The translations under genes and the position numbers were made by a program. A DNA stretch of 64,000 bases, taken from Gordius sp. MW1. Taxonomy: Eukaryota > Nematomorpha > Gordioida > Gordea > Gordiidae. Every line of letters starts with the position of its first letter. Position 1 is the stretch's first letter. The notes beneath the pieces are model-generated. The model was not told the DNA's origin, did no database searches, and was given only the letters and a program-made list of their open reading frames with translations. Positions 1 through 64,000 of this stretch are shown piece after piece. The DNA lies in NCBI GenBank assembly GCA_964036665.1, contig OZ038528.1:23299245-23363244 (forward strand). Direction: 5' to 3'.

Positions 1-1274
1 ACATATGTTTTATCTACTGCAACTTTGTTAAGGATGCTGTCCTGGGACTGTGTGTTGTCATCATCCAAAAGAGCCAAAAGTTTTGCATAGACCTTTGGAT
101 TTCTTTTGGCTGACAATAAACTAAAACTTTGATTACTTATTAGCCTTGCAAAAGGCCATGTTTGACTCTTGTTAGACTTAAGCCATCTTAACATGCGGGT
201 AATATCTTTAACTGCAAAATACTCCTTTGCCTCTAAAAACAATCTGACAACAGTTCTATAATGCACCTTGTATTTGTTTGCTATAACTATTGGTAATGTA
301 AATATAGGCATTCCATTGCAGTAAAATTGTTGCAGACAAGATGATTCAAAGTATTTCTTCATTTGAGATTCTCTATTGCTTGGTTCCCCTGTTTCATTAG
401 TAATTTCACGACATATTTGCCTAATAACTGATGATAAATTATTCTTCATCATGCTAGATTCCAAACATGTCCAGACATTTTGGTTTATTTGGATTACAGG
501 GCATGAGAAAGATAAAGATTTATAGATCGATTTAAATAAGTTGTTAGATTTTGTAGGAAATGCATATTTCACACTTGAAATATTTTTGACAAATAGTCTA
601 CAAAATATCAGGCAAATATGAGATAATCTAGCCACCAACATTTTAAATAACTCATCTTTTCCACAAACCAGGTAATAATAACAGGAGATTTTGTAGTTAT
701 ATTCATATGACATTATAGCAGCATTGATTCTACCTGTTCCTGGATACTTTTCTCCTAATACTTCTTGAGAATCTGTAATAGAAAGAGCTAGGTCAACCAA
801 ATCGTTTATATAAGGAAGGTTTTTAGTTCCTTGTTCTGAAAATAGCTTTTTGAATGCAAGTTGATTGATATCATTTGGATCACAACCAAGGAGTGCCACT
901 GTAAGCAACATTTCTATCATTAAATTATCCGGCTTTATTCCTGTAAAAATGAATCGCATAACAAGTTTACAAAGATGAACTAATTGTTCTTTTGAAGGGT
1001 ATTTATAAGTATCTAGGGCTTCTATGCAAGTTTTATCCAACCATTCTATGCCAGAATCTAATTGGCCTGTGCTATTTGAATGATTTGCTAATTGTAAAAA
1101 TTCATCATAAAATATTTCCATATAATGAGCATTATCGTGGTCATATACATGAGGCATAATCTTATCAATCCCACAAAAATCCTCTATGTGATTTCCACCC
1201 AAAGATATTCTGTCACAAAGTTTTTTAAAGCTGATTAGGCAATCATCTTTGACTCCATTGTAAGATCCATTATT
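1..1274 (-). CDS. Large internal exon of an unrecognised host gene, runs off the left edge
   Basis: The minus strand is open without a stop from 1274 down to base 1, about 424 codons, using ordinary amino acids and no low-complexity sequence. At its upstream side the reverse complement reads ataattctag and then AATAATGG, a good splice acceptor; the TAG there is an in-frame stop, so the exon must begin at the acceptor. The protein starts NNGSYNGVKDDCLISFKKLC and is mostly alpha-helical in composition, rich in Leu, Ile, Cys, Tyr and Lys, with no signal peptide or clear membrane span. Readable stretches include MLLTVALLGCDPNDINQLAF and RINAAIMSYEYNYKISCYYY. I do not recognise the family. A helical-repeat scaffold of the kind found in large germline or trafficking proteins is possible but only a guess. 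No upstream exon could be placed. That this is real coding sequence is likely; its function is unknown. Confidence 0.7.
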
Positions 1275-4200
1275 CTAGAATTATAAACAAAAGACATGAA
1301 AAGATTATAATAAATGTATGATGGATTAAAATATTTATTTATACAATTTGTAGCCAGCCAAACAAGAGTTAAAATCAATTGTCCTTAGAAAAAAAATATT
1401 TAGGTGATAATATGCATGCATTAATCATAATTTAAGTAGCCAAAGCAAAAAGCATGTTAAGCTTAGAGATGCATATAGGTATTTTATTGCAGCTATAAAT
1501 CCAAGGGAATTTAATTTATAAAGTGTAAGCTACATTTAATTGCCTTTAAATGTTAAATATACATGAATAATCCAGTTAATAGTTTTTATGAATTTTGTCA
1601 GAAAATATAGTTATAAAAAATAGTTACTGTATTGCAATCTATATCTTTTAAGCTATTAAAACGAATTAAATCATTATTAGAATAGAAACCCATAGGGTAT
1701 TAAACTCGATCCCGTTTTAGTTGCGCTTGTGGCCAAAATTTGAATATTATTTTGTATTACAAAAGGAGTCACGTGATATAAACGCATACGATTTTTATTT
1801 TTAAACGCTCCTTGTTTTCTTTTATTTTCAAATAATTCTCATCGACCAAACCTTTCTGCATATTTCCTCTATATACATGAATTTGAATACAATTTAAAGT
1901 CTGAAATAGATTTATATAAAATCTGGTTATTAAATATAGAAATTTTGGAAATAAGGTTATAATAATTTTTAGTAATACTTTTTTACAATTTTTATTGATA
2001 AAGAAAAACTCCACTATATTGATTACAACATTGATCATGGGCGTAGCCAGGTTTTGAATTTGGGGGGGGGCAATGTTTTAAGTTCAATTAGGGGGGTGGG
2101 CAAAATATAATTTTTAAGGGGTTTTGTATTGTAATTTTTTGGTAATTTGGGGGGGGGGGGGGCCTTTGGCTACGCCCCATATATACAAATGAGATAAAAT
2201 ACTGAATAACACAATTATCACAAATATATACAAAATCATTGAAATCAAATGATAATTGGGGGTTTCTTAAATTATATAGCAACTAATCTTATATATAAAT
2301 AAATATATGTTTGCTTATTAATTTTTATATATGTCTCTATATATTATATATGTTATCAAGAATATAATTATTTGTAATACAAAGCAATAAAAATTAGGCC
2401 ATGTAATGTGTCAAAGTTAAGATATTCTTTGATTTAAAATTATTACAAAATCTTTAGAATAGAAGAAATTTGTTCAAAAAATGATATTCAAACTTAACAA
2501 ACTATTGCAAAATGTCTGTAATCTGAAAGTTTGAGAAAGTTTATAAATTTTGTTCCCATAAAAATAATTTATGCCTTTTATCAAATAAGGCAAAAGTTTA
2601 GACCCCCTTCCAAAAATAGAAGTAAAGTTTATAATTATTTAGCCAGATTTTATGAATATTGTAAAATTATTCATAATAAAATATTCTAAATTAATTAATA
2701 ATTAATTTTTTTATATATTAATGATATTTTTGACGAAAAGCTAGTCTAGACTTTAAGGCGTACGTATAATTTTAATTGAAGGACGGGGGGGGGGGGGTTA
2801 CTAATGTAAAAATATAACAATATATTGCATAGCAATTAAAAATGTAAGAAGTGTAAAATACAAGATTGAAACACATCTATGTAACATCGTCGGGAGTTTG
2901 ACTAGCCAAATTTAGATGAACTTGGCCCGAGTCTGATGTTTTTTGTTTAACCCTAGCCCTAATTACTGATACTGATGTCTTTTAGGTCCGATGTAGGGTG
3001 AGAACAGACAGCATGTTTTTTCCAAACACCCCTTTTGATTGGATAAAGGGATGATTAATGGCTTTTTTACGCTCTCTCCCTCCAATGGGATTGGGTCGAG
3101 GTGATTAATGATATTTTTTGAGAGAATTTTAACTCATGTTAACACCCAGCGTTCATCGTGTTACTACTAAGACATTGTTCTTAAGTAGGCAATAAATCAT
3201 TCCTCCCTTATACTAAGCTTTTATCCAAAAACACTAGAAATTTCTTTTCTCCTATTTTAATCATTCCTCCCTTTATAAACTTTTATCCAAAAACACTATA
3301 AATTTCTCTTCTTCTATTAGTAATTTGTCTAACATTAATAAAATTTAAATTAAATTTTAATGATATGTCAAATATTTTATTTGGGGGGGGGGGAGGGTGA
3401 GGTGGGAAGGGGGGGGGGCAAAGTCCCATAATAGTAAATTAATTTTTTTTTGCCATCATAAATTTGTTTTTGGGAGGTCTATTAATTTATTTATATAATT
3501 ACAATTTAAATATTATATATAAAAATAAATTAAAGCGAAAAAATATATTTGTAATTAGATCAAAGTCGATTTTCAAGGGGGGGGGGAATGTCCCACACAA
3601 GTAAATAAATTTTTTGGCCATTATAAGTTTGTTTTAAGAGATCTATTTATTTATTTATATATTTATTTATATATTTATTTATTTATTATAATTTAAATTC
3701 AAATATTATATCAAAATTGAATTAAACATAAATGATATAAAATAGATTTAATCAAAGTTAATAGGAGGGGGGTGCGAATGATACATTCATTAAACACTAA
3801 ATTAAATATTAAATTAACTTATTTCGCCTATTTAAACTTCCTTTTATTTATGTAAGTTAAAATATTATATATAAAAATTATAATAACATAATTGGATAAA
3901 TTTGATTAAATCAATGTTTATTTTTTTTTTTTGGGGGGGGGGGGGTGAAAGACTTGCCCAAAAAACACTTAATTAGTTTTTTGTCTATAGAATTTTATGA
4001 ATTCAAGTATTAATCTAAACATATAAAGCTATTAAAACTAACTAAAAATTTAACATTCTATAAATATTATGTCTATCTATATCGATTTATTTTGCAATGG
4101 CGAAGGGGGGGGGGGGGTAGGGCAGATCTCCAACCGTAATTTAAATTATATCCTCTTTTTATTAAAAAATTTCTATATAAAATATTTAATATTATATGAA

Positions 4201-4590
4201 AAAAATGAACTAAAACGTAGTTTACTTTAAAAAATCAGCAAAAAGCTAGGAAAACTGAAATAAATAACAAAACTGGAAAATTTAGTTTATGAATTAGCTT
4301 ATATTAAGATTAATTTTCATTGAAGGAGGTGGGGATTTCTTCTCAGATTTATTAAAAAATTTTAATATATAGATAGAGTTGAAAATATTATATACAAAAT
4401 GTGAATTAAAAATTAAAATAATATATCCAAAATGTTAATTTAAACACAATATATTAAAAATAATAAACGCAACGCTAATAAATAGCAAAATTTGAACTTT
4501 GGTAAAAAATATGTCAGTCAAAATAATTGATTGACAGCTCTAAAATACGGCTGGCTTCTGCCGTACCACACCGATCCAAGCTTAGGCAGG
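1275..4590. other. Gene-free AT-rich spacer/intron with many G runs
   Basis: No supported exon. The sequence is very AT-rich and broken by isolated G runs of 8-14 bases (about 2063, 2150, 2786, 3386, 3580, 3935, 4105), most of them G on the plus strand. The left part is probably intron of the gene at 1-1274. A 145-base MITE sits at 2036-2180. The rest looks like decayed repeat. Confidence 0.5.
2036..2180. mobile_element. Short MITE with GGGCGTAGCCAGG termini
   Basis: Begins ATGGGCGTAGCCAGG and ends with the inverse GGCTACGCCCCAT, with G runs inside each end. The same termini recur at 24890-25054 (8-base target duplication GAAGGTTT), 36098-36216 and, as one end only, near 14314-14328. The 8-base duplications suggest a non-autonomous hAT-type family. 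Confidence 0.6.
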
Positions 4591-5816
4591 TGTAATATCC
4601 ATTTCCACGACGCTCAAAAAAATCGACATGCCAATCAAAAATTTTTCTTAAAATTTGAAATTAAATTTCTATGGGCTAAGACAAACGTCAATCAACAGAT
4701 GTTTTTAGTTACTAACCTATAAAATTCACAAAAAATATTGATTATAATTCAACCATGGTTTACAAGATTAATTAAAATTTATCATATTTGTAATTAAGAT
4801 TTTTCATATTTAGCATTCTGCATTTACTTCTTTTGATATGTATTTTTAAGCTTGAGCTGATGATCATTGATCTATGTTTATAATTCCTTTTAAATGGCTG
4901 ATATAATTTACAAAGTCAATATTGTATTTGGTACATTTAATAACCTAAGGGATATTTGAGTGAGTATTTAAATACATTAGCTAATGATCATTATATCTGA
5001 TCTATGTTTATAAGCCTATCCTTTTAATTGTAAAGCTAATTGATGAACTCAATATTGTATTTGGTACATTTATAATAACCTAAGGGATATCTGTTGAGCT
5101 TGAGCTAATGATCATTATATCTGATCTATGTTTATAAGCCTATCCTTTTAATTGTAATTTTGGTAGGGCTAATTGATGAACTCATTTTTGTATTTGGTAT
5201 ATTTATAATAACCTAAGGGATATCTGTTGAGCTTGAGCTAATGATCATTATTTCTGATCTATGTTTATAGGCCTATCCTTTTAATTGTAATTTTGGTAGG
5301 GCTAATTGATGAACTCAATTTTGTATTTGGTACATTTATAATAACCTAAGGAATAGCTGAGTTAGTACTTGAATACATTGAGCTTGAGCTAGTGATCAAT
5401 ATATCTAATCTATGTTTATAAGCCTATCCTATTAATTATTTTTATTGTCTATAAGCTTAAAACTAAGGTAAAGTTTATAACTTAGACTAATAAAGTAAAA
5501 GATTTTTTAATAAGCTTCAAATGATTCTGTGCATTTTTATACAAAACTAGAGATGAAAATACAAATGCTTGAGCTTGACTAAACTGATATTCATAATTTT
5601 CTATGCATAGTAATTATTTGAAATATTTTGAAAGTCTTGTGTCGTCATTTTAGTGTCTTCAAAAAAAATACATGTTTTTGTGCCAAAACTAACCTATTGA
5701 GCTTTTAGGAAGATCACGTGATATAGCATATAACTCGTTATTATGCCATATAAACCAATAGGAATGTTCAACTGAGCGTCGTCGTTTTTTAAATGTCGAC
5801 GTTTCAGATCATTACA
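4591..5816. mobile_element. Non-autonomous Ginger-like element, first of a chain of three
   Basis: Left end TGTAATATCCATTTCCACG, right end inverse TGTAATGATCTGAAACGTCG, flanked by identical 4-base copies CAGG (4587-4590 and 5817-5820). Both ends contain a similar ACGACGCTC segment. The interior has no coding capacity that I can see and is mostly a tandem repeat (4853-5430). TGTNR ends with 4-base target copies are what I recall for the Ginger superfamily, and the neighbour at 5821 carries a matching integrase. Confidence 0.65.
4853..5430. repeat. Tandem repeat, about five units of 120-150 bases
   Basis: The phrase GAGCTTGAGCTAATGATCAT recurs with small changes near 4853, 4979, 5098, 5229 and 5379. 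Each is followed by an ATCTATGTTTATAAGCCTAT segment and ATTTGGTACATTTATAATAA. It lies wholly inside the element at 4591-5816. Confidence 0.8.
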
Positions 5817-6320
5817 CAGGTGTAACGTCTATTTTTTAGTTCGTTAAAATAGTCTCCACGTCAATCAAAATGTCAATCATATAAATTCATTTTTATAGCA
5901 AAATGAGTTCTTATTGGCTGATTTAACGTCAATCATTTATTTTGTATTACGTTTTTTAAACTATTATAAACAAATTCAATTAATTTATATAAATATAAGA
6001 ATTGTTCATAAAATTCATTGGCTTAACCTCAATCAATTATTTTGTATTAATCAAACATTTTTATTCTGTTATAATATAAAATAAAATAATGATATTGATA
6101 ACATTATTTTAATAAATGTATATTTTAGCCATTACATATCATCTTTATTGGAAAAAGACATAATAAACCATGTTTTGTCAAATATCATTTTTAGACATTG
6201 GAATAAGAATAAGATATTTTATTTAAAGTAACTATAGAGTAAAAACAGTATACATAAAACAAATTTAACAATTAAAAATATTTTATAAAAACAGTATAAA
6301 TTTTAACAATTAAAAATATT

Positions 6321-6773
6321 TTATAAACATATATCAAATATATAATTAAAGTGATTTATATTGTGATGAATATAAATCGCGTGACTATCTTTTGAATAAA
6401 TAAGGGGGTATGATATCCATTGTTTTAATTCCACGGAAAATACATGTACAGGAATGTTAAATGCATAGGAAAATAATAAAATATCTATGTGGTTCGGCCA
6501 CTTACCTAAAATATATAACTCTTTGACAGTCATATATTGTGGTAAGGTAAGAGGGCGTACCAAGGCTGTCACCACTTCGGGTGGATCAGCGGATATAAAA
6601 TAATTATAAATATAATAGCGAATCAAAGGATGATTATCCTCTGTGTCATATATTGCTTTGCTTATGCAACGGTAAAAACAGTTAACGTCGCCAATAGTGA
6701 TGTAAATTCCATAATTAGGTTTAAGCTCCTTGCTTGGCGATTCTATAGAAGCTATGGGGATATTATGACCCAA
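6321..6773 (-). CDS. OTU-type cysteine protease domain of the Ginger-like element
   Basis: About 150 residues. GDVNCFYRCISKAI near residue 28 matches the OTU catalytic-cysteine box (usual form GDGNCFYRAIS), and the C-terminal NHFNYIF fits the OTU histidine strand. Between them is the usual helical region with LPQYMTVKELYILGKWPNHI. OTU domains remove ubiquitin or act as polyprotein-type proteases. Here the domain lies downstream of the integrase exons on the same strand and is most simply the last exon of the same transcript. Just upstream, short exons are readable at about 6826-6916 (VPKDEIVFVSEEVREISRF) and 6988-7072 (NGDEVVYISKSKEILAK). My memory that some Ginger elements carry OTU domains supports the grouping. 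The GDV in place of GDG is a departure from the usual box. Confidence 0.65.
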   Translation of the reverse strand: MGHNIPIASIESPSKELKPNYGIYITIGDVNCFYRCISKAIYDTEDNHPLIRYYIYNYFISADPPEVVTALVRPLTLPQYMTVKELYILGKWPNHIDILLFSYAFNIPVHVFSVELKQWISYPLIYSKDSHAIYIHHNINHFNYIFDICL

Positions 6774-7429
6774 TCTAGTATATCAATATATATATAATTT
6801 TATAATTATAATACTTATCCATGGCCCAAAATTTCCAAGCCATGTCTGGCAGCTTAAACCTGGAAATTTCTCGAACTTCTTCTGATACAAATACGATCTC
6901 ATCTTTGGGTACAATAAAATAGTTTACAGTAAGTATTATAGAAATTGAACATAAATATGTTGAAAGTTATAAAGGTTCAACCAGCAACCTGTGGATTCCT
7001 TAGCGAGTATTTCCTTTGATTTAGATATGTATACCACTTCATCCCCATTTATTAACGCTTTATTATTCAAAAAAGGATTATTTTTGATCAAAGTTATTAC
7101 CTGGTGAAGGACCGTTTGACATGAGATTCACGGGCAGTGCTGCCGCCTCACCATCTTTAATAACCCCTCTCTCTACTATTTAAAAATAAATTACAGTAAG
7201 TATTATAGAAATTAAACATAAAAGTTATAAAGGTTTAACCAGCAACCTGTGGCTTGTATCAGATCCGACTTGTTCCAACGGTCGCTAGGCAAACCTTAAA
7301 TATTTAATCAACATATATTTAATTAATAAATACCCTCATCAAGATTTTCTTTAAATTTTTTTAGATTGCCCCCATGATATTTTTTCTTGAGCGTTTGCCC
7401 CGACATGTTGGCAAGTGTATACGTGCCTA

Positions 7430-8680
7430 AATAAAACGGAAAATTATAAAAACATAGCATAACGTACCTTTATAGTCATCTACTATTTTGTAAGGTCCCA
7501 ACCACGAAGGAGCGGTTTTATCGCCCTTTCGATCGGCCCTTCTTAAGTTGTAGGCAAGTACAGCATCGCCCTTCTTAAACGTATAAGTGGTTTTATGTCT
7601 CCTCTCATACCACTTTTTCTGATATTTCTGTGCCTTTTTAATATTTTTACTGGCAAATTGGTAGGACAGACGAGTGGCAGAAACCACTTCGTCAAAATTG
7701 ACAACAGAATAAGGCTCCATCTCTATCACAACCTCTTTAGGCTCGGCAGCTATCTCAATGTCAGTTTTCTGGACAGGCCTGGGGTGTCAAATAGATATCA
7801 AATAAAAAATGAGTGTAATGACATAGTTTGTATATACCAATTAAAAATCAGGTAGTAAGGTGTCAACTTTGTTGACGCTTGAACGGCGGTGTTGACTGCA
7901 TAGGTCACACCAGGCAACGCTGACTCCCACTGCTCGAAATGACCATCCAGGGCTTTATTAAGGCCAGCCAATAAAGTCCTGTTCATCCTTTCTACCAAGC
8001 CATTGGCTTGAGGATGGTATGCAGTGGTAATCCTTTGATGTACCCCTCCAAGAGTGTATAACTCTTGAGTAAAGGAGTTCACAAACTCCCTGCCTTGGTC
8101 ATTTATAACATCCTATAAATAATGATTTAACAATGAGATTTAACTTACCTCAGGAAATCCCCATAAAGAGAAATTTTGTAGAAGATTTTGGGAAACCTCT
8201 AGGGCTGTATGGGATCTCATCGGGACAGCTATGGCAAACTTAGAGAAACAGTCAATTAATACTAGAATGCACTTAAATCCTTCAGCACTTTCGGGCAAAT
8301 TACATATATTTATCCCCACAAGTCGTTATGGAAATGGAGGAACGGTTATAGGTTGCAGCTCTGGGGTGCATTTATCAATCTTGGAAGTATGTTTTTGACA
8401 TATACTGCAGCCATTGATAAATGCTGCAGCATCCTCACTCAAACCAGGCCAATAATACCTATTTTTAATTTATTATTTAGTTTAAATAAAATTATAACCA
8501 GTACTTTTCAGTAATCTTGGTCCTTGTACGGTTTATACCAAGATGTGCCCCAAAGCTTTGACCTACAATAGTTCCTTCCATACCATTGTGATACAAAGCC
8601 AGGATCTGTTTCCTTTCGTCAGAATCCATAACTACCCTTAAATCCTTCTCTAACAAAATAAAAAAGTTTCACTTTAAGTA
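7430..8680 (-). CDS. Gypsy/Ginger-type integrase (transposase), spliced
   Basis: Read on the minus strand in order: an H2C2 zinc module (LYHNGMEGTIVGQSFGAHLG ... NGCSICQKHTSKIDKC, 8600-8370); the DDE core with the first Asp in LVLIDCFSKF (about 8270-8240), the second in NDQGREF (about 8100) and the Glu in NGLVERMNRTL (about 7985); then a C-terminal barrel ending SWLGPYKIVDDYK (about 7500), which holds the GPY/F motif. At least three introns are visible with GT donors and AG acceptors, for example gtaagtta...atttatag between 8148 and 8112. The enzyme would cut and join element ends to target DNA in the nucleus. Ordinary retrotransposon integrases do not carry such introns, so a DNA-transposon or domesticated origin is more likely. 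Confidence 0.75.
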
Positions 8681-8904
8681 CCTGTTTTCTGGTCGCAAAA
8701 TTTTGCTGTTTTTTTACAAACAGAAAATTTCCCTTAACATAGTAACCTTTTGATTTCCTAACAAAATAAGTTCTCTGTTTGCGTGTAAAGATTTCAGGTA
8801 TAGTTCCATTTACCAGTTACTCTTTTATGTCACTAAAACAATATTCTGCCATTCTATAAAATTAAAAAAACATATAGCAATCTATTCTTATAATATAACA
8901 ACTA

Positions 8905-9390
8905 TTTCCAATGCTAAGTGTAATATCAATAACTTACTAATAACTTGATATAGGATCAATTATTCAAAAGATAAACTACTATAATATTATAGAATAACCA
9001 TATGATCTTATAGCTAAGTGCAACTTACTTTTAAGAATGATTATATCAATAACTTACTAATAACTTGATATAGGATCAATTATTCAAAAGATAAACTACT
9101 AAAATATTTTAGAATAACCATATGATCTCATAGCTAAGTGCAACTTACTTTTAAGAATGATTATATTAATAACTTACTAATAACTTGATATAGGATCAAT
9201 TATTCAAAAGATAAACTACTAAAATATTATAGAATAACCATATATTTCTTGATCTTATAGCTAAGTGCAACTTACTTTTAAGAATGATTATATCAATAAC
9301 TTACTAATAACTTGATATGGGATCAATTATTCAAAAAATACACTACTAAAATTTTATAAATTAACTATATATTTCTTGATCATATAAACA
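8905..9390. repeat. Four-unit tandem repeat, period about 120 bases
   Basis: The phrase AACTTACTAATAACTTGATA occurs near 8930, 9049, 9169 and 9296, each followed by TAGGATCAATTATTCAAAAG and ATAGCTAAGTGCAACTTAC. It lies between the integrase gene and the right terminal repeat of the element, where a promoter or transposase-binding region might be expected. Confidence 0.85.
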
Positions 9391-9639
9391 TCAAACTAGT
9401 GAAAAAGTTTGTAAATACCTTATTTAACTTTATATTAATTGAAGTAGAATTGCTGGATACAATTTTGATGGAAATGGATACGAAAATAACAGTAATTCTG
9501 GCTAATTTTCGTTCAATCACGTTATTATAAAAAACACGTGACATGTCAAAAACATATCATTTCGTGGTTTTCAACCAATGAGAATGTGTAATTCACGTGG
9601 AGACGATTTTAACGGAGACAAAATCTTACGTTACACCGG

Positions 9640-12546
9640 TGTAATATTGGAGTCAGCGAACGTTGTAAAATAGCGAAGTCAAATGTCAATCAAGCGTCAT
9701 ATATTATTTAAAATTGTTTAAATAGTTCTTATTGGCGGATAAAAACGTCAATCATCAATAATATTATGTTATTTAACATTACAATTTTAATCATATTATA
9801 TATCATAAATAAATTAAGAACTTTGCCGCCCCCCCTTATTTTTTACCCTCTTTATCACCAGGGAGAGTGTTTTGCCCCCCCCCGCTTATTTTTTATCCTC
9901 TTTCTCACCACAGGGGAGATGGGGGGAAGGGGGGGGGGGGGGGGGGGTGTTTCCCCCCCCTCCTTATTTTTTACCCTCTTTCTCACCAGAGGGGAGGGTG
10001 GTTTTGTCCCCCCCCCCCCTCTTATTTTTTATTCTCTTTCTCACCAGTTTTTTATCCTCTTTCTCACCACATGAGAGATGGGGGTGGGGGGGGGGTGTTT
10101 TGCCCCCCCCCCTTATTTTTGACTCTCAAAGGAGGGGGGGTTTCCCCCCCCCATTTTTTATCCTATTTATTACCAGAGGGAAGGGGGGGGGTGTTTTGCA
10201 CCCCTTATTTTTTATCCCTCTTTTTCACTGGTGCCCCCCCCCCCTGGTAAGAAAAAGGGTAAAAAATAAAGGGGGGGGAGGCAAATCACCCCCTTCTCCT
10301 CTGGTGAGAAAAGGGATAAAAAATAGGGGGGGGGGGCAAAACACCCCCCCCCCCCCCATCTCCCCTCTGGTGAGAAAAAGGATAAAAAATAAGGGACCCC
10401 CCCCGAGGAAAACTCTTCTCCCCCATCTCCCCGCTGGTGAGAAAAAGGATAAAAAATAAGGGAGGGGGGGGGGGCAAAACACTCCCCCCATCTCCCTCCT
10501 GGTGAGAAAAAGGATAAAAAATAAGGGAGGGCTTTCTCACCAGGGGTGAGAAAGAGGGTAAAAAATAAGGTGGGGGGGGGGCAAATCACCCCCTCCCCTC
10601 TGGTGAGAAAAAGGGTGAAAAAAAACTGGGGGGGGGGGAAAGCAAATCCCCCCTCCTCCCTGGTAAGAAAGAGGGTAAAAATAATGGGAGGGGGGCAAAT
10701 CACCCCCCCCCCCTCTTGTAAGAAAGAGGGTAAAAAATAATGGGGTGGGGGGCAAATCACCCTCTCCCCTCTGGTGAGAAAAAGGGGAAAAAATAATGGG
10801 GGGGGGGGAGCAAATCCCCCCCCCCCCCTGGTAAGAAAGAAAATAATGGGGGGGGGGCAAATCACCCCCTCCCCTCTGGTGAGAAAAAGGGTAAAAAATA
10901 ATGGGGGGGGGGAAGCAAATCCCCCCCTCCCACCTGGTAAGAAAGAGGGTAAAAAATAAGGGGGGGGGGCAAATAACCCTTACCCCCTGGTGAGAAAGAG
11001 GGTAAAAAATAATGGGGGGGGGCAAATCACCCTCTCCCCTCTGGTGAGAAAAAGGGTAAAAAATAATGGGGGGGGGGGGGGGAAGCAAATCCCCCCCTAC
11101 CCCCTGGTAAGAAAGAAAATAATGGGGGGGGGCAAATCACCCCCTCTCCTCTGGTGAGAAAAAGGGTAAAAAATAATGGGGGGGGGGAAGCAAATCCCCC
11201 CTCCCCTTTGGTAAGAAAGAGGGTAAAAAATAATGGGGGGGAGGGGGCAAATCACCCTCTCCCCTCTGGTGAGAAAAAGGGTAAAAAATAATGGGGGGGG
11301 GGGGGAAGCAAATCCGCCCCTCCCCCCTGGTAAGAAAGAAAATAATGGGGGGGGGGGCAAATCACCCCCTCCCCTCTGGTGAGAAAAAGGGTAAAAAATA
11401 ATGGGGGGGGGAAGCAAATCCCCCCTCCCCCCTGGTAAGAAAGAGGGTAAAAAATAAGGGGGGGGGCAAATCACCCCTACCCTTTGGTGAGAAAGAGGGT
11501 AAAAAATAGTGGGGGGGGGGGAAATTACCCCTTTCCCCCCTGGTGAGAAAGAGGGTAAAAAATAAGGGGGGGGGGGCAAATCACCCTCTCCCCTCTTGTG
11601 AGAAAAAGGGTAAAAAAAGGGGGGGGGGAGCAAATCCCCCCTCCCCCCTGGTAAGAAAGAAAATAATTGGGGGGGGGGGCAAATCACCCCCTCTCCTCTG
11701 GTGAGAAAAAGGGTAAAAAATAATGGGGGGGAAGCAAATCCCCCCCTCCCCCCTGGTAAGAAAGAGGGTAAAAAATAATGGGGGGGGGGGGGGGGCAAAT
11801 CACCCTCTCCCCTCTGGTGAGAAAAAGGGTAAAAAATAATGGGGGGGGGGAAGCAAATTCGCCCCTCCCCCCTGGTAAGAAAGAAAATAATGGGGGGGGG
11901 GCAAATCACCCCCTCCCCTCTGGTGAGAAAAAGGGTAAAAAATAAGGGGGGGGGAAGCAAATCCCCCCTCCCCCCTGGTAAGAAAGAGAGTAAAAAATAA
12001 GGGGGGGGGGGCAAATCACCCCTACCCTTTGGTGAGAAAGAGGGTAAAAAATAGTGGGGGGGGGGGGCAAATTACCCCTTTCCCCCCTGTTGAGAAAGAG
12101 GGTAAAAAATAAGGGGGGGGGGCAAATCACCCCCCTCCCCCCTGGTGAAAAAAAGGGTACAAATAAGGGGGGGCAAATCACCCCCCCCCCCCCCCCCCCC
12201 CCCCCTCCCTCCTGGTGAGAAAGAGGGTAAAAAATAATATTATTCTATTTAATTAACTTAATATTTAATTCAACACAATTAGCATCTACCTTGCAAAATG
12301 TTATTAAATATAATTTATCTATCTCTAATTCAAATATGGGATAATTGACGTTCAAATTTAAAAACGCTATGGTTTAACAATGGGATCGTCAAAAGTAACA
12401 ATGCATTTTCCCAATCCCCACCCAATCCCCTGCTAGTAAAAAAAGACGTGATAAACGTCAAAACTCATTATTTCGTGTTTTTAACCAATAGCAATTCGTA
12501 TTTGATGTTCGCTATTTTACAACCTTCGACATTTCTGTACGCTACA
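9640..12546. mobile_element. Non-autonomous Ginger-like element carrying a giant G-run/C-run array (copy A)
   Basis: Starts TGTAATATTGGAGTCAGCG, ends (inverse) TGTAGCGTACAGAAATGTCG, and is flanked by CCGG on both sides (9636-9639, 12547-12550). Subterminal segments GTTGTAAAATAGCGAA and its inverse are shared by both ends. The interior from about 9825 to 12235 is an array of a roughly 50-base unit: ATTTTTTACCCTCTTTCTC, ACCAG, a G run, TGATTTGC or TGTTTTGC, a C run. Units point one way to about 10240 and the other way from there on. No real gene is present. A second copy lies inverted at 19378-21618. Confidence 0.75.
9825..12235. repeat. G-run/C-run minisatellite with an orientation switch
   Basis: About 45 units of roughly 45-60 bases. 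Each has CTGGTGAGAAAGAGGGTAAA (or its inverse) plus a G run of 7-17 and a C run of 5-25. Two subtypes alternate, GGCAAATCACCC and GAAGCAAATCCCCCC. The switch in direction is at about 10230-10250. Long G runs every ~50 bases on one strand are strong G-quadruplex candidates and the complement could form i-motifs. Long open frames here are proline/glycine/phenylalanine artefacts. Confidence 0.9.
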
Positions 12547-12550
12547 CCGG

Positions 12551-13070
12551 TCCGACTTTATTTCAAATTATATTTTTAAACTTACTTTAGTTTTGGATTG
12601 GAAATAACTGGAATCATCTCAAGCCCTGCGGGTCTAAAAAGAGATTAACTGCTTTTAAACGTTTTATTTTTCTGCCATATTGTGTAATTTTAAACTTAAT
12701 ACGTTTTAATGCGTATTATTTAGAGTTGTTAAATTGGTAAATTTCTTCAACTCCAGCTACCATCTGCTCGAGTTTCTGCTCCGCCCTCGAGCATTTTTAT
12801 ATGCTACTGTTCTGCCTAGTGCACCGAACAGCGAGCACACATTGTGCTAACGCGCATATTAAGCAACTCAGTGTGCGTGCTCGCGTCTGGAGTTTGAAGA
12901 AAGTTAGCAATTTGACAACTCTAGTATTATTATTATTACCATTGGAAGTTACTTTTACCATTTTTTCGTGGTTAGTTTCATTGAAAAGGGATAAGAATTC
13001 AATTTTAACGAGTAATTTATTTCACCAAAATCTATAGATAAGTAGTGGAATCGAGTATTACTATTTTAAG
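12551..13070. other. AT-rich spacer, no gene seen
   Basis: No supported exon or repeat ends. It contains one GC-moderate patch (about 12770-12890) with no recognisable protein. Confidence 0.4.
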
Positions 13071-13923
13071 TAGGGGAGACCGGGGACTAAATAGCGATAA
13101 AAAATTAAATCACGTATGAAAAAAACTAATAAAGATTTTTATAATTTTTTTTTAATTGGAATACATTTTTATAGTCTATTTCTACTATAGGAAAAAAATG
13201 GGGAAAAAGTGCTTATAGTTTTTTCATAAATTAAGTTTAAAAAAATCAAAAATCCTAAAAATTTTAAAAGTGCCCGGGGTTAGTTACAGCCCTGTTCAGG
13301 GGATAGATTAACCCTGACGTTTTCACTTCTTATTAGTGTATGCTAACTCAAATATTAAAAAATCAATAAAAAGATTGTTTTAATATAAAAAACATAGAAA
13401 ATGCAAATGGAATATGACTGTAAAAAAAAGAGTCAAACAAAAGTCAGATTCTGCAATGGATAAAATTTTTTTGCCGTTCTTTAAAGAAAAATCATAGTCT
13501 GTTTCTATTCCAAATTTCACTGAGTTGGATTATTAAACAAAATATTTGCCTTTTAAATCTTGTCATTTGTAAGACACAATGAAAAATGGCTAGCAACTAG
13601 CCTCTCTCCGACTAGCCCCGACCCCTATTTTTATAAATAATAATTTGACATGTTATATTGCGAATAAAAATTCATTCATTAGACGGTTTTTATATAAAAA
13701 TTATCTATAAGATAAAACTTAAATTAGCCCAAAATATACAGTCAAATATGTGCAAAATACAAAAAACTTTTAAGTTTTATTTTTTCTAAACAAAAACTTT
13801 TTTGCTCATACCTTATAAAAAAATACACATACGGTTTAAATTTTTGTTATATATCATTATTACTAAAAAATAATCACAAAGATAATAGTAACCCCGGGCT
13901 AAGACTAGCCCCGGTCTCTCCTA
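13071..13923. mobile_element. MITE-like element with GGGGAGACCGGGG termini (copy 1)
   Basis: Starts TAGGGGAGACCGGGGACTAA and ends GACTAGCCCCGGTCTCTCCTA. The interior is AT-rich without coding sequence. A second copy lies in the opposite direction at 54223-55366 and shares the interior, for example CCCTGTTCAGGGGATAGATT and AACCCTGACGTTTTCACT. No clear target duplication; superfamily not assigned. Confidence 0.7.
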
Positions 13924-16060
13924 CTAAATTTTTGTAATTTTTTTACCGTAATCAGCGGAGGGGGGGGGGTGAGGGATTGATTGTTGAAACCTAACCCCCA
14001 CCCACTCTTTTTGGGGACCTTAATGCTACTTATATATACTGTTTTCCCATCCTACTTAACCCGATAAGTAGGTACCGCTAAAGGGTAGGCCTACCCAAAA
14101 TGAAAATAGTTTTATCTTAATATACTTTAAATAGCCAAATAATATAAAATCATGAAAAATTGCCTACTTTCGGAAATAAGTGAGGCTACACTGGGAGACA
14201 TAAAATTAAGCAAGTTAATTTTATTAAATAACCAAGATAAATAAAAAAGTTTGCTAATTATATCGGAATGATGTCCAACATTCAATTCATTATTACCCCC
14301 CTCTAATTCCAATGCTGGCTACGCCCATATATAGGTTTAAAATGAATCGGAGTCAAAGTAGCAGAATGATGAAAAGGTAGCAGAAAAAGTCAAAACAATA
14401 AACCTAACCCTAAAGTACTGCATAATTATAACCCTAACCCTAAAGTACTGTATAATTATAACCCTAACTCTAAAGTACTGCATAATTATAGGTTAAAACT
14501 TAAATTCTATGTTAAATCCTGACCAATCCAGACCAATCTTGATAAATTCTGACCAATTTGGCTGCTTTTTTCTGCTACTTTGACCGGGTGCCGTTTAAAA
14601 CAATATGTCAGCCTCGCTTGCCGCTTAGTACTTAATTAAATGTGATTAATTCGAAATTGCTTTTCAAAGAACAAGGGTCACTTTTATAAATAAAAGTTAT
14701 GTGCAAAGAAAGAGTATAATAGTAAATTAAAAATGATAATCTTGATATTTAAGCAAACTGTGTGTAGCCTTTTTCCTTTTAAAGCCATGCAATTTTTATC
14801 TTGTTACAAAATCTAATTCCATATTGTTTTAAAAATCTTAAATTTGCCCAAGTTTTATACTTACAGCAGTAAAATAAAAGTACACTATTCAAAAATAAGT
14901 TTTCGAAAGCAATAAGGTTTGCAACGCAATGGGTTATAAAAATGTTAATCCAAAAAATTTAGCGCACGGATAATTAATTTTAAATACATAACTCGCAATT
15001 GGAAAATATACAATAAGGTTCACTACTATCTTCTTGTTAACGAATGATACAAATCGAACTTTATATTAAATTGATATTTTAAATTATTTTATAATTAGAA
15101 ATAAATATTTAAAACTAATAGGTTTAAGATTTTTCCTTGCAAATTGCAACTCTATTAATGTAGGGTTAGTGGTGAACAATTTGGTTCAAAGCAATAGTAG
15201 AATTTTTTGAAATTAACCTATAATAAAAGTCTAAACTATCATTATATATACTTCATCAAAAAAATCTCCAAGTTATTTATATTTTTTTGTGCAATAAAAA
15301 TATGTTGTTTTATTAAACCAATACATGAAAAGGTAAATGTTTAATTTCATAATCTTTAAAAATAGCTACGAGAGAAGATTTTCATATATTGTATTATCCA
15401 TAAAAATTATTTTGGTTCCATATTTTAAACTAATTTAAGTTTTATCTCATAAAGGCATATTTTTCTATAAAAACGAGCAATTAATAAAAATTTTAATTGC
15501 AATTTCCCATGTTGAAATTTTATTTGTATAAAAAATAGGGGCGGGGCTAGCCTTCCTCATTGAATCTTTCTTTATAAAGAGATGTTTTAAAAGCATAAAT
15601 TTCCTTTAATAATTCATCTTATTGTAATTTGTAAAAGAAATAACATTTAAAAACTAATTCCTTTCTCCATCGTAGAGTCGGTATTTTATGGGTGATACGC
15701 TGATACGATACATTAGTTAGGTATCTTGACCCATTTTATTATCACAATGGGTAAAATATAGGCATATTACGTTTGAGTAAAAAAAAAGTAAAATATTAAA
15801 TCTATTTTATCCCCTAAAAAATGGGATATTGGTTTGTTTAGACTTAATTTGTGGAAATATAATATAAAAATCTCACAAAATATTCTTCTTACAGTAAGAT
15901 AACATCTTAAAAATATATTCTAACATAAAATTTGAAACAATTAATTTCGTTTTTTTTTCAAAACGTACTGATTTATGATAGGTATTCTATCCCAGTTCTC
16001 CCCTACTGTTTATTTTGTTTATATAAATTACATTTTGCCCCGCCTAACCCCGCGTTCGTG
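13924..16060. other. AT-rich repeat-derived spacer, no gene
   Basis: Apart from the minisatellite at 14391-14492 and one end of a GGCTACGCCCAT MITE near 14328, I see only AT-rich sequence. A fragment TTCTCCCCTACTG near 15995 resembles the terminus of the element at 13071. Confidence 0.4.
14391..14492. repeat. Three-unit minisatellite with telomere-like phrase
   Basis: AACCCTAACCCTAAAGTACTG followed by (C/T)ATAATTAT occurs three times with a period of about 30 bases. CCCTAACCCTAA resembles the animal telomere repeat, but only one and a half repeats occur per unit, so this is not a telomere. Confidence 0.75.
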
Positions 16061-16063
16061 ATG

Positions 16064-16473
16064 ACGCGCGAAGCGAAAAAAAGCGAAGTGAAGTTTTGAG
16101 CTAATTTATCAAACTATTTATTCTTTTTTCTTAATATCTTTATAATAATCGTAAAATTTATCATATATCACGAAAATAACAATTGTAAATAGGATGCGTT
16201 CTTGGTGAAACCGCAGACGATTATTTTGGCCTGCTGCAAAAAGCGAACGAAAATAAGATACATATCATTTTGTACTTTTCGCGCGGGTTAAATAATTGAA
16301 TTTCGTATGTAGGTATTAATTGCTTACAATTTTATATGTTTATTTTTATAGAATAAATACGATCTTATCAATTACCATTAATATATGATAATTTGACTAT
16401 AAATATAAAGATATTAAGAAAAATAATGAATAGTTTGATAAATTAGCTCAAAACTTCACTTCGCTTCGCGCGT
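16064..16473. mobile_element. Foldback MITE, arms of about 105 bases
   Basis: Left arm GACGCGCGAAGCG...GAAGTGAAGTTTTGAGCTAA (16064-16170) is repeated inverted at 16365-16473, ending TTCGCTTCGCGCGTC. The spacer holds CGATTATTTTGGCCTGCTGC. No target duplication is obvious. Confidence 0.7.
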
Positions 16474-16509
16474 CTTAACAGTCAACTTTTTTGGCTTTGC
16501 AAAGGGGGG

Positions 16510-16700
16510 TAGATTAGTGGTGGGAAACCTGAGGTTTTATAAACCTTAACCTCAAGGTAGGTTTAAGGTTAACCTCAAACCTAACCTTAAGGTGAGGTTC
16601 GAGGTTTATAAGGACCTCAAGGTTTTCCATATAAAAAAACCTTAAAACCTCAGGTCCACCTTGAGGTCACCTCGAGGTTTCAACAAGTATGCTTCATTTT
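16510..16700. repeat. Subterminal-repeat cluster of a hAT-like end
   Basis: TAGTGGTGGGAAACCTGAGG is followed by many copies of ACCTCAAGGT / ACCTTAAGGT in both directions. Dense short inverted repeats next to a TAGNG terminus resemble the ends of the hAT-type elements at 47025 and 49041. I found no partner end, so it is probably a truncated copy. Confidence 0.45.
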
Positions 16701-16805
16701 TTATATCTTAATTTTACGACTAAATTATAGTCTCTAACAAAAAAATTTATTAAGTATATATATATATTAAAAATAGTTCAAACAAATTTATTTTAACCAT
16801 TGACT

Positions 16806-16824
16806 GCAGTAGTAGTAGTAGTAG
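16806..16824. repeat. AGT/TAG microsatellite
   Basis: Short run of GTAGTAGTAGTAGTAG in otherwise unremarkable sequence. Confidence 0.8.
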
Positions 16825-17401
16825 ATAGATAAACAACAACACGCACATAATTCCTAGTGTTAAAGAGAAGGGAGGGAGACTCAAGTCTGATTGGTGTTAA
16901 ACCTTATGGGAAAACGTGATGTCCTAGGAAGTCTAACGAAGAACTTCCCTACTCACAAATTAACATTAATTAAACAAAGATAAATGATTGCAAGAGGGGC
17001 CAAACAGGAATTTTCCTTAGGTGGCCGAAGAGACCGGGAATTTGCTCTTGGAGGTAAGGGTAGGTGTGGCCCCCCTAATCCTCTTACCTATGCCTTTGGA
17101 GGCAGATAAATCTTTTAGCCTCTTCTACGCCTAAACTGCAATTTACTATTACACTCAACAATTAACAAACATTTTACTATCCCCATTAAACGACTACAAC
17201 CCTTAAATCCCGCAAATATACAAAAATGATAGTAAGAAAATATATTTTACAGCCAAATTAAATATCTACTTCATTTTATATTTTCAAACTTTATATAGCA
17301 ATAATCATCACTTAGACCTGTCAAATTTAAGCTTTTAGCAACCAACAAATTAATATGTTATTGTCAGAGTGGGGTTATAATATGACAACGTTAATGGACA
17401 T

Positions 17402-17573
17402 TGTAGTATTCTTAACTACAATGTAGTATATCAACTACTCAGAAATACGCTGAAGCTTTATTAATATGCAAAAATCAACTAAAACATTTGATGATAAAAC
17501 ACCAGTATATTACACTAGGAACAACGAACTTAAACGTATATATAAATACAAAGTATTAATCTATGATATTACA
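17402..17573 (-). repeat. Gypsy LTR, downstream (3') copy
   Basis: TGTAGTATTCTTAACTACAA at the left, ATCTATGATATTACA at the right. It pairs with 26426-26597 with four mismatches. At 172 bases it is short for a Gypsy LTR. Confidence 0.95.
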
Positions 17574-17585
17574 TTTCTCCCTATT

Positions 17586-18749
17586 TTAAAAATTGAACTC
17601 ATCATGAAAACGCACAGGTTCTTTCAAAATTCTTATAGGCCGTCTTATAATAGTTGGATTTTCAGCTATATCAATGTTTGGTTCAAGATTCGCTTTCATT
17701 ATCTCTACATTTAACATAAACTCGGAACGTAGTCTAAATTTTAACTGGTCGGCATGTTTTCTTCGTATTCCCTCATTTGTGCGGACATTATAAGAATAAT
17801 GGCTTTTCTGTTCAACGATCACACCTTTATGCCAACCTGATTTTGTTTCATTTAGAATCCACACTGGATCTCCAACCGTAAATTCTCCATAATTCGTTTT
17901 GCGATCGTGATATAGTTTTTGTTTCCACACGTTTTCCTTCATTTTCCTTCTTGGGTCAACCTTAATCAAATCGATAGCTGTTTGTAACCTTCTCCCAATA
18001 AACATTTCTGCAGGTGCTTTTCCAGTAGTCGCTTGAGGCGAATTCCGATAACACATAAGAACTTGCTGAAGGCATAATTCTTTGTCTAACATCTCCTTCC
18101 TTCCTGCCCAGTATCGACTTTTTAATGTACGTATAATTCTTTCAGCTAGTCCGTTTGTTTTAGGGTGATAGGGAGTAGACTTTATATGTATAATATTGTA
18201 CTGAACACAGAATTTATGGAATTCGATTCCGGCGAATTGTGGTCCGTTATCGGACACTATCTGATTTGGTATCCCAAAACGACAAAACCAATTTCGTAAA
18301 TGGTTTATTATAACGGATGATGTTGTTGATTTCAGGGTGGCCAATTCAACCCATTTCGATAGAGAGTCAATTAAAACTAACCACCATCTGCCTTCAACGG
18401 GTCCTGCTATATCGATATGAACGCGCTCCCATACTCGATCAGTCAAACTCCATGGATGTAAAGGTACCGGCTTTTCGATTGGTCTCAACTCTTGACATCC
18501 ATCACAGCCTTTAACATATAAATCTATGTCACGATCCATCGCAGGCCAGTAGACGTTATACCGTGAAATATTCCGCATTCCCGTTATACCCGGATGACCT
18601 TGGTGTAAAATCTTTAACATAAGTCTTTGTAGGCTTTCTGGAATTATTAAACGATTTCCCAAAAATAAAAGGCCATCTTCATAAGAAATTTCGTCTCTTC
18701 TATTATAATACGCTAATCTATATGAAATTTCGACACATCTATTCGCCAA
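17586..18749 (-). CDS. Gypsy integrase region (fossil part)
   Basis: Part of the LTR element. It shows the H2C2 zinc module (HQGHPGITGMRNI ... CDGCQELRP), the DDE core (HIDIAGPVEG, VSDNGPQF, HPKTNGLAERIIRTLKS) and a C-terminal domain with DPVWILNETKSGWHKGVI in place of a clear GPY motif. The order and motifs are those of Ty3/Gypsy integrases. Confidence 0.9.
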   Translation of the reverse strand: MANRCVEISYRLAYYNRRDEISYEDGLLFLGNRLIIPESLQRLMLKILHQGHPGITGMRNISRYNVYWPAMDRDIDLYVKGCDGCQELRPIEKPVPLHPWSLTDRVWERVHIDIAGPVEGRWWLVLIDSLSKWVELATLKSTTSSVIINHLRNWFCRFGIPNQIVSDNGPQFAGIEFHKFCVQYNIIHIKSTPYHPKTNGLAERIIRTLKSRYWAGRKEMLDKELCLQQVLMCYRNSPQATTGKAPAEMFIGRRLQTAIDLIKVDPRRKMKENVWKQKLYHDRKTNYGEFTVGDPVWILNETKSGWHKGVIVEQKSHYSYNVRTNEGIRRKHADQLKFRLRSEFMLNVEIMKANLEPNIDIAENPTIIRRPIRILKEPVRFHDEFNF

Positions 18750-18755
18750 TTTTTT

Positions 18756-19187
18756 TCAATAGCGCGAATTAGTTCGACACCCAGTATCCGTCTTAATTGC
18801 ATTCTTCAACATCTCTCTATTTAATGTCAAATCATCCAACATTAGTAAACCGACATTATTGATGTAATTCGTCAGTTCTTCGTCACTATCTTGTATCGTT
18901 AACCGGGATAAAGCATCAGCACATTGATTCTCCTTACCCATACGATATTTGATATCAAATTGATAAGAATTTAAAAATAAGGCCCAACGTACGAGCCTAT
19001 TATTTACCATTTTTGGTAAATCACGATAACATCCGAATAACCGCTCCAAGGGTTTGTGATCGGTTGTTAAAGTAAATTGTCTTCCCCGAAGATATTGATT
19101 AAACTTTTCAACTCCGTAAATGATAGCACGAGCTTCACGATCAATGGTTGAATACCTTTTTTTGCAGTGCTTAAGTTCGGGATGCAT
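18756..19187 (-). CDS. Gypsy RNase H region (fossil part)
   Basis: Contains [34 protein letters not shown] and [17 protein letters not shown], the three usual signatures of Ty3/Gypsy RNase H. It lies between the nested G-run element and the integrase region. Confidence 0.9.
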
Positions 19188-19377
19188 AAGCGATCGGTTT
19201 TTCCGAACCGTCCGGAAATTTATGAGATAAGACGGCGCCTAACCCCGTCTCCGATACATCTACTGCAAGGTTTAGTGGCAACGTAAACTAAAGTATCAGA
19301 AGATGACAGCAATTTCTTAACATCATTAAAAATTGTTTGTTCTGAAGCTGTCCATTTCCACATCACGGAAGAACCGG

Positions 19378-21618
19378 TGTAGCGTACAGAAATGACGAAG
19401 ATTGTAAAATAGCGAACGTCTTATACGAATTGCTATTGGTTAAAAACACGAAATAATGAGTTTTGACGTTTATCACGTCTTTTTTTACTAGCAGGGGATT
19501 GGGTGGGGATTGGGAAAATGCATTGTTACTTTTGACGATCCCATTGTTATACCATAGCGTTTTTAAATTTGAACGTCAATTATCCCATATTTGAATTAGA
19601 TAGAGATAGATAACTAATACATTTAAATTGATATAATTATATTCATCTTTAACAATTTGTAAGGTAGATGCTAATTGTGTTGTGTTAAATATTAAGTTAA
19701 ATATAATAATATTATTTTTTACCCTCTTTCTCACCAGGGGGAGGGGGTAATTTGCCCCCCCCCCCATTATTTTTTATTATCTTTCTCACCAGGGGTTAGT
19801 AGGCAGGTGATTTGCCCCCCCCCTCTCGATTACTTTTTACCCTCTTTCTTACCAGGGGGGGGGGGGGTGATCAGGGGGGGGGGGGGGTGATTTGCTCCCC
19901 CCCCCTTATTTTTTATTCTCTTTCTCACCAGAGGGGGGGGGGGGGGGAGGGGGTGAATTGCCCCCCCCCCCATTATTTTTTACCCTCTTTCTCACCAGGG
20001 GGTAGGAGGTGATTTGCCCCCCCCCCCATTATTTTTTATCCTCTTTCTCACCAGAGGGGGGGGGGGGGGGTGGGAGGGGGTGATTTGCCCCCCCCCCCCC
20101 ATAATATTTTTTACCCTCTTTCTCACCAGGGGGTAGGGGGTGATTTGCCCCCCCCCCCTTATTATTTTTTATCTTCTTTCTCACCAAAGGGGGGGGGGGG
20201 TGATTTGCCCCCCCCCCCATTATTTTTTACCCTCTTTCTCACCAGGGGGTAGGAGGTGATTTGGCCCCCCCATTATTTTTTATCCTCTTTTTCACCAGAG
20301 GGGGTGGGGGGGTGGGAGGGGTGACTTTCCCCCCCCCCCCCAATATTTTTTACCCTCTTTCTCACCAGGGGGAGGGGGGTGATTTGCCCCCCCTCCTTAT
20401 TTTTTACCTTCTTTCTCACCAGGGGGGAGATAAGGAGGGGGGGGGGTGTTTTGCCCCCCCCCTTATTTTTTACCTTCTTTCTCACCAGGGGGGAGATGGG
20501 GGGGGGGGGGTGTTTTGCCCCCCCCCCCCCACCTTATTTTTTACCCTCTTTCTCACCAGGGGGGAGGGGGTGATTTGCCCCCCCCCCTTATTTTTTACCC
20601 TCTTTCTCACCAAGGGGGAGATAGGGGGGGGGGGGGGTGTTTTGCCCCCCCCCCCCCCCCTTATTTTTTACCCCTTTTCTCACTAGGGGGGGGGGGGGGG
20701 TGGTCGCCCCCCCCCCTTATTTTTTACCCTCTTTCTTACCAGGGGGGGGCACCAGTGAAAAAGAGGGATAAGGGGTGCAAAACACCCCTCCCCCCTTCCT
20801 CTGGTAAGAAAGAGAGTCAAAAATAAGGGGGGGGGGCAAAACACCCCCCCCCCCCCATCTCCCCTGTGGTGAGAAATAGGATAAAAAATAAGGAGGGGCC
20901 CCCATCTCCCCTCTGGTGAGAAAGAGGGTAAAAAATAAGGGGGGGGGGAGGGCAAAACACCCCCCCCCTATCTCCCCTGTGGTGGAAAGAGGATAAAAAA
21001 TAAGAGGGGGGCCCCATCTCCCCTCTGGTAAGAAAGAGAATAAAAAATGGGGGGATGGGCAAAACACTCCCCCCCCACCTCCCCTGTGGTGAGAAAGAGG
21101 ATAAAAAATAAGGGGGCCCCCCCCATCTCCCCTCTGGTGAGAAAGAGAATAAAAAATAAGGGGGGGGGGCAAAACCCCCCCTCCCCTCTGGTGAAAAAGA
21201 GGGTAAAAAATAAGGGCCCCCCCCCTGGTGAGAAAGAGGGTAAAAAATAAGGGGGGGGGGGCAAAGTTCTTAATTTATTTATGATATATATATATATAAT
21301 ATGATTATTGTAATGTTAAATAACACAATATTATTGATGTGACGTTTTTATCCGCCAATAAGAACTATTTAAACAATTTTTATGAAAATAATATATGACG
21401 CTTGATTGACATTTGACTTCGCTATTTTACAACGTTCGCTGACTCCAATATATATATAATATGATTAAAATTGTAATGTTAAATAACACAATATTATTGA
21501 TGTGACGTTTTTATCCGCCAATAAGAACTATTTAAACAATTTTTATGAAAATAATATATGACGCTTGATTGACATTTGACTTCGCTATTTTACAACGTTC
21601 GCTGACTCCAATATTACA
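19378..21618. mobile_element. G-run/C-run Ginger-like element, inverted copy B, nested in the Gypsy element
   Basis: Left end TGTAGCGTACAGAAATGACG, right end (inverse) TGTAATATTGGAGTCAGCG, flanked by CCGG on both sides (19374-19377, 21619-21622). This is the reverse complement arrangement of copy A at 9640-12546. The array (about 19720-21260) again switches direction, at about 20750. The right flank is duplicated: a block of about 170 bases with GACGTTTTTATCCGCCAATA and GCTATTTTACAACGTTCGCT occurs at 21290-21450 and again at 21455-21618. It interrupts the retrotransposon between its RT and RNase H parts, so it moved after the retrotransposon arrived. Confidence 0.8.
19720..21260. repeat. G-run/C-run minisatellite, copy B array
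   Basis: Same unit as at 9825-12235: ATTTTTTACCCTCTTTCTC then ACCAG, a G run, TGATTTGC or TGTTTTGC, a C run. About 30 units; direction switches at about 20750. Here many units read TGTTTTGC, as in the left (minor) arm of copy A. Confidence 0.9.
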
Positions 21619-21748
21619 CCGGTGAGTGCATGTAAGGGTGCACATTTTCCATGTAATCTAGGAATAAAACGTTCTTGATAATTCACCAATCCCAAAAATG
21701 ATCGTAGTTCTTTCTTGTTAGATGGTACTTTAAATTTACTTATAGCTT

Positions 21749-22620
21749 CTACACATTCGTCTGTCGGGTGAATATACCAGCTGAATCAATTTTGTGTCCC
21801 AAATAAATTACGGAATCTTGGAAAAATTTCACTTTTTCCTTCTTCGCTTTCAAACCGTCATTTTGCATCCTCATTAGTACTTCATTTAAATTTTTTAAGT
21901 GATCATTTTGGTTTCTACCTGTAACAATTATGTCGTCCAATAGTACTCCAGTTTGCGGAATTCCATCTAATAAGTTTTACATATATCGTTGAAAAAGATT
22001 TGGTGCCGTCGCTAAACCAAATGGCAAACGTTTGTACCTAAAATGACCAACATGCGTAGCAATTGTTAACAATTGTCTACTCTCTTCATCTACCATCATT
22101 TGTAAATACGCGTCGCGTAGATCTATCCAGCTATTTTTGTAATTAGATCATCAAATGTTGGCAGCATATGATCATTGGTACTAAGGTAGGGGTTCAAAGT
22201 AACTCTAAAATCCCCACAGATTTGAATAGAACCATTCCCTTTAACAACATTTACCGTTGGTGTGATCCATTTAACTTCACTTAAAGATGGGTCCACCCAT
22301 GTTTTCCTCCTCCAACCTTTTTAATTCCGATTCTACTTTTTGTCTAAACGGAAACGGTACCCTTCGGGTTTGAAATGCTATTGGCTGGCTTTCATCTTTT
22401 AAAAATATTTTGACTTTATAATTCTTAATAACTCCGGGGCCATCGCTAAATATAGTTTGATACCGAGTAAGTAATAGGGAATCTAATTCATGTTGTATTT
22501 TGTTTATTGAAACCTCACCCGGCAGGTCAAGGTCAAACGCTTTTATCCAGTCAAGGCCAAAAATTGCCCCTTCGTTTGCTGTTGTAACCACTACAGGTAA
22601 TATCAAAGCTTTTAGACCAA
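21749..22620 (-). CDS. Gypsy reverse transcriptase region (fossil part)
   Basis: Shows the RT catalytic motif MDDIIVTGRNQNDHL, followed by KVKFFQDSVIYLGHKI, and further upstream the RT N-terminal stretch FQTRRVPFPFRQKVESELKR. The fossil is broken here; no detail is given. Confidence 0.85.
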
Positions 22621-22990
22621 GTAACTTTAGTTTTTCCTAAGATTGGTATTGGATGGTCTCCAAAAGATCTTAATTTTGGGCATTCTTCAAGAGTTGCATT
22701 CTGAATCAAATTATAAATTTCTTGGTTTATAACTGAGACTGCTGCGCCTGTAACGAAAACATCTTGCATAGTTTTTGGTTGATACAAACCTTGATGTAGG
22801 GTTTCTTCATCCCCAAACTTGTATAATTTTTTACGTGTAAAGTGTCTATCATATTGACAGATCCTGTATGACAAAATCTTGCAAAGTGTCCCCTTCTGTG
22901 GCATTTGTAGCATTCTTTATTAAATGCTGGGCACTTGTTAACTTCATGCACCTTTCCACATCTCTCACATCTTTTAATAGATGTTGATCC
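22620..22990 (-). CDS. Gypsy protease and zinc-knuckle region (fossil part)
   Basis: A CCHC zinc knuckle CYKCHRRGHFARFC is followed by a protease-like VTGAAVSVINQEIYNLI, where an aspartic protease is expected. The order gag knuckle-protease-RT is standard for Ty3/Gypsy. Confidence 0.8.
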
Positions 22991-23017
22991 TTGGTGGAGA
23001 AATTTCTTTGTGGTGAC

Positions 23018-24165
23018 TAGACACCTGCACGGGCGGCCCGAGGCCCGGCCCGGCCCAGAAAAGCCCGGGCCCGGGCCGGGCTCGGGCTTTAAATTTTTAG
23101 GCTTAAAAATTCCGGGCCGGGCCTAATTTATAAATTATAGGCCCGGCCCGGAATAATTTAGAAGAGTCTAAGTAGTCTTTTATTCTGTTTAAAACAATCT
23201 ATAATGTTTCAAAAAATTAATTACAAGTTATTGAATTTGTTAAACACTCATTTATTCAATTCGCCCTTATTCTAATATACAAACAATTAAGTATGGAACA
23301 AAAAAAATCTACTGCTAATAGCTGAAAATATTCAGAAAGAATTTTATAGAGTAAAAGAAAATCTTAGAGAAAAGAGTGAAGTATGGAAAAGATTATAAGA
23401 AAATAAATTTTATTATTTGTAAGATTTGCAGGAATATGTTATCCTATAATTCCTGCTCATCAGGCAATATTTATGGTAGTTTTGATAATGCTTAATATGG
23501 AACACCCATCTCCAAAAACATAAATTCTGTGAAGAAGTCCAGGAAAATAAAAATTGGCAATTACCTATGCAAGCCACTTTTAACAAAACTTACAAATCCT
23601 GCAAAAATCAAAAAAGGTCTCATATCCTCAATAGCCCAATTTTGTTGAATGGATATGGCATGAAACATCTTCTATGAAGAAAGAGGTAGAGGAAAATGAA
23701 GGTGACACCAACACAAAGTTAAAGATCAATGAGAAAAAAAATAAAATTATCGGATTGGTCGAAAGACCACAGTGGTCATTTCCAGCGCTTAGCCCTCTTG
23801 TTTGTAAGATTTTTTCGACACCTGATTTGGCCTCGAGTGAGGAGTGTTTTTCGTCAGCTGGCAGCATTTATGAAGAGCGGAGAACAAATCTAAAACACGG
23901 AAATTTTTGATGTCTGTGTTTTCATCAAAATAATTTTTTATCCATTTATAATTTTTTTATGTGCGTTTTATTATTTAATAAAAAATTTTACCAAAATTAA
24001 GTTTGAATTTCTGCAATTACCAAAATTCCGGGCCGGGCCCGGGCCGGGCCGGGCTCGGGCCTTGTTTTTAAAGATGCTAAAATACGGGCCCGGGCCGGGC
24101 CTATTTCCCCATTTTAATTCCGGGCCCGGGCCGGGCCTTAAAAAAATCGATTTTGCAGGTCTCTA
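23018..24165 (+). mobile_element. hAT transposon remnant with GGGCCGGGC hairpin ends, nested in the Gypsy element
   Basis: Termini TAGACACCTGCACGGGC and (inverse) TAGAGACCTGCA, flanked by an exact 8-base duplication GTGGTGAC (23010-23017, 24166-24173). Both ends carry dense CCCGGGCCGGGC repeats that can fold back. The interior keeps the C-terminal dimerisation domain of a hAT transposase (23780-23910). Only 1148 bases remain, so most of the transposase is gone. It belongs with the 49041-52797 element, which has TAGAGATCTGCACGGGC ends. It cuts the retrotransposon near the gag/protease junction. Confidence 0.9.
23770..23910 (+). pseudogene. hAT transposase C-terminal fragment (hATC dimerisation domain)
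   Basis: Reads LSPLVCKIFSTPDLASSEEC, then FSSAGSIYEERRTNLKHGNF and a stop. This is the conserved hATC signature (usual form SS.ERVFS.AG.I....R..L). The zinc finger and catalytic core are missing from this copy, so it is a dead internal-deletion derivative. Confidence 0.85.
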
Positions 24166-24175
24166 GTGGTGACAT

Positions 24176-26421
24176 GTCTAAATTTTGGCTTAGACTTTTG
24201 ATATACTACATCTATTTCATGAGTTACTACTTCATTTCTTGCTAATTCCAATGCTTCAGCAATTTTATACAAATCTTCAAACGTAATTGCATTTCCTTCA
24301 GGATCAACTGCATCTGGCCATCTTGTTCTAACTTCAATTTCAAAAGTTTTATTCTGTATTCCATGCAAAAATTGATCCCTCAACCGCAGTGGCGTAGCTA
24401 GGTGGGGGCCCAGGGGGCCCGGGCTCCCCCAAGAGCAAAAACCGGGCCCTATAAGCCCCCCCCCCAAGGGAAAAATCTTGGGCCCCGTAAGCCATTTTTT
24501 TATTTTATCTTAATTAAGAAAAAATATGAAGATTATAATTATTTGTTTTTGAATATAACTTTTAATTATAATATAAAGTCCAAATATTTGTTTAATAAAT
24601 GCAATTTCAACGGTTAATAGCCTAGTATTAACATTAAATGATATTAGAAATGAAGATCACTAGCAAATTCTTTATAATAAGGCGAAAGATTCAGCTTCAA
24701 TTTTTGATTTAGTACCTTCTAAACGTATTAAAAAACCTAAAAAGGATGACACTTTTTACTCTTTTGAATCAAATTCATTAATTGATTTCAAAATTGATTT
24801 ATATTATCCTATCATCGATAGAATAATAACAGAATTAAACATAAGATTTTCGGAAATTAATGTAATTTATATAGGTCCTTAGAAGGTTTCGCTGTGCGTA
24901 GCCAGCATTTGAATTAGAGGGGGGCAATAATGATTTAGGAAGGGGCAACATAATTATTTTTTCAAATTTCAGCCATGATTTTAATAAATTTCAACAATTT
25001 TTGGATTTAGAGGGGGGCGGCCGCCTCTCCCTGCCCCCCCCGGCTACGCCCATGGAAGGTTTAGACCCTTCATCCCCTTTTTTGTGACAAATCTCTTTTA
25101 TCGGAAGTAATTAACCATTATGAATTAAAACTGCACCATGCCGAAATAATAATGGCAAAAAATTATGTAACATATTATAATTCTTTACTTCGAATTCAAT
25201 CTAACTTCATCGAAAATTATTAAGTAAAATTTTGATTCATTTAATTTTGACAGAATTAAGGTTCATTTAGCCGTTAAATTTATTAGTTCATTTTTATTTT
25301 TAGGTGGTGTAAAGGGGGGGGGGAGGGGTTGTGCAAATATATCTATAGTATCATCAGGGGCAATAACTTCTAAATACTTATTCTCGAACAAATTTTTTCA
25401 TAATTAATTTTTTTTTTATATTTTATGTTAAAATTACGCCTTTTGAGGATCTAGCCTTAAAAAGGCTTTTAAATCTTCTCATTGTTTTCCTAATATAAAT
25501 GCTGCCAATATTGCATATTTATAATTAAAATTTGTTATATATATGGCCAAGATTTTTTAGGGTTGTGGCAATAAAATGTTTTTACAAAAACTTTATTGTA
25601 TAGTTTTTTTACTATTTATTATTTTTAAATTTCAAGAATTTCTTGTCAATATCCCCGTTCCACTTTGTACCCGTACAATTCATTTATACAAAAACTTATT
25701 ATACCAAGTGAAATTTTCTATATTTTTTCAACTACATTACTTTGTTTTATTTATGAACAAATTTTATTATTTTTTGCCCTAGAAACATGCGGGTCTAAGA
25801 CATAACACTGTGATGTTATTAGAAAAAAATACAAAAAGTAGTAGCGGAATTTTAAGTTTGTCCAACGTTTATGAGGGAAAAATTTACATTTGCGTTTGCC
25901 CATGGTCGTATCCAGGTTTTGGATTAGAGGGGTGTAGTTAAATTTTTTTGTCCCCCCCCCATGGCTTGACCAGATCAGCCCCCCCCCCAGGCAAAAAGGC
26001 TAGCTACGCCACTGCTCAACCGTTCATTAAGTTGTATAGAAAAGTCACATTCTTCTGCAATTTGTTTTACTTTTGTTGCATAATCTTTTATTGAATCTCC
26101 ATTATTTTTTAGGCAACGAATAAACATTAATCTATTTTGAAAAATGGTATTTTTTACAGTAAATACCTTTCTGATGATTTGAATCAATTCATTGTATTTT
26201 AGTTTAGTAATATCCTTTGGGTATACAAAAGTTCTTATCTTCTCGATGTGAGATAGGCCCATATACGCCAATATCAGCGTAGTGGCCTTCTTATCCAAAT
26301 TTTCAATACTCCTGGCCCTAAAAATATTTTCAATCGAAAAAATATAAGATTCAATTTTATCTGTAGGATTGTAACTAGGAATGATGTCCATGGCCAAAGA
26401 ATATATGTAGTACCGCGCCAA
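24176..26421 (-). CDS. Gypsy gag region, interrupted by the 24387-26014 insertion (fossil part)
   Basis: Two pieces of gag-like protein, at 26023-26421 (with ESYIFSIENIFRARSIENL and YNELIQIIRKVFTVKNTIFQ) and 24176-24378 (with RTRWPDAVDPEGNAI), lie on either side of the nested element. They have the usual capsid-type helical character. No complete protein is implied. Confidence 0.75.
24387..26014. mobile_element. hAT-type non-autonomous element, CAGTGGCGTAGCTAGG ends, nested in the Gypsy element
   Basis: Starts CAGTGGCGTAGCTAGGTGG and ends with the inverse CTAGCTACGCCACTG. Exact 8-base target duplication CTCAACCG (24379-24386, 26015-26022). The interior has no transposase that I can recognise. 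It contains a second MITE at 24890-25054 and more GTATCCAGGTTTTGGATTAG-type sequence near 25910. It separates the start of gag from the rest. Confidence 0.88.
24890..25054. mobile_element. GCGTAGCCAG MITE inside the 24387-26014 element
   Basis: Termini GTGCGTAGCCAGC and CCGGCTACGCCCATG; exact 8-base target duplication GAAGGTTT (24882-24889, 25055-25062). Third level of nesting: MITE in hAT-type element in retrotransposon. Confidence 0.85.
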
Positions 26422-26425
26422 TAAA

Positions 26426-26597
26426 TGTAGTATTCTTAACTACAATGTAGTATATAAACTACTCAGAAATACACTGAAGCTTTATTAATATGCAAAAATC
26501 AACTAAAACATGTGATGATAAAACACCAGTATATTACACTAGGAACAACGAACTTAAGCGTATATATAAATACAAAGTATTAATCTATGATATTACA
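26426..26597 (-). repeat. Gypsy LTR, upstream (5') copy
   Basis: 172 bases, four differences from the copy at 17402-17573, with flanking GACAT at 26598-26602. Confidence 0.95.
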
Positions 26598-26771
26598 GAC
26601 ATCTCAAAATATTGCTAAAAATTTACTTATAAAAATGAATTTTCGATAACTAGCTACTAGCTAAAGCCAACCATATGAGCACTGATGAAAACTGTAAATG
26701 CGTATGGATATGGACCTAAAGAAAAAATTTAAACTGTTTACTCATAAACAAGTTTGATTTTATTTTCTAAG

Positions 26772-28233
26772 GCTTAAATTTTTAAAGGGCGGTAATACAA
26801 CTCGTTTTGAAAATGAGCAAGTTTTATCGAACAAGTCAAATGACTTTTCTAGTCAAAATCATGTCGACACTGCTTTTGACAATCTTATTAAAGAAGCATA
26901 CACTCAGCATCACTACAAAAGTACAGAAAATCCAAATGAAGAAAATGATGTTATAAATAATATTGAAAAAGTCCTCTTTCAATCCCCAGAAATTTTTGAT
27001 GCTTGTATCTACAGCCTCAAAGTATATTTTTTTTAATAATCTAAATAATATTTTCAATTAGAATCAAGAGGATAAAAATTTCAACATTGACAACATTTAT
27101 GCTGAAAGGTCAAAGTTACGATTTCAGTTACAAATTGTAAATATTTTTATTTTTTAATATCCATGCATGTATAATTTTAAATCCATATGATGTTTTATTT
27201 AAAATAAAAATTATTCTATGTATAGCTGTCAAAAAAGATATCAAGTTTAATACTTGAAAAAAGTCATTTATATACAACTGAGTTAGCCAAAGTTCAAAAC
27301 CTTCAACAGGATTTAAAACTTGCTATCAATGCAACAAAAGAATCACGAAAGTATTAATAAACTTTAAATTGATCCATACTATGTATTTTTAGAAATCTTC
27401 AATCAACCTTAACAAGTCTATCATTAAGTTGCCTTATCTTGCTAAAGAATAATCAACATAACATTAATGCTACAAAAGTTACAAAACAACTACACATAAT
27501 AAAAGATTTGGTAAGAATTTGGTTGTTGATTTGTGTAATAAGAATGAAAAATAGTACCAATCTGACATCTACCTTCGACAAAACCTAGAACAAAAGGATT
27601 TTTATGGGGCCATCAAGTTATGCCTAGAATCTCGAAAAGAGCTTATCAAATTTTCTTATTATAACTGCTTAAGGTTTATACTAATTAATCTAAACAACAT
27701 TTTGTTTAGTGATTTAAATAATAAAATTCAAGATACCCTTGATATGACAGAGGAACAAATGGATGTAAATTTGGCTTACACTACTTCTTACCAATTTGGT
27801 AAATTGTTTATTATACCTAACATTTAAAGCTTATTTAAGTTATGTAAATTTCAAATTAAAATGTTATTTAGGAAAGTTTATTGTTTTCATAACAAGTTTA
27901 AATGATAATAAATATTTTATTGACAAAAAAAATTGTAGAAAATTTTGATTAGGTATTGATGATGATGATCAAACTAACATCTGGGGTCCAAATGGTCTTT
28001 ACAGGCAATTATTTAAAGCTCAATCTTTGCTAGGAAAAACACATACAGCATTAGATCAACTCCATATGCACTATACTACCACAATACATAATAAGGCATT
28101 GGAAGTTGTGCGGGAATTTGTAAACATTCAGTCATCTAAAGCAGAAGATCCCACAACTAATCCATTTGATTTTGAATATAATAAAGATACAAACGTTAAT
28201 TTCAAAAAATATCAATATCCAGACTTATGTTTG
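26772..28233 (+). CDS. VPS50: VPS50 N-terminal exons (VPS54_N-like region)
   Basis: Seven exons. The first reads [20 protein letters not shown], matching the human stretch that begins INSIEQVYF. Then [20 protein letters not shown] (coiled-coil), [35 protein letters not shown] and [19 protein letters not shown]. These helices form the part that packs with the other complex subunits. Introns are tiny (33-154 bases), unlike the 3' half. The acceptor of the first exon is either at 26771 or 26787. An insert [16 protein letters not shown] at 27958 lengthens a loop just before [13 protein letters not shown]. Candidate start codons lie at 26671 (MSTDEN) and 26712, but neither gives a convincing junction. 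Confidence 0.9.
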
Positions 28234-31200
28234 GTAAAATTAAACAAATGTACATTGATTAAATGTATTTTTAATCATTTACATCAACATTTTAACGTTA
28301 TGTCATGATTTTGTTTTAATGCTATATACATTTCAATTATATCTATTAAAGTAAATTAATTAAATATTTGGCCTATTTTTTATTATGAAAGTGTTTTTAA
28401 GTGGCCTATATAAATACTCATTATCTTTATATTTTTAATTGCTATGCAACTTATGGGTCTTGTAGATCAATCTGATATAGGTGTGCCTTTTTCACACTTT
28501 TTGTCTTATAACAAAAAAGGTAATTTGAAATATACAATTATAACGGGTTTTTTCCTGTTTTCATCGACGTAATTATTTGATTTAATTATGTAATTAAATG
28601 GTTCTTTTGACATAATATTGAAAAACTATTATTTCCCACCAGTTGTAATTTAATTTTTTGCAATTATTATTATTATTTCGTGACTCCATAAATGTAAACA
28701 ACTCTTCAAGAAAGAATAGTTATGATAAATTAATAAATATTGATTAAAGACACTTTTTTAGATTTTTTGTTTAGATTTGGAGTTTAAAACTTTAAAAATC
28801 AGGATCAATCATACCTCTTACACTATATGTTAACAGTAAAAATCTTATTTTTTTCTAAACAAATATATGAGTATACCTCGACATAATACTTGAACAAATT
28901 AGACAATATACATTAGTTTATATGTTTATCTCAAAAGTTATTTTTTAAGAATTTTTTTAAAATATGAAATAATTTAGATGGCACTAATTTTCTTCCTTTT
29001 TCCTCTTTCAGATGCTAGATTCATTGCAGTACTTGGCCTGTTTGAATAAACTCCTTTTCACCTTTCACAACGTGCTCATGTGCTATTACACGACTGTTAA
29101 ATGGTATCAAGATTTCTACAATGAACCAGATGAAGAAGGCATTTCACCATTGGAAAACGAAATCCCGGCTAAAGCTCATAGTAATTATTAATTGATTGCT
29201 ATGCAATTTGTGCTCTCGCTTTTGGTTGTCCATCCGTCCTGTCAAATTTTTCAACAATTGCTGTGGAAATTTCGCTTTGGCTGTAAACTTAAGCTTCTGT
29301 AAAGGCCATTTATTTTGCTTTCGCAAATTGACTAGCTAATGACCGCTGGTTGGCTTTACTTTTTTCGACCTCGCCCGCCAACCCGAATTTCAATATATTG
29401 TTTTTGTGCCCGACTGATTACCTTTATACATAAATTTCTTTGGGCAACTTGTCGATGTTGTTGCTATATATCGGATAATTGCGAAACTGCCTAAATAATT
29501 CCTTGAATATTAATGATGGCCGTTGCTTACTTCTACTTTATCTGACCCCGGCCAAAGGCCAAAATTCATTTTTCTTTATGTGCCTACATTTTTTGGCATT
29601 TATGCTATCTTAGCTTCAAATATATGAAAATATATTTTTTGGGTTGAAAATAAATAATAATAACCGCTGATTGGCTTTAATTTTTTCCACATCGCCCGCA
29701 AGCTAAATTTCCATTATTCCTTATGAACGCGACTGAATAACTTTATTAATGATTTTCTTTAAGCAATTTTTCGATATAACTTTATATTTATTACTATTAG
29801 GTGCTCTCGAAGAAGACTTTACCCGCAATTATATCTTTCAAAAGTTGAAGCACGGCGTTATAAGGATATGGCAGGATGTGCAACAAAAAATACACTTGTA
29901 TCTTGTTACAGTACCCGACATTGCCTCTATGTCTTACGGGGATTTCGTTAAACTATTGCTAGCCGTTTTGAAGTAATACAGCCTCCTTTTAATTTAAAAA
30001 TGATATTTTTGATGTAAAATGTACTCTTTTTCCCCCCAAATTGTGTTTTCTATTTTTTTTGCAATAATTTTAAATTTCATAGACTACATAGATTGCTCAT
30101 ATGATATCATATGTTTCATATAGTTAAATGTGTCCCATTAAATCCACCATTTTGAATTTAACTAGCTCCCGTCTTTCTGCAGTGTACCCCCTTTGTTAAA
30201 AGAGAAAAAGTGAATTTACGTTCCTCAATCTTCTTCTTCTTCTTCATCGTTTTAAGGCCGTTTTCCAGGATCTCCTGGGTTAGCCTGTTTTCCCCTAATG
30301 CATTTCCTCCATTTTATCCGATCATGCGAATCCTGTTTTGTCAGACCCATTGCTTCCATGTCGGTAGCTAGAACAGAGGCCCATGTTGATTTCGGCCTCC
30401 CACGCGGTTTCTTTCCAGATACCTCCAGGGAAGTACATCTCTTCACCCAGTCGTCGTCATTCTTCCGCTCCACATGTCCAAACCATCTTAGCCTGTTTTT
30501 CCGGATGACCTCGTTGATTGGCTCGATCCCGATTCTTTCTCTGAGTCTATTGCTTGTTATTCTTTCCCGTAGCGACACGTTTGACATCCATCTTATCATA
30601 CGCATTTCTGTGCTTTCCAATTTGGCTTTATGTATCGACATTAATGGCCACGTTTCGCTTCCATATACAAGACAACTTCTAATACATGCCGCGTAGACTT
30701 TGCCCTTTAAAGTGAGTGAAACACCTTTTCCGGTCAAAAGAGGGGCCATCTCTCTAAACTTCTTCCAGGCTTGTCGTATCCTTGCTGTAACTGCCGAGTC
30801 AACATTCCCATCTGCACTTAAAAAGTCCCCGAGATAGGTAAAGGTGTTAACTTTTCCTAGCGTCTCCCCATTACCGAAAGTCGGTTATGGCATTATCCGG
30901 TAGAGGTCCTGTCACGCAGGGCTTGCAGCTAAATGTACGGCTTGCCAATAAAAGACTTCCTTTCACACCGCTACATTTTTTGTGAACCCATCCTAGGCAA
31001 TTGTATAGAGTTGCTAGCCACTCCTTTGTGACATACGCTACAGGGCCAGGCGCAAGTTGTCTCGGCGCTCTTCGTACTTTTCCCGCCAAACATCACCTTT
31101 GTTTTTCCCATGTTAACTTTTAAGCCCTTTTTCTCCATTCCGATTTTCCATTTTTGTATCTTTGTAAAGAGATCAGTTTCACTCTCAGCCATTAAATTTA

Positions 31201-34200
31201 CGTTCCTCAATAGTTAATTAATATGTCGGCCAGCACCCTTACTTAATAATTTTTCCTAAACCGGGGTTGGGTTATTCTATAGGAATAGGCTATGTCTAAT
31301 ATTAATTTTTTTTTATCTTGACTGAAAGAATTGAAGTAATTTTTAATTAAACGGACAGCTTTTTGAAGATTGGTAAAGATTTTTCCGATGGTCGTAGCTC
31401 TCAAATGATAGAATCCAGTTTAAAACAGGCGACCTTGAAGTTCTTTCAATCCTACCACAGGTTTGTTACTTTAGTTAAATACATTAAATTATATAAATAA
31501 ATAAAATAAATAAATAAATTCAATAAATAAATGAATTTATACGAATTAAGCTCGCGGATGGAAGAATTGAAAATGTTCATGGAGAATGAAAGTTGGAAAA
31601 CGTGTCCTGTCAAAAGAAATTTCAAATACTTCAAACTTCAAGTACGATTTTTTTCTTCTTATTTAAATCTTAAATATTTGTGTGTTAATTTCGAAAATTA
31701 AATTAGGAATTTGGGTTTATGAAAAAAAATTTAAACACTCCCAACCATCACGAAGCAGAAGATCAGGATGAGATCGAGGATTTAGAAAATGAATTATCTT
31801 CCAATCTTCAAGGTATACATTTTTGATTTTTGTTACATTTATGATATACACATGGACTAGATAGACTGCTCATCAGCTTTAAATAAGTGTACCGCTTTTC
31901 CGCCATTTTGAAATGTGCACAAATAAGGGAAGGGCATAAAGATTGTAGTAATCTTGGTTAATTAAAGTGTTTTAAAACTTGATAAAAAATATCGAACTAG
32001 ATAAACATTAAAAACGGCATTTTAAAATACATTACATTTACAAAATGCATTAAAATAAAATTAGTGTGATGATGTGAGGTTAAAACAATTTAGTGCCATC
32101 TGCATTGTACATTTGTTAACATTTTTAAATCTATTAACAAATGAGGAAGGTAAATTCACTTTTTCTGTTTTAACAATGGGGTACACCGCAGAAAGAGATG
32201 GGAGATAGTTAAATTCAAAATGGTAAATTTAATGGTATACTATATCATATGAAACATATGACATGAGCAGTCTATTTATGGATATATAGCAATGACTTAT
32301 TTTGTACAATTTTTTAAGTTTATCAACTCTAAATTTTGTTTTTTTTTAGATAAATTATTATTATAAATAGTTTTTCTGTTTAATATTGGATTATTTATAG
32401 TGATATACTAAAGGAACATTCTTTAAATGTGGAGAAAAAAAGTTGTTTTTGTTTGAATTCATCTTCTTCTTTATCAAGGATTTGGTCCCACAGTCATGGG
32501 GTTTGTTTTCATGAGTTTATTCCATCTTGATAGGGTAAGTGCCATGCCTTGATTAATCTTCTTAGTTTTCCTAACTTTGTCCACGTGACCTTTCCACTTG
32601 ACACGAGGTCGTCCTCTTCCTCTCTTCCCCGATAGGTACCTCCATGTTCAGTACTTTTCGATACACATCGTATATGCCCATACCACAAATGAAAAAAGAG
32701 TATTTTTATTTTTCTATAATTTTTTTCTTTAATAATATTATGAAATTTTTAGATAAAGAAAAGTTGAATTTGGCTAATGTTTGTCTCCGTTTCGATAAAT
32801 ATACGCACGAAAGAAATCCTTTTGCCGTTCCACAAAATTCTTCCTCGCAAACAGTAATCGTAAAATTCGTGTTTTTATTTAATTCAGTTTGGAAAATAAT
32901 ATATTTTCTGCATCAAGAAATAGAATCTTAAATATTTTTTTAAGGAATTTGTGTACGTTACATACATATTTTTGATTTAATTGTTAATTGCTGCTCGTTT
33001 ACCTAACACAACAAATTAAGGGATTAGTTTAATTCTCAATTTGCAAAGTTCTTTATCCCTCATTGCTAAGTTTTCAATTCGTTTGCCGAGTTTTTTTTAT
33101 TTGGTTGCAAAGTTTTTCTACATCAAATGCTATGCAATTTTGGTAGTTTGAAAAGTAGAAAATGTAAGAATATGTTTATTTTAAACTATGAATAACCGGA
33201 TCTTTTGAACATACTTTATCTAAACTAAATTACAGAGATCGAAATTTCTAAAATACGCATAGAAATTAATGTTCTGTCTCTTTGCAAAAGATGTGTAATC
33301 TAATCAAAGTCTTACCCCAGCTTAAAGCCAGAATAATATTTTCATTATAAAAATCATGCAATTTATATATTTTCATCTCAAATTATGCAAACTTCATATC
33401 GTCTGCCTCTTTTAAATCACGTGACTTATATAAGATTCCAAAGGACCCTGACTCCTCAGAGACTGCGGCCCCGCCCTCGAGTGAGGAAGATGAGGGGGAA
33501 GGAGGAGGATACACGGAAAGTGGAGAAGAAGACGTCATTGATACGACGGGCGAAAGAAAGCGAATTAACCCCGCCCTCAATTCCCTCACCCTACACAGGT
33601 CGGTGCTAGGGTATAAAAGGAGACAAATATTTCGTCATTCCTCTTTTTTATCGTTTCAATATTTTAAGGCTGTAAGTCATGTGGTTTGTATATCATTTTA
33701 GATAATAACTAGTTTCAAAAAATATTTTACAAAAAAAGTTTTTTTAATGTATTTTTTCAATGGGTTGGGGACTTAAATAATTTTTTATTTCGACGATAAG
33801 AACCGATTAAATAGAAAGAAGTCCAAAGTGGTGGACATAAGCAGTGGGTTTTAGTGTTGTAAACACGGCTGGGTTTTGTTTGATCGACCTTTGGTTCAAC
33901 TAAGACTGACGGTCGACTGGTCTGTTTTTCAAATTTCGACTAAGCTTAGAGGTCGGCTAAAGGAAATTCAGACCAAAAAACATTTGGTCTGTTTATGTTT
34001 AGTCGACCAAAACTAAAGGTCGACCAAACAGAATCCAGCCGTTTTTACAATATCAGTTGGTGTTAGCCGTAGCTGTGTTAGTTATACATACCTCTGGAAT
34101 CTAATATTTTTATCCCAATAGTTTCCCCCTGTTCAGGATCCTATGGAAAAATGGCGTTGGCTTTATTCAAAGAAATAGGCAGGCGATCCCCTCCCTCTAA

Positions 34201-37200
34201 ATAATCCCTCGCATTATAGCAATAAGAATCGCAAAATTTAATTTCAAATCTTTTTTGGATTACTGACCTCTTCTAAAAGAGGATCAGATGAAGACATATT
34301 ACTCGTATAACGTTTTTTTTCTTCATATTATTATAATATAATTGTAGCTTTTAATATTAGGATCAGAGATGTATATCGATAAACTAACTTTTACCTTGAT
34401 GCATAATGTGCAAAAAAATCGTGCAAAATTATAATTGATTAGCACTTGGCATAAAAGATTATAATAAACAATAATTATAATATAACAGAGCTTCAAATTT
34501 TGGGCTTTAAAGTGTTATTATACTGATTTTTAGGGACAAGGGGGGTGGCGGGAAAAAAGTGCAACAATATTTGAAGCGACGATATTTGGCGCCAATATTG
34601 ACCAATAGTACTCTCACGATCTTTAGATTGACGGGTGAGTGTACTTTCGCTTGCAGAAAGGATCTAAAAAAATGTCTCATTCGTAAAAAGATATAAATGT
34701 ATGAATTAATATTTAAATTAAAAAAGAAACAAATTAAGAAAAATTAAATATATTCAGAGTGATAATATTATAATAAATGTACAAGCTTTTACCATTGATT
34801 GGCGATGATGGTTAATATATCCATAGACTAGATAGACAGCTCATCAACTTTGAATAAGTTTCCCGTTTTTCCGCCATTTTGAAATGTGCACAAATAAGGG
34901 AAGGACATGAAGATTATAGTTATTTTAGTTAATTAAAATGTTTTTGGAACGTAATAAAATATAATGAACTAGTTAAACATTAAAAACAACATTTTAAAAT
35001 ATATATTATTTATAAAATTCTCAAAAATGAAAATACTGTAATGACGTGCTGTTAAAGCAATTTGGTGCCTTATGCATTTTACTAAACAATGAATGTTTAC
35101 GTTGCATATAATTTTTATAGTAGTATATAGTTTCATTTAATAAAAGATATTATTAGCAAAAAAAACAAACCATTTATTAACATTCTTTTTTATTTATTAC
35201 CTAATGAGAAAGGTAATTTCACTTTTCCTGTTTTAACAATGAATTAAGGTGCAGAAAGACATGGGAGATTGTTAAATTCAAAATGGTGGATTTAATAATA
35301 CACGATGAGCAGTCTATGTAGTCAATGAATATAATTTAGTTTTACCATTTCATAACTTTAACTCAAAAATTATGAATTATCTAGGCTTATAGTTTTTTAC
35401 GAAGTCTCGTTTTTAAAAATAAAATCGTTTGAATTTTCGCATTTTTTTAACGAAAAATACTCATGAAATTGGATTTTTTGTTTACCTTAAAATTTAGGGA
35501 AATATTTGCAGATATGCAGTATTTATCCAGCTGTATCTACGCAAGTGATGAGTTGCATTATGCAACTCTACGACATTTATCTCTTCACCGTCTATCAAAT
35601 TGTTATCGGCAAAAATCACGTAAATTTATAGAATCGATTTTAATTTCACAAATTGATCGTACACAAATTTCCTTAGAAAAACGTAGTTAAATTGTTTAAA
35701 ACTGTAATGTTTTCCCTTTAATTTAGATTAGTGCTGTGAAAACGGCGGGGTTTGTTTGGGCGACCTTTGGTTTTAGGTCGACCTAACAAAACCCAGCCGT
35801 TTTTACAGTCCTAATTTAGATAATGGTTTGATTTAGGATTTCAAAATTATTTTATTCAATTTTCCAACAAAAAAATTAGGATAAATGAGGGAGGTGTGAC
35901 GTTTTTTGCATTATTACGTTGTTTTTATTGTAAAGTTTTTAAATTAGAACCGAGCATTACGGTCATCCTTCAATATTTTTTCATATATTTGTAATTTTGC
36001 ATCTAATGTTTTTCCATACGAAGACGAAGTCACTTTTATAAACATCAAACAAAATCAAAAGGACATCATATTGGTTAAATAACACTAATCTAAATCTCAT
36101 GGGCATAACCAGGATTAGATTTAAATGGGGGCAAAAAGATAATTGTTAGAAATTTAAGCCAATAAAGAATTTTTTTATATAAAGGGGGCAACGGCCCCTC
36201 CCTGGCTACGCTCATGTCTAAATTGTTATCATCTAAAAGGGGCCAAGAGTCGGTTAAAGCTTTAGAGTTGTACAAATAATGAGAATTACAAATTGTTGTT
36301 TGAGGAGAAAGCCAGTGGAATATCTTAATTTTATTTGAAAAAATTATGATTCAATCGCCTTCGTTTTTAAATTACCTTATTTACACTTCATTTTACAACT
36401 TTATTATATCGTCATTTTTATGAAATTGAAGTATCAAATGGTTGGCCACCTGCTGTCAGAACAACTTGTCAGCAAAATAACAGGCATTCGAGAAAACTTT
36501 TTTAATCTCGACGACACTTACCCTTTGGATTTTCCCAAGGTATGTTATCAAAAAACTTTCCAAGTTGACGAGATTTTTTGAACTTTGTGCAGCTTGCAGG
36601 GAAGTCATAGTAGTGTTGCAAAAACTTATTGCTCTCATAATACAGAAGGAATAATTTGCCAAGTTTTATACTCAAATTGCCAATATTTATAAGCGTCATC
36701 GCTAAGTTTTTTATATTTATTTTCTGTAAATTTTATAATCGTTTGCTAAGTTTCTGAATTATTTGTAAAGTTTTAGCCTTTTTAAAGAAATAACTCAGAA
36801 CTTTAACAAAAACTTTGCGTTTTCTTTAAATTACTTTGCATTCTTTAAACTGGCTTTGTTTTCCTCTTATATCATCAAGGGCATTAACTATTTGGTTTAT
36901 TGATCGCCAAATGTCAAATTTAATTAAAGGTTAAGTAGCTATTTAAATTACTCATTTATAACTTATTTTACAAAATCCAATGTATTTAACTTTCTCTCTT
37001 TATTTTTATGTTCAAAATATTTCACTAATATCATCATCCATTCTAGAATTACGAAATTTCCATCACTACCACGTGCCCGGAGGGAAACCACGTTCCCGGA
37101 AATGGGGAACCGCTCATTTCCGGTTCCCAGGGGTGCCGCCGCCTGACCGAAGATTATTGTGTGGCCGTTGAATCCCTAGCCCACTTGGGTGCCCTTCTAG

Positions 37201-40200
37201 GAGCTGCGATCACGTGTTCACCCCGCCCACTATCACGTGACTTTACTCCGTTCGATGAAGAACCTAAGGTGGGAATCGGCTGCCATTTTGAAAATATCGA
37301 TAGTTTTAAGAAATGTTAAGTCAAGGAAAATAATGAACTAAGATATTTATTCTAGAAGGTAGTCATTAGTTGATTCGAATTGCACGTCTTGATCCTAGTG
37401 GAAATATTATGGTGTGTGCTTGTGTTGTAAAAACGGCTGGGTTTGGTTTGGTTTGGTCGACCTTTGGTTTTAGTCGACTAAACATAAACAGACCAATGGT
37501 TTGACCAAAAAATATTTGGTCTGTTATTACGACTAAGAAAAACAGATCAAAAAACCGTTGGCTTGTGATCAGTTTATTCGATTAAAACCAATGGTCGACC
37601 AATCAAAATCCAGCCGTTTTTACAATACTCCGCGATGTAATAGGTCTGTTTACCCCTTTTAACAACTTAGCTCTGATACTCGCTAAACGACAACACTACT
37701 TGAATTCTTCCATAATTGGGTGTCTTTACAAAAATAGCAGAATTTATTTATTGGTCTTTTAATTTTGTTTAAATATTTTTTTTAAACATTTGCCTTAGGT
37801 AGACCCTCTAGCCGCAGAAATTCTCAGGGTTGCCTGCTACATTATCAGTTTGTACGTTATAGACTATACCGAAATTACGTATATGATCAGTTCAGAAACG
37901 AAATGGGATATCAAGGAACTCATGTCTAACCATAGCTCATACATCAATTACATTATACGGGTGGGTTATACGTCACTTTAGTTTTGACCCCCAAAATGGT
38001 ATCCTTTTTAATTTAATTTAGGCTAATCGATTTCGAAATAAGTCCGTCTGTCGATCAGTCTCTAAATATATGTAAAGGTAGTAATTAGTCGCGCACATAA
38101 ACAAAAGTGGAATTTGGGCTCGTGCGAGGTCAAAAAAATTTGAGCCAACTAGCGGACATTAGCTAGATTATATGCGAAAGCAAAGGAAAAGCCTTTTACA
38201 GAAGCATAAGGTCACATCCATTAAAATCCCGTATAAGTTTCCACGGCATTTATTAAAAAATTACAAGTTGGACAGGACGGACGGACAATTAAGACCAACA
38301 ACGAGCCCATAAGTTGCATAGCAATTAATAGGTTACATATAATTATGTATAATATATCAAAAATTACTTTAACCATAGAACCTTAACGTTGTTTTTGTTG
38401 TGATAAAGATAGATTAGTTGTTATCCTAATGGTAGTGACCTATAAAGTGCAGTGTTTTTTAGACAGAATTTACTACTCTTAGACATGAATCTTGTTATAG
38501 AAAATTTCAAGTTGTATGTGTTAAGAAATGTGTGTATTTTATGCTTAATGCAAAAATTTCAAAGTGCTTAGTAGCTAGCTTTTATTTTAATTTAGTAGAG
38601 ACACTCTAAAATTTCTCAAAAAATCTTTCTGGTTTTATTTAAGAAATCTTAAATAAAATATAACCTGCATAATATATAAAAACATTATTTTTTAGTATAA
38701 ATTTTAGGGCAATAATAATATTTTGGCTGGTTTTTTTGCTTTTTGTGGTAAAGAAAAAATATTAAATTAGTATTAGCGGTCATTTCGTTAAAAATATGAT
38801 AAAATTAAAAAATTTATTATTTGTTTTTAATAATGAAATATTTTTGTTGGAATTTAGGCCTATCGTAATTTTGCTTCTCAGATGGCCGAAATTAATACTC
38901 GGTTCAATATGCCGAAAGAATTTTACGACACCCTATGGCAAAATTTGATCAGCGTAACCTTTCGTACCATAGTTGACGGGTACTTTATTTTCATCGATTA
39001 ATTCATTCGTCCACATGTAAACAGCTGATTTAGTGAGTAAGAAGATTGGAGGCCGCCATCTTTGAGGACGCATAATTATAATCTAAGCAAGACTCATGTT
39101 TTATGGAATATCTTTGTTATTTTCAAAAATGAGAAAAAACCAGCAAAAATTTTGAAATTCACTTTAGTTTGTTAAATCCGCGTAAAATTTCACACACTTA
39201 AGGAGATGATAAGTTAAGGTTAATAGCATTATTAACATTATCTGTAAAATATTTTATATTGGCTATAAATACCTGATTTTTGTATTTTTTCTCTTGCAAA
39301 ATATTTATTTTCATCATTTTTATTATTAATTTTATTATAACTTCTAAAACGTTTAATTAGCTCGTATAAATTTAAAAATTCCACCCAAATTGGAGTTTTT
39401 AACTTTAGCACTATAATTACCTACGTTCATCTCCTAGTGTTGTAAAAACGGTTGGGTTTTGTCTGGTCAACCTTTTGGTTTTAGTTGACTAATATACACA
39501 AACCAACGGTTTTTTAATCTGTTTTTCTTGGTCGCATAAACAGACCAAGGATTTTTTTCAAACGTTTGGTCTGTTTATGTTTAGTCGACTAAAACCAATG
39601 GTCGACCAAACACAAGCCACCCGTTTTTACAACACTATCATCTCCTGGTTTTAAACCTTTCAAATGATGTTTTCCCTTACTGCTTTGCTTAAATCACACG
39701 TATCAATTTATTCGATCGGTTTTGATTAGAATTTACACTCTTTTTTTCTGCATACAGATATTCCAACATCCGAAGATGTAGTAACGAAGGGCGTGCCTTG
39801 ATGCAATTAGATTTACAGCATTTGTTACTCAACGTAGAAGACATGATCGGTGTTAAGTTAGTTTAGCACATTTTTGGCCGCGTCTTTTTTTGTTCTGTTT
39901 TTACTTAGTTTTTAAATAACACATTTATAATATTGGTCTTAAGAAGTAATTATTAAATACTTGTAAATTCCTAGTGCGGTTTTATTTTGATTTAAGTTTT
40001 GCTACTATTTTTAATTTGAAGGCATAGTAAGGTGCGGATCTAATTGTGTTTAGGGGTGCCTTTTTTTTTTTTTTTTTTAAGTTTATTTGTTAAAAATCCG
40101 CTGACAGTAATATAATATAAATACATGAAATATAAAAGGCAAAATGCGCCGAATAAAATAATACACTATTCGGATATATCATCATCGAGGGGATCTTCCA

Positions 40201-43200
40201 AAATTGGCCAAGAATCCGCGATCGATTTAAAGTTGTACTTGGCTATAAGAATACCAAGTCTTTGTTTTAGTAAAAAGGGTACCGAATGTTTAGACGGGGG
40301 AGAACGTCTTCCAACCTCTTTAAAAAAAGCTAAGGCCTGTTTGCCAAAGGTGCCTGAACACGAAGCAACCAATGGAATAAAAATATTTGAAGATAATAGG
40401 GCTTTGTATTTATTGGTTTTCCGCCCCTCTGCAACAGCTAAAGAATCATTGTTGCAGTTAGAGGGGGCAAATAGGTCAATACATGTGAAGTCCCATTTAA
40501 AGTGAAGACCATTGCTCCATGGGACTAAAGAAGATCCATCAGGACGCATACGTCCCTCCAAGGCGGGGTCCGATGGCTCCAAGATGGATGGAATCTTTGC
40601 TCTCTTCAGGGCTCTTTGAATTAAGGCGTTGGCCTTATTGTGTCCAGCATATTTGAATTTGTTTGCCAGGCAGTGTAAGGGATGCCTGGCTTGTTCGTCT
40701 ACGAGTATGCTGCAATTTCGGCAAGTAAATGGCTTCGAAAATTTCACCCCTAGCCGGAGTGCTATGGAGTACGAAAGCTCCGAGTTCTCCAGCATCATCC
40801 CGGTGAGACAGCTTGGGTAGGCCTCTAGCCATTCGTGACCTGAGCCATCAAACAAAAACGACCTTAAATTAGAACACTGACTTGCATCGCTACTCGAAAT
40901 TAGATAATCAACGGAGTGCAACACAAGTCCGGCATCCCAATCTCTTTGTCGTGAGGTTTGTGGCAAAGGTGTTTCGGGATTGGTGTTGTTCAAGTAGCTA
41001 AAGCAATGGGTAGAAGCGGGTCTTCTTTAACCGGATACAACTTAAAAATGGTATCTTGTACGGATTTGTAAGATGAAATAAAGGAGACTAGAGATATTGA
41101 GGCCGGTGAGCGAATCTCTAAACCACCCGATTTGGTTGGTAGAGAAGCTTGTAACCAGCTATGAGTATTGAATTTAATATTTAAAATAGATTGTAGATTT
41201 AATATTTTGTTCGAAGAGGTTTAAAATTTCCGAGTGTAAAAAAGCACTTGAAGAGCGAAAACAGTGCTGAATCTTTGAAATATTAAAATAGTTTTTTATT
41301 ATGTAAAAAGCGTGGTGTGAAGACAGACACTTTAAGAGATCTAATTTTGACTTTAAAATAGAGAGATTTTTCTCCAAATAAGTAGCGAGTCCAACTCTAC
41401 CGCCTATGGGCGATCCAAGGTGGCACATAGCGTCTTTCTTGATTGCTAAAAAAGGGGTAACGTGGGGATATAATGTGTAGTCAGGGGGTTGAAAGATCTC
41501 ACATTTGGTCTCATTTAGTCTAAGTTTTAAAATTGGTTCGAATTCTTTTATAATTTTGATAGCTTTAAAAACTTCGCGAGGATGGCCACAAAGGGTGGCA
41601 TCGTCCAAGTACCATATATTTAATGATAGGTCGCATTCGTGCGATATTTTTTCTACTAAACTTTGAATACCTAAGCAAAATAATGGCGGGCCCAATGGGT
41701 CACCCTGTTGGATACCTTCAGTTGATTTAACTGTAAAATCCCCAAATCTTAAAAAGGATGTTGAGCCATAACTTAATAGGATGTAGTTATGGAACTCTGG
41801 AAAATCCTCGAGAAAATTTTTAATAAGGACGTCTCTACGAATGCAATTGAAAGCGTTAGCAAAGTCTAATTTGACCATGCAATGGTCCGATGGTATGAAT
41901 TCGAGGGCTAGCCTAGCGGCATGACTAGCAGCTTCGCTGCCTCCCTTTATTCCAAAACCTAATTGGTGTGGACTTAGGTTGATGGAAAGAATCGGTTTAA
42001 TTTTATTGCATATTATTTTCGAAATAATCCTCCTAAATACTCCGCCAATAGCGATAGGTCTTAGGGAATTATCTGGCTTCTTAATCGCTATCAATTTGGC
42101 GCCAAACAGAATAGGTATTATTTCATAAGGTATGTTCCCATTAACAATAAGGTTGCATAAAGATGTTATGGCCTTTAAGAGGCATGTTGAGTTAAGGTTA
42201 TTCATTTTAAGTAAATCTTGGAGATATATAGGGCGGATTCCGTCAAGGCCAGCTGCAGAATCTAGGGGAAATGAGTTAATGGCTTCGGCCACCTCAGCGG
42301 AATCTAAGGATATGTTGGATTTAGAGTGGGGATATTTATCTGAGGATGAAGAAGGAGGATGTTTTAGTATAAGCTGGTTGTAAGTTTCCTGTGTGCTTGG
42401 GGCGATTGTATCGTTGCCATAAAACACCCTCAGAGCTCCTTTTGGATTAAAGTGGTTAATTTTGTTAGATACTAGCTTTGCAGTATGTTTCAGTGATGAT
42501 GCAAAAGCAGGTTTTGTATGGGAAGAACATAAGGGTTTATTGATATCAAAAGTAACGATGGAGTCTTTTATCTGTTTAGATAGGTTTAAGTCTTCGGGAG
42601 GCCTGATAAAGAGAGTGTGGTATGAGAATTTAAGGATTTTGTCCCAATTAGCAAGGTTCATAGGATCATTAGTTATGGAGGTTATCAAATTTATAATAAG
42701 TTGTTGAACAGCCTGAAAATTTAATTATTGAGCAGTTTTTATGAATATAGTTTGAAGCAAAAATATTGGTAGCGTTTTGATAAAGTTTTCTCTGTGAAAA
42801 TGTTTTTCTAGAAATGCCTTATCTTATTTGATGTAATAATAAATATATAGTACGGTTTCTTTTACTTTAAAACGCGTAAAATTGTAAAATTAGTTATTTA
42901 AACTAATGCTTCTTTGCCTTATTTTATGAAAATGAAAAGGGAAATCCCCGATAAAGAATTTATCGAAAATTACATTAAAGCTTATTACATGCCCGAGGCC
43001 GAAATAGAAAGTTGGATAGCCAATCATCAAGTAAGATTTTTATCATTACGAGGTCTCTATTATTCATATTGAAAGTTCCTACTTTTTTTTACCCTACCAA
43101 CACATATTATAAATGTTTTTTTGTTATAGACTACATAGACTGCTCATGCCATATTTTTCATGTTGTAAAATGTGTAATCTACCATTTTGAATCTAACTAT

Positions 43201-43770
43201 CTCCCATGTCTTTCTGCAGTGTACTCCACTGTTAAAACAGAGTGAAATTACCTTCCTCATTGGTTAATAAATGAAAAAAAGTGTAATAAATAATTATTTA
43301 ATAAAATGGAGATGGCACTGATGCTATAACCTCATATCATCACAGTACTTATATGACATTAATAATATATAATTAAAAATGCTGTTTTTAATGTTTAACT
43401 AGTTCAATATTTTTTAAATAAGTTTTAAATAAATAATCAAAATTACTATAATCCATATGTTCTTCCCTCATTTTTGTACAAATGACAGAAAATGGTACAT
43501 TTTCTAAAGTTGATGGCAGTCTATTTAGTCTATGGTTATAATAGAAGTTAGTAAGCAAATATATAAAGTTAACTGATAATGGTAAAAATAAAAATAAATT
43601 TTTAACGCACATACTATTAATGTACCCTTTTGCCCTTAAAATAGGAATATTCCTACAAACATTTGTCATCATTGGTCAACACCATGAACCATTTGACTAA
43701 AAAGACTAAAACTAGAATACTAACACTTTTAGAAGATCCCGACAGGCGAAATATAATCCCGAGTGAATAA
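26772..43770 (+). CDS. VPS50: VPS50 (syndetin, CCDC132) gene, 22 coding exons
   Basis: Syndetin is the subunit specific to the EARP tethering complex (with VPS51, VPS52, VPS53); it acts on recycling endosomes and, in neurons, dense-core vesicles. Exons: 26772-27021, 27062-27136, 27226-27350, 27393-27510, 27555-27673, 27710-27798, 27953-28233, 29012-29180, 29801-29972, 31359-31460, 31551-31641, 31707-31812, 32753-32853, 33435-33610, 35498-35619, 36432-36539, 37047-37268, 37799-37960, 38858-38979, 39758-39856, 42940-43030, 43645-43770 (stop TAA). Reading phase agrees at every junction except 33610/35498. The spliced product is about 890 residues, against about 960 in vertebrates as I recall. 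Landmarks match syndetin throughout, e.g. [44 protein letters not shown]. The first coding exon with ATG was not found; the Gypsy insertion ends 174 bases upstream of the first exon. Confidence 0.93.
29012..33610 (+). CDS. VPS50: VPS50 central exons with acidic linker
   Basis: Seven exons: [20 protein letters not shown] (29012), [20 protein letters not shown] (29801), [15 protein letters not shown] (31359), [20 protein letters not shown] (31551), EFGFMKKNL plus an acidic tail (31707), [16 protein letters not shown] (32753) and a GC-rich acidic exon with [20 protein letters not shown] (33435). The order follows human syndetin, including the acidic, serine-rich linker. The 33435-33610 exon is much richer in G+C than its surroundings. 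Introns contain two copies of a TAGACTGCTCAT MITE and two LINE fragments. Confidence 0.9.
29185..29520 (-). repeat. Interspersed repeat in VPS50 intron, inverse copy near 38060-38335
   Basis: From TTAATTGATTGCTATGCAAT through CCGTCCTGTCAAATTTTTCA to the TCGACCTCGCCCGC and TTTTTGTGCCCGACTGATTA segments. The same pieces occur in the opposite direction at 38060-38335. Both have the GCAATTN(A/T)GGGCTCG end motif seen elsewhere in the window. Confidence 0.6.
30080..31290. mobile_element. TAGACTGCTCAT MITE copy 1, split by a LINE
   Basis: Begins ATAGACTACATAGATTGCTC and runs through AATTTAACTAGCTCCCGTCT to TTTACGTTCCTCAA, matching the inverse of copy 2 at 31862-32274. The LINE at 30230-31194 interrupts it; the MITE resumes with TAGTTAATTAATATG. 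The right terminus is not clear. Confidence 0.55.
30230..31194 (-). mobile_element. 5'-truncated LINE with 17-base target duplication
   Basis: Flanked by the exact duplication AATTTACGTTCCTCAAT (30213-30229, 31195-31211). On the minus strand it ends in a GAA-type tail (CTTCTTCTTCTTCTTC at 30230), so the tail is a microsatellite rather than poly(A), as in RTE-type LINEs. It encodes the end of a LINE polymerase: [20 protein letters not shown] and [14 protein letters not shown] near 31200-31090, a zinc-binding-like [13 protein letters not shown] stretch near 30970, and [51 protein letters not shown] near 30660-30390. The reading frame is interrupted at least twice; it is a dead copy. Clade (RTE or CR1-like) is uncertain. 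Confidence 0.85.
31862..32274. mobile_element. TAGACTGCTCAT MITE copy 2
   Basis: TAGACTGCTCATCAGC at left, ATGAGCAGTCTA at right, 413 bases, in a VPS50 intron. Shares CCGCCATTTTGAAATGTGCA and CTTTTTCTGTTTTAACAATG with the other copies (30080, 34833, 43136). No coding capacity. Confidence 0.8.
32459..32700 (-). mobile_element. LINE 3' fragment in VPS50 intron
   Basis: On the minus strand it reads [14 protein letters not shown] and [19 protein letters not shown] with breaks, resembling the C-terminus of LINE polymerases (RRLRWFGHV...GRPR), and ends in a GAAGAAGATGAA tail (plus-strand TTCATCTTCTTCTTT). It is a short, decayed, 5'-truncated insertion. Confidence 0.55.
33852..34055. mobile_element. 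TAGTGTTGTAAAAACGG palindromic MITE copy 1
   Basis: TAGTGTTGTAAACACGGCTG at left and CAGCCGTTTTTACAATATCA at right, with GTCGACTGGTC / GGTCGACC motifs inside. In the VPS50 intron after exon 33435-33610. Flanks GTGGGTTT and GTTGGTGT are only roughly alike. Confidence 0.75.
34138..34310 (+). mobile_element. 3' fragment of the RLE-type non-LTR retrotransposon
   Basis: Reads [17 protein letters not shown] and, after frame changes, [10 protein letters not shown] and YWPLLKED, matching the C-terminal end of the element at 40060-42720 ([13 protein letters not shown] ... [19 protein letters not shown]). It is on the plus strand, opposite to that copy. A dead 5'-truncated insertion in the VPS50 intron. 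Confidence 0.7.
34833..35316. mobile_element. TAGACTGCTCAT MITE copy 3
   Basis: TAGACAGCTCATCAAC at left, GATGAGCAGTCTA at right, 484 bases; same inner blocks as copy 2. In the VPS50 intron just before exon 35498. Confidence 0.8.
35498..43770 (+). CDS. VPS50: VPS50 C-terminal exons
   Basis: Eight exons. [17 protein letters not shown] (35498), [19 protein letters not shown] (36432), a second GC-rich exon with [20 protein letters not shown] (37047), [19 protein letters not shown] (37799), [20 protein letters not shown] (38858), [18 protein letters not shown] (39758), [20 protein letters not shown] (42940) and [20 protein letters not shown] to the stop (43645). All align in order with human syndetin. 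A 2.7-kb retrotransposon fills the intron between the last two listed junctions (39857-42939). The 42940 exon has a purine-rich acceptor (AATGAAAAG), yet phase and alignment both support it. Confidence 0.9.
35729..35813. mobile_element. Minimal 85-base palindromic MITE (TAGTGCTGTGAAAACGG)
   Basis: Almost only the two terminal repeats remain: TAGTGCTGTGAAAACGGCGG and the inverse CAGCCGTTTTTACAGTCCTA, with GGTCGACCT in the middle. Exact 8-base target duplication ATTTAGAT (35721-35728, 35814-35821), which supports hAT-type mobilisation. Confidence 0.85.
36098..36216. mobile_element. GGGCATAACCAGG MITE
   Basis: CATGGGCATAACCAGGATTA at left and CCCTGGCTACGCTCATG at right, flanks TCTAAATC and TCTAAATT. 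Same family as 2036-2180 and 24890-25054. Confidence 0.7.
36217..36280 (-). mobile_element. Tiny 3' fragment of the RLE-type retrotransposon
   Basis: The minus strand reads [19 protein letters not shown], matching [19 protein letters not shown] at the C-terminus of the 40060-42720 element. It lies directly beside the MITE at 36098-36216. Confidence 0.6.
37429..37630. mobile_element. TAGTGTTGTAAAAACGG palindromic MITE copy
   Basis: TGTGTTGTAAAAACGGCTGG at left, CCAGCCGTTTTTACAATACT at right; inner GGTCGACCTTTGGTTTTAGT. In a VPS50 intron. Target duplication not clear. Confidence 0.75.
39435..39637. mobile_element. TAGTGTTGTAAAAACGG palindromic MITE copy
   Basis: TAGTGTTGTAAAAACGGTTG at left, CACCCGTTTTTACAACACTA at right, exact 8-base target duplication TCATCTCC (39427-39434, 39638-39645). 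In a VPS50 intron. This best-preserved copy defines the 17-base terminal repeat. Confidence 0.88.
40166..40993 (-). pseudogene. C-terminal zinc finger and restriction-like endonuclease of the non-LTR element
   Basis: Contains the finger [20 protein letters not shown] (C-x2-C...H-x4-C), then [15 protein letters not shown], the nuclease motif [29 protein letters not shown] and the end [16 protein letters not shown] plus the downstream D in FTCID corresponds to the PD-(D/E)XK site. This domain would nick target DNA to prime reverse transcription. It is out of frame with the RT part by one or two small indels near 41000 and 41180. Confidence 0.8.
41174..42688 (-). CDS. Reverse transcriptase of the non-LTR element
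   Basis: About 500 residues without a stop. RT blocks in order: [40 protein letters not shown], motif [14 protein letters not shown], motif [17 protein letters not shown], motif [12 protein letters not shown]. The catalytic pair is YLDD rather than the common FADD/YADD. The upstream part (before about residue 110) is less conserved and contains a polar linker. Target-primed reverse transcription of the element RNA would be its role. Confidence 0.88.
   Translation of the reverse strand: MITSITNDPMNLANWDKILKFSYHTLFIRPPEDLNLSKQIKDSIVTFDINKPLCSSHTKPAFASSLKHTAKLVSNKINHFNPKGALRVFYGNDTIAPSTQETYNQLILKHPPSSSSDKYPHSKSNISLDSAEVAEAINSFPLDSAAGLDGIRPIYLQDLLKMNNLNSTCLLKAITSLCNLIVNGNIPYEIIPILFGAKLIAIKKPDNSLRPIAIGGVFRRIISKIICNKIKPILSINLSPHQLGFGIKGGSEAASHAARLALEFIPSDHCMVKLDFANAFNCIRRDVLIKNFLEDFPEFHNYILLSYGSTSFLRFGDFTVKSTEGIQQGDPLGPPLFCLGIQSLVEKISHECDLSLNIWYLDDATLCGHPREVFKAIKIIKEFEPILKLRLNETKCEIFQPPDYTLYPHVTPFLAIKKDAMCHLGSPIGGRVGLATYLEKNLSILKSKLDLLKCLSSHHAFYIIKNYFNISKIQHCFRSSSAFLHSEILNLFEQNIKSTIYFKY
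43136..43523. mobile_element. TAGACTGCTCAT MITE copy 4
   Basis: TAGACTGCTCATGCC at left, GATGGCAGTCTA at right, with shared blocks CATTTTGAATCTAACTATCT and CCTTCCTCATTGGTTAATAA. It fills the last VPS50 intron. Confidence 0.75.
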
Positions 43771-44100
43771 TATCCCCCCCCCCCAACCACTCACACATCA
43801 CAAGCATTTTTGGGAAATTTTGTTTTCCTTTGCACCCACCACTTTATAATATTGTTTACGACAGAAATTATTTATTTTTATTCGAACACAACCAATATCG
43901 TTTATTGTACAGCATACACACATGATTATCTGTGAAATTTCACTCGGAAGAGAGGAAATACCCCGCTGACCTTTGGGTTATATTAATTACAGTGGCCACG
44001 AAAAAAAAAATTTGCTTTCGGTCTGTTTTTTGAGTAGCCTAAAATTTACATGGCTCGTTGTTAAATAATGAAGCAATGTTATTAAGTTGAGGCATTATTC
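43771..44100. other. VPS50 3' flank
   Basis: The stop codon lies in GAATAATATCC, followed by C-run spacer. A possible polyadenylation region lies within the next 300 bases (TTATAATATTG, ATTTATTTTTATT), but there is no strong AATAAA. Nothing else supported. Confidence 0.35.
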
Positions 44101-44139
44101 TAAAACTTGCGAATAAATAGAAAAGTTTTTGTTTTAATG

Positions 44140-45720
44140 TTTGTATTAAGATTAAAACTGGATGCAATTTATGGGCTCGCTTTTCGTTGTCAGTCTGTCC
44201 GTTGTCGGTCCGTCCGTCCAACATGTATCTTAATTGCTGGTTCGAATCCCGGAGAAATTGTGAATCGAAATTTTTTTGTGTTTCTATATTAGGTTAACAT
44301 TGAAAATTACCCTTTGCCCTCCCCCTACAAGGGCCAATGCCTCTACTGATATGAGTCCCTGTGCCCCCCCCCCTACAAAGGCCTATGCCTCTAATGTGGG
44401 TTTGAATCCCGGCGAGGGCAAACTCTTAATTGCTGGTTCGAATCCCGGAGAGGGCAAATTTTTTTTAAATTAGTTAATCTTGTTATTACCATTGATAATA
44501 TGACTTTCTGGCCGTCCGCTGGCTACTGACCAATAAATAAAATGACCATTGGCCAAAGCGTGAATCGAATTTTTTTTTTTCGTTTTAAATTGCTATATTG
44601 GGTTAACATTGATAATTACCTATGCTTCCCTTACAAGGGCCTATGCCTCTACTGATGTGGGTTCGAATCCCGGAGAGGGCAAATTTTTTTAATTTTTTTT
44701 TTAGTTATTATAATGTTCTTGTTAAAACCATTGATAATATGACTTTTTGACCGTGTCCTGGCTACTGACCAATAAAAAAATGACCATTGGCCAAATTGTG
44801 AATCGAAATTATTTTTTCATCTCTTATGTATTTATATCCTTTTTGACCGTGTCCTAGCTACTGACCAATGAAAAAAAAATGATCATTGGCCAAAGTGTAG
44901 CAAATTTTTTTTTTTATATTTTAAATATAGGCTATTTGGCCGTTTGCTGGCTACTGACAAAAAAAAATGACCACTGGCCAAAGTGAGATTAAGATCAAGA
45001 TTTTCTCTAGTATAATTATTGGCCAGTATTTGGCAGTCTGCTGGTTACTGACCAATGGAAAAAATGACCACTGGCCAAAGTGAGATTAAAATCGATTTTT
45101 TTTTCTAGATTATAATTTCAGGCTAGTTATTTGGCTGTCTGCTAACCATTAGAAAAAATGACCACTGGCCAAAGTGATGGAAAAAATGTCCAAGGTTTGA
45201 TTGGAAAAATTTTTCGTTTTTTATATCTTGTTTATACTATACATATGCGCATGATTAAAATAGAGCCTATAGTCACAATTTAAATTATGGGTCGCCTACA
45301 CCAAATTGTTTAAAGTTGTACGTTTTGGAAGGATGACCATTGGCTTTTCCAAGGTCATACCCTCTATTTGCGTTTCGTCATTTTGATTAATTTAGAAGTT
45401 GATAAATAAGAATGAATGAAAGAGCAACCTATTCCTCAATAAATAAAGTATTAATAAGTGTTTTATAGCAGGTTTTACATTTAACTTTTAAATATTTATA
45501 TAATTAATTAACTGATAATTTTGCATTTTATACCCCCCTATAGGCATTCTCACCCCTTCCTACCTTTCTCGCCCAAAAATTGCATAGCAAATATGCTACG
45601 TTTATACGGATTATAGATGAGTTTCGTTCCCCTTTCACTCCTGCACCTCCCCCCCCTTCCCCTTTCTACCAGGGCCGAAGGCCCTGATTTATAATTCATA
45701 TGTAAATGTTTTCCAAATAT
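44140..45720 (+). repeat. Tandem array with tRNA-T-arm-like motifs (plus orientation)
   Basis: Units of roughly 200-300 bases contain GGCCTATGCCTCTACTGATG, then GGTTCGAATCCCGGAGAGGG (a tRNA T-arm/B-box look-alike), a T run, ATTGATAATATGACTTTTTG, and GCTACTGACCAATAAAAAAA with TGACCATTGGCCAAA. Strong T-arm copies lie near 44240, 44400, 44437 and 44660; later units keep only the TTGGCCAA part. The block continues through ACTATACATATGCGCATGAT to ATAGGCATTCTCACCCCTTC. The same sequence is inverted at 56850-58620 inside a foldback element. Confidence 0.75.
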
Positions 45721-46134
45721 TTGCACCACATTTTTTTTAATTATTTGATTTATCATTACAAAATACTTATTTAATTAAACAAAATAATAAAATTTATTTA
45801 TTTAAAAATTTGAATTTCTTTGTGGTTTAAACAAATTTTTAATAAAATATTCAAAAACTCTAAATTTTTTTGATCTTTTAAAACATGGTCTGAAAAATTC
45901 CATTTGAGCTTCTTTGCTTGGAATTTCCTGCACTAGTAACAAAGCTCTTAACAAAGAGGAAAACCTATGTTAGGTTAAAAAATTTGGGATTTCAGTGTAA
46001 ATAGTGGAAATTATGTAGAACATCTACAAATTTGATGATAAAATGTTATTGTTAAAATTAACAATACCGCCATCTATAATATATTTTTTAATTACACTAT
46101 AAAGCCAAACGTTGTTTTGCCATTTACCCAGGTG

Positions 46135-46435
46135 TGTTAAATTATGTTGGAATTTTAGGGCATATATGATGATAAAGCGGTTATTGAAGTAAAAATAAAG
46201 TTTGATGTCTATATGTTCTACTTCTATTGTTCTATTTCCGTATATAGTGCAACGCGTACGAATACTCGAAAACTACTGGATTGATTTGGCTCGAACAAAT
46301 CTTAAAACATGCTCCGGAGTGTCAGGAATAAATTGTGAAATTTTGAGCCAAATCGGTCTGGTAGTTTTCCAAAATTGGTGGCGGCATATATATACACACA
46401 GACACATAGTTTCATTTTTATATATAAGATTGTTA
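46135..46435 (+). repeat. Interspersed repeat, LINE/SINE-type 3' end
   Basis: CTCGAAAACTACTGGATTGA, TTTGGCTCGAACAAATCTTA and GAGCCAAATCGGTCTGGTAG, ending in ATATATACACACAGACACAT. The wording resembles the 3' ends of widespread animal RTE-type elements; no coding part is present. Confidence 0.4.
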
Positions 46436-46861
46436 CAGTTTGACTACTTATAAATTTTCACAAGTATATCATACATTGATTAATAATTGTCAACTAAAAA
46501 ATTTTATCCCTTAAAAAGAGAATTACATATTTTGTGAAGGTGAGATAAATAATTTGAAAAGTTAAGAATCGTAAATATTAGGAAAACATTCGGTTATGGC
46601 TAATGAATTATATTTACAGATGGTTAGTTGCAAAATTTAGATTTAAATATGTGGTTAAAATAATTAAAAAGTTATGAAGCAAAATTTTGGTGTAATTATT
46701 GATGATTTATTTAATTAGAACTTGCAAATAATTTAAAGTTTAAATTACAATATGATGTATTAGAAATTATAACATATTTGTACCAATAGGTTAATAAAAA
46801 CTTTTATATAAATCCATCTATATTTTATAAACTTATTATAAATAATATATAGTATCAGAAG

Positions 46862-46980
46862 CACAGGCCAAAATGCCCGGTCCGGCCCGCTGCCCAAACC
46901 TTCCCGCGCAGCCGACGGGCCTGGCCGGGCAACTGTCGTACATTTTTTTTTGGCGGGCAGGACGATAAGATTCGGGAAGC
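46862..46980. repeat. GC-rich hAT-like end fragment
   Basis: Contains GCCCGGTCCGGCCCGCTGCC and GACGGGCCTGGCCGGGC, like the subterminal repeats of the elements at 23018 and 49041, in AT-rich surroundings. A related patch lies at 53590-53710. They may be the two ends of an older element, but no clean termini were found. Confidence 0.35.
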
Positions 46981-47024
46981 TTAATGGGATTTTTTTTAAG
47001 TAGTGTATTATTTGTAGAGCTGTT

Positions 47025-48924
47025 AAGAACTAGTTCATTTTTAACTAGTTCATTGAACTAGTTCACTTTTTTTTGAACTTCGAACTGAACTAGTTACCTT
47101 TCCAAAAATTGAACTATGAACTTGAACTAGTTCGTTTTTTTAAAGTTGAACTATGAACTTGAACCAGTTCCTTTTTTAATATTCTGAACTTGAACTTGAA
47201 CTTTGCAATATAAATGAACTAGTTCATCACAAAAATTATTATATAAAATGATTTTATAAGCCGAGTTTGATTGTTTTTAGTGTTTCGATCTCGTCTCATC
47301 TCGGTCTCGAGAGCAAAATCTCGTCTCGTCACGTCTCGGGAGCGATTTGTGGTGTCCTTGCACCCGAGAATTTATATTTTATAACACCCCCCCCCCCACA
47401 TTCGATAGAAACTTACTTTACGCATAGTCATGACAGTTTATACCACTACGCTAAATATAGATTGTTACCACTTCGCTTTTTATTACCATCGCGATCGCAA
47501 ATAGAGATTAGGATTACGATGAGTTAACATAATATATTTTGATAGTTATCGAAAATTAACTACCATTTTAATTATTATATTTTTGGTGTGTCGATAATAA
47601 TAAAAGAAGGAAAAATGTAGAAAACTAAAATATATCTCTAAACTTATTTTCGTGTATAGTTTTTCGTCGCGTCTTTAGATTAGAATTTATAAATAAGACG
47701 ATAGATCGTTAATAATCCCTTCGTATATCTTGGGATCACAAACGATTATAAGAATCTCGCCTCGGTCTAAAAAAATCTCGGTCTCGACGAGATTTCTCGA
47801 CTTGTCTCGACTTTTTAAAAAAATGTTATACAATAGAAATTTTTCTTGATGTTATAAAATTATAAAATAAGTGAAAAATCAAAAATGGCAAACTATTTTA
47901 TTTTTCAAAAATATTAATACGCTTGATAAAGATTTAGTGCGACATGTCATCGATAATATAAAGATATGAATCAATTATTAAATTAAAATAGAAAGTGCTA
48001 TATGAAAAAAAGACTATAAATACCTAAGCCTAAAGTATAGAGTATAAATTTTTTTTAGTTTTAGCGAATTATCACATTTATATCAAATTCACTGTTTCAA
48101 ATATAAATACACATATAATTAAAATCATTATAATGAAAGAGTAAACTATGATATTAATGTTTAAGGTCCCATTTTATATACCAAAAAATTGCCTCCCATT
48201 TCTAACTAACTTTGCCGTTAAATATTTATTCAAATAAAGTATATATCGTGTATTTAATTTGCAGAATTTCCATATAGAAATTTTTGTTGAATGCACCTGC
48301 CAACCCTATTTTTTAAGTTCTTTTTTATTAAAAGATAATTTTGAAAATAATATTTTATTCAAGATTAATTCCCATCTACTTCCCCCTTATTTCTATTATC
48401 AATTGTAATTATATATATTATATTGTTTGAAATGAAAAATAAAAGTTTTACACATTGAATTGTTTTTCAAAATTATATAGCTGATTTAGTTTGTTTAAAA
48501 AAGCTAAAATTTTATTAAATTAGATTTTATAATGGACTATTTCTAATTTAAATTAAACAATAATAAGTTTAATTAATTAAACTCAACAATCAATAAAAAT
48601 TTGTTTCATTGAATTTTAAAATTGCGGACTGGACTTAGATTTAAAAAACTGATTTTGGATCAGATAAAACGTTTATCAAAGACCCCTTGGATCGGATTAA
48701 AATTTTATAATATTAAAAAAAATGAACTGAACTATGAACTGAACTTGAACTAATTCATTTTATAAAATTTGAACTAAGAACTGAACTAGTTCGTTTTTTT
48801 TCAAAATGAACTTGAACTAGTTACTTTTGAAAAAATATGAACTTGAACTTGAACTAATATTTTTTTTCAAATTGAACTATGAACTTGAACTAGTTCATAT
48901 CTAAGATGAACATTAACAGCTCTA
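47025..48924. mobile_element. hAT-type element with GAACTAGTTCA subterminal repeats
   Basis: 12-base perfect terminal repeat TAGAGCTGTTAA and its inverse, exact 8-base target duplication ATTATTTG (47017-47024, 48925-48932). Many GAACTTGAACTAGTTC copies fill 150-200 bases inside each end and would fold back. No transposase is recognisable, so it is non-autonomous. A second repeat system is nested at 47277-47815. Confidence 0.88.
47277..47815. mobile_element. Nested element with TCTCGTCTCG subterminal repeats
   Basis: AGTGTTTCGATCTCGTCTCA, TCTCGGTCTCGAGAG and ACGTCTCGGGAGCG at left mirror ATCTCGGTCTCGACGAGATT and CTCGACTTGTCTCGAC at right. Same architecture as the host element (short inverted subterminal repeats, AT-rich middle) but a different motif. 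Exact ends and target duplication were not resolved. Confidence 0.6.
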
Positions 48925-49693
48925 ATTATTTGTTACATTTTTATTTGATTGTATATGGAAAATGCTAAAAACAGGAAGCTTGCTTTTGCCACCCATTCCT
49001 AAATTATTTATAATCTTTGCCCGAACACCTCTATTTCCATTAGAGATCTGCACGGGCCGGCCCGTCCGGACGGGCTTTGTATCATAAAAAATTTAACGGG
49101 CCGGGCCCGGACGGGCCTAAAAATTAATGGAACGGGCTCGGGCGGGCCTGAGATTTTTTTAACGGGCTTGAACGGGCCTGAAGTTTTATAAACGGGCTTA
49201 AACGAACCAGAGATTATATAAAAGGTCTTGGAGTTACAAAGGTACTTAAACATCAAACAATTAGAAAAAACAAAAAGCGAGCCAATAAATTGCATAACAA
49301 TTAATATATTATTTTTATTAAATATTTAGGATTAATTTTTTAACTTCTAAATTTTGTATATCCTGTAGCATTCATTCATTTTTCAAGCGCTAAATTTGAC
49401 CTTTTTTTAATTTGCTATTGATTTTTAAGACTATAACTTCATTCTTATAAGTAAGTTTAATTACACTTTTGTGATTAATTTTATCACAAATTACTATTAT
49501 TATTAGTGCCATATAAATTCATAAACATTTTTGCTCTAATCTTTGAAATTAACTTTAATTAAAAACTTAAATGTAACTTTTTGTTAGCTTTGTATTTTTT
49601 TGTTATTGATTAAGTTTAATTCCTTTGCCTTAAAATTCTAGTGCTTAAATATTTGACAAATTATTCTTGTTATATTATTTTAAATTTTTCTAC

Positions 49694-50774
49694 ATTAATT
49701 TTACAATATTAACTAGATTTAGCTTGGTTGAAAAAGGTATTTTTTCTGGATATTTTTATTAAATATTTGGCTTTATATCGCTTTGCTTTACTAATCCCTT
49801 TAATAATTGTATTTTTTGTTTTGAAACTAACAGTTTAATATTAAAAGGCTTAATCTATAATTAATATATGCAACATAATAAAAGTTATTGATTTGATACA
49901 TCCTTACTTTTTTATTAAATTTTATTATAGTGTCAAATAATTTGTCCACAATCATATCTAATTATGAAAAAGGTGTATATAAAATAAATTTAAATCACAA
50001 GCTTAAAAGTAAAGTTTGGGAACAATTTGATCCTTTAATGGATGTTAATTGAATCATTAATTTTACAATATTAACTAGATTTAGCTTGGTTGAAAAAGGT
50101 ATTTTTTCTGGATATTTTTATTAAATATTTGGCTTTATATCGCTTTGCTTTACTAATCCCTTTAATAATTGTATTTTTTGTTTTGAAACTAACAGTTTAA
50201 TATTAAAAGGCTTAATCTATAATTAATATATGCAACATAATAAAAGTTATTGATTTGATACATCCTTACTTTTTTATTAAATTTTATTATAGTGTCAAAT
50301 AATTTGTCCACAATCATATCTAATTATGAAAAAGGTGTATATAAAATAAATTTAAATCACAAGCTTAAAAGTAAAGTTTGGGAACAATTTGATCCTTTAA
50401 TGGATGTTAATTGAATCATTAATTTTACAATATTAACTAGATTTAGCTTGGTTGAAAAAGGTATTTTTTCTGGATATTTTTATTAAATATTTGGCTTTAT
50501 ATCGCTTTGCTTTACTAATCCCTTTAATAATTGTATTTTTTGTTTTGAAACTAACAGTTTAATATTAAAAGGCTTAATCTATAATTAATATATGCAACAT
50601 AATAAAAGTTATTGATTTGATACATCCTTACTTTTTTATTAAATTTTATTATAGTGTCAAATAATTTGTCCACAATCATATCTAATTATGAAAAAGGTGT
50701 ATATAAAATAAATTTAAATCACAAGCTTAAAAGTAAAGTTTGGGAACAATTTGATCCTTTAATGGATGTTAATG
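49694..50774. repeat. Tandem triplication, 362-base unit
   Basis: TTAATTTTACAATATTAACT begins units at about 49695, 50057 and 50419. The units look identical to each other by eye. Each ends with GGATGTTAATTGAATCA, except the last, which runs on into the transposase exon (GTTAATGGTGAATCAG). Each unit includes the acceptor TTTATTATAG and the exon start TGTCAAATAATTTGTCCACA. Confidence 0.9.
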
Positions 50775-52519
50775 GTGAATCAGTTAGTGCCTGCATATGC
50801 AAAAATTGCAAAAAAATACTTTCATATAAATCAGCAGATGGTACATCACATTTAAAACGCCACAAATGTACAACCCAAAGACAAAATAGCCTAACACTAG
50901 ATCATTATATGAATAAAATAAACCCCTTAAAAGAAGAAAAAATTAAAAAATCAATCATAAATCAGGCTATAAAATTTTGCTCAAAAGATTTACGGCCATT
51001 CGAAACTTTAGCAGGAGAAGGTTTTCGGGTTTTGCCAGTTTTTGGTAGATAGTTTGTCAACTAAGGGGTTAATAAATGTGCGACAAATTATGCCTCATCC
51101 ATCAACTATAAGCCGCCATGTGAAAGATGAGGCTGAAAGACTTCGACTTTCTATAATTCCAGATATAAAACATTACATTCAGAAAGGGCTTTGCGCGGCC
51201 ACAACAGACATGTGGACATGTGATTATACAAAAATCAGTTTTCTCACATTAAGTATTCATTATATAAATGTTAGCCTGAGAAAAAAAATATTATTTACAA
51301 CTGCTTTTAAGCATGAAAAAAAATCAGGGGAGAATATTAGAAATGAATTATTAAACAAATTAATGACTTTTGGCATTACCAATGAAGAAGCCCATAAATT
51401 AATATTTGTCACTGATCAGGGTGCTAACATTGTCAATGCATTAGCAAATTATAGTAGATTAAATTGCGCAGCCCACCTTATAAATAATATGATAAAAATG
51501 GCCTTTAATGATTCTTTCTTAAATCAAGAAGCCACGGTTATTTATAAACTCATGAATGCCTCTAAAGAATTAGTCAGGCATTTCAAACAAAGTGGACTCA
51601 ATAGCAAGCTGTCCCATACCTTGCATCAAGATGTAATTGTAAGATGGAACTCAAAATTGACCCTTTTGAATTCTATTTATAAGGTCTATGACGAAGTTGA
51701 AGCTATCTTGGAACAACGAAATGAACTTTCATATCTGGAATATATAGATAAAATGTTGTTGAAATCTTTAATAGACGTCTTGCAGCCGTTTAAAGAGGCT
51801 TCTCTTCAGTTGAAGGCTGATCTAGAACCAACCCTACCATATGTCTTCTTATGGAAAATTAAATTAATTAATGCGATGTCGGATTATGATTTATACGGCG
51901 GACAAGTCAACATAATAAAGAACCGTTTAAAAGAAGCTATTAAAGAAAAAATGGTAGTTCATCGGTATCACAAAATAGCTTCGGTCTTGCATCCGAAGTT
52001 TAGACAAATGAAGATGATACCTGAAGCAGAAAAACTAGACATATATCAAGATATAAGAAATATTATAGAGCAAGAAGGGTTTTTCTATATAAGAAAATCT
52101 TCTGTTTTACTGGGCTCAAAGACATCTCTCGCAAGTACTTACAATTTTTTATTTATATATAATATATAAAAATATATAAGGTAAGAGACCGAAAACAATT
52201 TTTTCTGAATGGGAAGATAATGATCATAATCCTGTGGCGGATGAGTTTAGTCAATATTTAGATGAAACTATTGAGGCTGATTTCGATCTGTTAAAATGGT
52301 GGAAAGCCAAAGAGGACAAGTATTATATTTAAAATTAATCTTATCCTTTAATAGATATCCTAAATTAGCACATTTAGCACATATGATATTATGATACCGG
52401 CTACGAGTGCCACCAGCGAGCGAAATTTTTCTACGGCAGGAAGGCTTGTAGAAGAAAGGCGAACTCGCCTAAAACCAGACATTATTGATGATTTATTATT
52501 TTTACATGATAATTATTGA
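50654..52519 (+). pseudogene. hAT transposase (BED zinc finger, RNase-H-like core, hATC), damaged
   Basis: The exon starts after TTTATTATAG; no ATG is present, so the start codon may be made by splicing (A joined to TG TCA). A BED finger lies at residues 45-72 (CICKNCKKILSYK ... HLKRHKC). The frame changes near 51040, after ETLAGEGFRVL; the next frame goes on with VDSLSTKGLINVRQIMPHPS, the core segment TTDMWTCDYTKISFLTLSIH, FVTDQGANIVNALAN, LNCAAHLINNMI and VIVRWNSKLTLLNSIY. A further break follows near 52160. The C-terminal dimerisation domain ATSATSERNFSTAGRLVEER is readable at 52400-52519. One or two frame changes make this copy inactive as it stands. Confidence 0.88.
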
Positions 52520-53589
52520 TATCTTTCTATGAATATGTCATAAAATTTAATAAAATTTTGTGAAATTTTTGATGAATTAGGCCGGACGCGGAGTTCGCTT
52601 AAAAAATATTTTAACGGGCTTGGACGGGCCTGAAAAATTTACGGACGGGCTCGGACGGGCCTAAAAAATTTACGGACGGGCTCGGACGGGCCTGAAGTGC
52701 TGAAAAAAAATTACGGGCGGGCCCGGACGGGCCTTGAAATTTTGAAAACGGGTACGGGCGGGCCGATCTTCTAAAAACGGCCCGTTGCAGATCTCTAATT
52801 TCCATCACTAGCTACATTCAGGGAAATGGTTGAAATATTTAAATTTATGTAGCCCTCTTATTGTTCGTAATTCACATGTGCCTTCAAGACATAATACAAA
52901 AGCTGCAAGTGTCAAAATTGATTCTAATATCATTTAATTTAAAAAAATAAATAAATTTGGTTTAACAAACTTCCCCATTTCGCAGTTCGCCTTTTTTATT
53001 CCCTTATCACTCGTCGCTATCGCACCTTTCTTTTTTTTGCTTTAAAAACTTCATTTAAATGCGATTGTTAAAATCTTGTTTTTTATCAAAAAAGTAAGTA
53101 TTAACCGAGCACAGAATATGACTAATTGTACTAAATTTATTCATCAAGAAGTTTATTTATAGGGTAGAGGGGAGTCTAATTTTGGTTATTGTAAGATTAT
53201 TTATAAACTATGTATACTTTAGACTTAATTAAAAAATTGCTACATAATTTTTATGGACATCGACTGCATCCAATTAATATTTTGATGTTATCATTTGTAA
53301 ACGTTCTAACATTTTAAACCTAAATGCATTAGCCATAAATCTATTAAAATTTTGTGACCTATGAGCGGTTTTGCCAGTGATAACATAATATATTAAAGAA
53401 ACTCTTGCCATATTTTTTACATAGACCAAATACTACCATTTTTCGACCTATAAGGACTAAAATTAAAAAATTTCATTTAAAAAAATCTTATCTCATTTGA
53501 TGTTTAAATTATATAGGAATTTTTATTTTGTCCATGATATTTATTTTTTAATAGTGGTTGAGATAGGCTTGCATAAATTCCGGCCTGAC

Positions 53590-53715
53590 GGGTAAATTTA
53601 ATATTTCTAGCCGGGCAGCTCTAATGATTCGGGCGGACAATTAGAGGGTTAGGGCGGGTCAGGGCGAGCGATGAAGTTAAAAAATTGAACCGGGCCGGGT
53701 TCGAGCAGAGAATTC
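53590..53715. repeat. GC-rich repeat patch
   Basis: GCCTGACGGG, CTAGCCGGGCAGCTC, TTCGGGCGGACAATTAGAGG and ACCGGGCCGGGTTCGAGC in AT-rich surroundings, resembling hAT subterminal repeats. No second terminus identified. Confidence 0.35.
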
Positions 53716-53744
53716 CAAACAAATTTGATCTATGTTCAGAAGAT

Positions 53745-54030
53745 TGATTATCTGCCATCCCTAAATGCTAATCCATCACAAGTCAAATTTTTGCAAATAA
53801 CCTCACTTTCGTTTAGTAGGTCCAGGGTATCTTTTACAGGAGTAACTTGCAACCCAGCAGTGATATTACCCACAAAAAAATATCCAAGAGGTAATTTCCA
53901 ATGGCCACTGATGGCGACTGCTATTATGAACAATGCGCTATTTGCCCCTGGCAGAAAACTTATTCAATTCTCTGACCTATATCAACACACCTTTAAATAT
54001 TACTCAAATAAGAAAATTTTAGTACCTTTT
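53745..54030 (-). pseudogene. P-element-type transposase fragment
   Basis: The minus strand reads FIIAVAISGHWKLPLGYFFV, then DLLNESEVICKNLTCDGLAF. This is the conserved core of P-element/THAP9 transposases (AI.GHWK.P.GYFF, LTCDG). Just upstream FKGCVDIGQRIE resembles the preceding GYVDIG block, interrupted by stops. Fewer than 100 residues remain, with no zinc finger or termini, so this is a relic. Confidence 0.7.
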
Positions 54031-54222
54031 TAAACCATTTTAATTATCAAGAATATGCCTTATAGCAATCTTGTCACTGTTATTGAGATATACAGCTGGT
54101 TCTTTAATTGTTTTAATATAGGCAATTTTTTGGAATATAAAATGGGTCAAAAGCCTCCTTTAAAAACCTTGAAATACATATGAAAAAAGCATTTTACATT
54201 AGAATTAAATAAATTATATGAG

Positions 54223-55366
54223 TAGGGGAGACCGGGGCTAGTCGTAGCCCTGGGTCACTATTATCTTTGTAATTATTTTTTAAAATAATGATGTATAATC
54301 AAAATTTTAACCATATGTGTGATTTTTCATAAGGTATAAGTGAAAAAATTTTTGTTTAGAATAAATAAATTTAAAAATTTTTATAAAAGAAAAACGATTT
54401 TTCGGGGCTACTAGTAGCCTCGACAAAATTTTGTACTTTTCACATAAAATTTTTTTGGCTATATATTTTGGACTAATATAAGTTTTATTTTATAAAGGGA
54501 TATAAACCGTCTAATGATTAAATTTTTATTTGCAATGTGAATTATTAATTATTTATAAAAATATGGGTCGGGGCTAGTCGGGGAGGGGCTAGTGCTAGCC
54601 ATTTTTCATTGTGTCTTGCAAATGACAAGAAAAATTTTGTTTATAATCCAACTTAGTGTAGTTTGGAATAGAAATAGACCATAATTATACCTTGAAAAAC
54701 GCCTAAAAGTTTTTTATATTGCAGAATCTTTAAGTGTAATTAAGTCAGATTGTCATCTTGACCCTTTTTTATTTGTATTATAAAAAAGAGAATTATATTA
54801 CTTTTGCTATGTTTTTATAATTTAACAATCTTTTTATTGATTTGAGTTAGCATATACTAATAAGGAGTGAAAACGTCAGGGTTAATCTATCCCCTGAACA
54901 GGGCTATAACGAATTGGGTTCAAAATGTCACAGTCCGAAATGCCACACTGAATATCACGAAATATTAAATCTCCAATGGGGAGGGAATTTGATGTGCACC
55001 TAAACCTAACCCAAACCCTAACCTAAAACGCTGACCTAAAACACTACCCAATGGAAATTATGCGCTTGCTCAATGAGTAATTTCGAATCTCACGATCGTG
55101 AGATTCAGTGGCTTAGTTGCATTTTGGACTGTGACATTTTGAAATGATACCGGCTATAACAAGCCCCGGGCACTTTTTAAAATTCTAGGATTTTTGATTT
55201 TTTAAACTCAATTTTAGAAAAACTAATAAGCACTTTTTTCTCAATTTATTTTTTATAGTAGAAATAGACTTTAGAATTGTATTCCAACAAAAAAATTATA
55301 AAAAACTTTATTAGTTTTTTTAACGTGTTTTTATTTTTTATGGCTATTTAGTCCCCGGTCTCCCCA
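54223..55366. mobile_element. MITE-like element with GGGGAGACCGGGG termini (copy 2, inverted)
   Basis: TAGGGGAGACCGGGGCTAGT at left and TAGTCCCCGGTCTCCCC at right. It is reversed relative to copy 1 at 13071-13923 and carries a 241-base nested insertion at 54911-55151. Confidence 0.75.
54911..55151. mobile_element. 241-base MULE-like MITE nested in the GGGGAGACC element
   Basis: Flanked by an exact 9-base duplication GGCTATAAC (54902-54910, 55152-55160). Ends share TTCAAAATGTCACAGTCC with its inverse GGACTGTGACATTTTGAA. Inside is CCTAACCCAAACCCTAACCT. A 9-base duplication with inverted ends is the Mutator-like pattern. The empty site is visible in copy 1 (GTTACAGCCCTGTTCAGGGG). Confidence 0.75.
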
Positions 55367-56600
55367 ACCTGGCTTTATGCTTTTGTTGAAACACCAATTA
55401 CTAATTGCGCCTGCAAATGGAATGCAAAGTAATGCTCACTTGAATTTGAATGATTGGGGTGAATAATATAAGGTGAAATGGCACCCCTTTTCATTTCCTC
55501 TTTATAGATCCTATATAAAGGTATTGCATTAATTTGTAGGTATACTATTAATTTCTTAAATTTTCAAAAGTTTTTTTATAGTGTTCTAATTTCTTACCTT
55601 TTCAATTTTCTATGTCTAAAGCTCTTAGCCTCTTAGTACAAGTTTAATCATTATTTATATAAACATTTTTTAATTATAGGAATTAAATTGGATTTGTGTG
55701 TCTCTTTAATTGAAACTCTTGGCTATTTTTTTTAAAGTACGCTTAAAATGGCGTCTTGAGTTGCTCAATAAATTTTAAGGCAAGAACAGTTGTCCGCCAA
55801 TATATGGTATTACTACCATTTATGTCAGGAAACGCCAGCATTTTTAAAAAAGATTCTTATAATTACTATTACGAACACGTTTGGTAATGCTATTGTTTAC
55901 GTGGCAAAAACAGTTATTTGTAAAACAACATGAAAGACAAGTGTAACAAAATTCTTCAGATTGCATCCATAAATTATAATGAGTGTTACGTTATGTTTTA
56001 ATCTAAAATTTAGGTATACTAATTGTCTGAATATGAGAAGTCAAAATAATACTTTTATTTAAAACACAAAAACAAATTACACTATATAAAATAACATTTA
56101 TTAGGTCCAAATTGCTAGAATCTCCTTATGGTGTCCGCCCGGGACCACCCCAAAATCTAATTTTACGATGTGGCGCCTGCCCTGTAAGCCGAACGGGACA
56201 AACTTTTCTCATCTTTATTATATTATAAATAAAAATTATAAAGATTTGAAATTCCCAACCCCATTTCCTTAAGAAACGGCTTGATCTCTTTCCTTGAAAA
56301 TTTTGATTAGATTAATTTAAAGTAATTTTAAGTCAAGACGTTTAAAATATTTTTTAGTGGACTCAAAAACTTTGCTATAGACTGTAGATTGATTTATTTT
56401 GTTCGATTTAAAATTCTTGATTCAATTATGTGCAACTTTGCGAAAATAAATCATTTTTGCCTCATCTTAAACTGCAAGACAATCTGATCAAAAATGTTTA
56501 ATTCCATAGTTTTATAAAAAAAGCGACTATTTTTAATCAATTATAATATTAATGAGGACCAAAACTATGTGAGATGATGCATAACCTTATATTGAATTGG
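55367..56600. other. AT-rich spacer, no gene seen
   Basis: No exon that I can support. One GC-moderate patch at 56125-56205 (GTCCGCCCGGGACCACCCC ... GCGCCTGCCCTGTAAGCCG) has no readable family. Confidence 0.4.
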
Positions 56601-56604
56601 CTTA

Positions 56605-58846
56605 GGGCTTGTCTTAATATCGGATTTTGATGCGCAGCAAAAATCGTCATACGTGTTTTAAAATAGCCGTGTCTTAATATCCGATTTACAGCAGATTTAC
56701 GTTTCACATGCATAACATAACAGCGATTAATCTCCATAGTTGAAATAAACAAAAAAACGTTTTTAACTATAAAAAACGAAATATTAGTAATTAAAACCAA
56801 TGACCCATGAAATTGAATAGGATATTTGACAAAAATAAATTCGCGGTCCTGGTGGGAAGGGGAAGGAGGGAAGGAGAGGGGGGGGGAATGGAAGGAGGGA
56901 AGGGAAGGGGGAACGAAACTCATCTATACTCCGTATAAACGTAGCATATTTGCTATGCAATTTATGGGCGAGAAAGGTGGGAAGGGGCGAGAATGCCTAT
57001 AGGGGCGTATAAAATGCAAAATGATTAGTTAATAATTCATACAAATATTTAAAAAGTTAAATTTTTGTAAAACCTGCTATAAAACATTTATTACTTTATT
57101 TATTTATTGAGGATAGGTTTTCCTTCATTCATTTTTGTTTATCAACTTCTATTAATCAAAATGACGAAAGGAACGTAAATAGAGGGTATTGGAAAAGCCA
57201 ATAGTCATCCTTCCAAAACGTACAACTTTCAATTTAGAGTTTTTTAGATACTGTATAAATTTAAACATTTTGGTATAGGCGATCCATAATTTGATTATGA
57301 CTATAGACTCTATTCAAATCATGCGCATATGTATAGTATAAACAAGATATTAAAAAAACGAAAGAATTTTCCAATCAGACTTTGGCCATTGGTCATTTTT
57401 TACATTAATCAGTAGCCAGCCGACTGCCAATACTGGATAATAATTCTAATACACTTTGGCCAGTGGTTATTTTTTTTATTGGTCAGTAGCCAGCAAACCA
57501 AAAAGCCTATATTTAAAATATAGAAAAGAAATTGGATACACTTTGGCCAATGGTCATTTTTTCCATTGGTCAGCAGCCAGGAGACGGTCAAAAAGGATAT
57601 AAATACATGAGAGACGAAAAAAAAAATTGTACCACAATATGGCCAATTTTTTTCATTGGTCAGTTGCCAGGACACGGTCAAAAAGTCATATTATCAATGG
57701 TATTAAGAACAATATATTAATTTAAAAAAAAAATAAAAAAATTTGCCCTCTTCGGGATTCGAACCCACATCAGTAGAGGCATAGGCCTTTGTGGGGGGGG
57801 GGGGCACAGGGACCCATATCAGTAAAGGCATAGGCCCTTGTAGGGGGGGCATAAGGTAATTATCAATGTTAACCTAATATAGCAATTGAAAAAACGAAAT
57901 AAAAAATTTCGATATACAATTTGGCCAATGGTCATTTTTTTCATTTGTCAGTAGCCAGCGGCAGGCCAAAAAGTGATATTATCAATGGTGTTAACAAGAA
58001 CAAAATATTAATTTAAAAAAAAATTTGCCCTCTCCGGGATTCGAACCCACATTAGTAGAGGCATAGGCCTTTATGGGGGGGGGCACAGGGACCCATATCA
58101 GTAGAGGCATAGGTCCTTGTAGGGGGGGGCATAGGTAATTATCAATGTTAACATAATATAGCAATTCAAAAAACGAGAAAAAAATTTGTTTTCACAATTT
58201 GGCCAATGGTCATTTTTTTCATTGGTCAGTAGCCAGGGACGGCTAAAAAGTCATATTATCAATGGTTTTAACAAGAACAATATATTAATTTAAAAATAAA
58301 ATAAAATAAATTTGCCCTCTCCGGGATTCGAATCCACATCAGTAGAGGCATAGGCCTTTGTAGGGGGGGGGGGAGCACAGGGACCCATATCAGTAGAGGC
58401 ATAGGCCCTTGTAAGGGGGGGGCATAGGGTAATCATCAATGTTAACCTAATATAGCAACTCAAAAAATTTTGATTCACAATTTGGCCAATGGTCATTTTT
58501 TTTATTGGTCAGTAGCCAGGACACGATGAAAAAGTCATATTATCAATGGTATTAACAAGAACAGTATATTAATTTAAAAAAAATTGTCCTCTCTGGGATT
58601 CAAGCGCAATTTTATCTTTGTCAAATATCCTATTCAATTTCATTGGTAATTGATTTTAATTAATAATATTTTGTTTTTTGATAGTTAAAAACGTTTTTTT
58701 GTTTATTTCAACTATGGAGATTAATGGCTGTTATGTTATGCGTCTGAAACGTAAGTCTGCTGTAAACTGGATATTAAGACACGGCTATGTTAAAACACGT
58801 CTGACGATTTTTGCTGCGCATCAAAATCCGATATTAAGACAAGCCC
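56605..58846. mobile_element. Harbinger-like foldback element (TTA target) with internal T-arm-like array
   Basis: Long terminal inverted repeats of about 230 bases: GGGCTTGTCTTAATATCGG at left (56605) mirrored at the right end (58846), each flanked by TTA (56602-56604, 58847-58849). Both ends contain GATGCGCAGCAAAAATCGTC, AACAGCGATTAATCTCCATA (left form) and GGATATTTGACAAA. A 3-base TTA duplication fits PIF/Harbinger. No transposase is present. The interior (56850-58620) is the inverse of the 44140-45720 array. Confidence 0.82.
57400..58620 (-). repeat. Tandem array with tRNA-T-arm-like motifs (minus orientation)
   Basis: About four units of ~270 bases. On the plus strand each has TTTGCCCTCTCCGGGATTCG followed by AACCCACATCAGTAGAGGCA, TAGGCC, a G run, CACAGGGACCCATATCAGTA, AATTATCAATGTTAACCTAA, and TTTGGCCAATGGTCATTTTT with CATTGGTCAGTAGCCAG. 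The inverse GGTTCGAATCCCGGAGAGGG is the T-arm/B-box look-alike. No full tRNA cloverleaf can be drawn, so these are not tRNA genes. Confidence 0.8.
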
Positions 58847-58902
58847 TTAGGCGTAACGTTTTGCGCCTTTTAACTTTAGTTTTCAAACATATGATAATTG
58901 AA

Positions 58903-59421
58903 GGCCATTGTTACACGATCCAAATTCTTGTACTGTATAAGCGATCTGACATTTCATTTTCTTATTCGATTCAAAAAATAACGAAGCACCGATTCGTGTT
59001 CTTCGCAATCGGAAAAACACGAATCGTAAGAAATAAACAAAATTTCTTACTCACGTTTTCATATTGTAATTTCGGTCTCGTGTATCCAATTCATTTTTTT
59101 ATTTTTAAGAATTTCTCTTTGGAATCAATTAATTAAAGCTAAGGAAAAATAGGAACTGACTATAGTATTTGTTTAATTTTTTATGTATTGGATATATTTA
59201 GGTAATTTTTGTATGTTTAATAATTCATGAAGATACATTTTGAAAACAACATCATGGAATCAAAATGAAGCTAGAAACAAATTCAAATATTTTTGCAAAT
59301 AAAGAATTATAAATAAACGTTTATGGAATATTTTCTTTATCTAAAAACTAATTATGCCAAAATAAATTATAATATACCATTCACAATTGTGTTCATAACA
59401 TTGTTTTCCACATAAGATATT
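58903..59421. repeat. Left arm of a large inverted repeat
   Basis: GGCCATTGTTACACGATCCA through CGAATCGTAAGAAATAAACA, TTAATTAAAGCTAAGGAAAA and CATCATGGAATCAAAATGAA to TTCATAACATTGTTTTCCAC. The inverse is at 61578-62093 with scattered mismatches, spacer about 2.16 kb. Confidence 0.85.
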
Positions 59422-59794
59422 TTTTTAATAACTCACTTTTAATTTTAATTGTTCAAGTATTAATCTAAATGCAAAATTAGAATTTTTTGATAGTGGGCCT
59501 CTTAGTTTTCAGATTTTAATATAAAAACAAGCAATAGACCATGATTATCCATAATCATAAATAAGAATAAAAGGAAATGATATGACTTTAATTTATAAGT
59601 AGCAATGAATAATACTTCAGGATATTTAAAATATTTTTGATGCTGCTCTTGTGTTTGGGAGAATAAGCCACAGAACACATTCACAATATTTACGTCTACT
59701 TAATTCCCATTAACATCTTATTGATGAGGAAAAGCAACTCACTTAATTCTTCTTGCTTTTTATTAGACTTCTTAATCTTTACATTATAGAGATC

Positions 59795-59917
59795 TCTTAA
59801 AAATGTTTTGAAGCTTAAGGACATTGGCATCAATGTCATTTACATATACCACAATTCCTGTTTCCTCAATATCTAAATTTCTTTGCTTAGGAAGATGATG
59901 AAAATAGTCTTCATCTA
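59795..59917 (-). CDS. Possible exon of an unrecognised gene
   Basis: The minus strand reads DEDYFHHLPKQRNLDIEETG then IVVYVNDIDANVLKLQNIFK and a stop soon after. A plausible acceptor (CATTGCATATTTTAG) lies just upstream at about 59918-59932. A shorter upstream candidate (ASEQKYAGRKATPM, about 59960-60005) ends before a GT. Composition is protein-like, but no family is recognised and only about 40 codons are supported, so it could be a gene remnant trapped between the inverted arms. Confidence 0.3.
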
Positions 59918-60475
59918 AAATATGCAATGATTATATACAAACTAATACATTGGTGTTGCTTTCCTCCCAGCATATTTTTGCTCTGAGGCAGATGCAAGGG
60001 TTAAGCCTTAGATATTTCCTTATGTTCTACAAGGTGGCACAAACATGAAGTTCAAAAAACTTTAAGTTTAAATTACACTTGTTCCACTACAACAGAGAAT
60101 ATCAAAAGAAATACCTTAGACCCAAATGTAAAATATATTAAAATTAAATTTGGGAGACCAGCTAGCAACTACGTCAGCCAACATCAATAATAGAATATTA
60201 TGCACTTTGGATAATCATCTTCTGTCTTTGATTGATCTAGTGGGAATGCAAAACTTGCCAAATATGGCAACTATGATACAATATCACAAATAAAGGGTAA
60301 TTATCTAACAGACATTTGTAAACCTTGATAGGAATTTTAAGGTCAAACTTAGAAATTTAAATACAACAAAATCCTATTTCACTTAATGAAACATTAGATC
60401 AAGTATTTTAATTTTATTTTAACTTTATTTGTTTTAATTAAGTAATAATCATGTGTCAATTAGTGAATTTACAAG

Positions 60476-61400
60476 TGTAGGGAAATTATGGTTACCTTGG
60501 AACACTTTTCTTACTCGATTTGAATACACACTATTCATACTCCGCCGTATTCTATTCACAATCATTATAATTTGAATAACCCCCAACTAACGTACGAGTT
60601 ATGCATATTAACCTCGATAGTATGATATATAAACTAATGCGTGCCATCGAATATTATTATATTATATCTTTTGATATTAATAAAGTTCCTTTAGTTAGAA
60701 TAAAGTAGGTAAAACACCTACAATTGGTGACCCCGCTTAACGGGGAGAGCCGAATGTATTTAATTCCCCCCCCCCCAAAAAAAAATATTTATAACCCCAA
60801 CGCTACATTTTTGTTTTTATTTTCCCCATAACAGTACCTTTAATTATTTTTGGGCACTAGGTTCTCAAACCATACAATCCTTCATCTAACTACAATCCCA
60901 AGGTAAATATGTCCCAATATGTGGAACGAACCTAACTACAATCCCAAGGTAAATGTGTCCCAATATGTGGAACGAACCTAACTATCAGGGTGCGATTACG
61001 ATGAAAATCTAAACGCCTTACTACACTAAACAATGTCTTTTGCAACGTCTGCCGAAATTGAAATTGTCCACTACTCAACACGGCCATCACAAACAGCACA
61101 ACACAAACCTTCACGGCCTTTAAGAGCAAAGACTACAATTTCGGCGAAACAATGCAAATTACTCTTTTGTTGAATTGCTATGCAATTTTTTAAGAAGGGG
61201 AGTATCTGTAGGGAAATTATGGTTACCTTGGAACACCTTTTTTACTCGATTTGAATACACACAATTCATACTCCGCCGTATTCTATTCACAATCATTATA
61301 ATTTGGTGGCTTGGTAATATCAGGAAATTGTTTTAATATGGAGTAGAAATCATGTAGATGTTTTCCCCTTAATAAATGATATCCCTTTCCTTTTCACTAA
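60476..61400 (+). mobile_element. LTR retrotransposon remnant (fossil, mostly deleted)
   Basis: A 247-base LTR (60476-60722, TGTAGGGAAATTATGG ... ACACCTACA) is followed by TTGGTGACCCCGCTTAACGG, a primer-binding-site-like sequence. A second, partial LTR copy begins at 61207 after a purine-rich AAGAAGGGGAGTATC, and another TGGTGACCCCGACG follows at 61404. Almost all of the coding part is missing. Family probably Gypsy or BEL; broken beyond use and older than the 17402-26597 element. Confidence 0.7.
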
Positions 61401-61577
61401 AAATGGTGACCCCGACGTCTTATTGTAATAATACAACATTGTCTTTTAGACCTTAACAATGTGCTGTCACCAAAACTTTGCCATGGATATGGCAAGGCCC
61501 ATCACCTAAAAAGTAAGTTTTAATCAGCTAATAATACATGAATTTAGATATCAAAAGTCCTAAATACACTTAGAAAA

Positions 61578-62093
61578 TATATGTGGAAAACAGTGTTTGA
61601 AATGTTATGAACACAATGGTATGTAAATTATAATTTATTTTGGCATAACTATGTTTTAGATAATGAAAATATTTCACATATATAATTCTTTATTTGCAAT
61701 AATATTTGAATTTGTTTCTAGCTTCATTTTAATTCCATGATGTTGTTTTCAAAAAGTATCTTTATGAATTATTAAACATACAAAAATTACCTAAATATAT
61801 TCAATACATAAAAAATTAAACAAATACCATAGTCAGTTCCTATTTTTCCTTAGCTTTAATTAATTGATTCCAAAAAGAAATTCTTGAAAGAATAAAAAAA
61901 TGGATTGGATACACGAGACCAAAATTACAATATGAAAACGTGAGTAAGAAATTTTGTTTATTTCATACGATTCGTGTTTTTGCGATTGCGAAAAACACGA
62001 ATCGGTGCTTCGTTATTTTTTGGATCGAATAAGAAAATGGAATGTCAGATCGCTTATACAGTACAAGAATTTGGATCGTGTAACAACGGCCAT
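61578..62093. repeat. Right arm of the large inverted repeat, next to the PGM2-like start
   Basis: Inverse of 58903-59421. Its outer end GGATCGTGTAACAACGGCCA stops 24 bases before the PGM2-like ATG (62117), so this arm probably includes that gene's promoter or 5' UTR. It contains a small palindrome, ACGATTCGTGTTTTTGCGAT / TTGCGAAAAACACGAATCG. Confidence 0.85.
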
Positions 62094-62116
62094 AATTGAA
62101 AAGGTCTAACTGCAGC

Positions 62117-62846
62117 ATGGATGAATCTTTAAAAGAAAATTTAGAGCTACAAAAAAAGATAGAGGAATGGCTTAAATTTGATCATGTAAATTATAGAATT
62201 TTTTTCTAAATTTAAACTAGAATGATACAACTAGACAAATTATAATGCATTTGGTAGAGTTAGATGATTCTACTAAATTGAAGGAATTAATGCTAACACC
62301 TCTCAAATTTGGCACAGCAGGTATTATAGGATTATTTTTAATATTATTACCTATCTGACTAGGATTGCGTGCCAAAATGAATGCAGGATTTTCTAATATT
62401 AATGATGTAACAATGATTCAAACAACTCAGGGTCTTTTAAAATATTTGGAAGAATGCCCAGAAACCAAGGAAAATCTCAAAGAAAGGGGTGTTGTGATAG
62501 GATATGATGGAAGATATCATAGTTCTAGGTAAATTTTATATCCTTATATACATGTTTAAATATTTAAACTTATTCATCCTCAATATAAATAGATGGGGTC
62601 ATTTAATTGCAAATATATTTTTGAATGCCGGTATCAAAACATACCTTTTCTCAGAAATGTGTCCTACACCTTTTGTGGTAAACCTTTTGGTTGATGTTAT
62701 ATACAATTTATAACTTTATTCAAATTTAAAACTATTAGCCCTTTGCCTTGAAACATTACAAATGTGTTGCAGGAGTTATGATTACAGCCTCCCATAACCC
62801 CCGTGAATATAATGGTTTCAAATTATATTGGACTAATGGTGTTCAG
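62117..62846 (+). CDS. PGM2: Phosphoglucomutase-2/phosphopentomutase-like gene, exons 1-5 (runs past the edge)
   Basis: Exons 62117-62185 (MDESLKENLELQKKIEEWLK), 62221-62320 (TKLKELMLTPLKFGTAG), 62363-62528 (AKMNAGFSNINDVTMIQTTQ ... RGVVIGYDGRYHSS), 62593-62677 (IFLNAGIKTYLFSEMCPTPF) and 62739-62846 (KCVAGVMITASHNPREYNGF). All introns are GT..AG and phases agree. It follows human PGM2/PGM2L1 without gaps. TASHNP is the active-site loop whose serine carries the phosphate; FGTAGLR and YDGR are the usual substrate and structural motifs. The family interconverts hexose or pentose 1- and 5/6-phosphates, or makes glucose-1,6-bisphosphate, in the cytosol. The metal-binding loop and C-terminus lie beyond this window. 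PGM2 versus PGM2L1 cannot be decided. Confidence 0.92.
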
Positions 62847-64000
62847 GTCTCAACAATTCTATATAATGATTTAAAAACAATTTGATAATTTTAATAATCT
62901 TTCTAAACTGATTACATCTTTATAAATTTATAAAAGATATTAGAAGTTATAATGTTTTTTCATAATTTTCCTTAGTCTTTACCATTGATTATTTATGTTT
63001 CTTACTAAATATTTTAAGCCTGAGCTTTACACTTGCTCTTTTAGTAAAATTTAATTGATTAAAAGTTCATTTTTTCATCTATTCAAAATGTTTTACAAAA
63101 TTAATATTGTTCACAATTTTTAATATTTATAAATTAGTGTGTAGAGCCCAGTTGCAATTTCACATAATCATTATTTACTTGATTTGAATTAAAAAAGTAA
63201 CATTTTCCAAATTTAATGATTTTATTACAATGATTATATATAAATAAAGATGGTTAATAAATACATAGACTTATTTAAGGATTTACAATAACAAAATAAC
63301 GTTCTTTCAATGATCTTTTACATTTTAAATAATTAACTACTATGCAATTTAAATTTTATTAGTATCTATTGTGTAATGTGTATATCACATGTTACTTTAA
63401 ATGAAAACAAATGTTAAATATTACATAGACAAGCAATAAAATTGAAATAAAATAAATGGTAAGCTTAATTTTAGAAATAATGAAACTTACAAATTATAAG
63501 ACAATAGATAACATGTAATATGTATGTGACATTGCCAACGTTTTTATTAACAATATTGTTAATACAAACTAGATTTATCTCATTATACATACTATACATA
63601 GTTTTTTACTTTAAATCTCTTTATAAATTGAATGCCCAGTTTATTAGATTTAAACTTTTGCCTTCACCTTAAATAATACAAATTAATTTATGTTTAACAT
63701 TTAATCATTATTTGTTAATTTATATTTGTAAATTTTTGTTTGTTTTTATACATTTCATGAGTTTTGGGGCATTAATCTGGTTTTAAGGGGAGAGGTACAA
63801 AATTAATTAGGGGAATTAAGGGGGGGGGGGGGGGTGCCTAGGTTAAACCCGTGATAAGATTAATTTCTAAAATTAATAGGAGGGGGGGGGTGGACCTATA
63901 TAGGATTTAACCTTCCTTAGATATTAATGCGAAGAGAGGGGTTAAGGGCGATTGCCCCCTTTAAATAATTTTTCCACCCCCCCCCCTCACTTTCAAATAA
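62847..64000. other. Intron of the PGM2-like gene, no exon seen
   Basis: Starts at the donor GTCTCAACAATT. AT-rich, with G/C runs at the far end (63815, 63880, 63977) like those at 2060-4120. It is far longer than the preceding introns (35-65 bases). No repeat termini recognised. Confidence 0.5.

Follow-up and report, generated by a model that had tools for sequence, protein, structure and literature searches.

Three kinds of mobile elements form the background to the locus described here. Ginger1 transposons are defined by TGTNR ends, CCGG or CCGT target duplications and a Gypsy-like integrase together with an OTU or Ulp1 domain, and the main text available of the paper defining them does not contain the word "tandem" (PMC2836005). 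Foldback elements such as Tetris (PMC4079207) and Galileo (PMC4168063), as far as the accessible parts of these papers describe them, resemble the elements reported below in their inverted arms with tandem repeats within and in their structural variation, and Tetris copies, like the two elements A and B of this locus, contain no conserved gene (PMC4079207). A third likeness is to the satellite-bearing elements of bivalves, for which the portions of the papers seen describe tandem repeats in non-autonomous elements, with related monomers occurring in at least two kinds of element (PMC5139131, PMC7492417, PMC8268682).

The window, by which we mean the whole analysed stretch of 64,000 nucleotides from Gordius sp. 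MW1, contains two copies of one element in inverted orientation. An initial annotation made from the letters of this DNA had placed two such copies about 7 kb apart, with arrays of 1.5–2.4 kb built from a unit of about 50 bases with G and C runs and with an internal switch of direction. All of this was recovered. The two copies are separated by 6.8 kb, and the array is 2,416 bp long in A and 1,556 bp long in B. The unit has a period of 55 bp in Tandem Repeats Finder (about 30 copies at 10545-12191), and each array has one head-to-head switch, with 7 and then 36 units in A and 9 and then 17 in B, counted from the L end of B. The features of the two elements are:

9640..12546, plus strand: element A from L to R end, a non-autonomous Ginger1-type transposon with TGTA...TACA termini and CCGG at 9636-9639 and 12547-12550
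9640..9823, plus strand: L end of A (scored genome matches are the best 40 of 405 candidates)
9824..10231, plus strand: left array arm of A, 7 units
10215..10260, no strand: direction-switch centre of A, common to most members examined (19/21)
10233..12239, minus strand: right array arm of A, 36 units in the opposite direction
12240..12546, plus strand: R end of A (scored genome matches are the best 40 of 187 candidates), homologous to the end of an integrase-bearing family
17589..19238, minus strand: Gypsy-type integrase and RNase H, alongside which B is inserted
19378..21618, minus strand: element B, same family as A and inverted (TGTA...TACA), with CCGG at 19374-19377 and 21619-21622
19709..21264, no strand: array of B, its change of direction lying near 20725-20770

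No integrase-like transposase gene was seen in A or B. The inner L end of B is present twice (163 bp each). In this family the L and R ends are not similar to each other above shuffled sequences (score 45, shuffles up to 66), and they have an inner motif of about 21 bp in common which occurs 198 times in the genome (control 0). An exact 25-base word of the unit has 427 + 488 matches, 915 in the 212 Mb of the genome; as the reversed control gave 0, this recurrence is not due to chance.

The suggestion that A and B belong to a mobile family held up well. With up to 3 mismatches allowed, the pattern of the R end is matched 135 times in the genome and its control not at all. In all, 21 elements were compared, namely A, B and 19 of 20 fetched loci, a composite locus (L028) being omitted. 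Fourteen of them have CCGG on both sides, five on one side, one has CAGG on both sides, and in one both flanks are altered and unlike each other. The L end begins with TGTAA and the R end with TGTAG, or TGTAA in some copies, which fits the TGTNR of Ginger1. On 7 of the 42 element sides TGTA continues past the 4-bp site; inspected by eye, six of them read as ends of the Ginger type and the one at L024 is doubtful. Ginger-type ends adjoining the 4-bp site are expected if the duplicated CCGG is the target itself. The head-to-head switch is found in all 21 elements, two of which have an extra local flip, and the same sequence of the switch centre was matched in 19 of them. Such constancy in elements from chromosomes C1-C8 makes an assembly error in the layout of the arrays unlikely, and for the layout this reading is rejected; exact run lengths stay uncertain. 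It also indicates that the ancestor of the Ginger family already had the switch, which transposition then copied on.

The two arms of the array behave differently. Eight close copies, with a mean end divergence of 0.5–0.7%, have 7–8 units in the left arm and 26–42 in the right, which indicates recent movement together with fast change of one arm; in the remaining 13 elements mean divergence is 1.7% at the L end and 4.4% at the R end. Within the Ginger family, a stable left arm stands beside a hypervariable right one. Inspection by eye of the open reading frames of four longer members (L024, L027, L028, L061) revealed no Ginger integrase. These members were rejected as autonomous copies, since their additional DNA looks, again by eye, like other elements, with reverse transcriptase or hAT-like reading frames and more tandem repeats.

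A candidate source of transposase adjoins element A:

6066..9635, minus strand: copy of a related integrase-bearing Ginger1 family, directly upstream of A and meeting it across a single CCGG (9636-9639)
7427..8469, minus strand: integrase-like transposase pieces (zinc-binding/DDE 8469-8140; DDE 8112-7798; C-terminal GPY/F-like 7783-7427), 94–98% to the reading frames of L059 in tblastn
6321..6782, minus strand: OTU-like protease domain, E 0.0049 and below the Pfam cut-off

This copy is 97.4% identical to the family member L059 over 3.3 kb (6066-9370) and is damaged, its left side being cut and one integrase piece having an in-frame stop. L059 and a further member, L060, have the end of the integrase family on both sides and are flanked by CCGG. 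In the reading frames of both, Integrase_H2C2 passes the Pfam cut-off and the rve and rve_3 matches stay below it; the OTU domain is above the cut-off in L059 (E 5e-6 and 8e-6) and was read by eye in L060. The terminal repeats of L059, with 676 identical positions in 700 aligned columns, exceed the published Ginger1 range of 40–270 bp. For the C-terminal piece Pfam gave nothing useful, and a stretch, WLAPYKI, that resembles GPY/F was seen by eye, GPY/F and YPYY being further motifs of Ginger1. With a joined query, 79 relatives came up at an E value of 1e-10 or better, among them four Hydra vulgaris proteins, proteins of Trichinella, Gordionus and Gigantopelta, two unnamed OTU-bearing proteins and some named retrovirus-related Pol; because of the latter this list by itself does not tell Ginger integrases from those of Gypsy. 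Aligned with the end of the integrase family, the R end of A scores 86 (shuffles: mean 29.1, sd 4.8, maximum 46) and the L end 35, which is not above shuffles (up to 54). Judged by their ends, their CCGG duplications and the homology of the R end to the integrase/OTU family, A and B classify as non-autonomous Ginger1-type elements, and from this R-end homology we infer that they may be mobilised in trans.

The array itself extends beyond this family. Seven array loci that lack an exact copy of the Ginger motif were taken from C1 (L062-L068). L062, L063 and L067 turned out to have older Ginger ends, L064, L065 and L068 have termini starting with TAGTGTT, and L066 belongs to a third family. Transposons of the hAT type have 8-bp target duplications and TAGNG-like ends. 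Eight-base duplications were found in the three copies of the second group with both ends readable (L064, L068, L072), two of them exact (ATTGGAAT and CTTATGAC) and one matching at 7 of 8 positions (TATAACAC/CATAACAC), and all ends of these three copies read TAGTG except for one TTGTG. From duplications and ends this second carrier family is best described as hAT-like. All four further hAT-like loci obtained (L069, at the same place as L065, L070, L071 and L072) contain the array. The terminal-repeat word of the family has 170 exact genome matches. On C1, 11 of its 27 copies have an exact unit within 3.5 kb; this figure is too low, since the spelling of most hAT-like units differs from that of the exact word. 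An array-less hAT-like form was also noticed, as one inverted pair of terminal words 96 bases apart.

The third carrier family is probably more abundant, and Helentron-associated elements are a candidate class for it. Its left and right flanks are convergent in 9/9 pairs found among 40 + 40 scored hits, with 466–2,753 bp between them; an exhaustive search for its outer ends at one locus gave no convincing target duplication. The final 26 bases of the L end of Ginger element A, on its array side, recur at the edge of the array in L066 (26/26 identity), the hAT-like edge aligns with both by eye, and a unit form, TGTTTTGC, is present in Ginger and hAT-like arrays alike. For another form, TGATTTGC, the counts were 243 for the 21 Ginger elements together, 0 for six hAT-like loci and 1 for the only third-family locus compared. 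Common edge and common unit form imply that the module is homologous across the families.

The census figures that follow count exact words and best-scored hits and are hence partial. Of 37 clusters of exact units on C1, 7 have intact Ginger ends, 3 are old Ginger, 7 hAT-like and 4 third-family elements, and 16 were left unassigned; an edge word lies within 3.6 kb of 9 of these 16. The edge word has 317 exact genome matches (control 0). It occurs within 1.1 kb of 15 of 28 third-family flank hits on C1 and C2, an exact unit lies within 3 kb of 20 of the 43 edge words on C1, and the exact Ginger end motif lies within 400 bp of 12 among 100 listed edge words, a count which misses diverged Ginger ends. 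By the C1 clusters and these 12 words, arrays look to lie largely outside TGTAR-ended elements, an outcome that the initial annotation had itself named as one that would refute its view. Of the idea of a transposon family with the array as its cargo, the mobile family is therefore real, and its exclusive claim to the cargo is ruled out by the unit in hAT-like and third-family loci.

The frequency of the edge word also bears on whether array and inverted edges together form a mobile foldback element in its own right which inserts into other transposons. Among the 100 edge words listed there are 13 inverted pairs less than 4 kb apart, 9 of them 425–713 bp long; L066 has both edges, and one Ginger copy (C2:18545453-18548077) contains an inverted edge pair. 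An independent element of this kind is nevertheless rather improbable in our estimate, as the similarity between hAT-like and third-family loci runs outward past the edge with no clean stop (alignment judged by eye), the edge word was at one side only in the fetched Ginger copies, and no target duplication of the array module was seen.

A role in transposase binding, as raised in the initial annotation, would make the array a set of repeated or subterminal binding sites for the Ginger element. Its retention in all 21 Ginger elements examined would fit, and so would the extra binding sites suggested for Galileo within the repeats of its terminal repeats, as mentioned in PMC4079207. The same units are, however, found in unrelated families with different ends and target duplications, which argues against a transposase-specific role, and no array unit was found in the integrase-bearing copies L059, L060 and 6066-9635, L059 having one stray pair of a G-run and a C-run. 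This explanation is disfavoured and regarded as unlikely.

The array had further been proposed to spread dense quadruplex DNA. Motifs are indeed enriched, with 6 classical quadruplex motifs in the array of A and 9 in that of B compared with 14 in the other 58.3 kb of the window and about 0.1 on average in mononucleotide-shuffled arrays, and a G4Hunter value of 1.5 is reached by 26–30% of 25-base windows in the arrays and by 0.9% in the remaining window. Yet 6 and 9 motifs are far fewer than the 43 and 26 units of the two arrays. G-runs and C-runs alternate along one strand, and when units were folded with quadruplexes allowed, a hairpin formed between the two kinds of run within a unit was predicted as best in 5 of 6 cases, and a quadruplex in 1 of 3 DNA and 0 of 3 RNA foldings. 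As modelled, quadruplex motifs are enriched but sparse, with hairpins of G-runs and C-runs predicted to compete. A reading in which the array is maintained because it forms quadruplexes or i-motifs that act on replication or chromatin, as the G4Hunter values might suggest, is accordingly given very little credence.

Built on directly observed anatomy, target duplications, R-end homology and sharing of unit and edge, the preferred reading is that A and B are Ginger1-type cut-and-paste elements which carry a passenger foldback array, are moved in trans, and have this array in common with at least two other families; we assign it a probability of about 0.7. Points against it are the L end, which does not resemble the end of the integrase family above shuffles, the 16 unassigned unit clusters on C1, and the many edge words and hAT-like terminal words that lack an exact unit close by. 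Such elements carry a head-to-head foldback array of the 55-bp G-run/C-run minisatellite where a gene would otherwise be, and an integrase-like transposase, for example that of the adjoining family, would act on the ends. Array and edge may have been copied between elements by recombination or by template switching during gap repair, no transfer between families having been caught in the act among the loci examined. Each host transposon would then amplify its own copy as a putative passenger, and unequal exchange or replication slippage could later resize the arrays. A more far-reaching version, which we put forward tentatively and hold to be the less probable one, is that the palindromic minisatellite is a parasite of transposons without affinity of its own for a transposase: its hairpin-prone runs would provoke template switching in gap repair after excision, so that it moves with its edges among the Ginger1-type, hAT-like and third families and is amplified by several transposition machineries.

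Three transposon families linked by one repeat module offer a natural test system for the entry of an array, its resizing and its movement between transposons. Resizing should be directly measurable, with a stable left and a hypervariable right arm in near-identical copies. The locus also advises caution, in that G/C-run arrays are not necessarily a sign of quadruplex function.

Judged by the parts of the literature seen, the nearest known kinds are foldback elements that contain tandem repeats (Tetris, Galileo) and the satellite-bearing elements of bivalves; among the literature matches listed, neither a Ginger element with such an array nor unrelated transposons sharing it were recognised. 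A and B agree with Ginger1 in TGTNR ends and the CCGG duplication, with a Gypsy-like integrase and OTU in the related family (PMC2836005), and differ in being non-autonomous and in their internal foldback array, which is built from G/C-run units. Tetris is described with duplications of 8–10 bp (PMC4079207), whereas those found here are the 4 bp CCGG; compared with what is described for Tetris and Galileo, the present unit is one of 55 bp with long G and C runs, and one array type occurs in several families. What sets this system apart from the bivalve elements, as far as these are described, is that Ginger1-type elements and elements with 8-bp duplications have one head-to-head array in common, together with its edge.

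Both sides of 21 Ginger-type elements were compared, and in seven of the 42 sides, including that at window 9636-9639, TGTA was found to resume beyond a common CCGG or CAGG. Six of these seven continuations, as judged by eye, are themselves Ginger-type ends.

The integrase-bearing Ginger1 family carries 120-bp tandem units close to its ends, present in varying number in the window copy (where they lie at 8923-9370) and in the two genome copies L059 and L060. Attached to the window copy is one half of a palindromic short element (5812-6065), which lies next to a TACACAGG/TGTAACG junction; both inverted halves of this short element are contained in L059. The other genome copy, L060, is flanked at C8:25419712-25442435 of the assembly (G000) by two mirror-image elements of almost the same length, which belong to the third transposon family carrying the array edge. 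This arrangement suggests a large inverted duplication.

Three further features were recorded in the window:
3-1274, minus strand, 424-codon open frame, weak match to a rhabdovirus nucleoprotein family, below cut-off (E 1.2e-4)
49693-50782, tandem array, 362-bp unit x 3, 99% matches
57646-58601, tandem array, 279-bp unit x 3.4

The open frame is perhaps an endogenous viral fragment.
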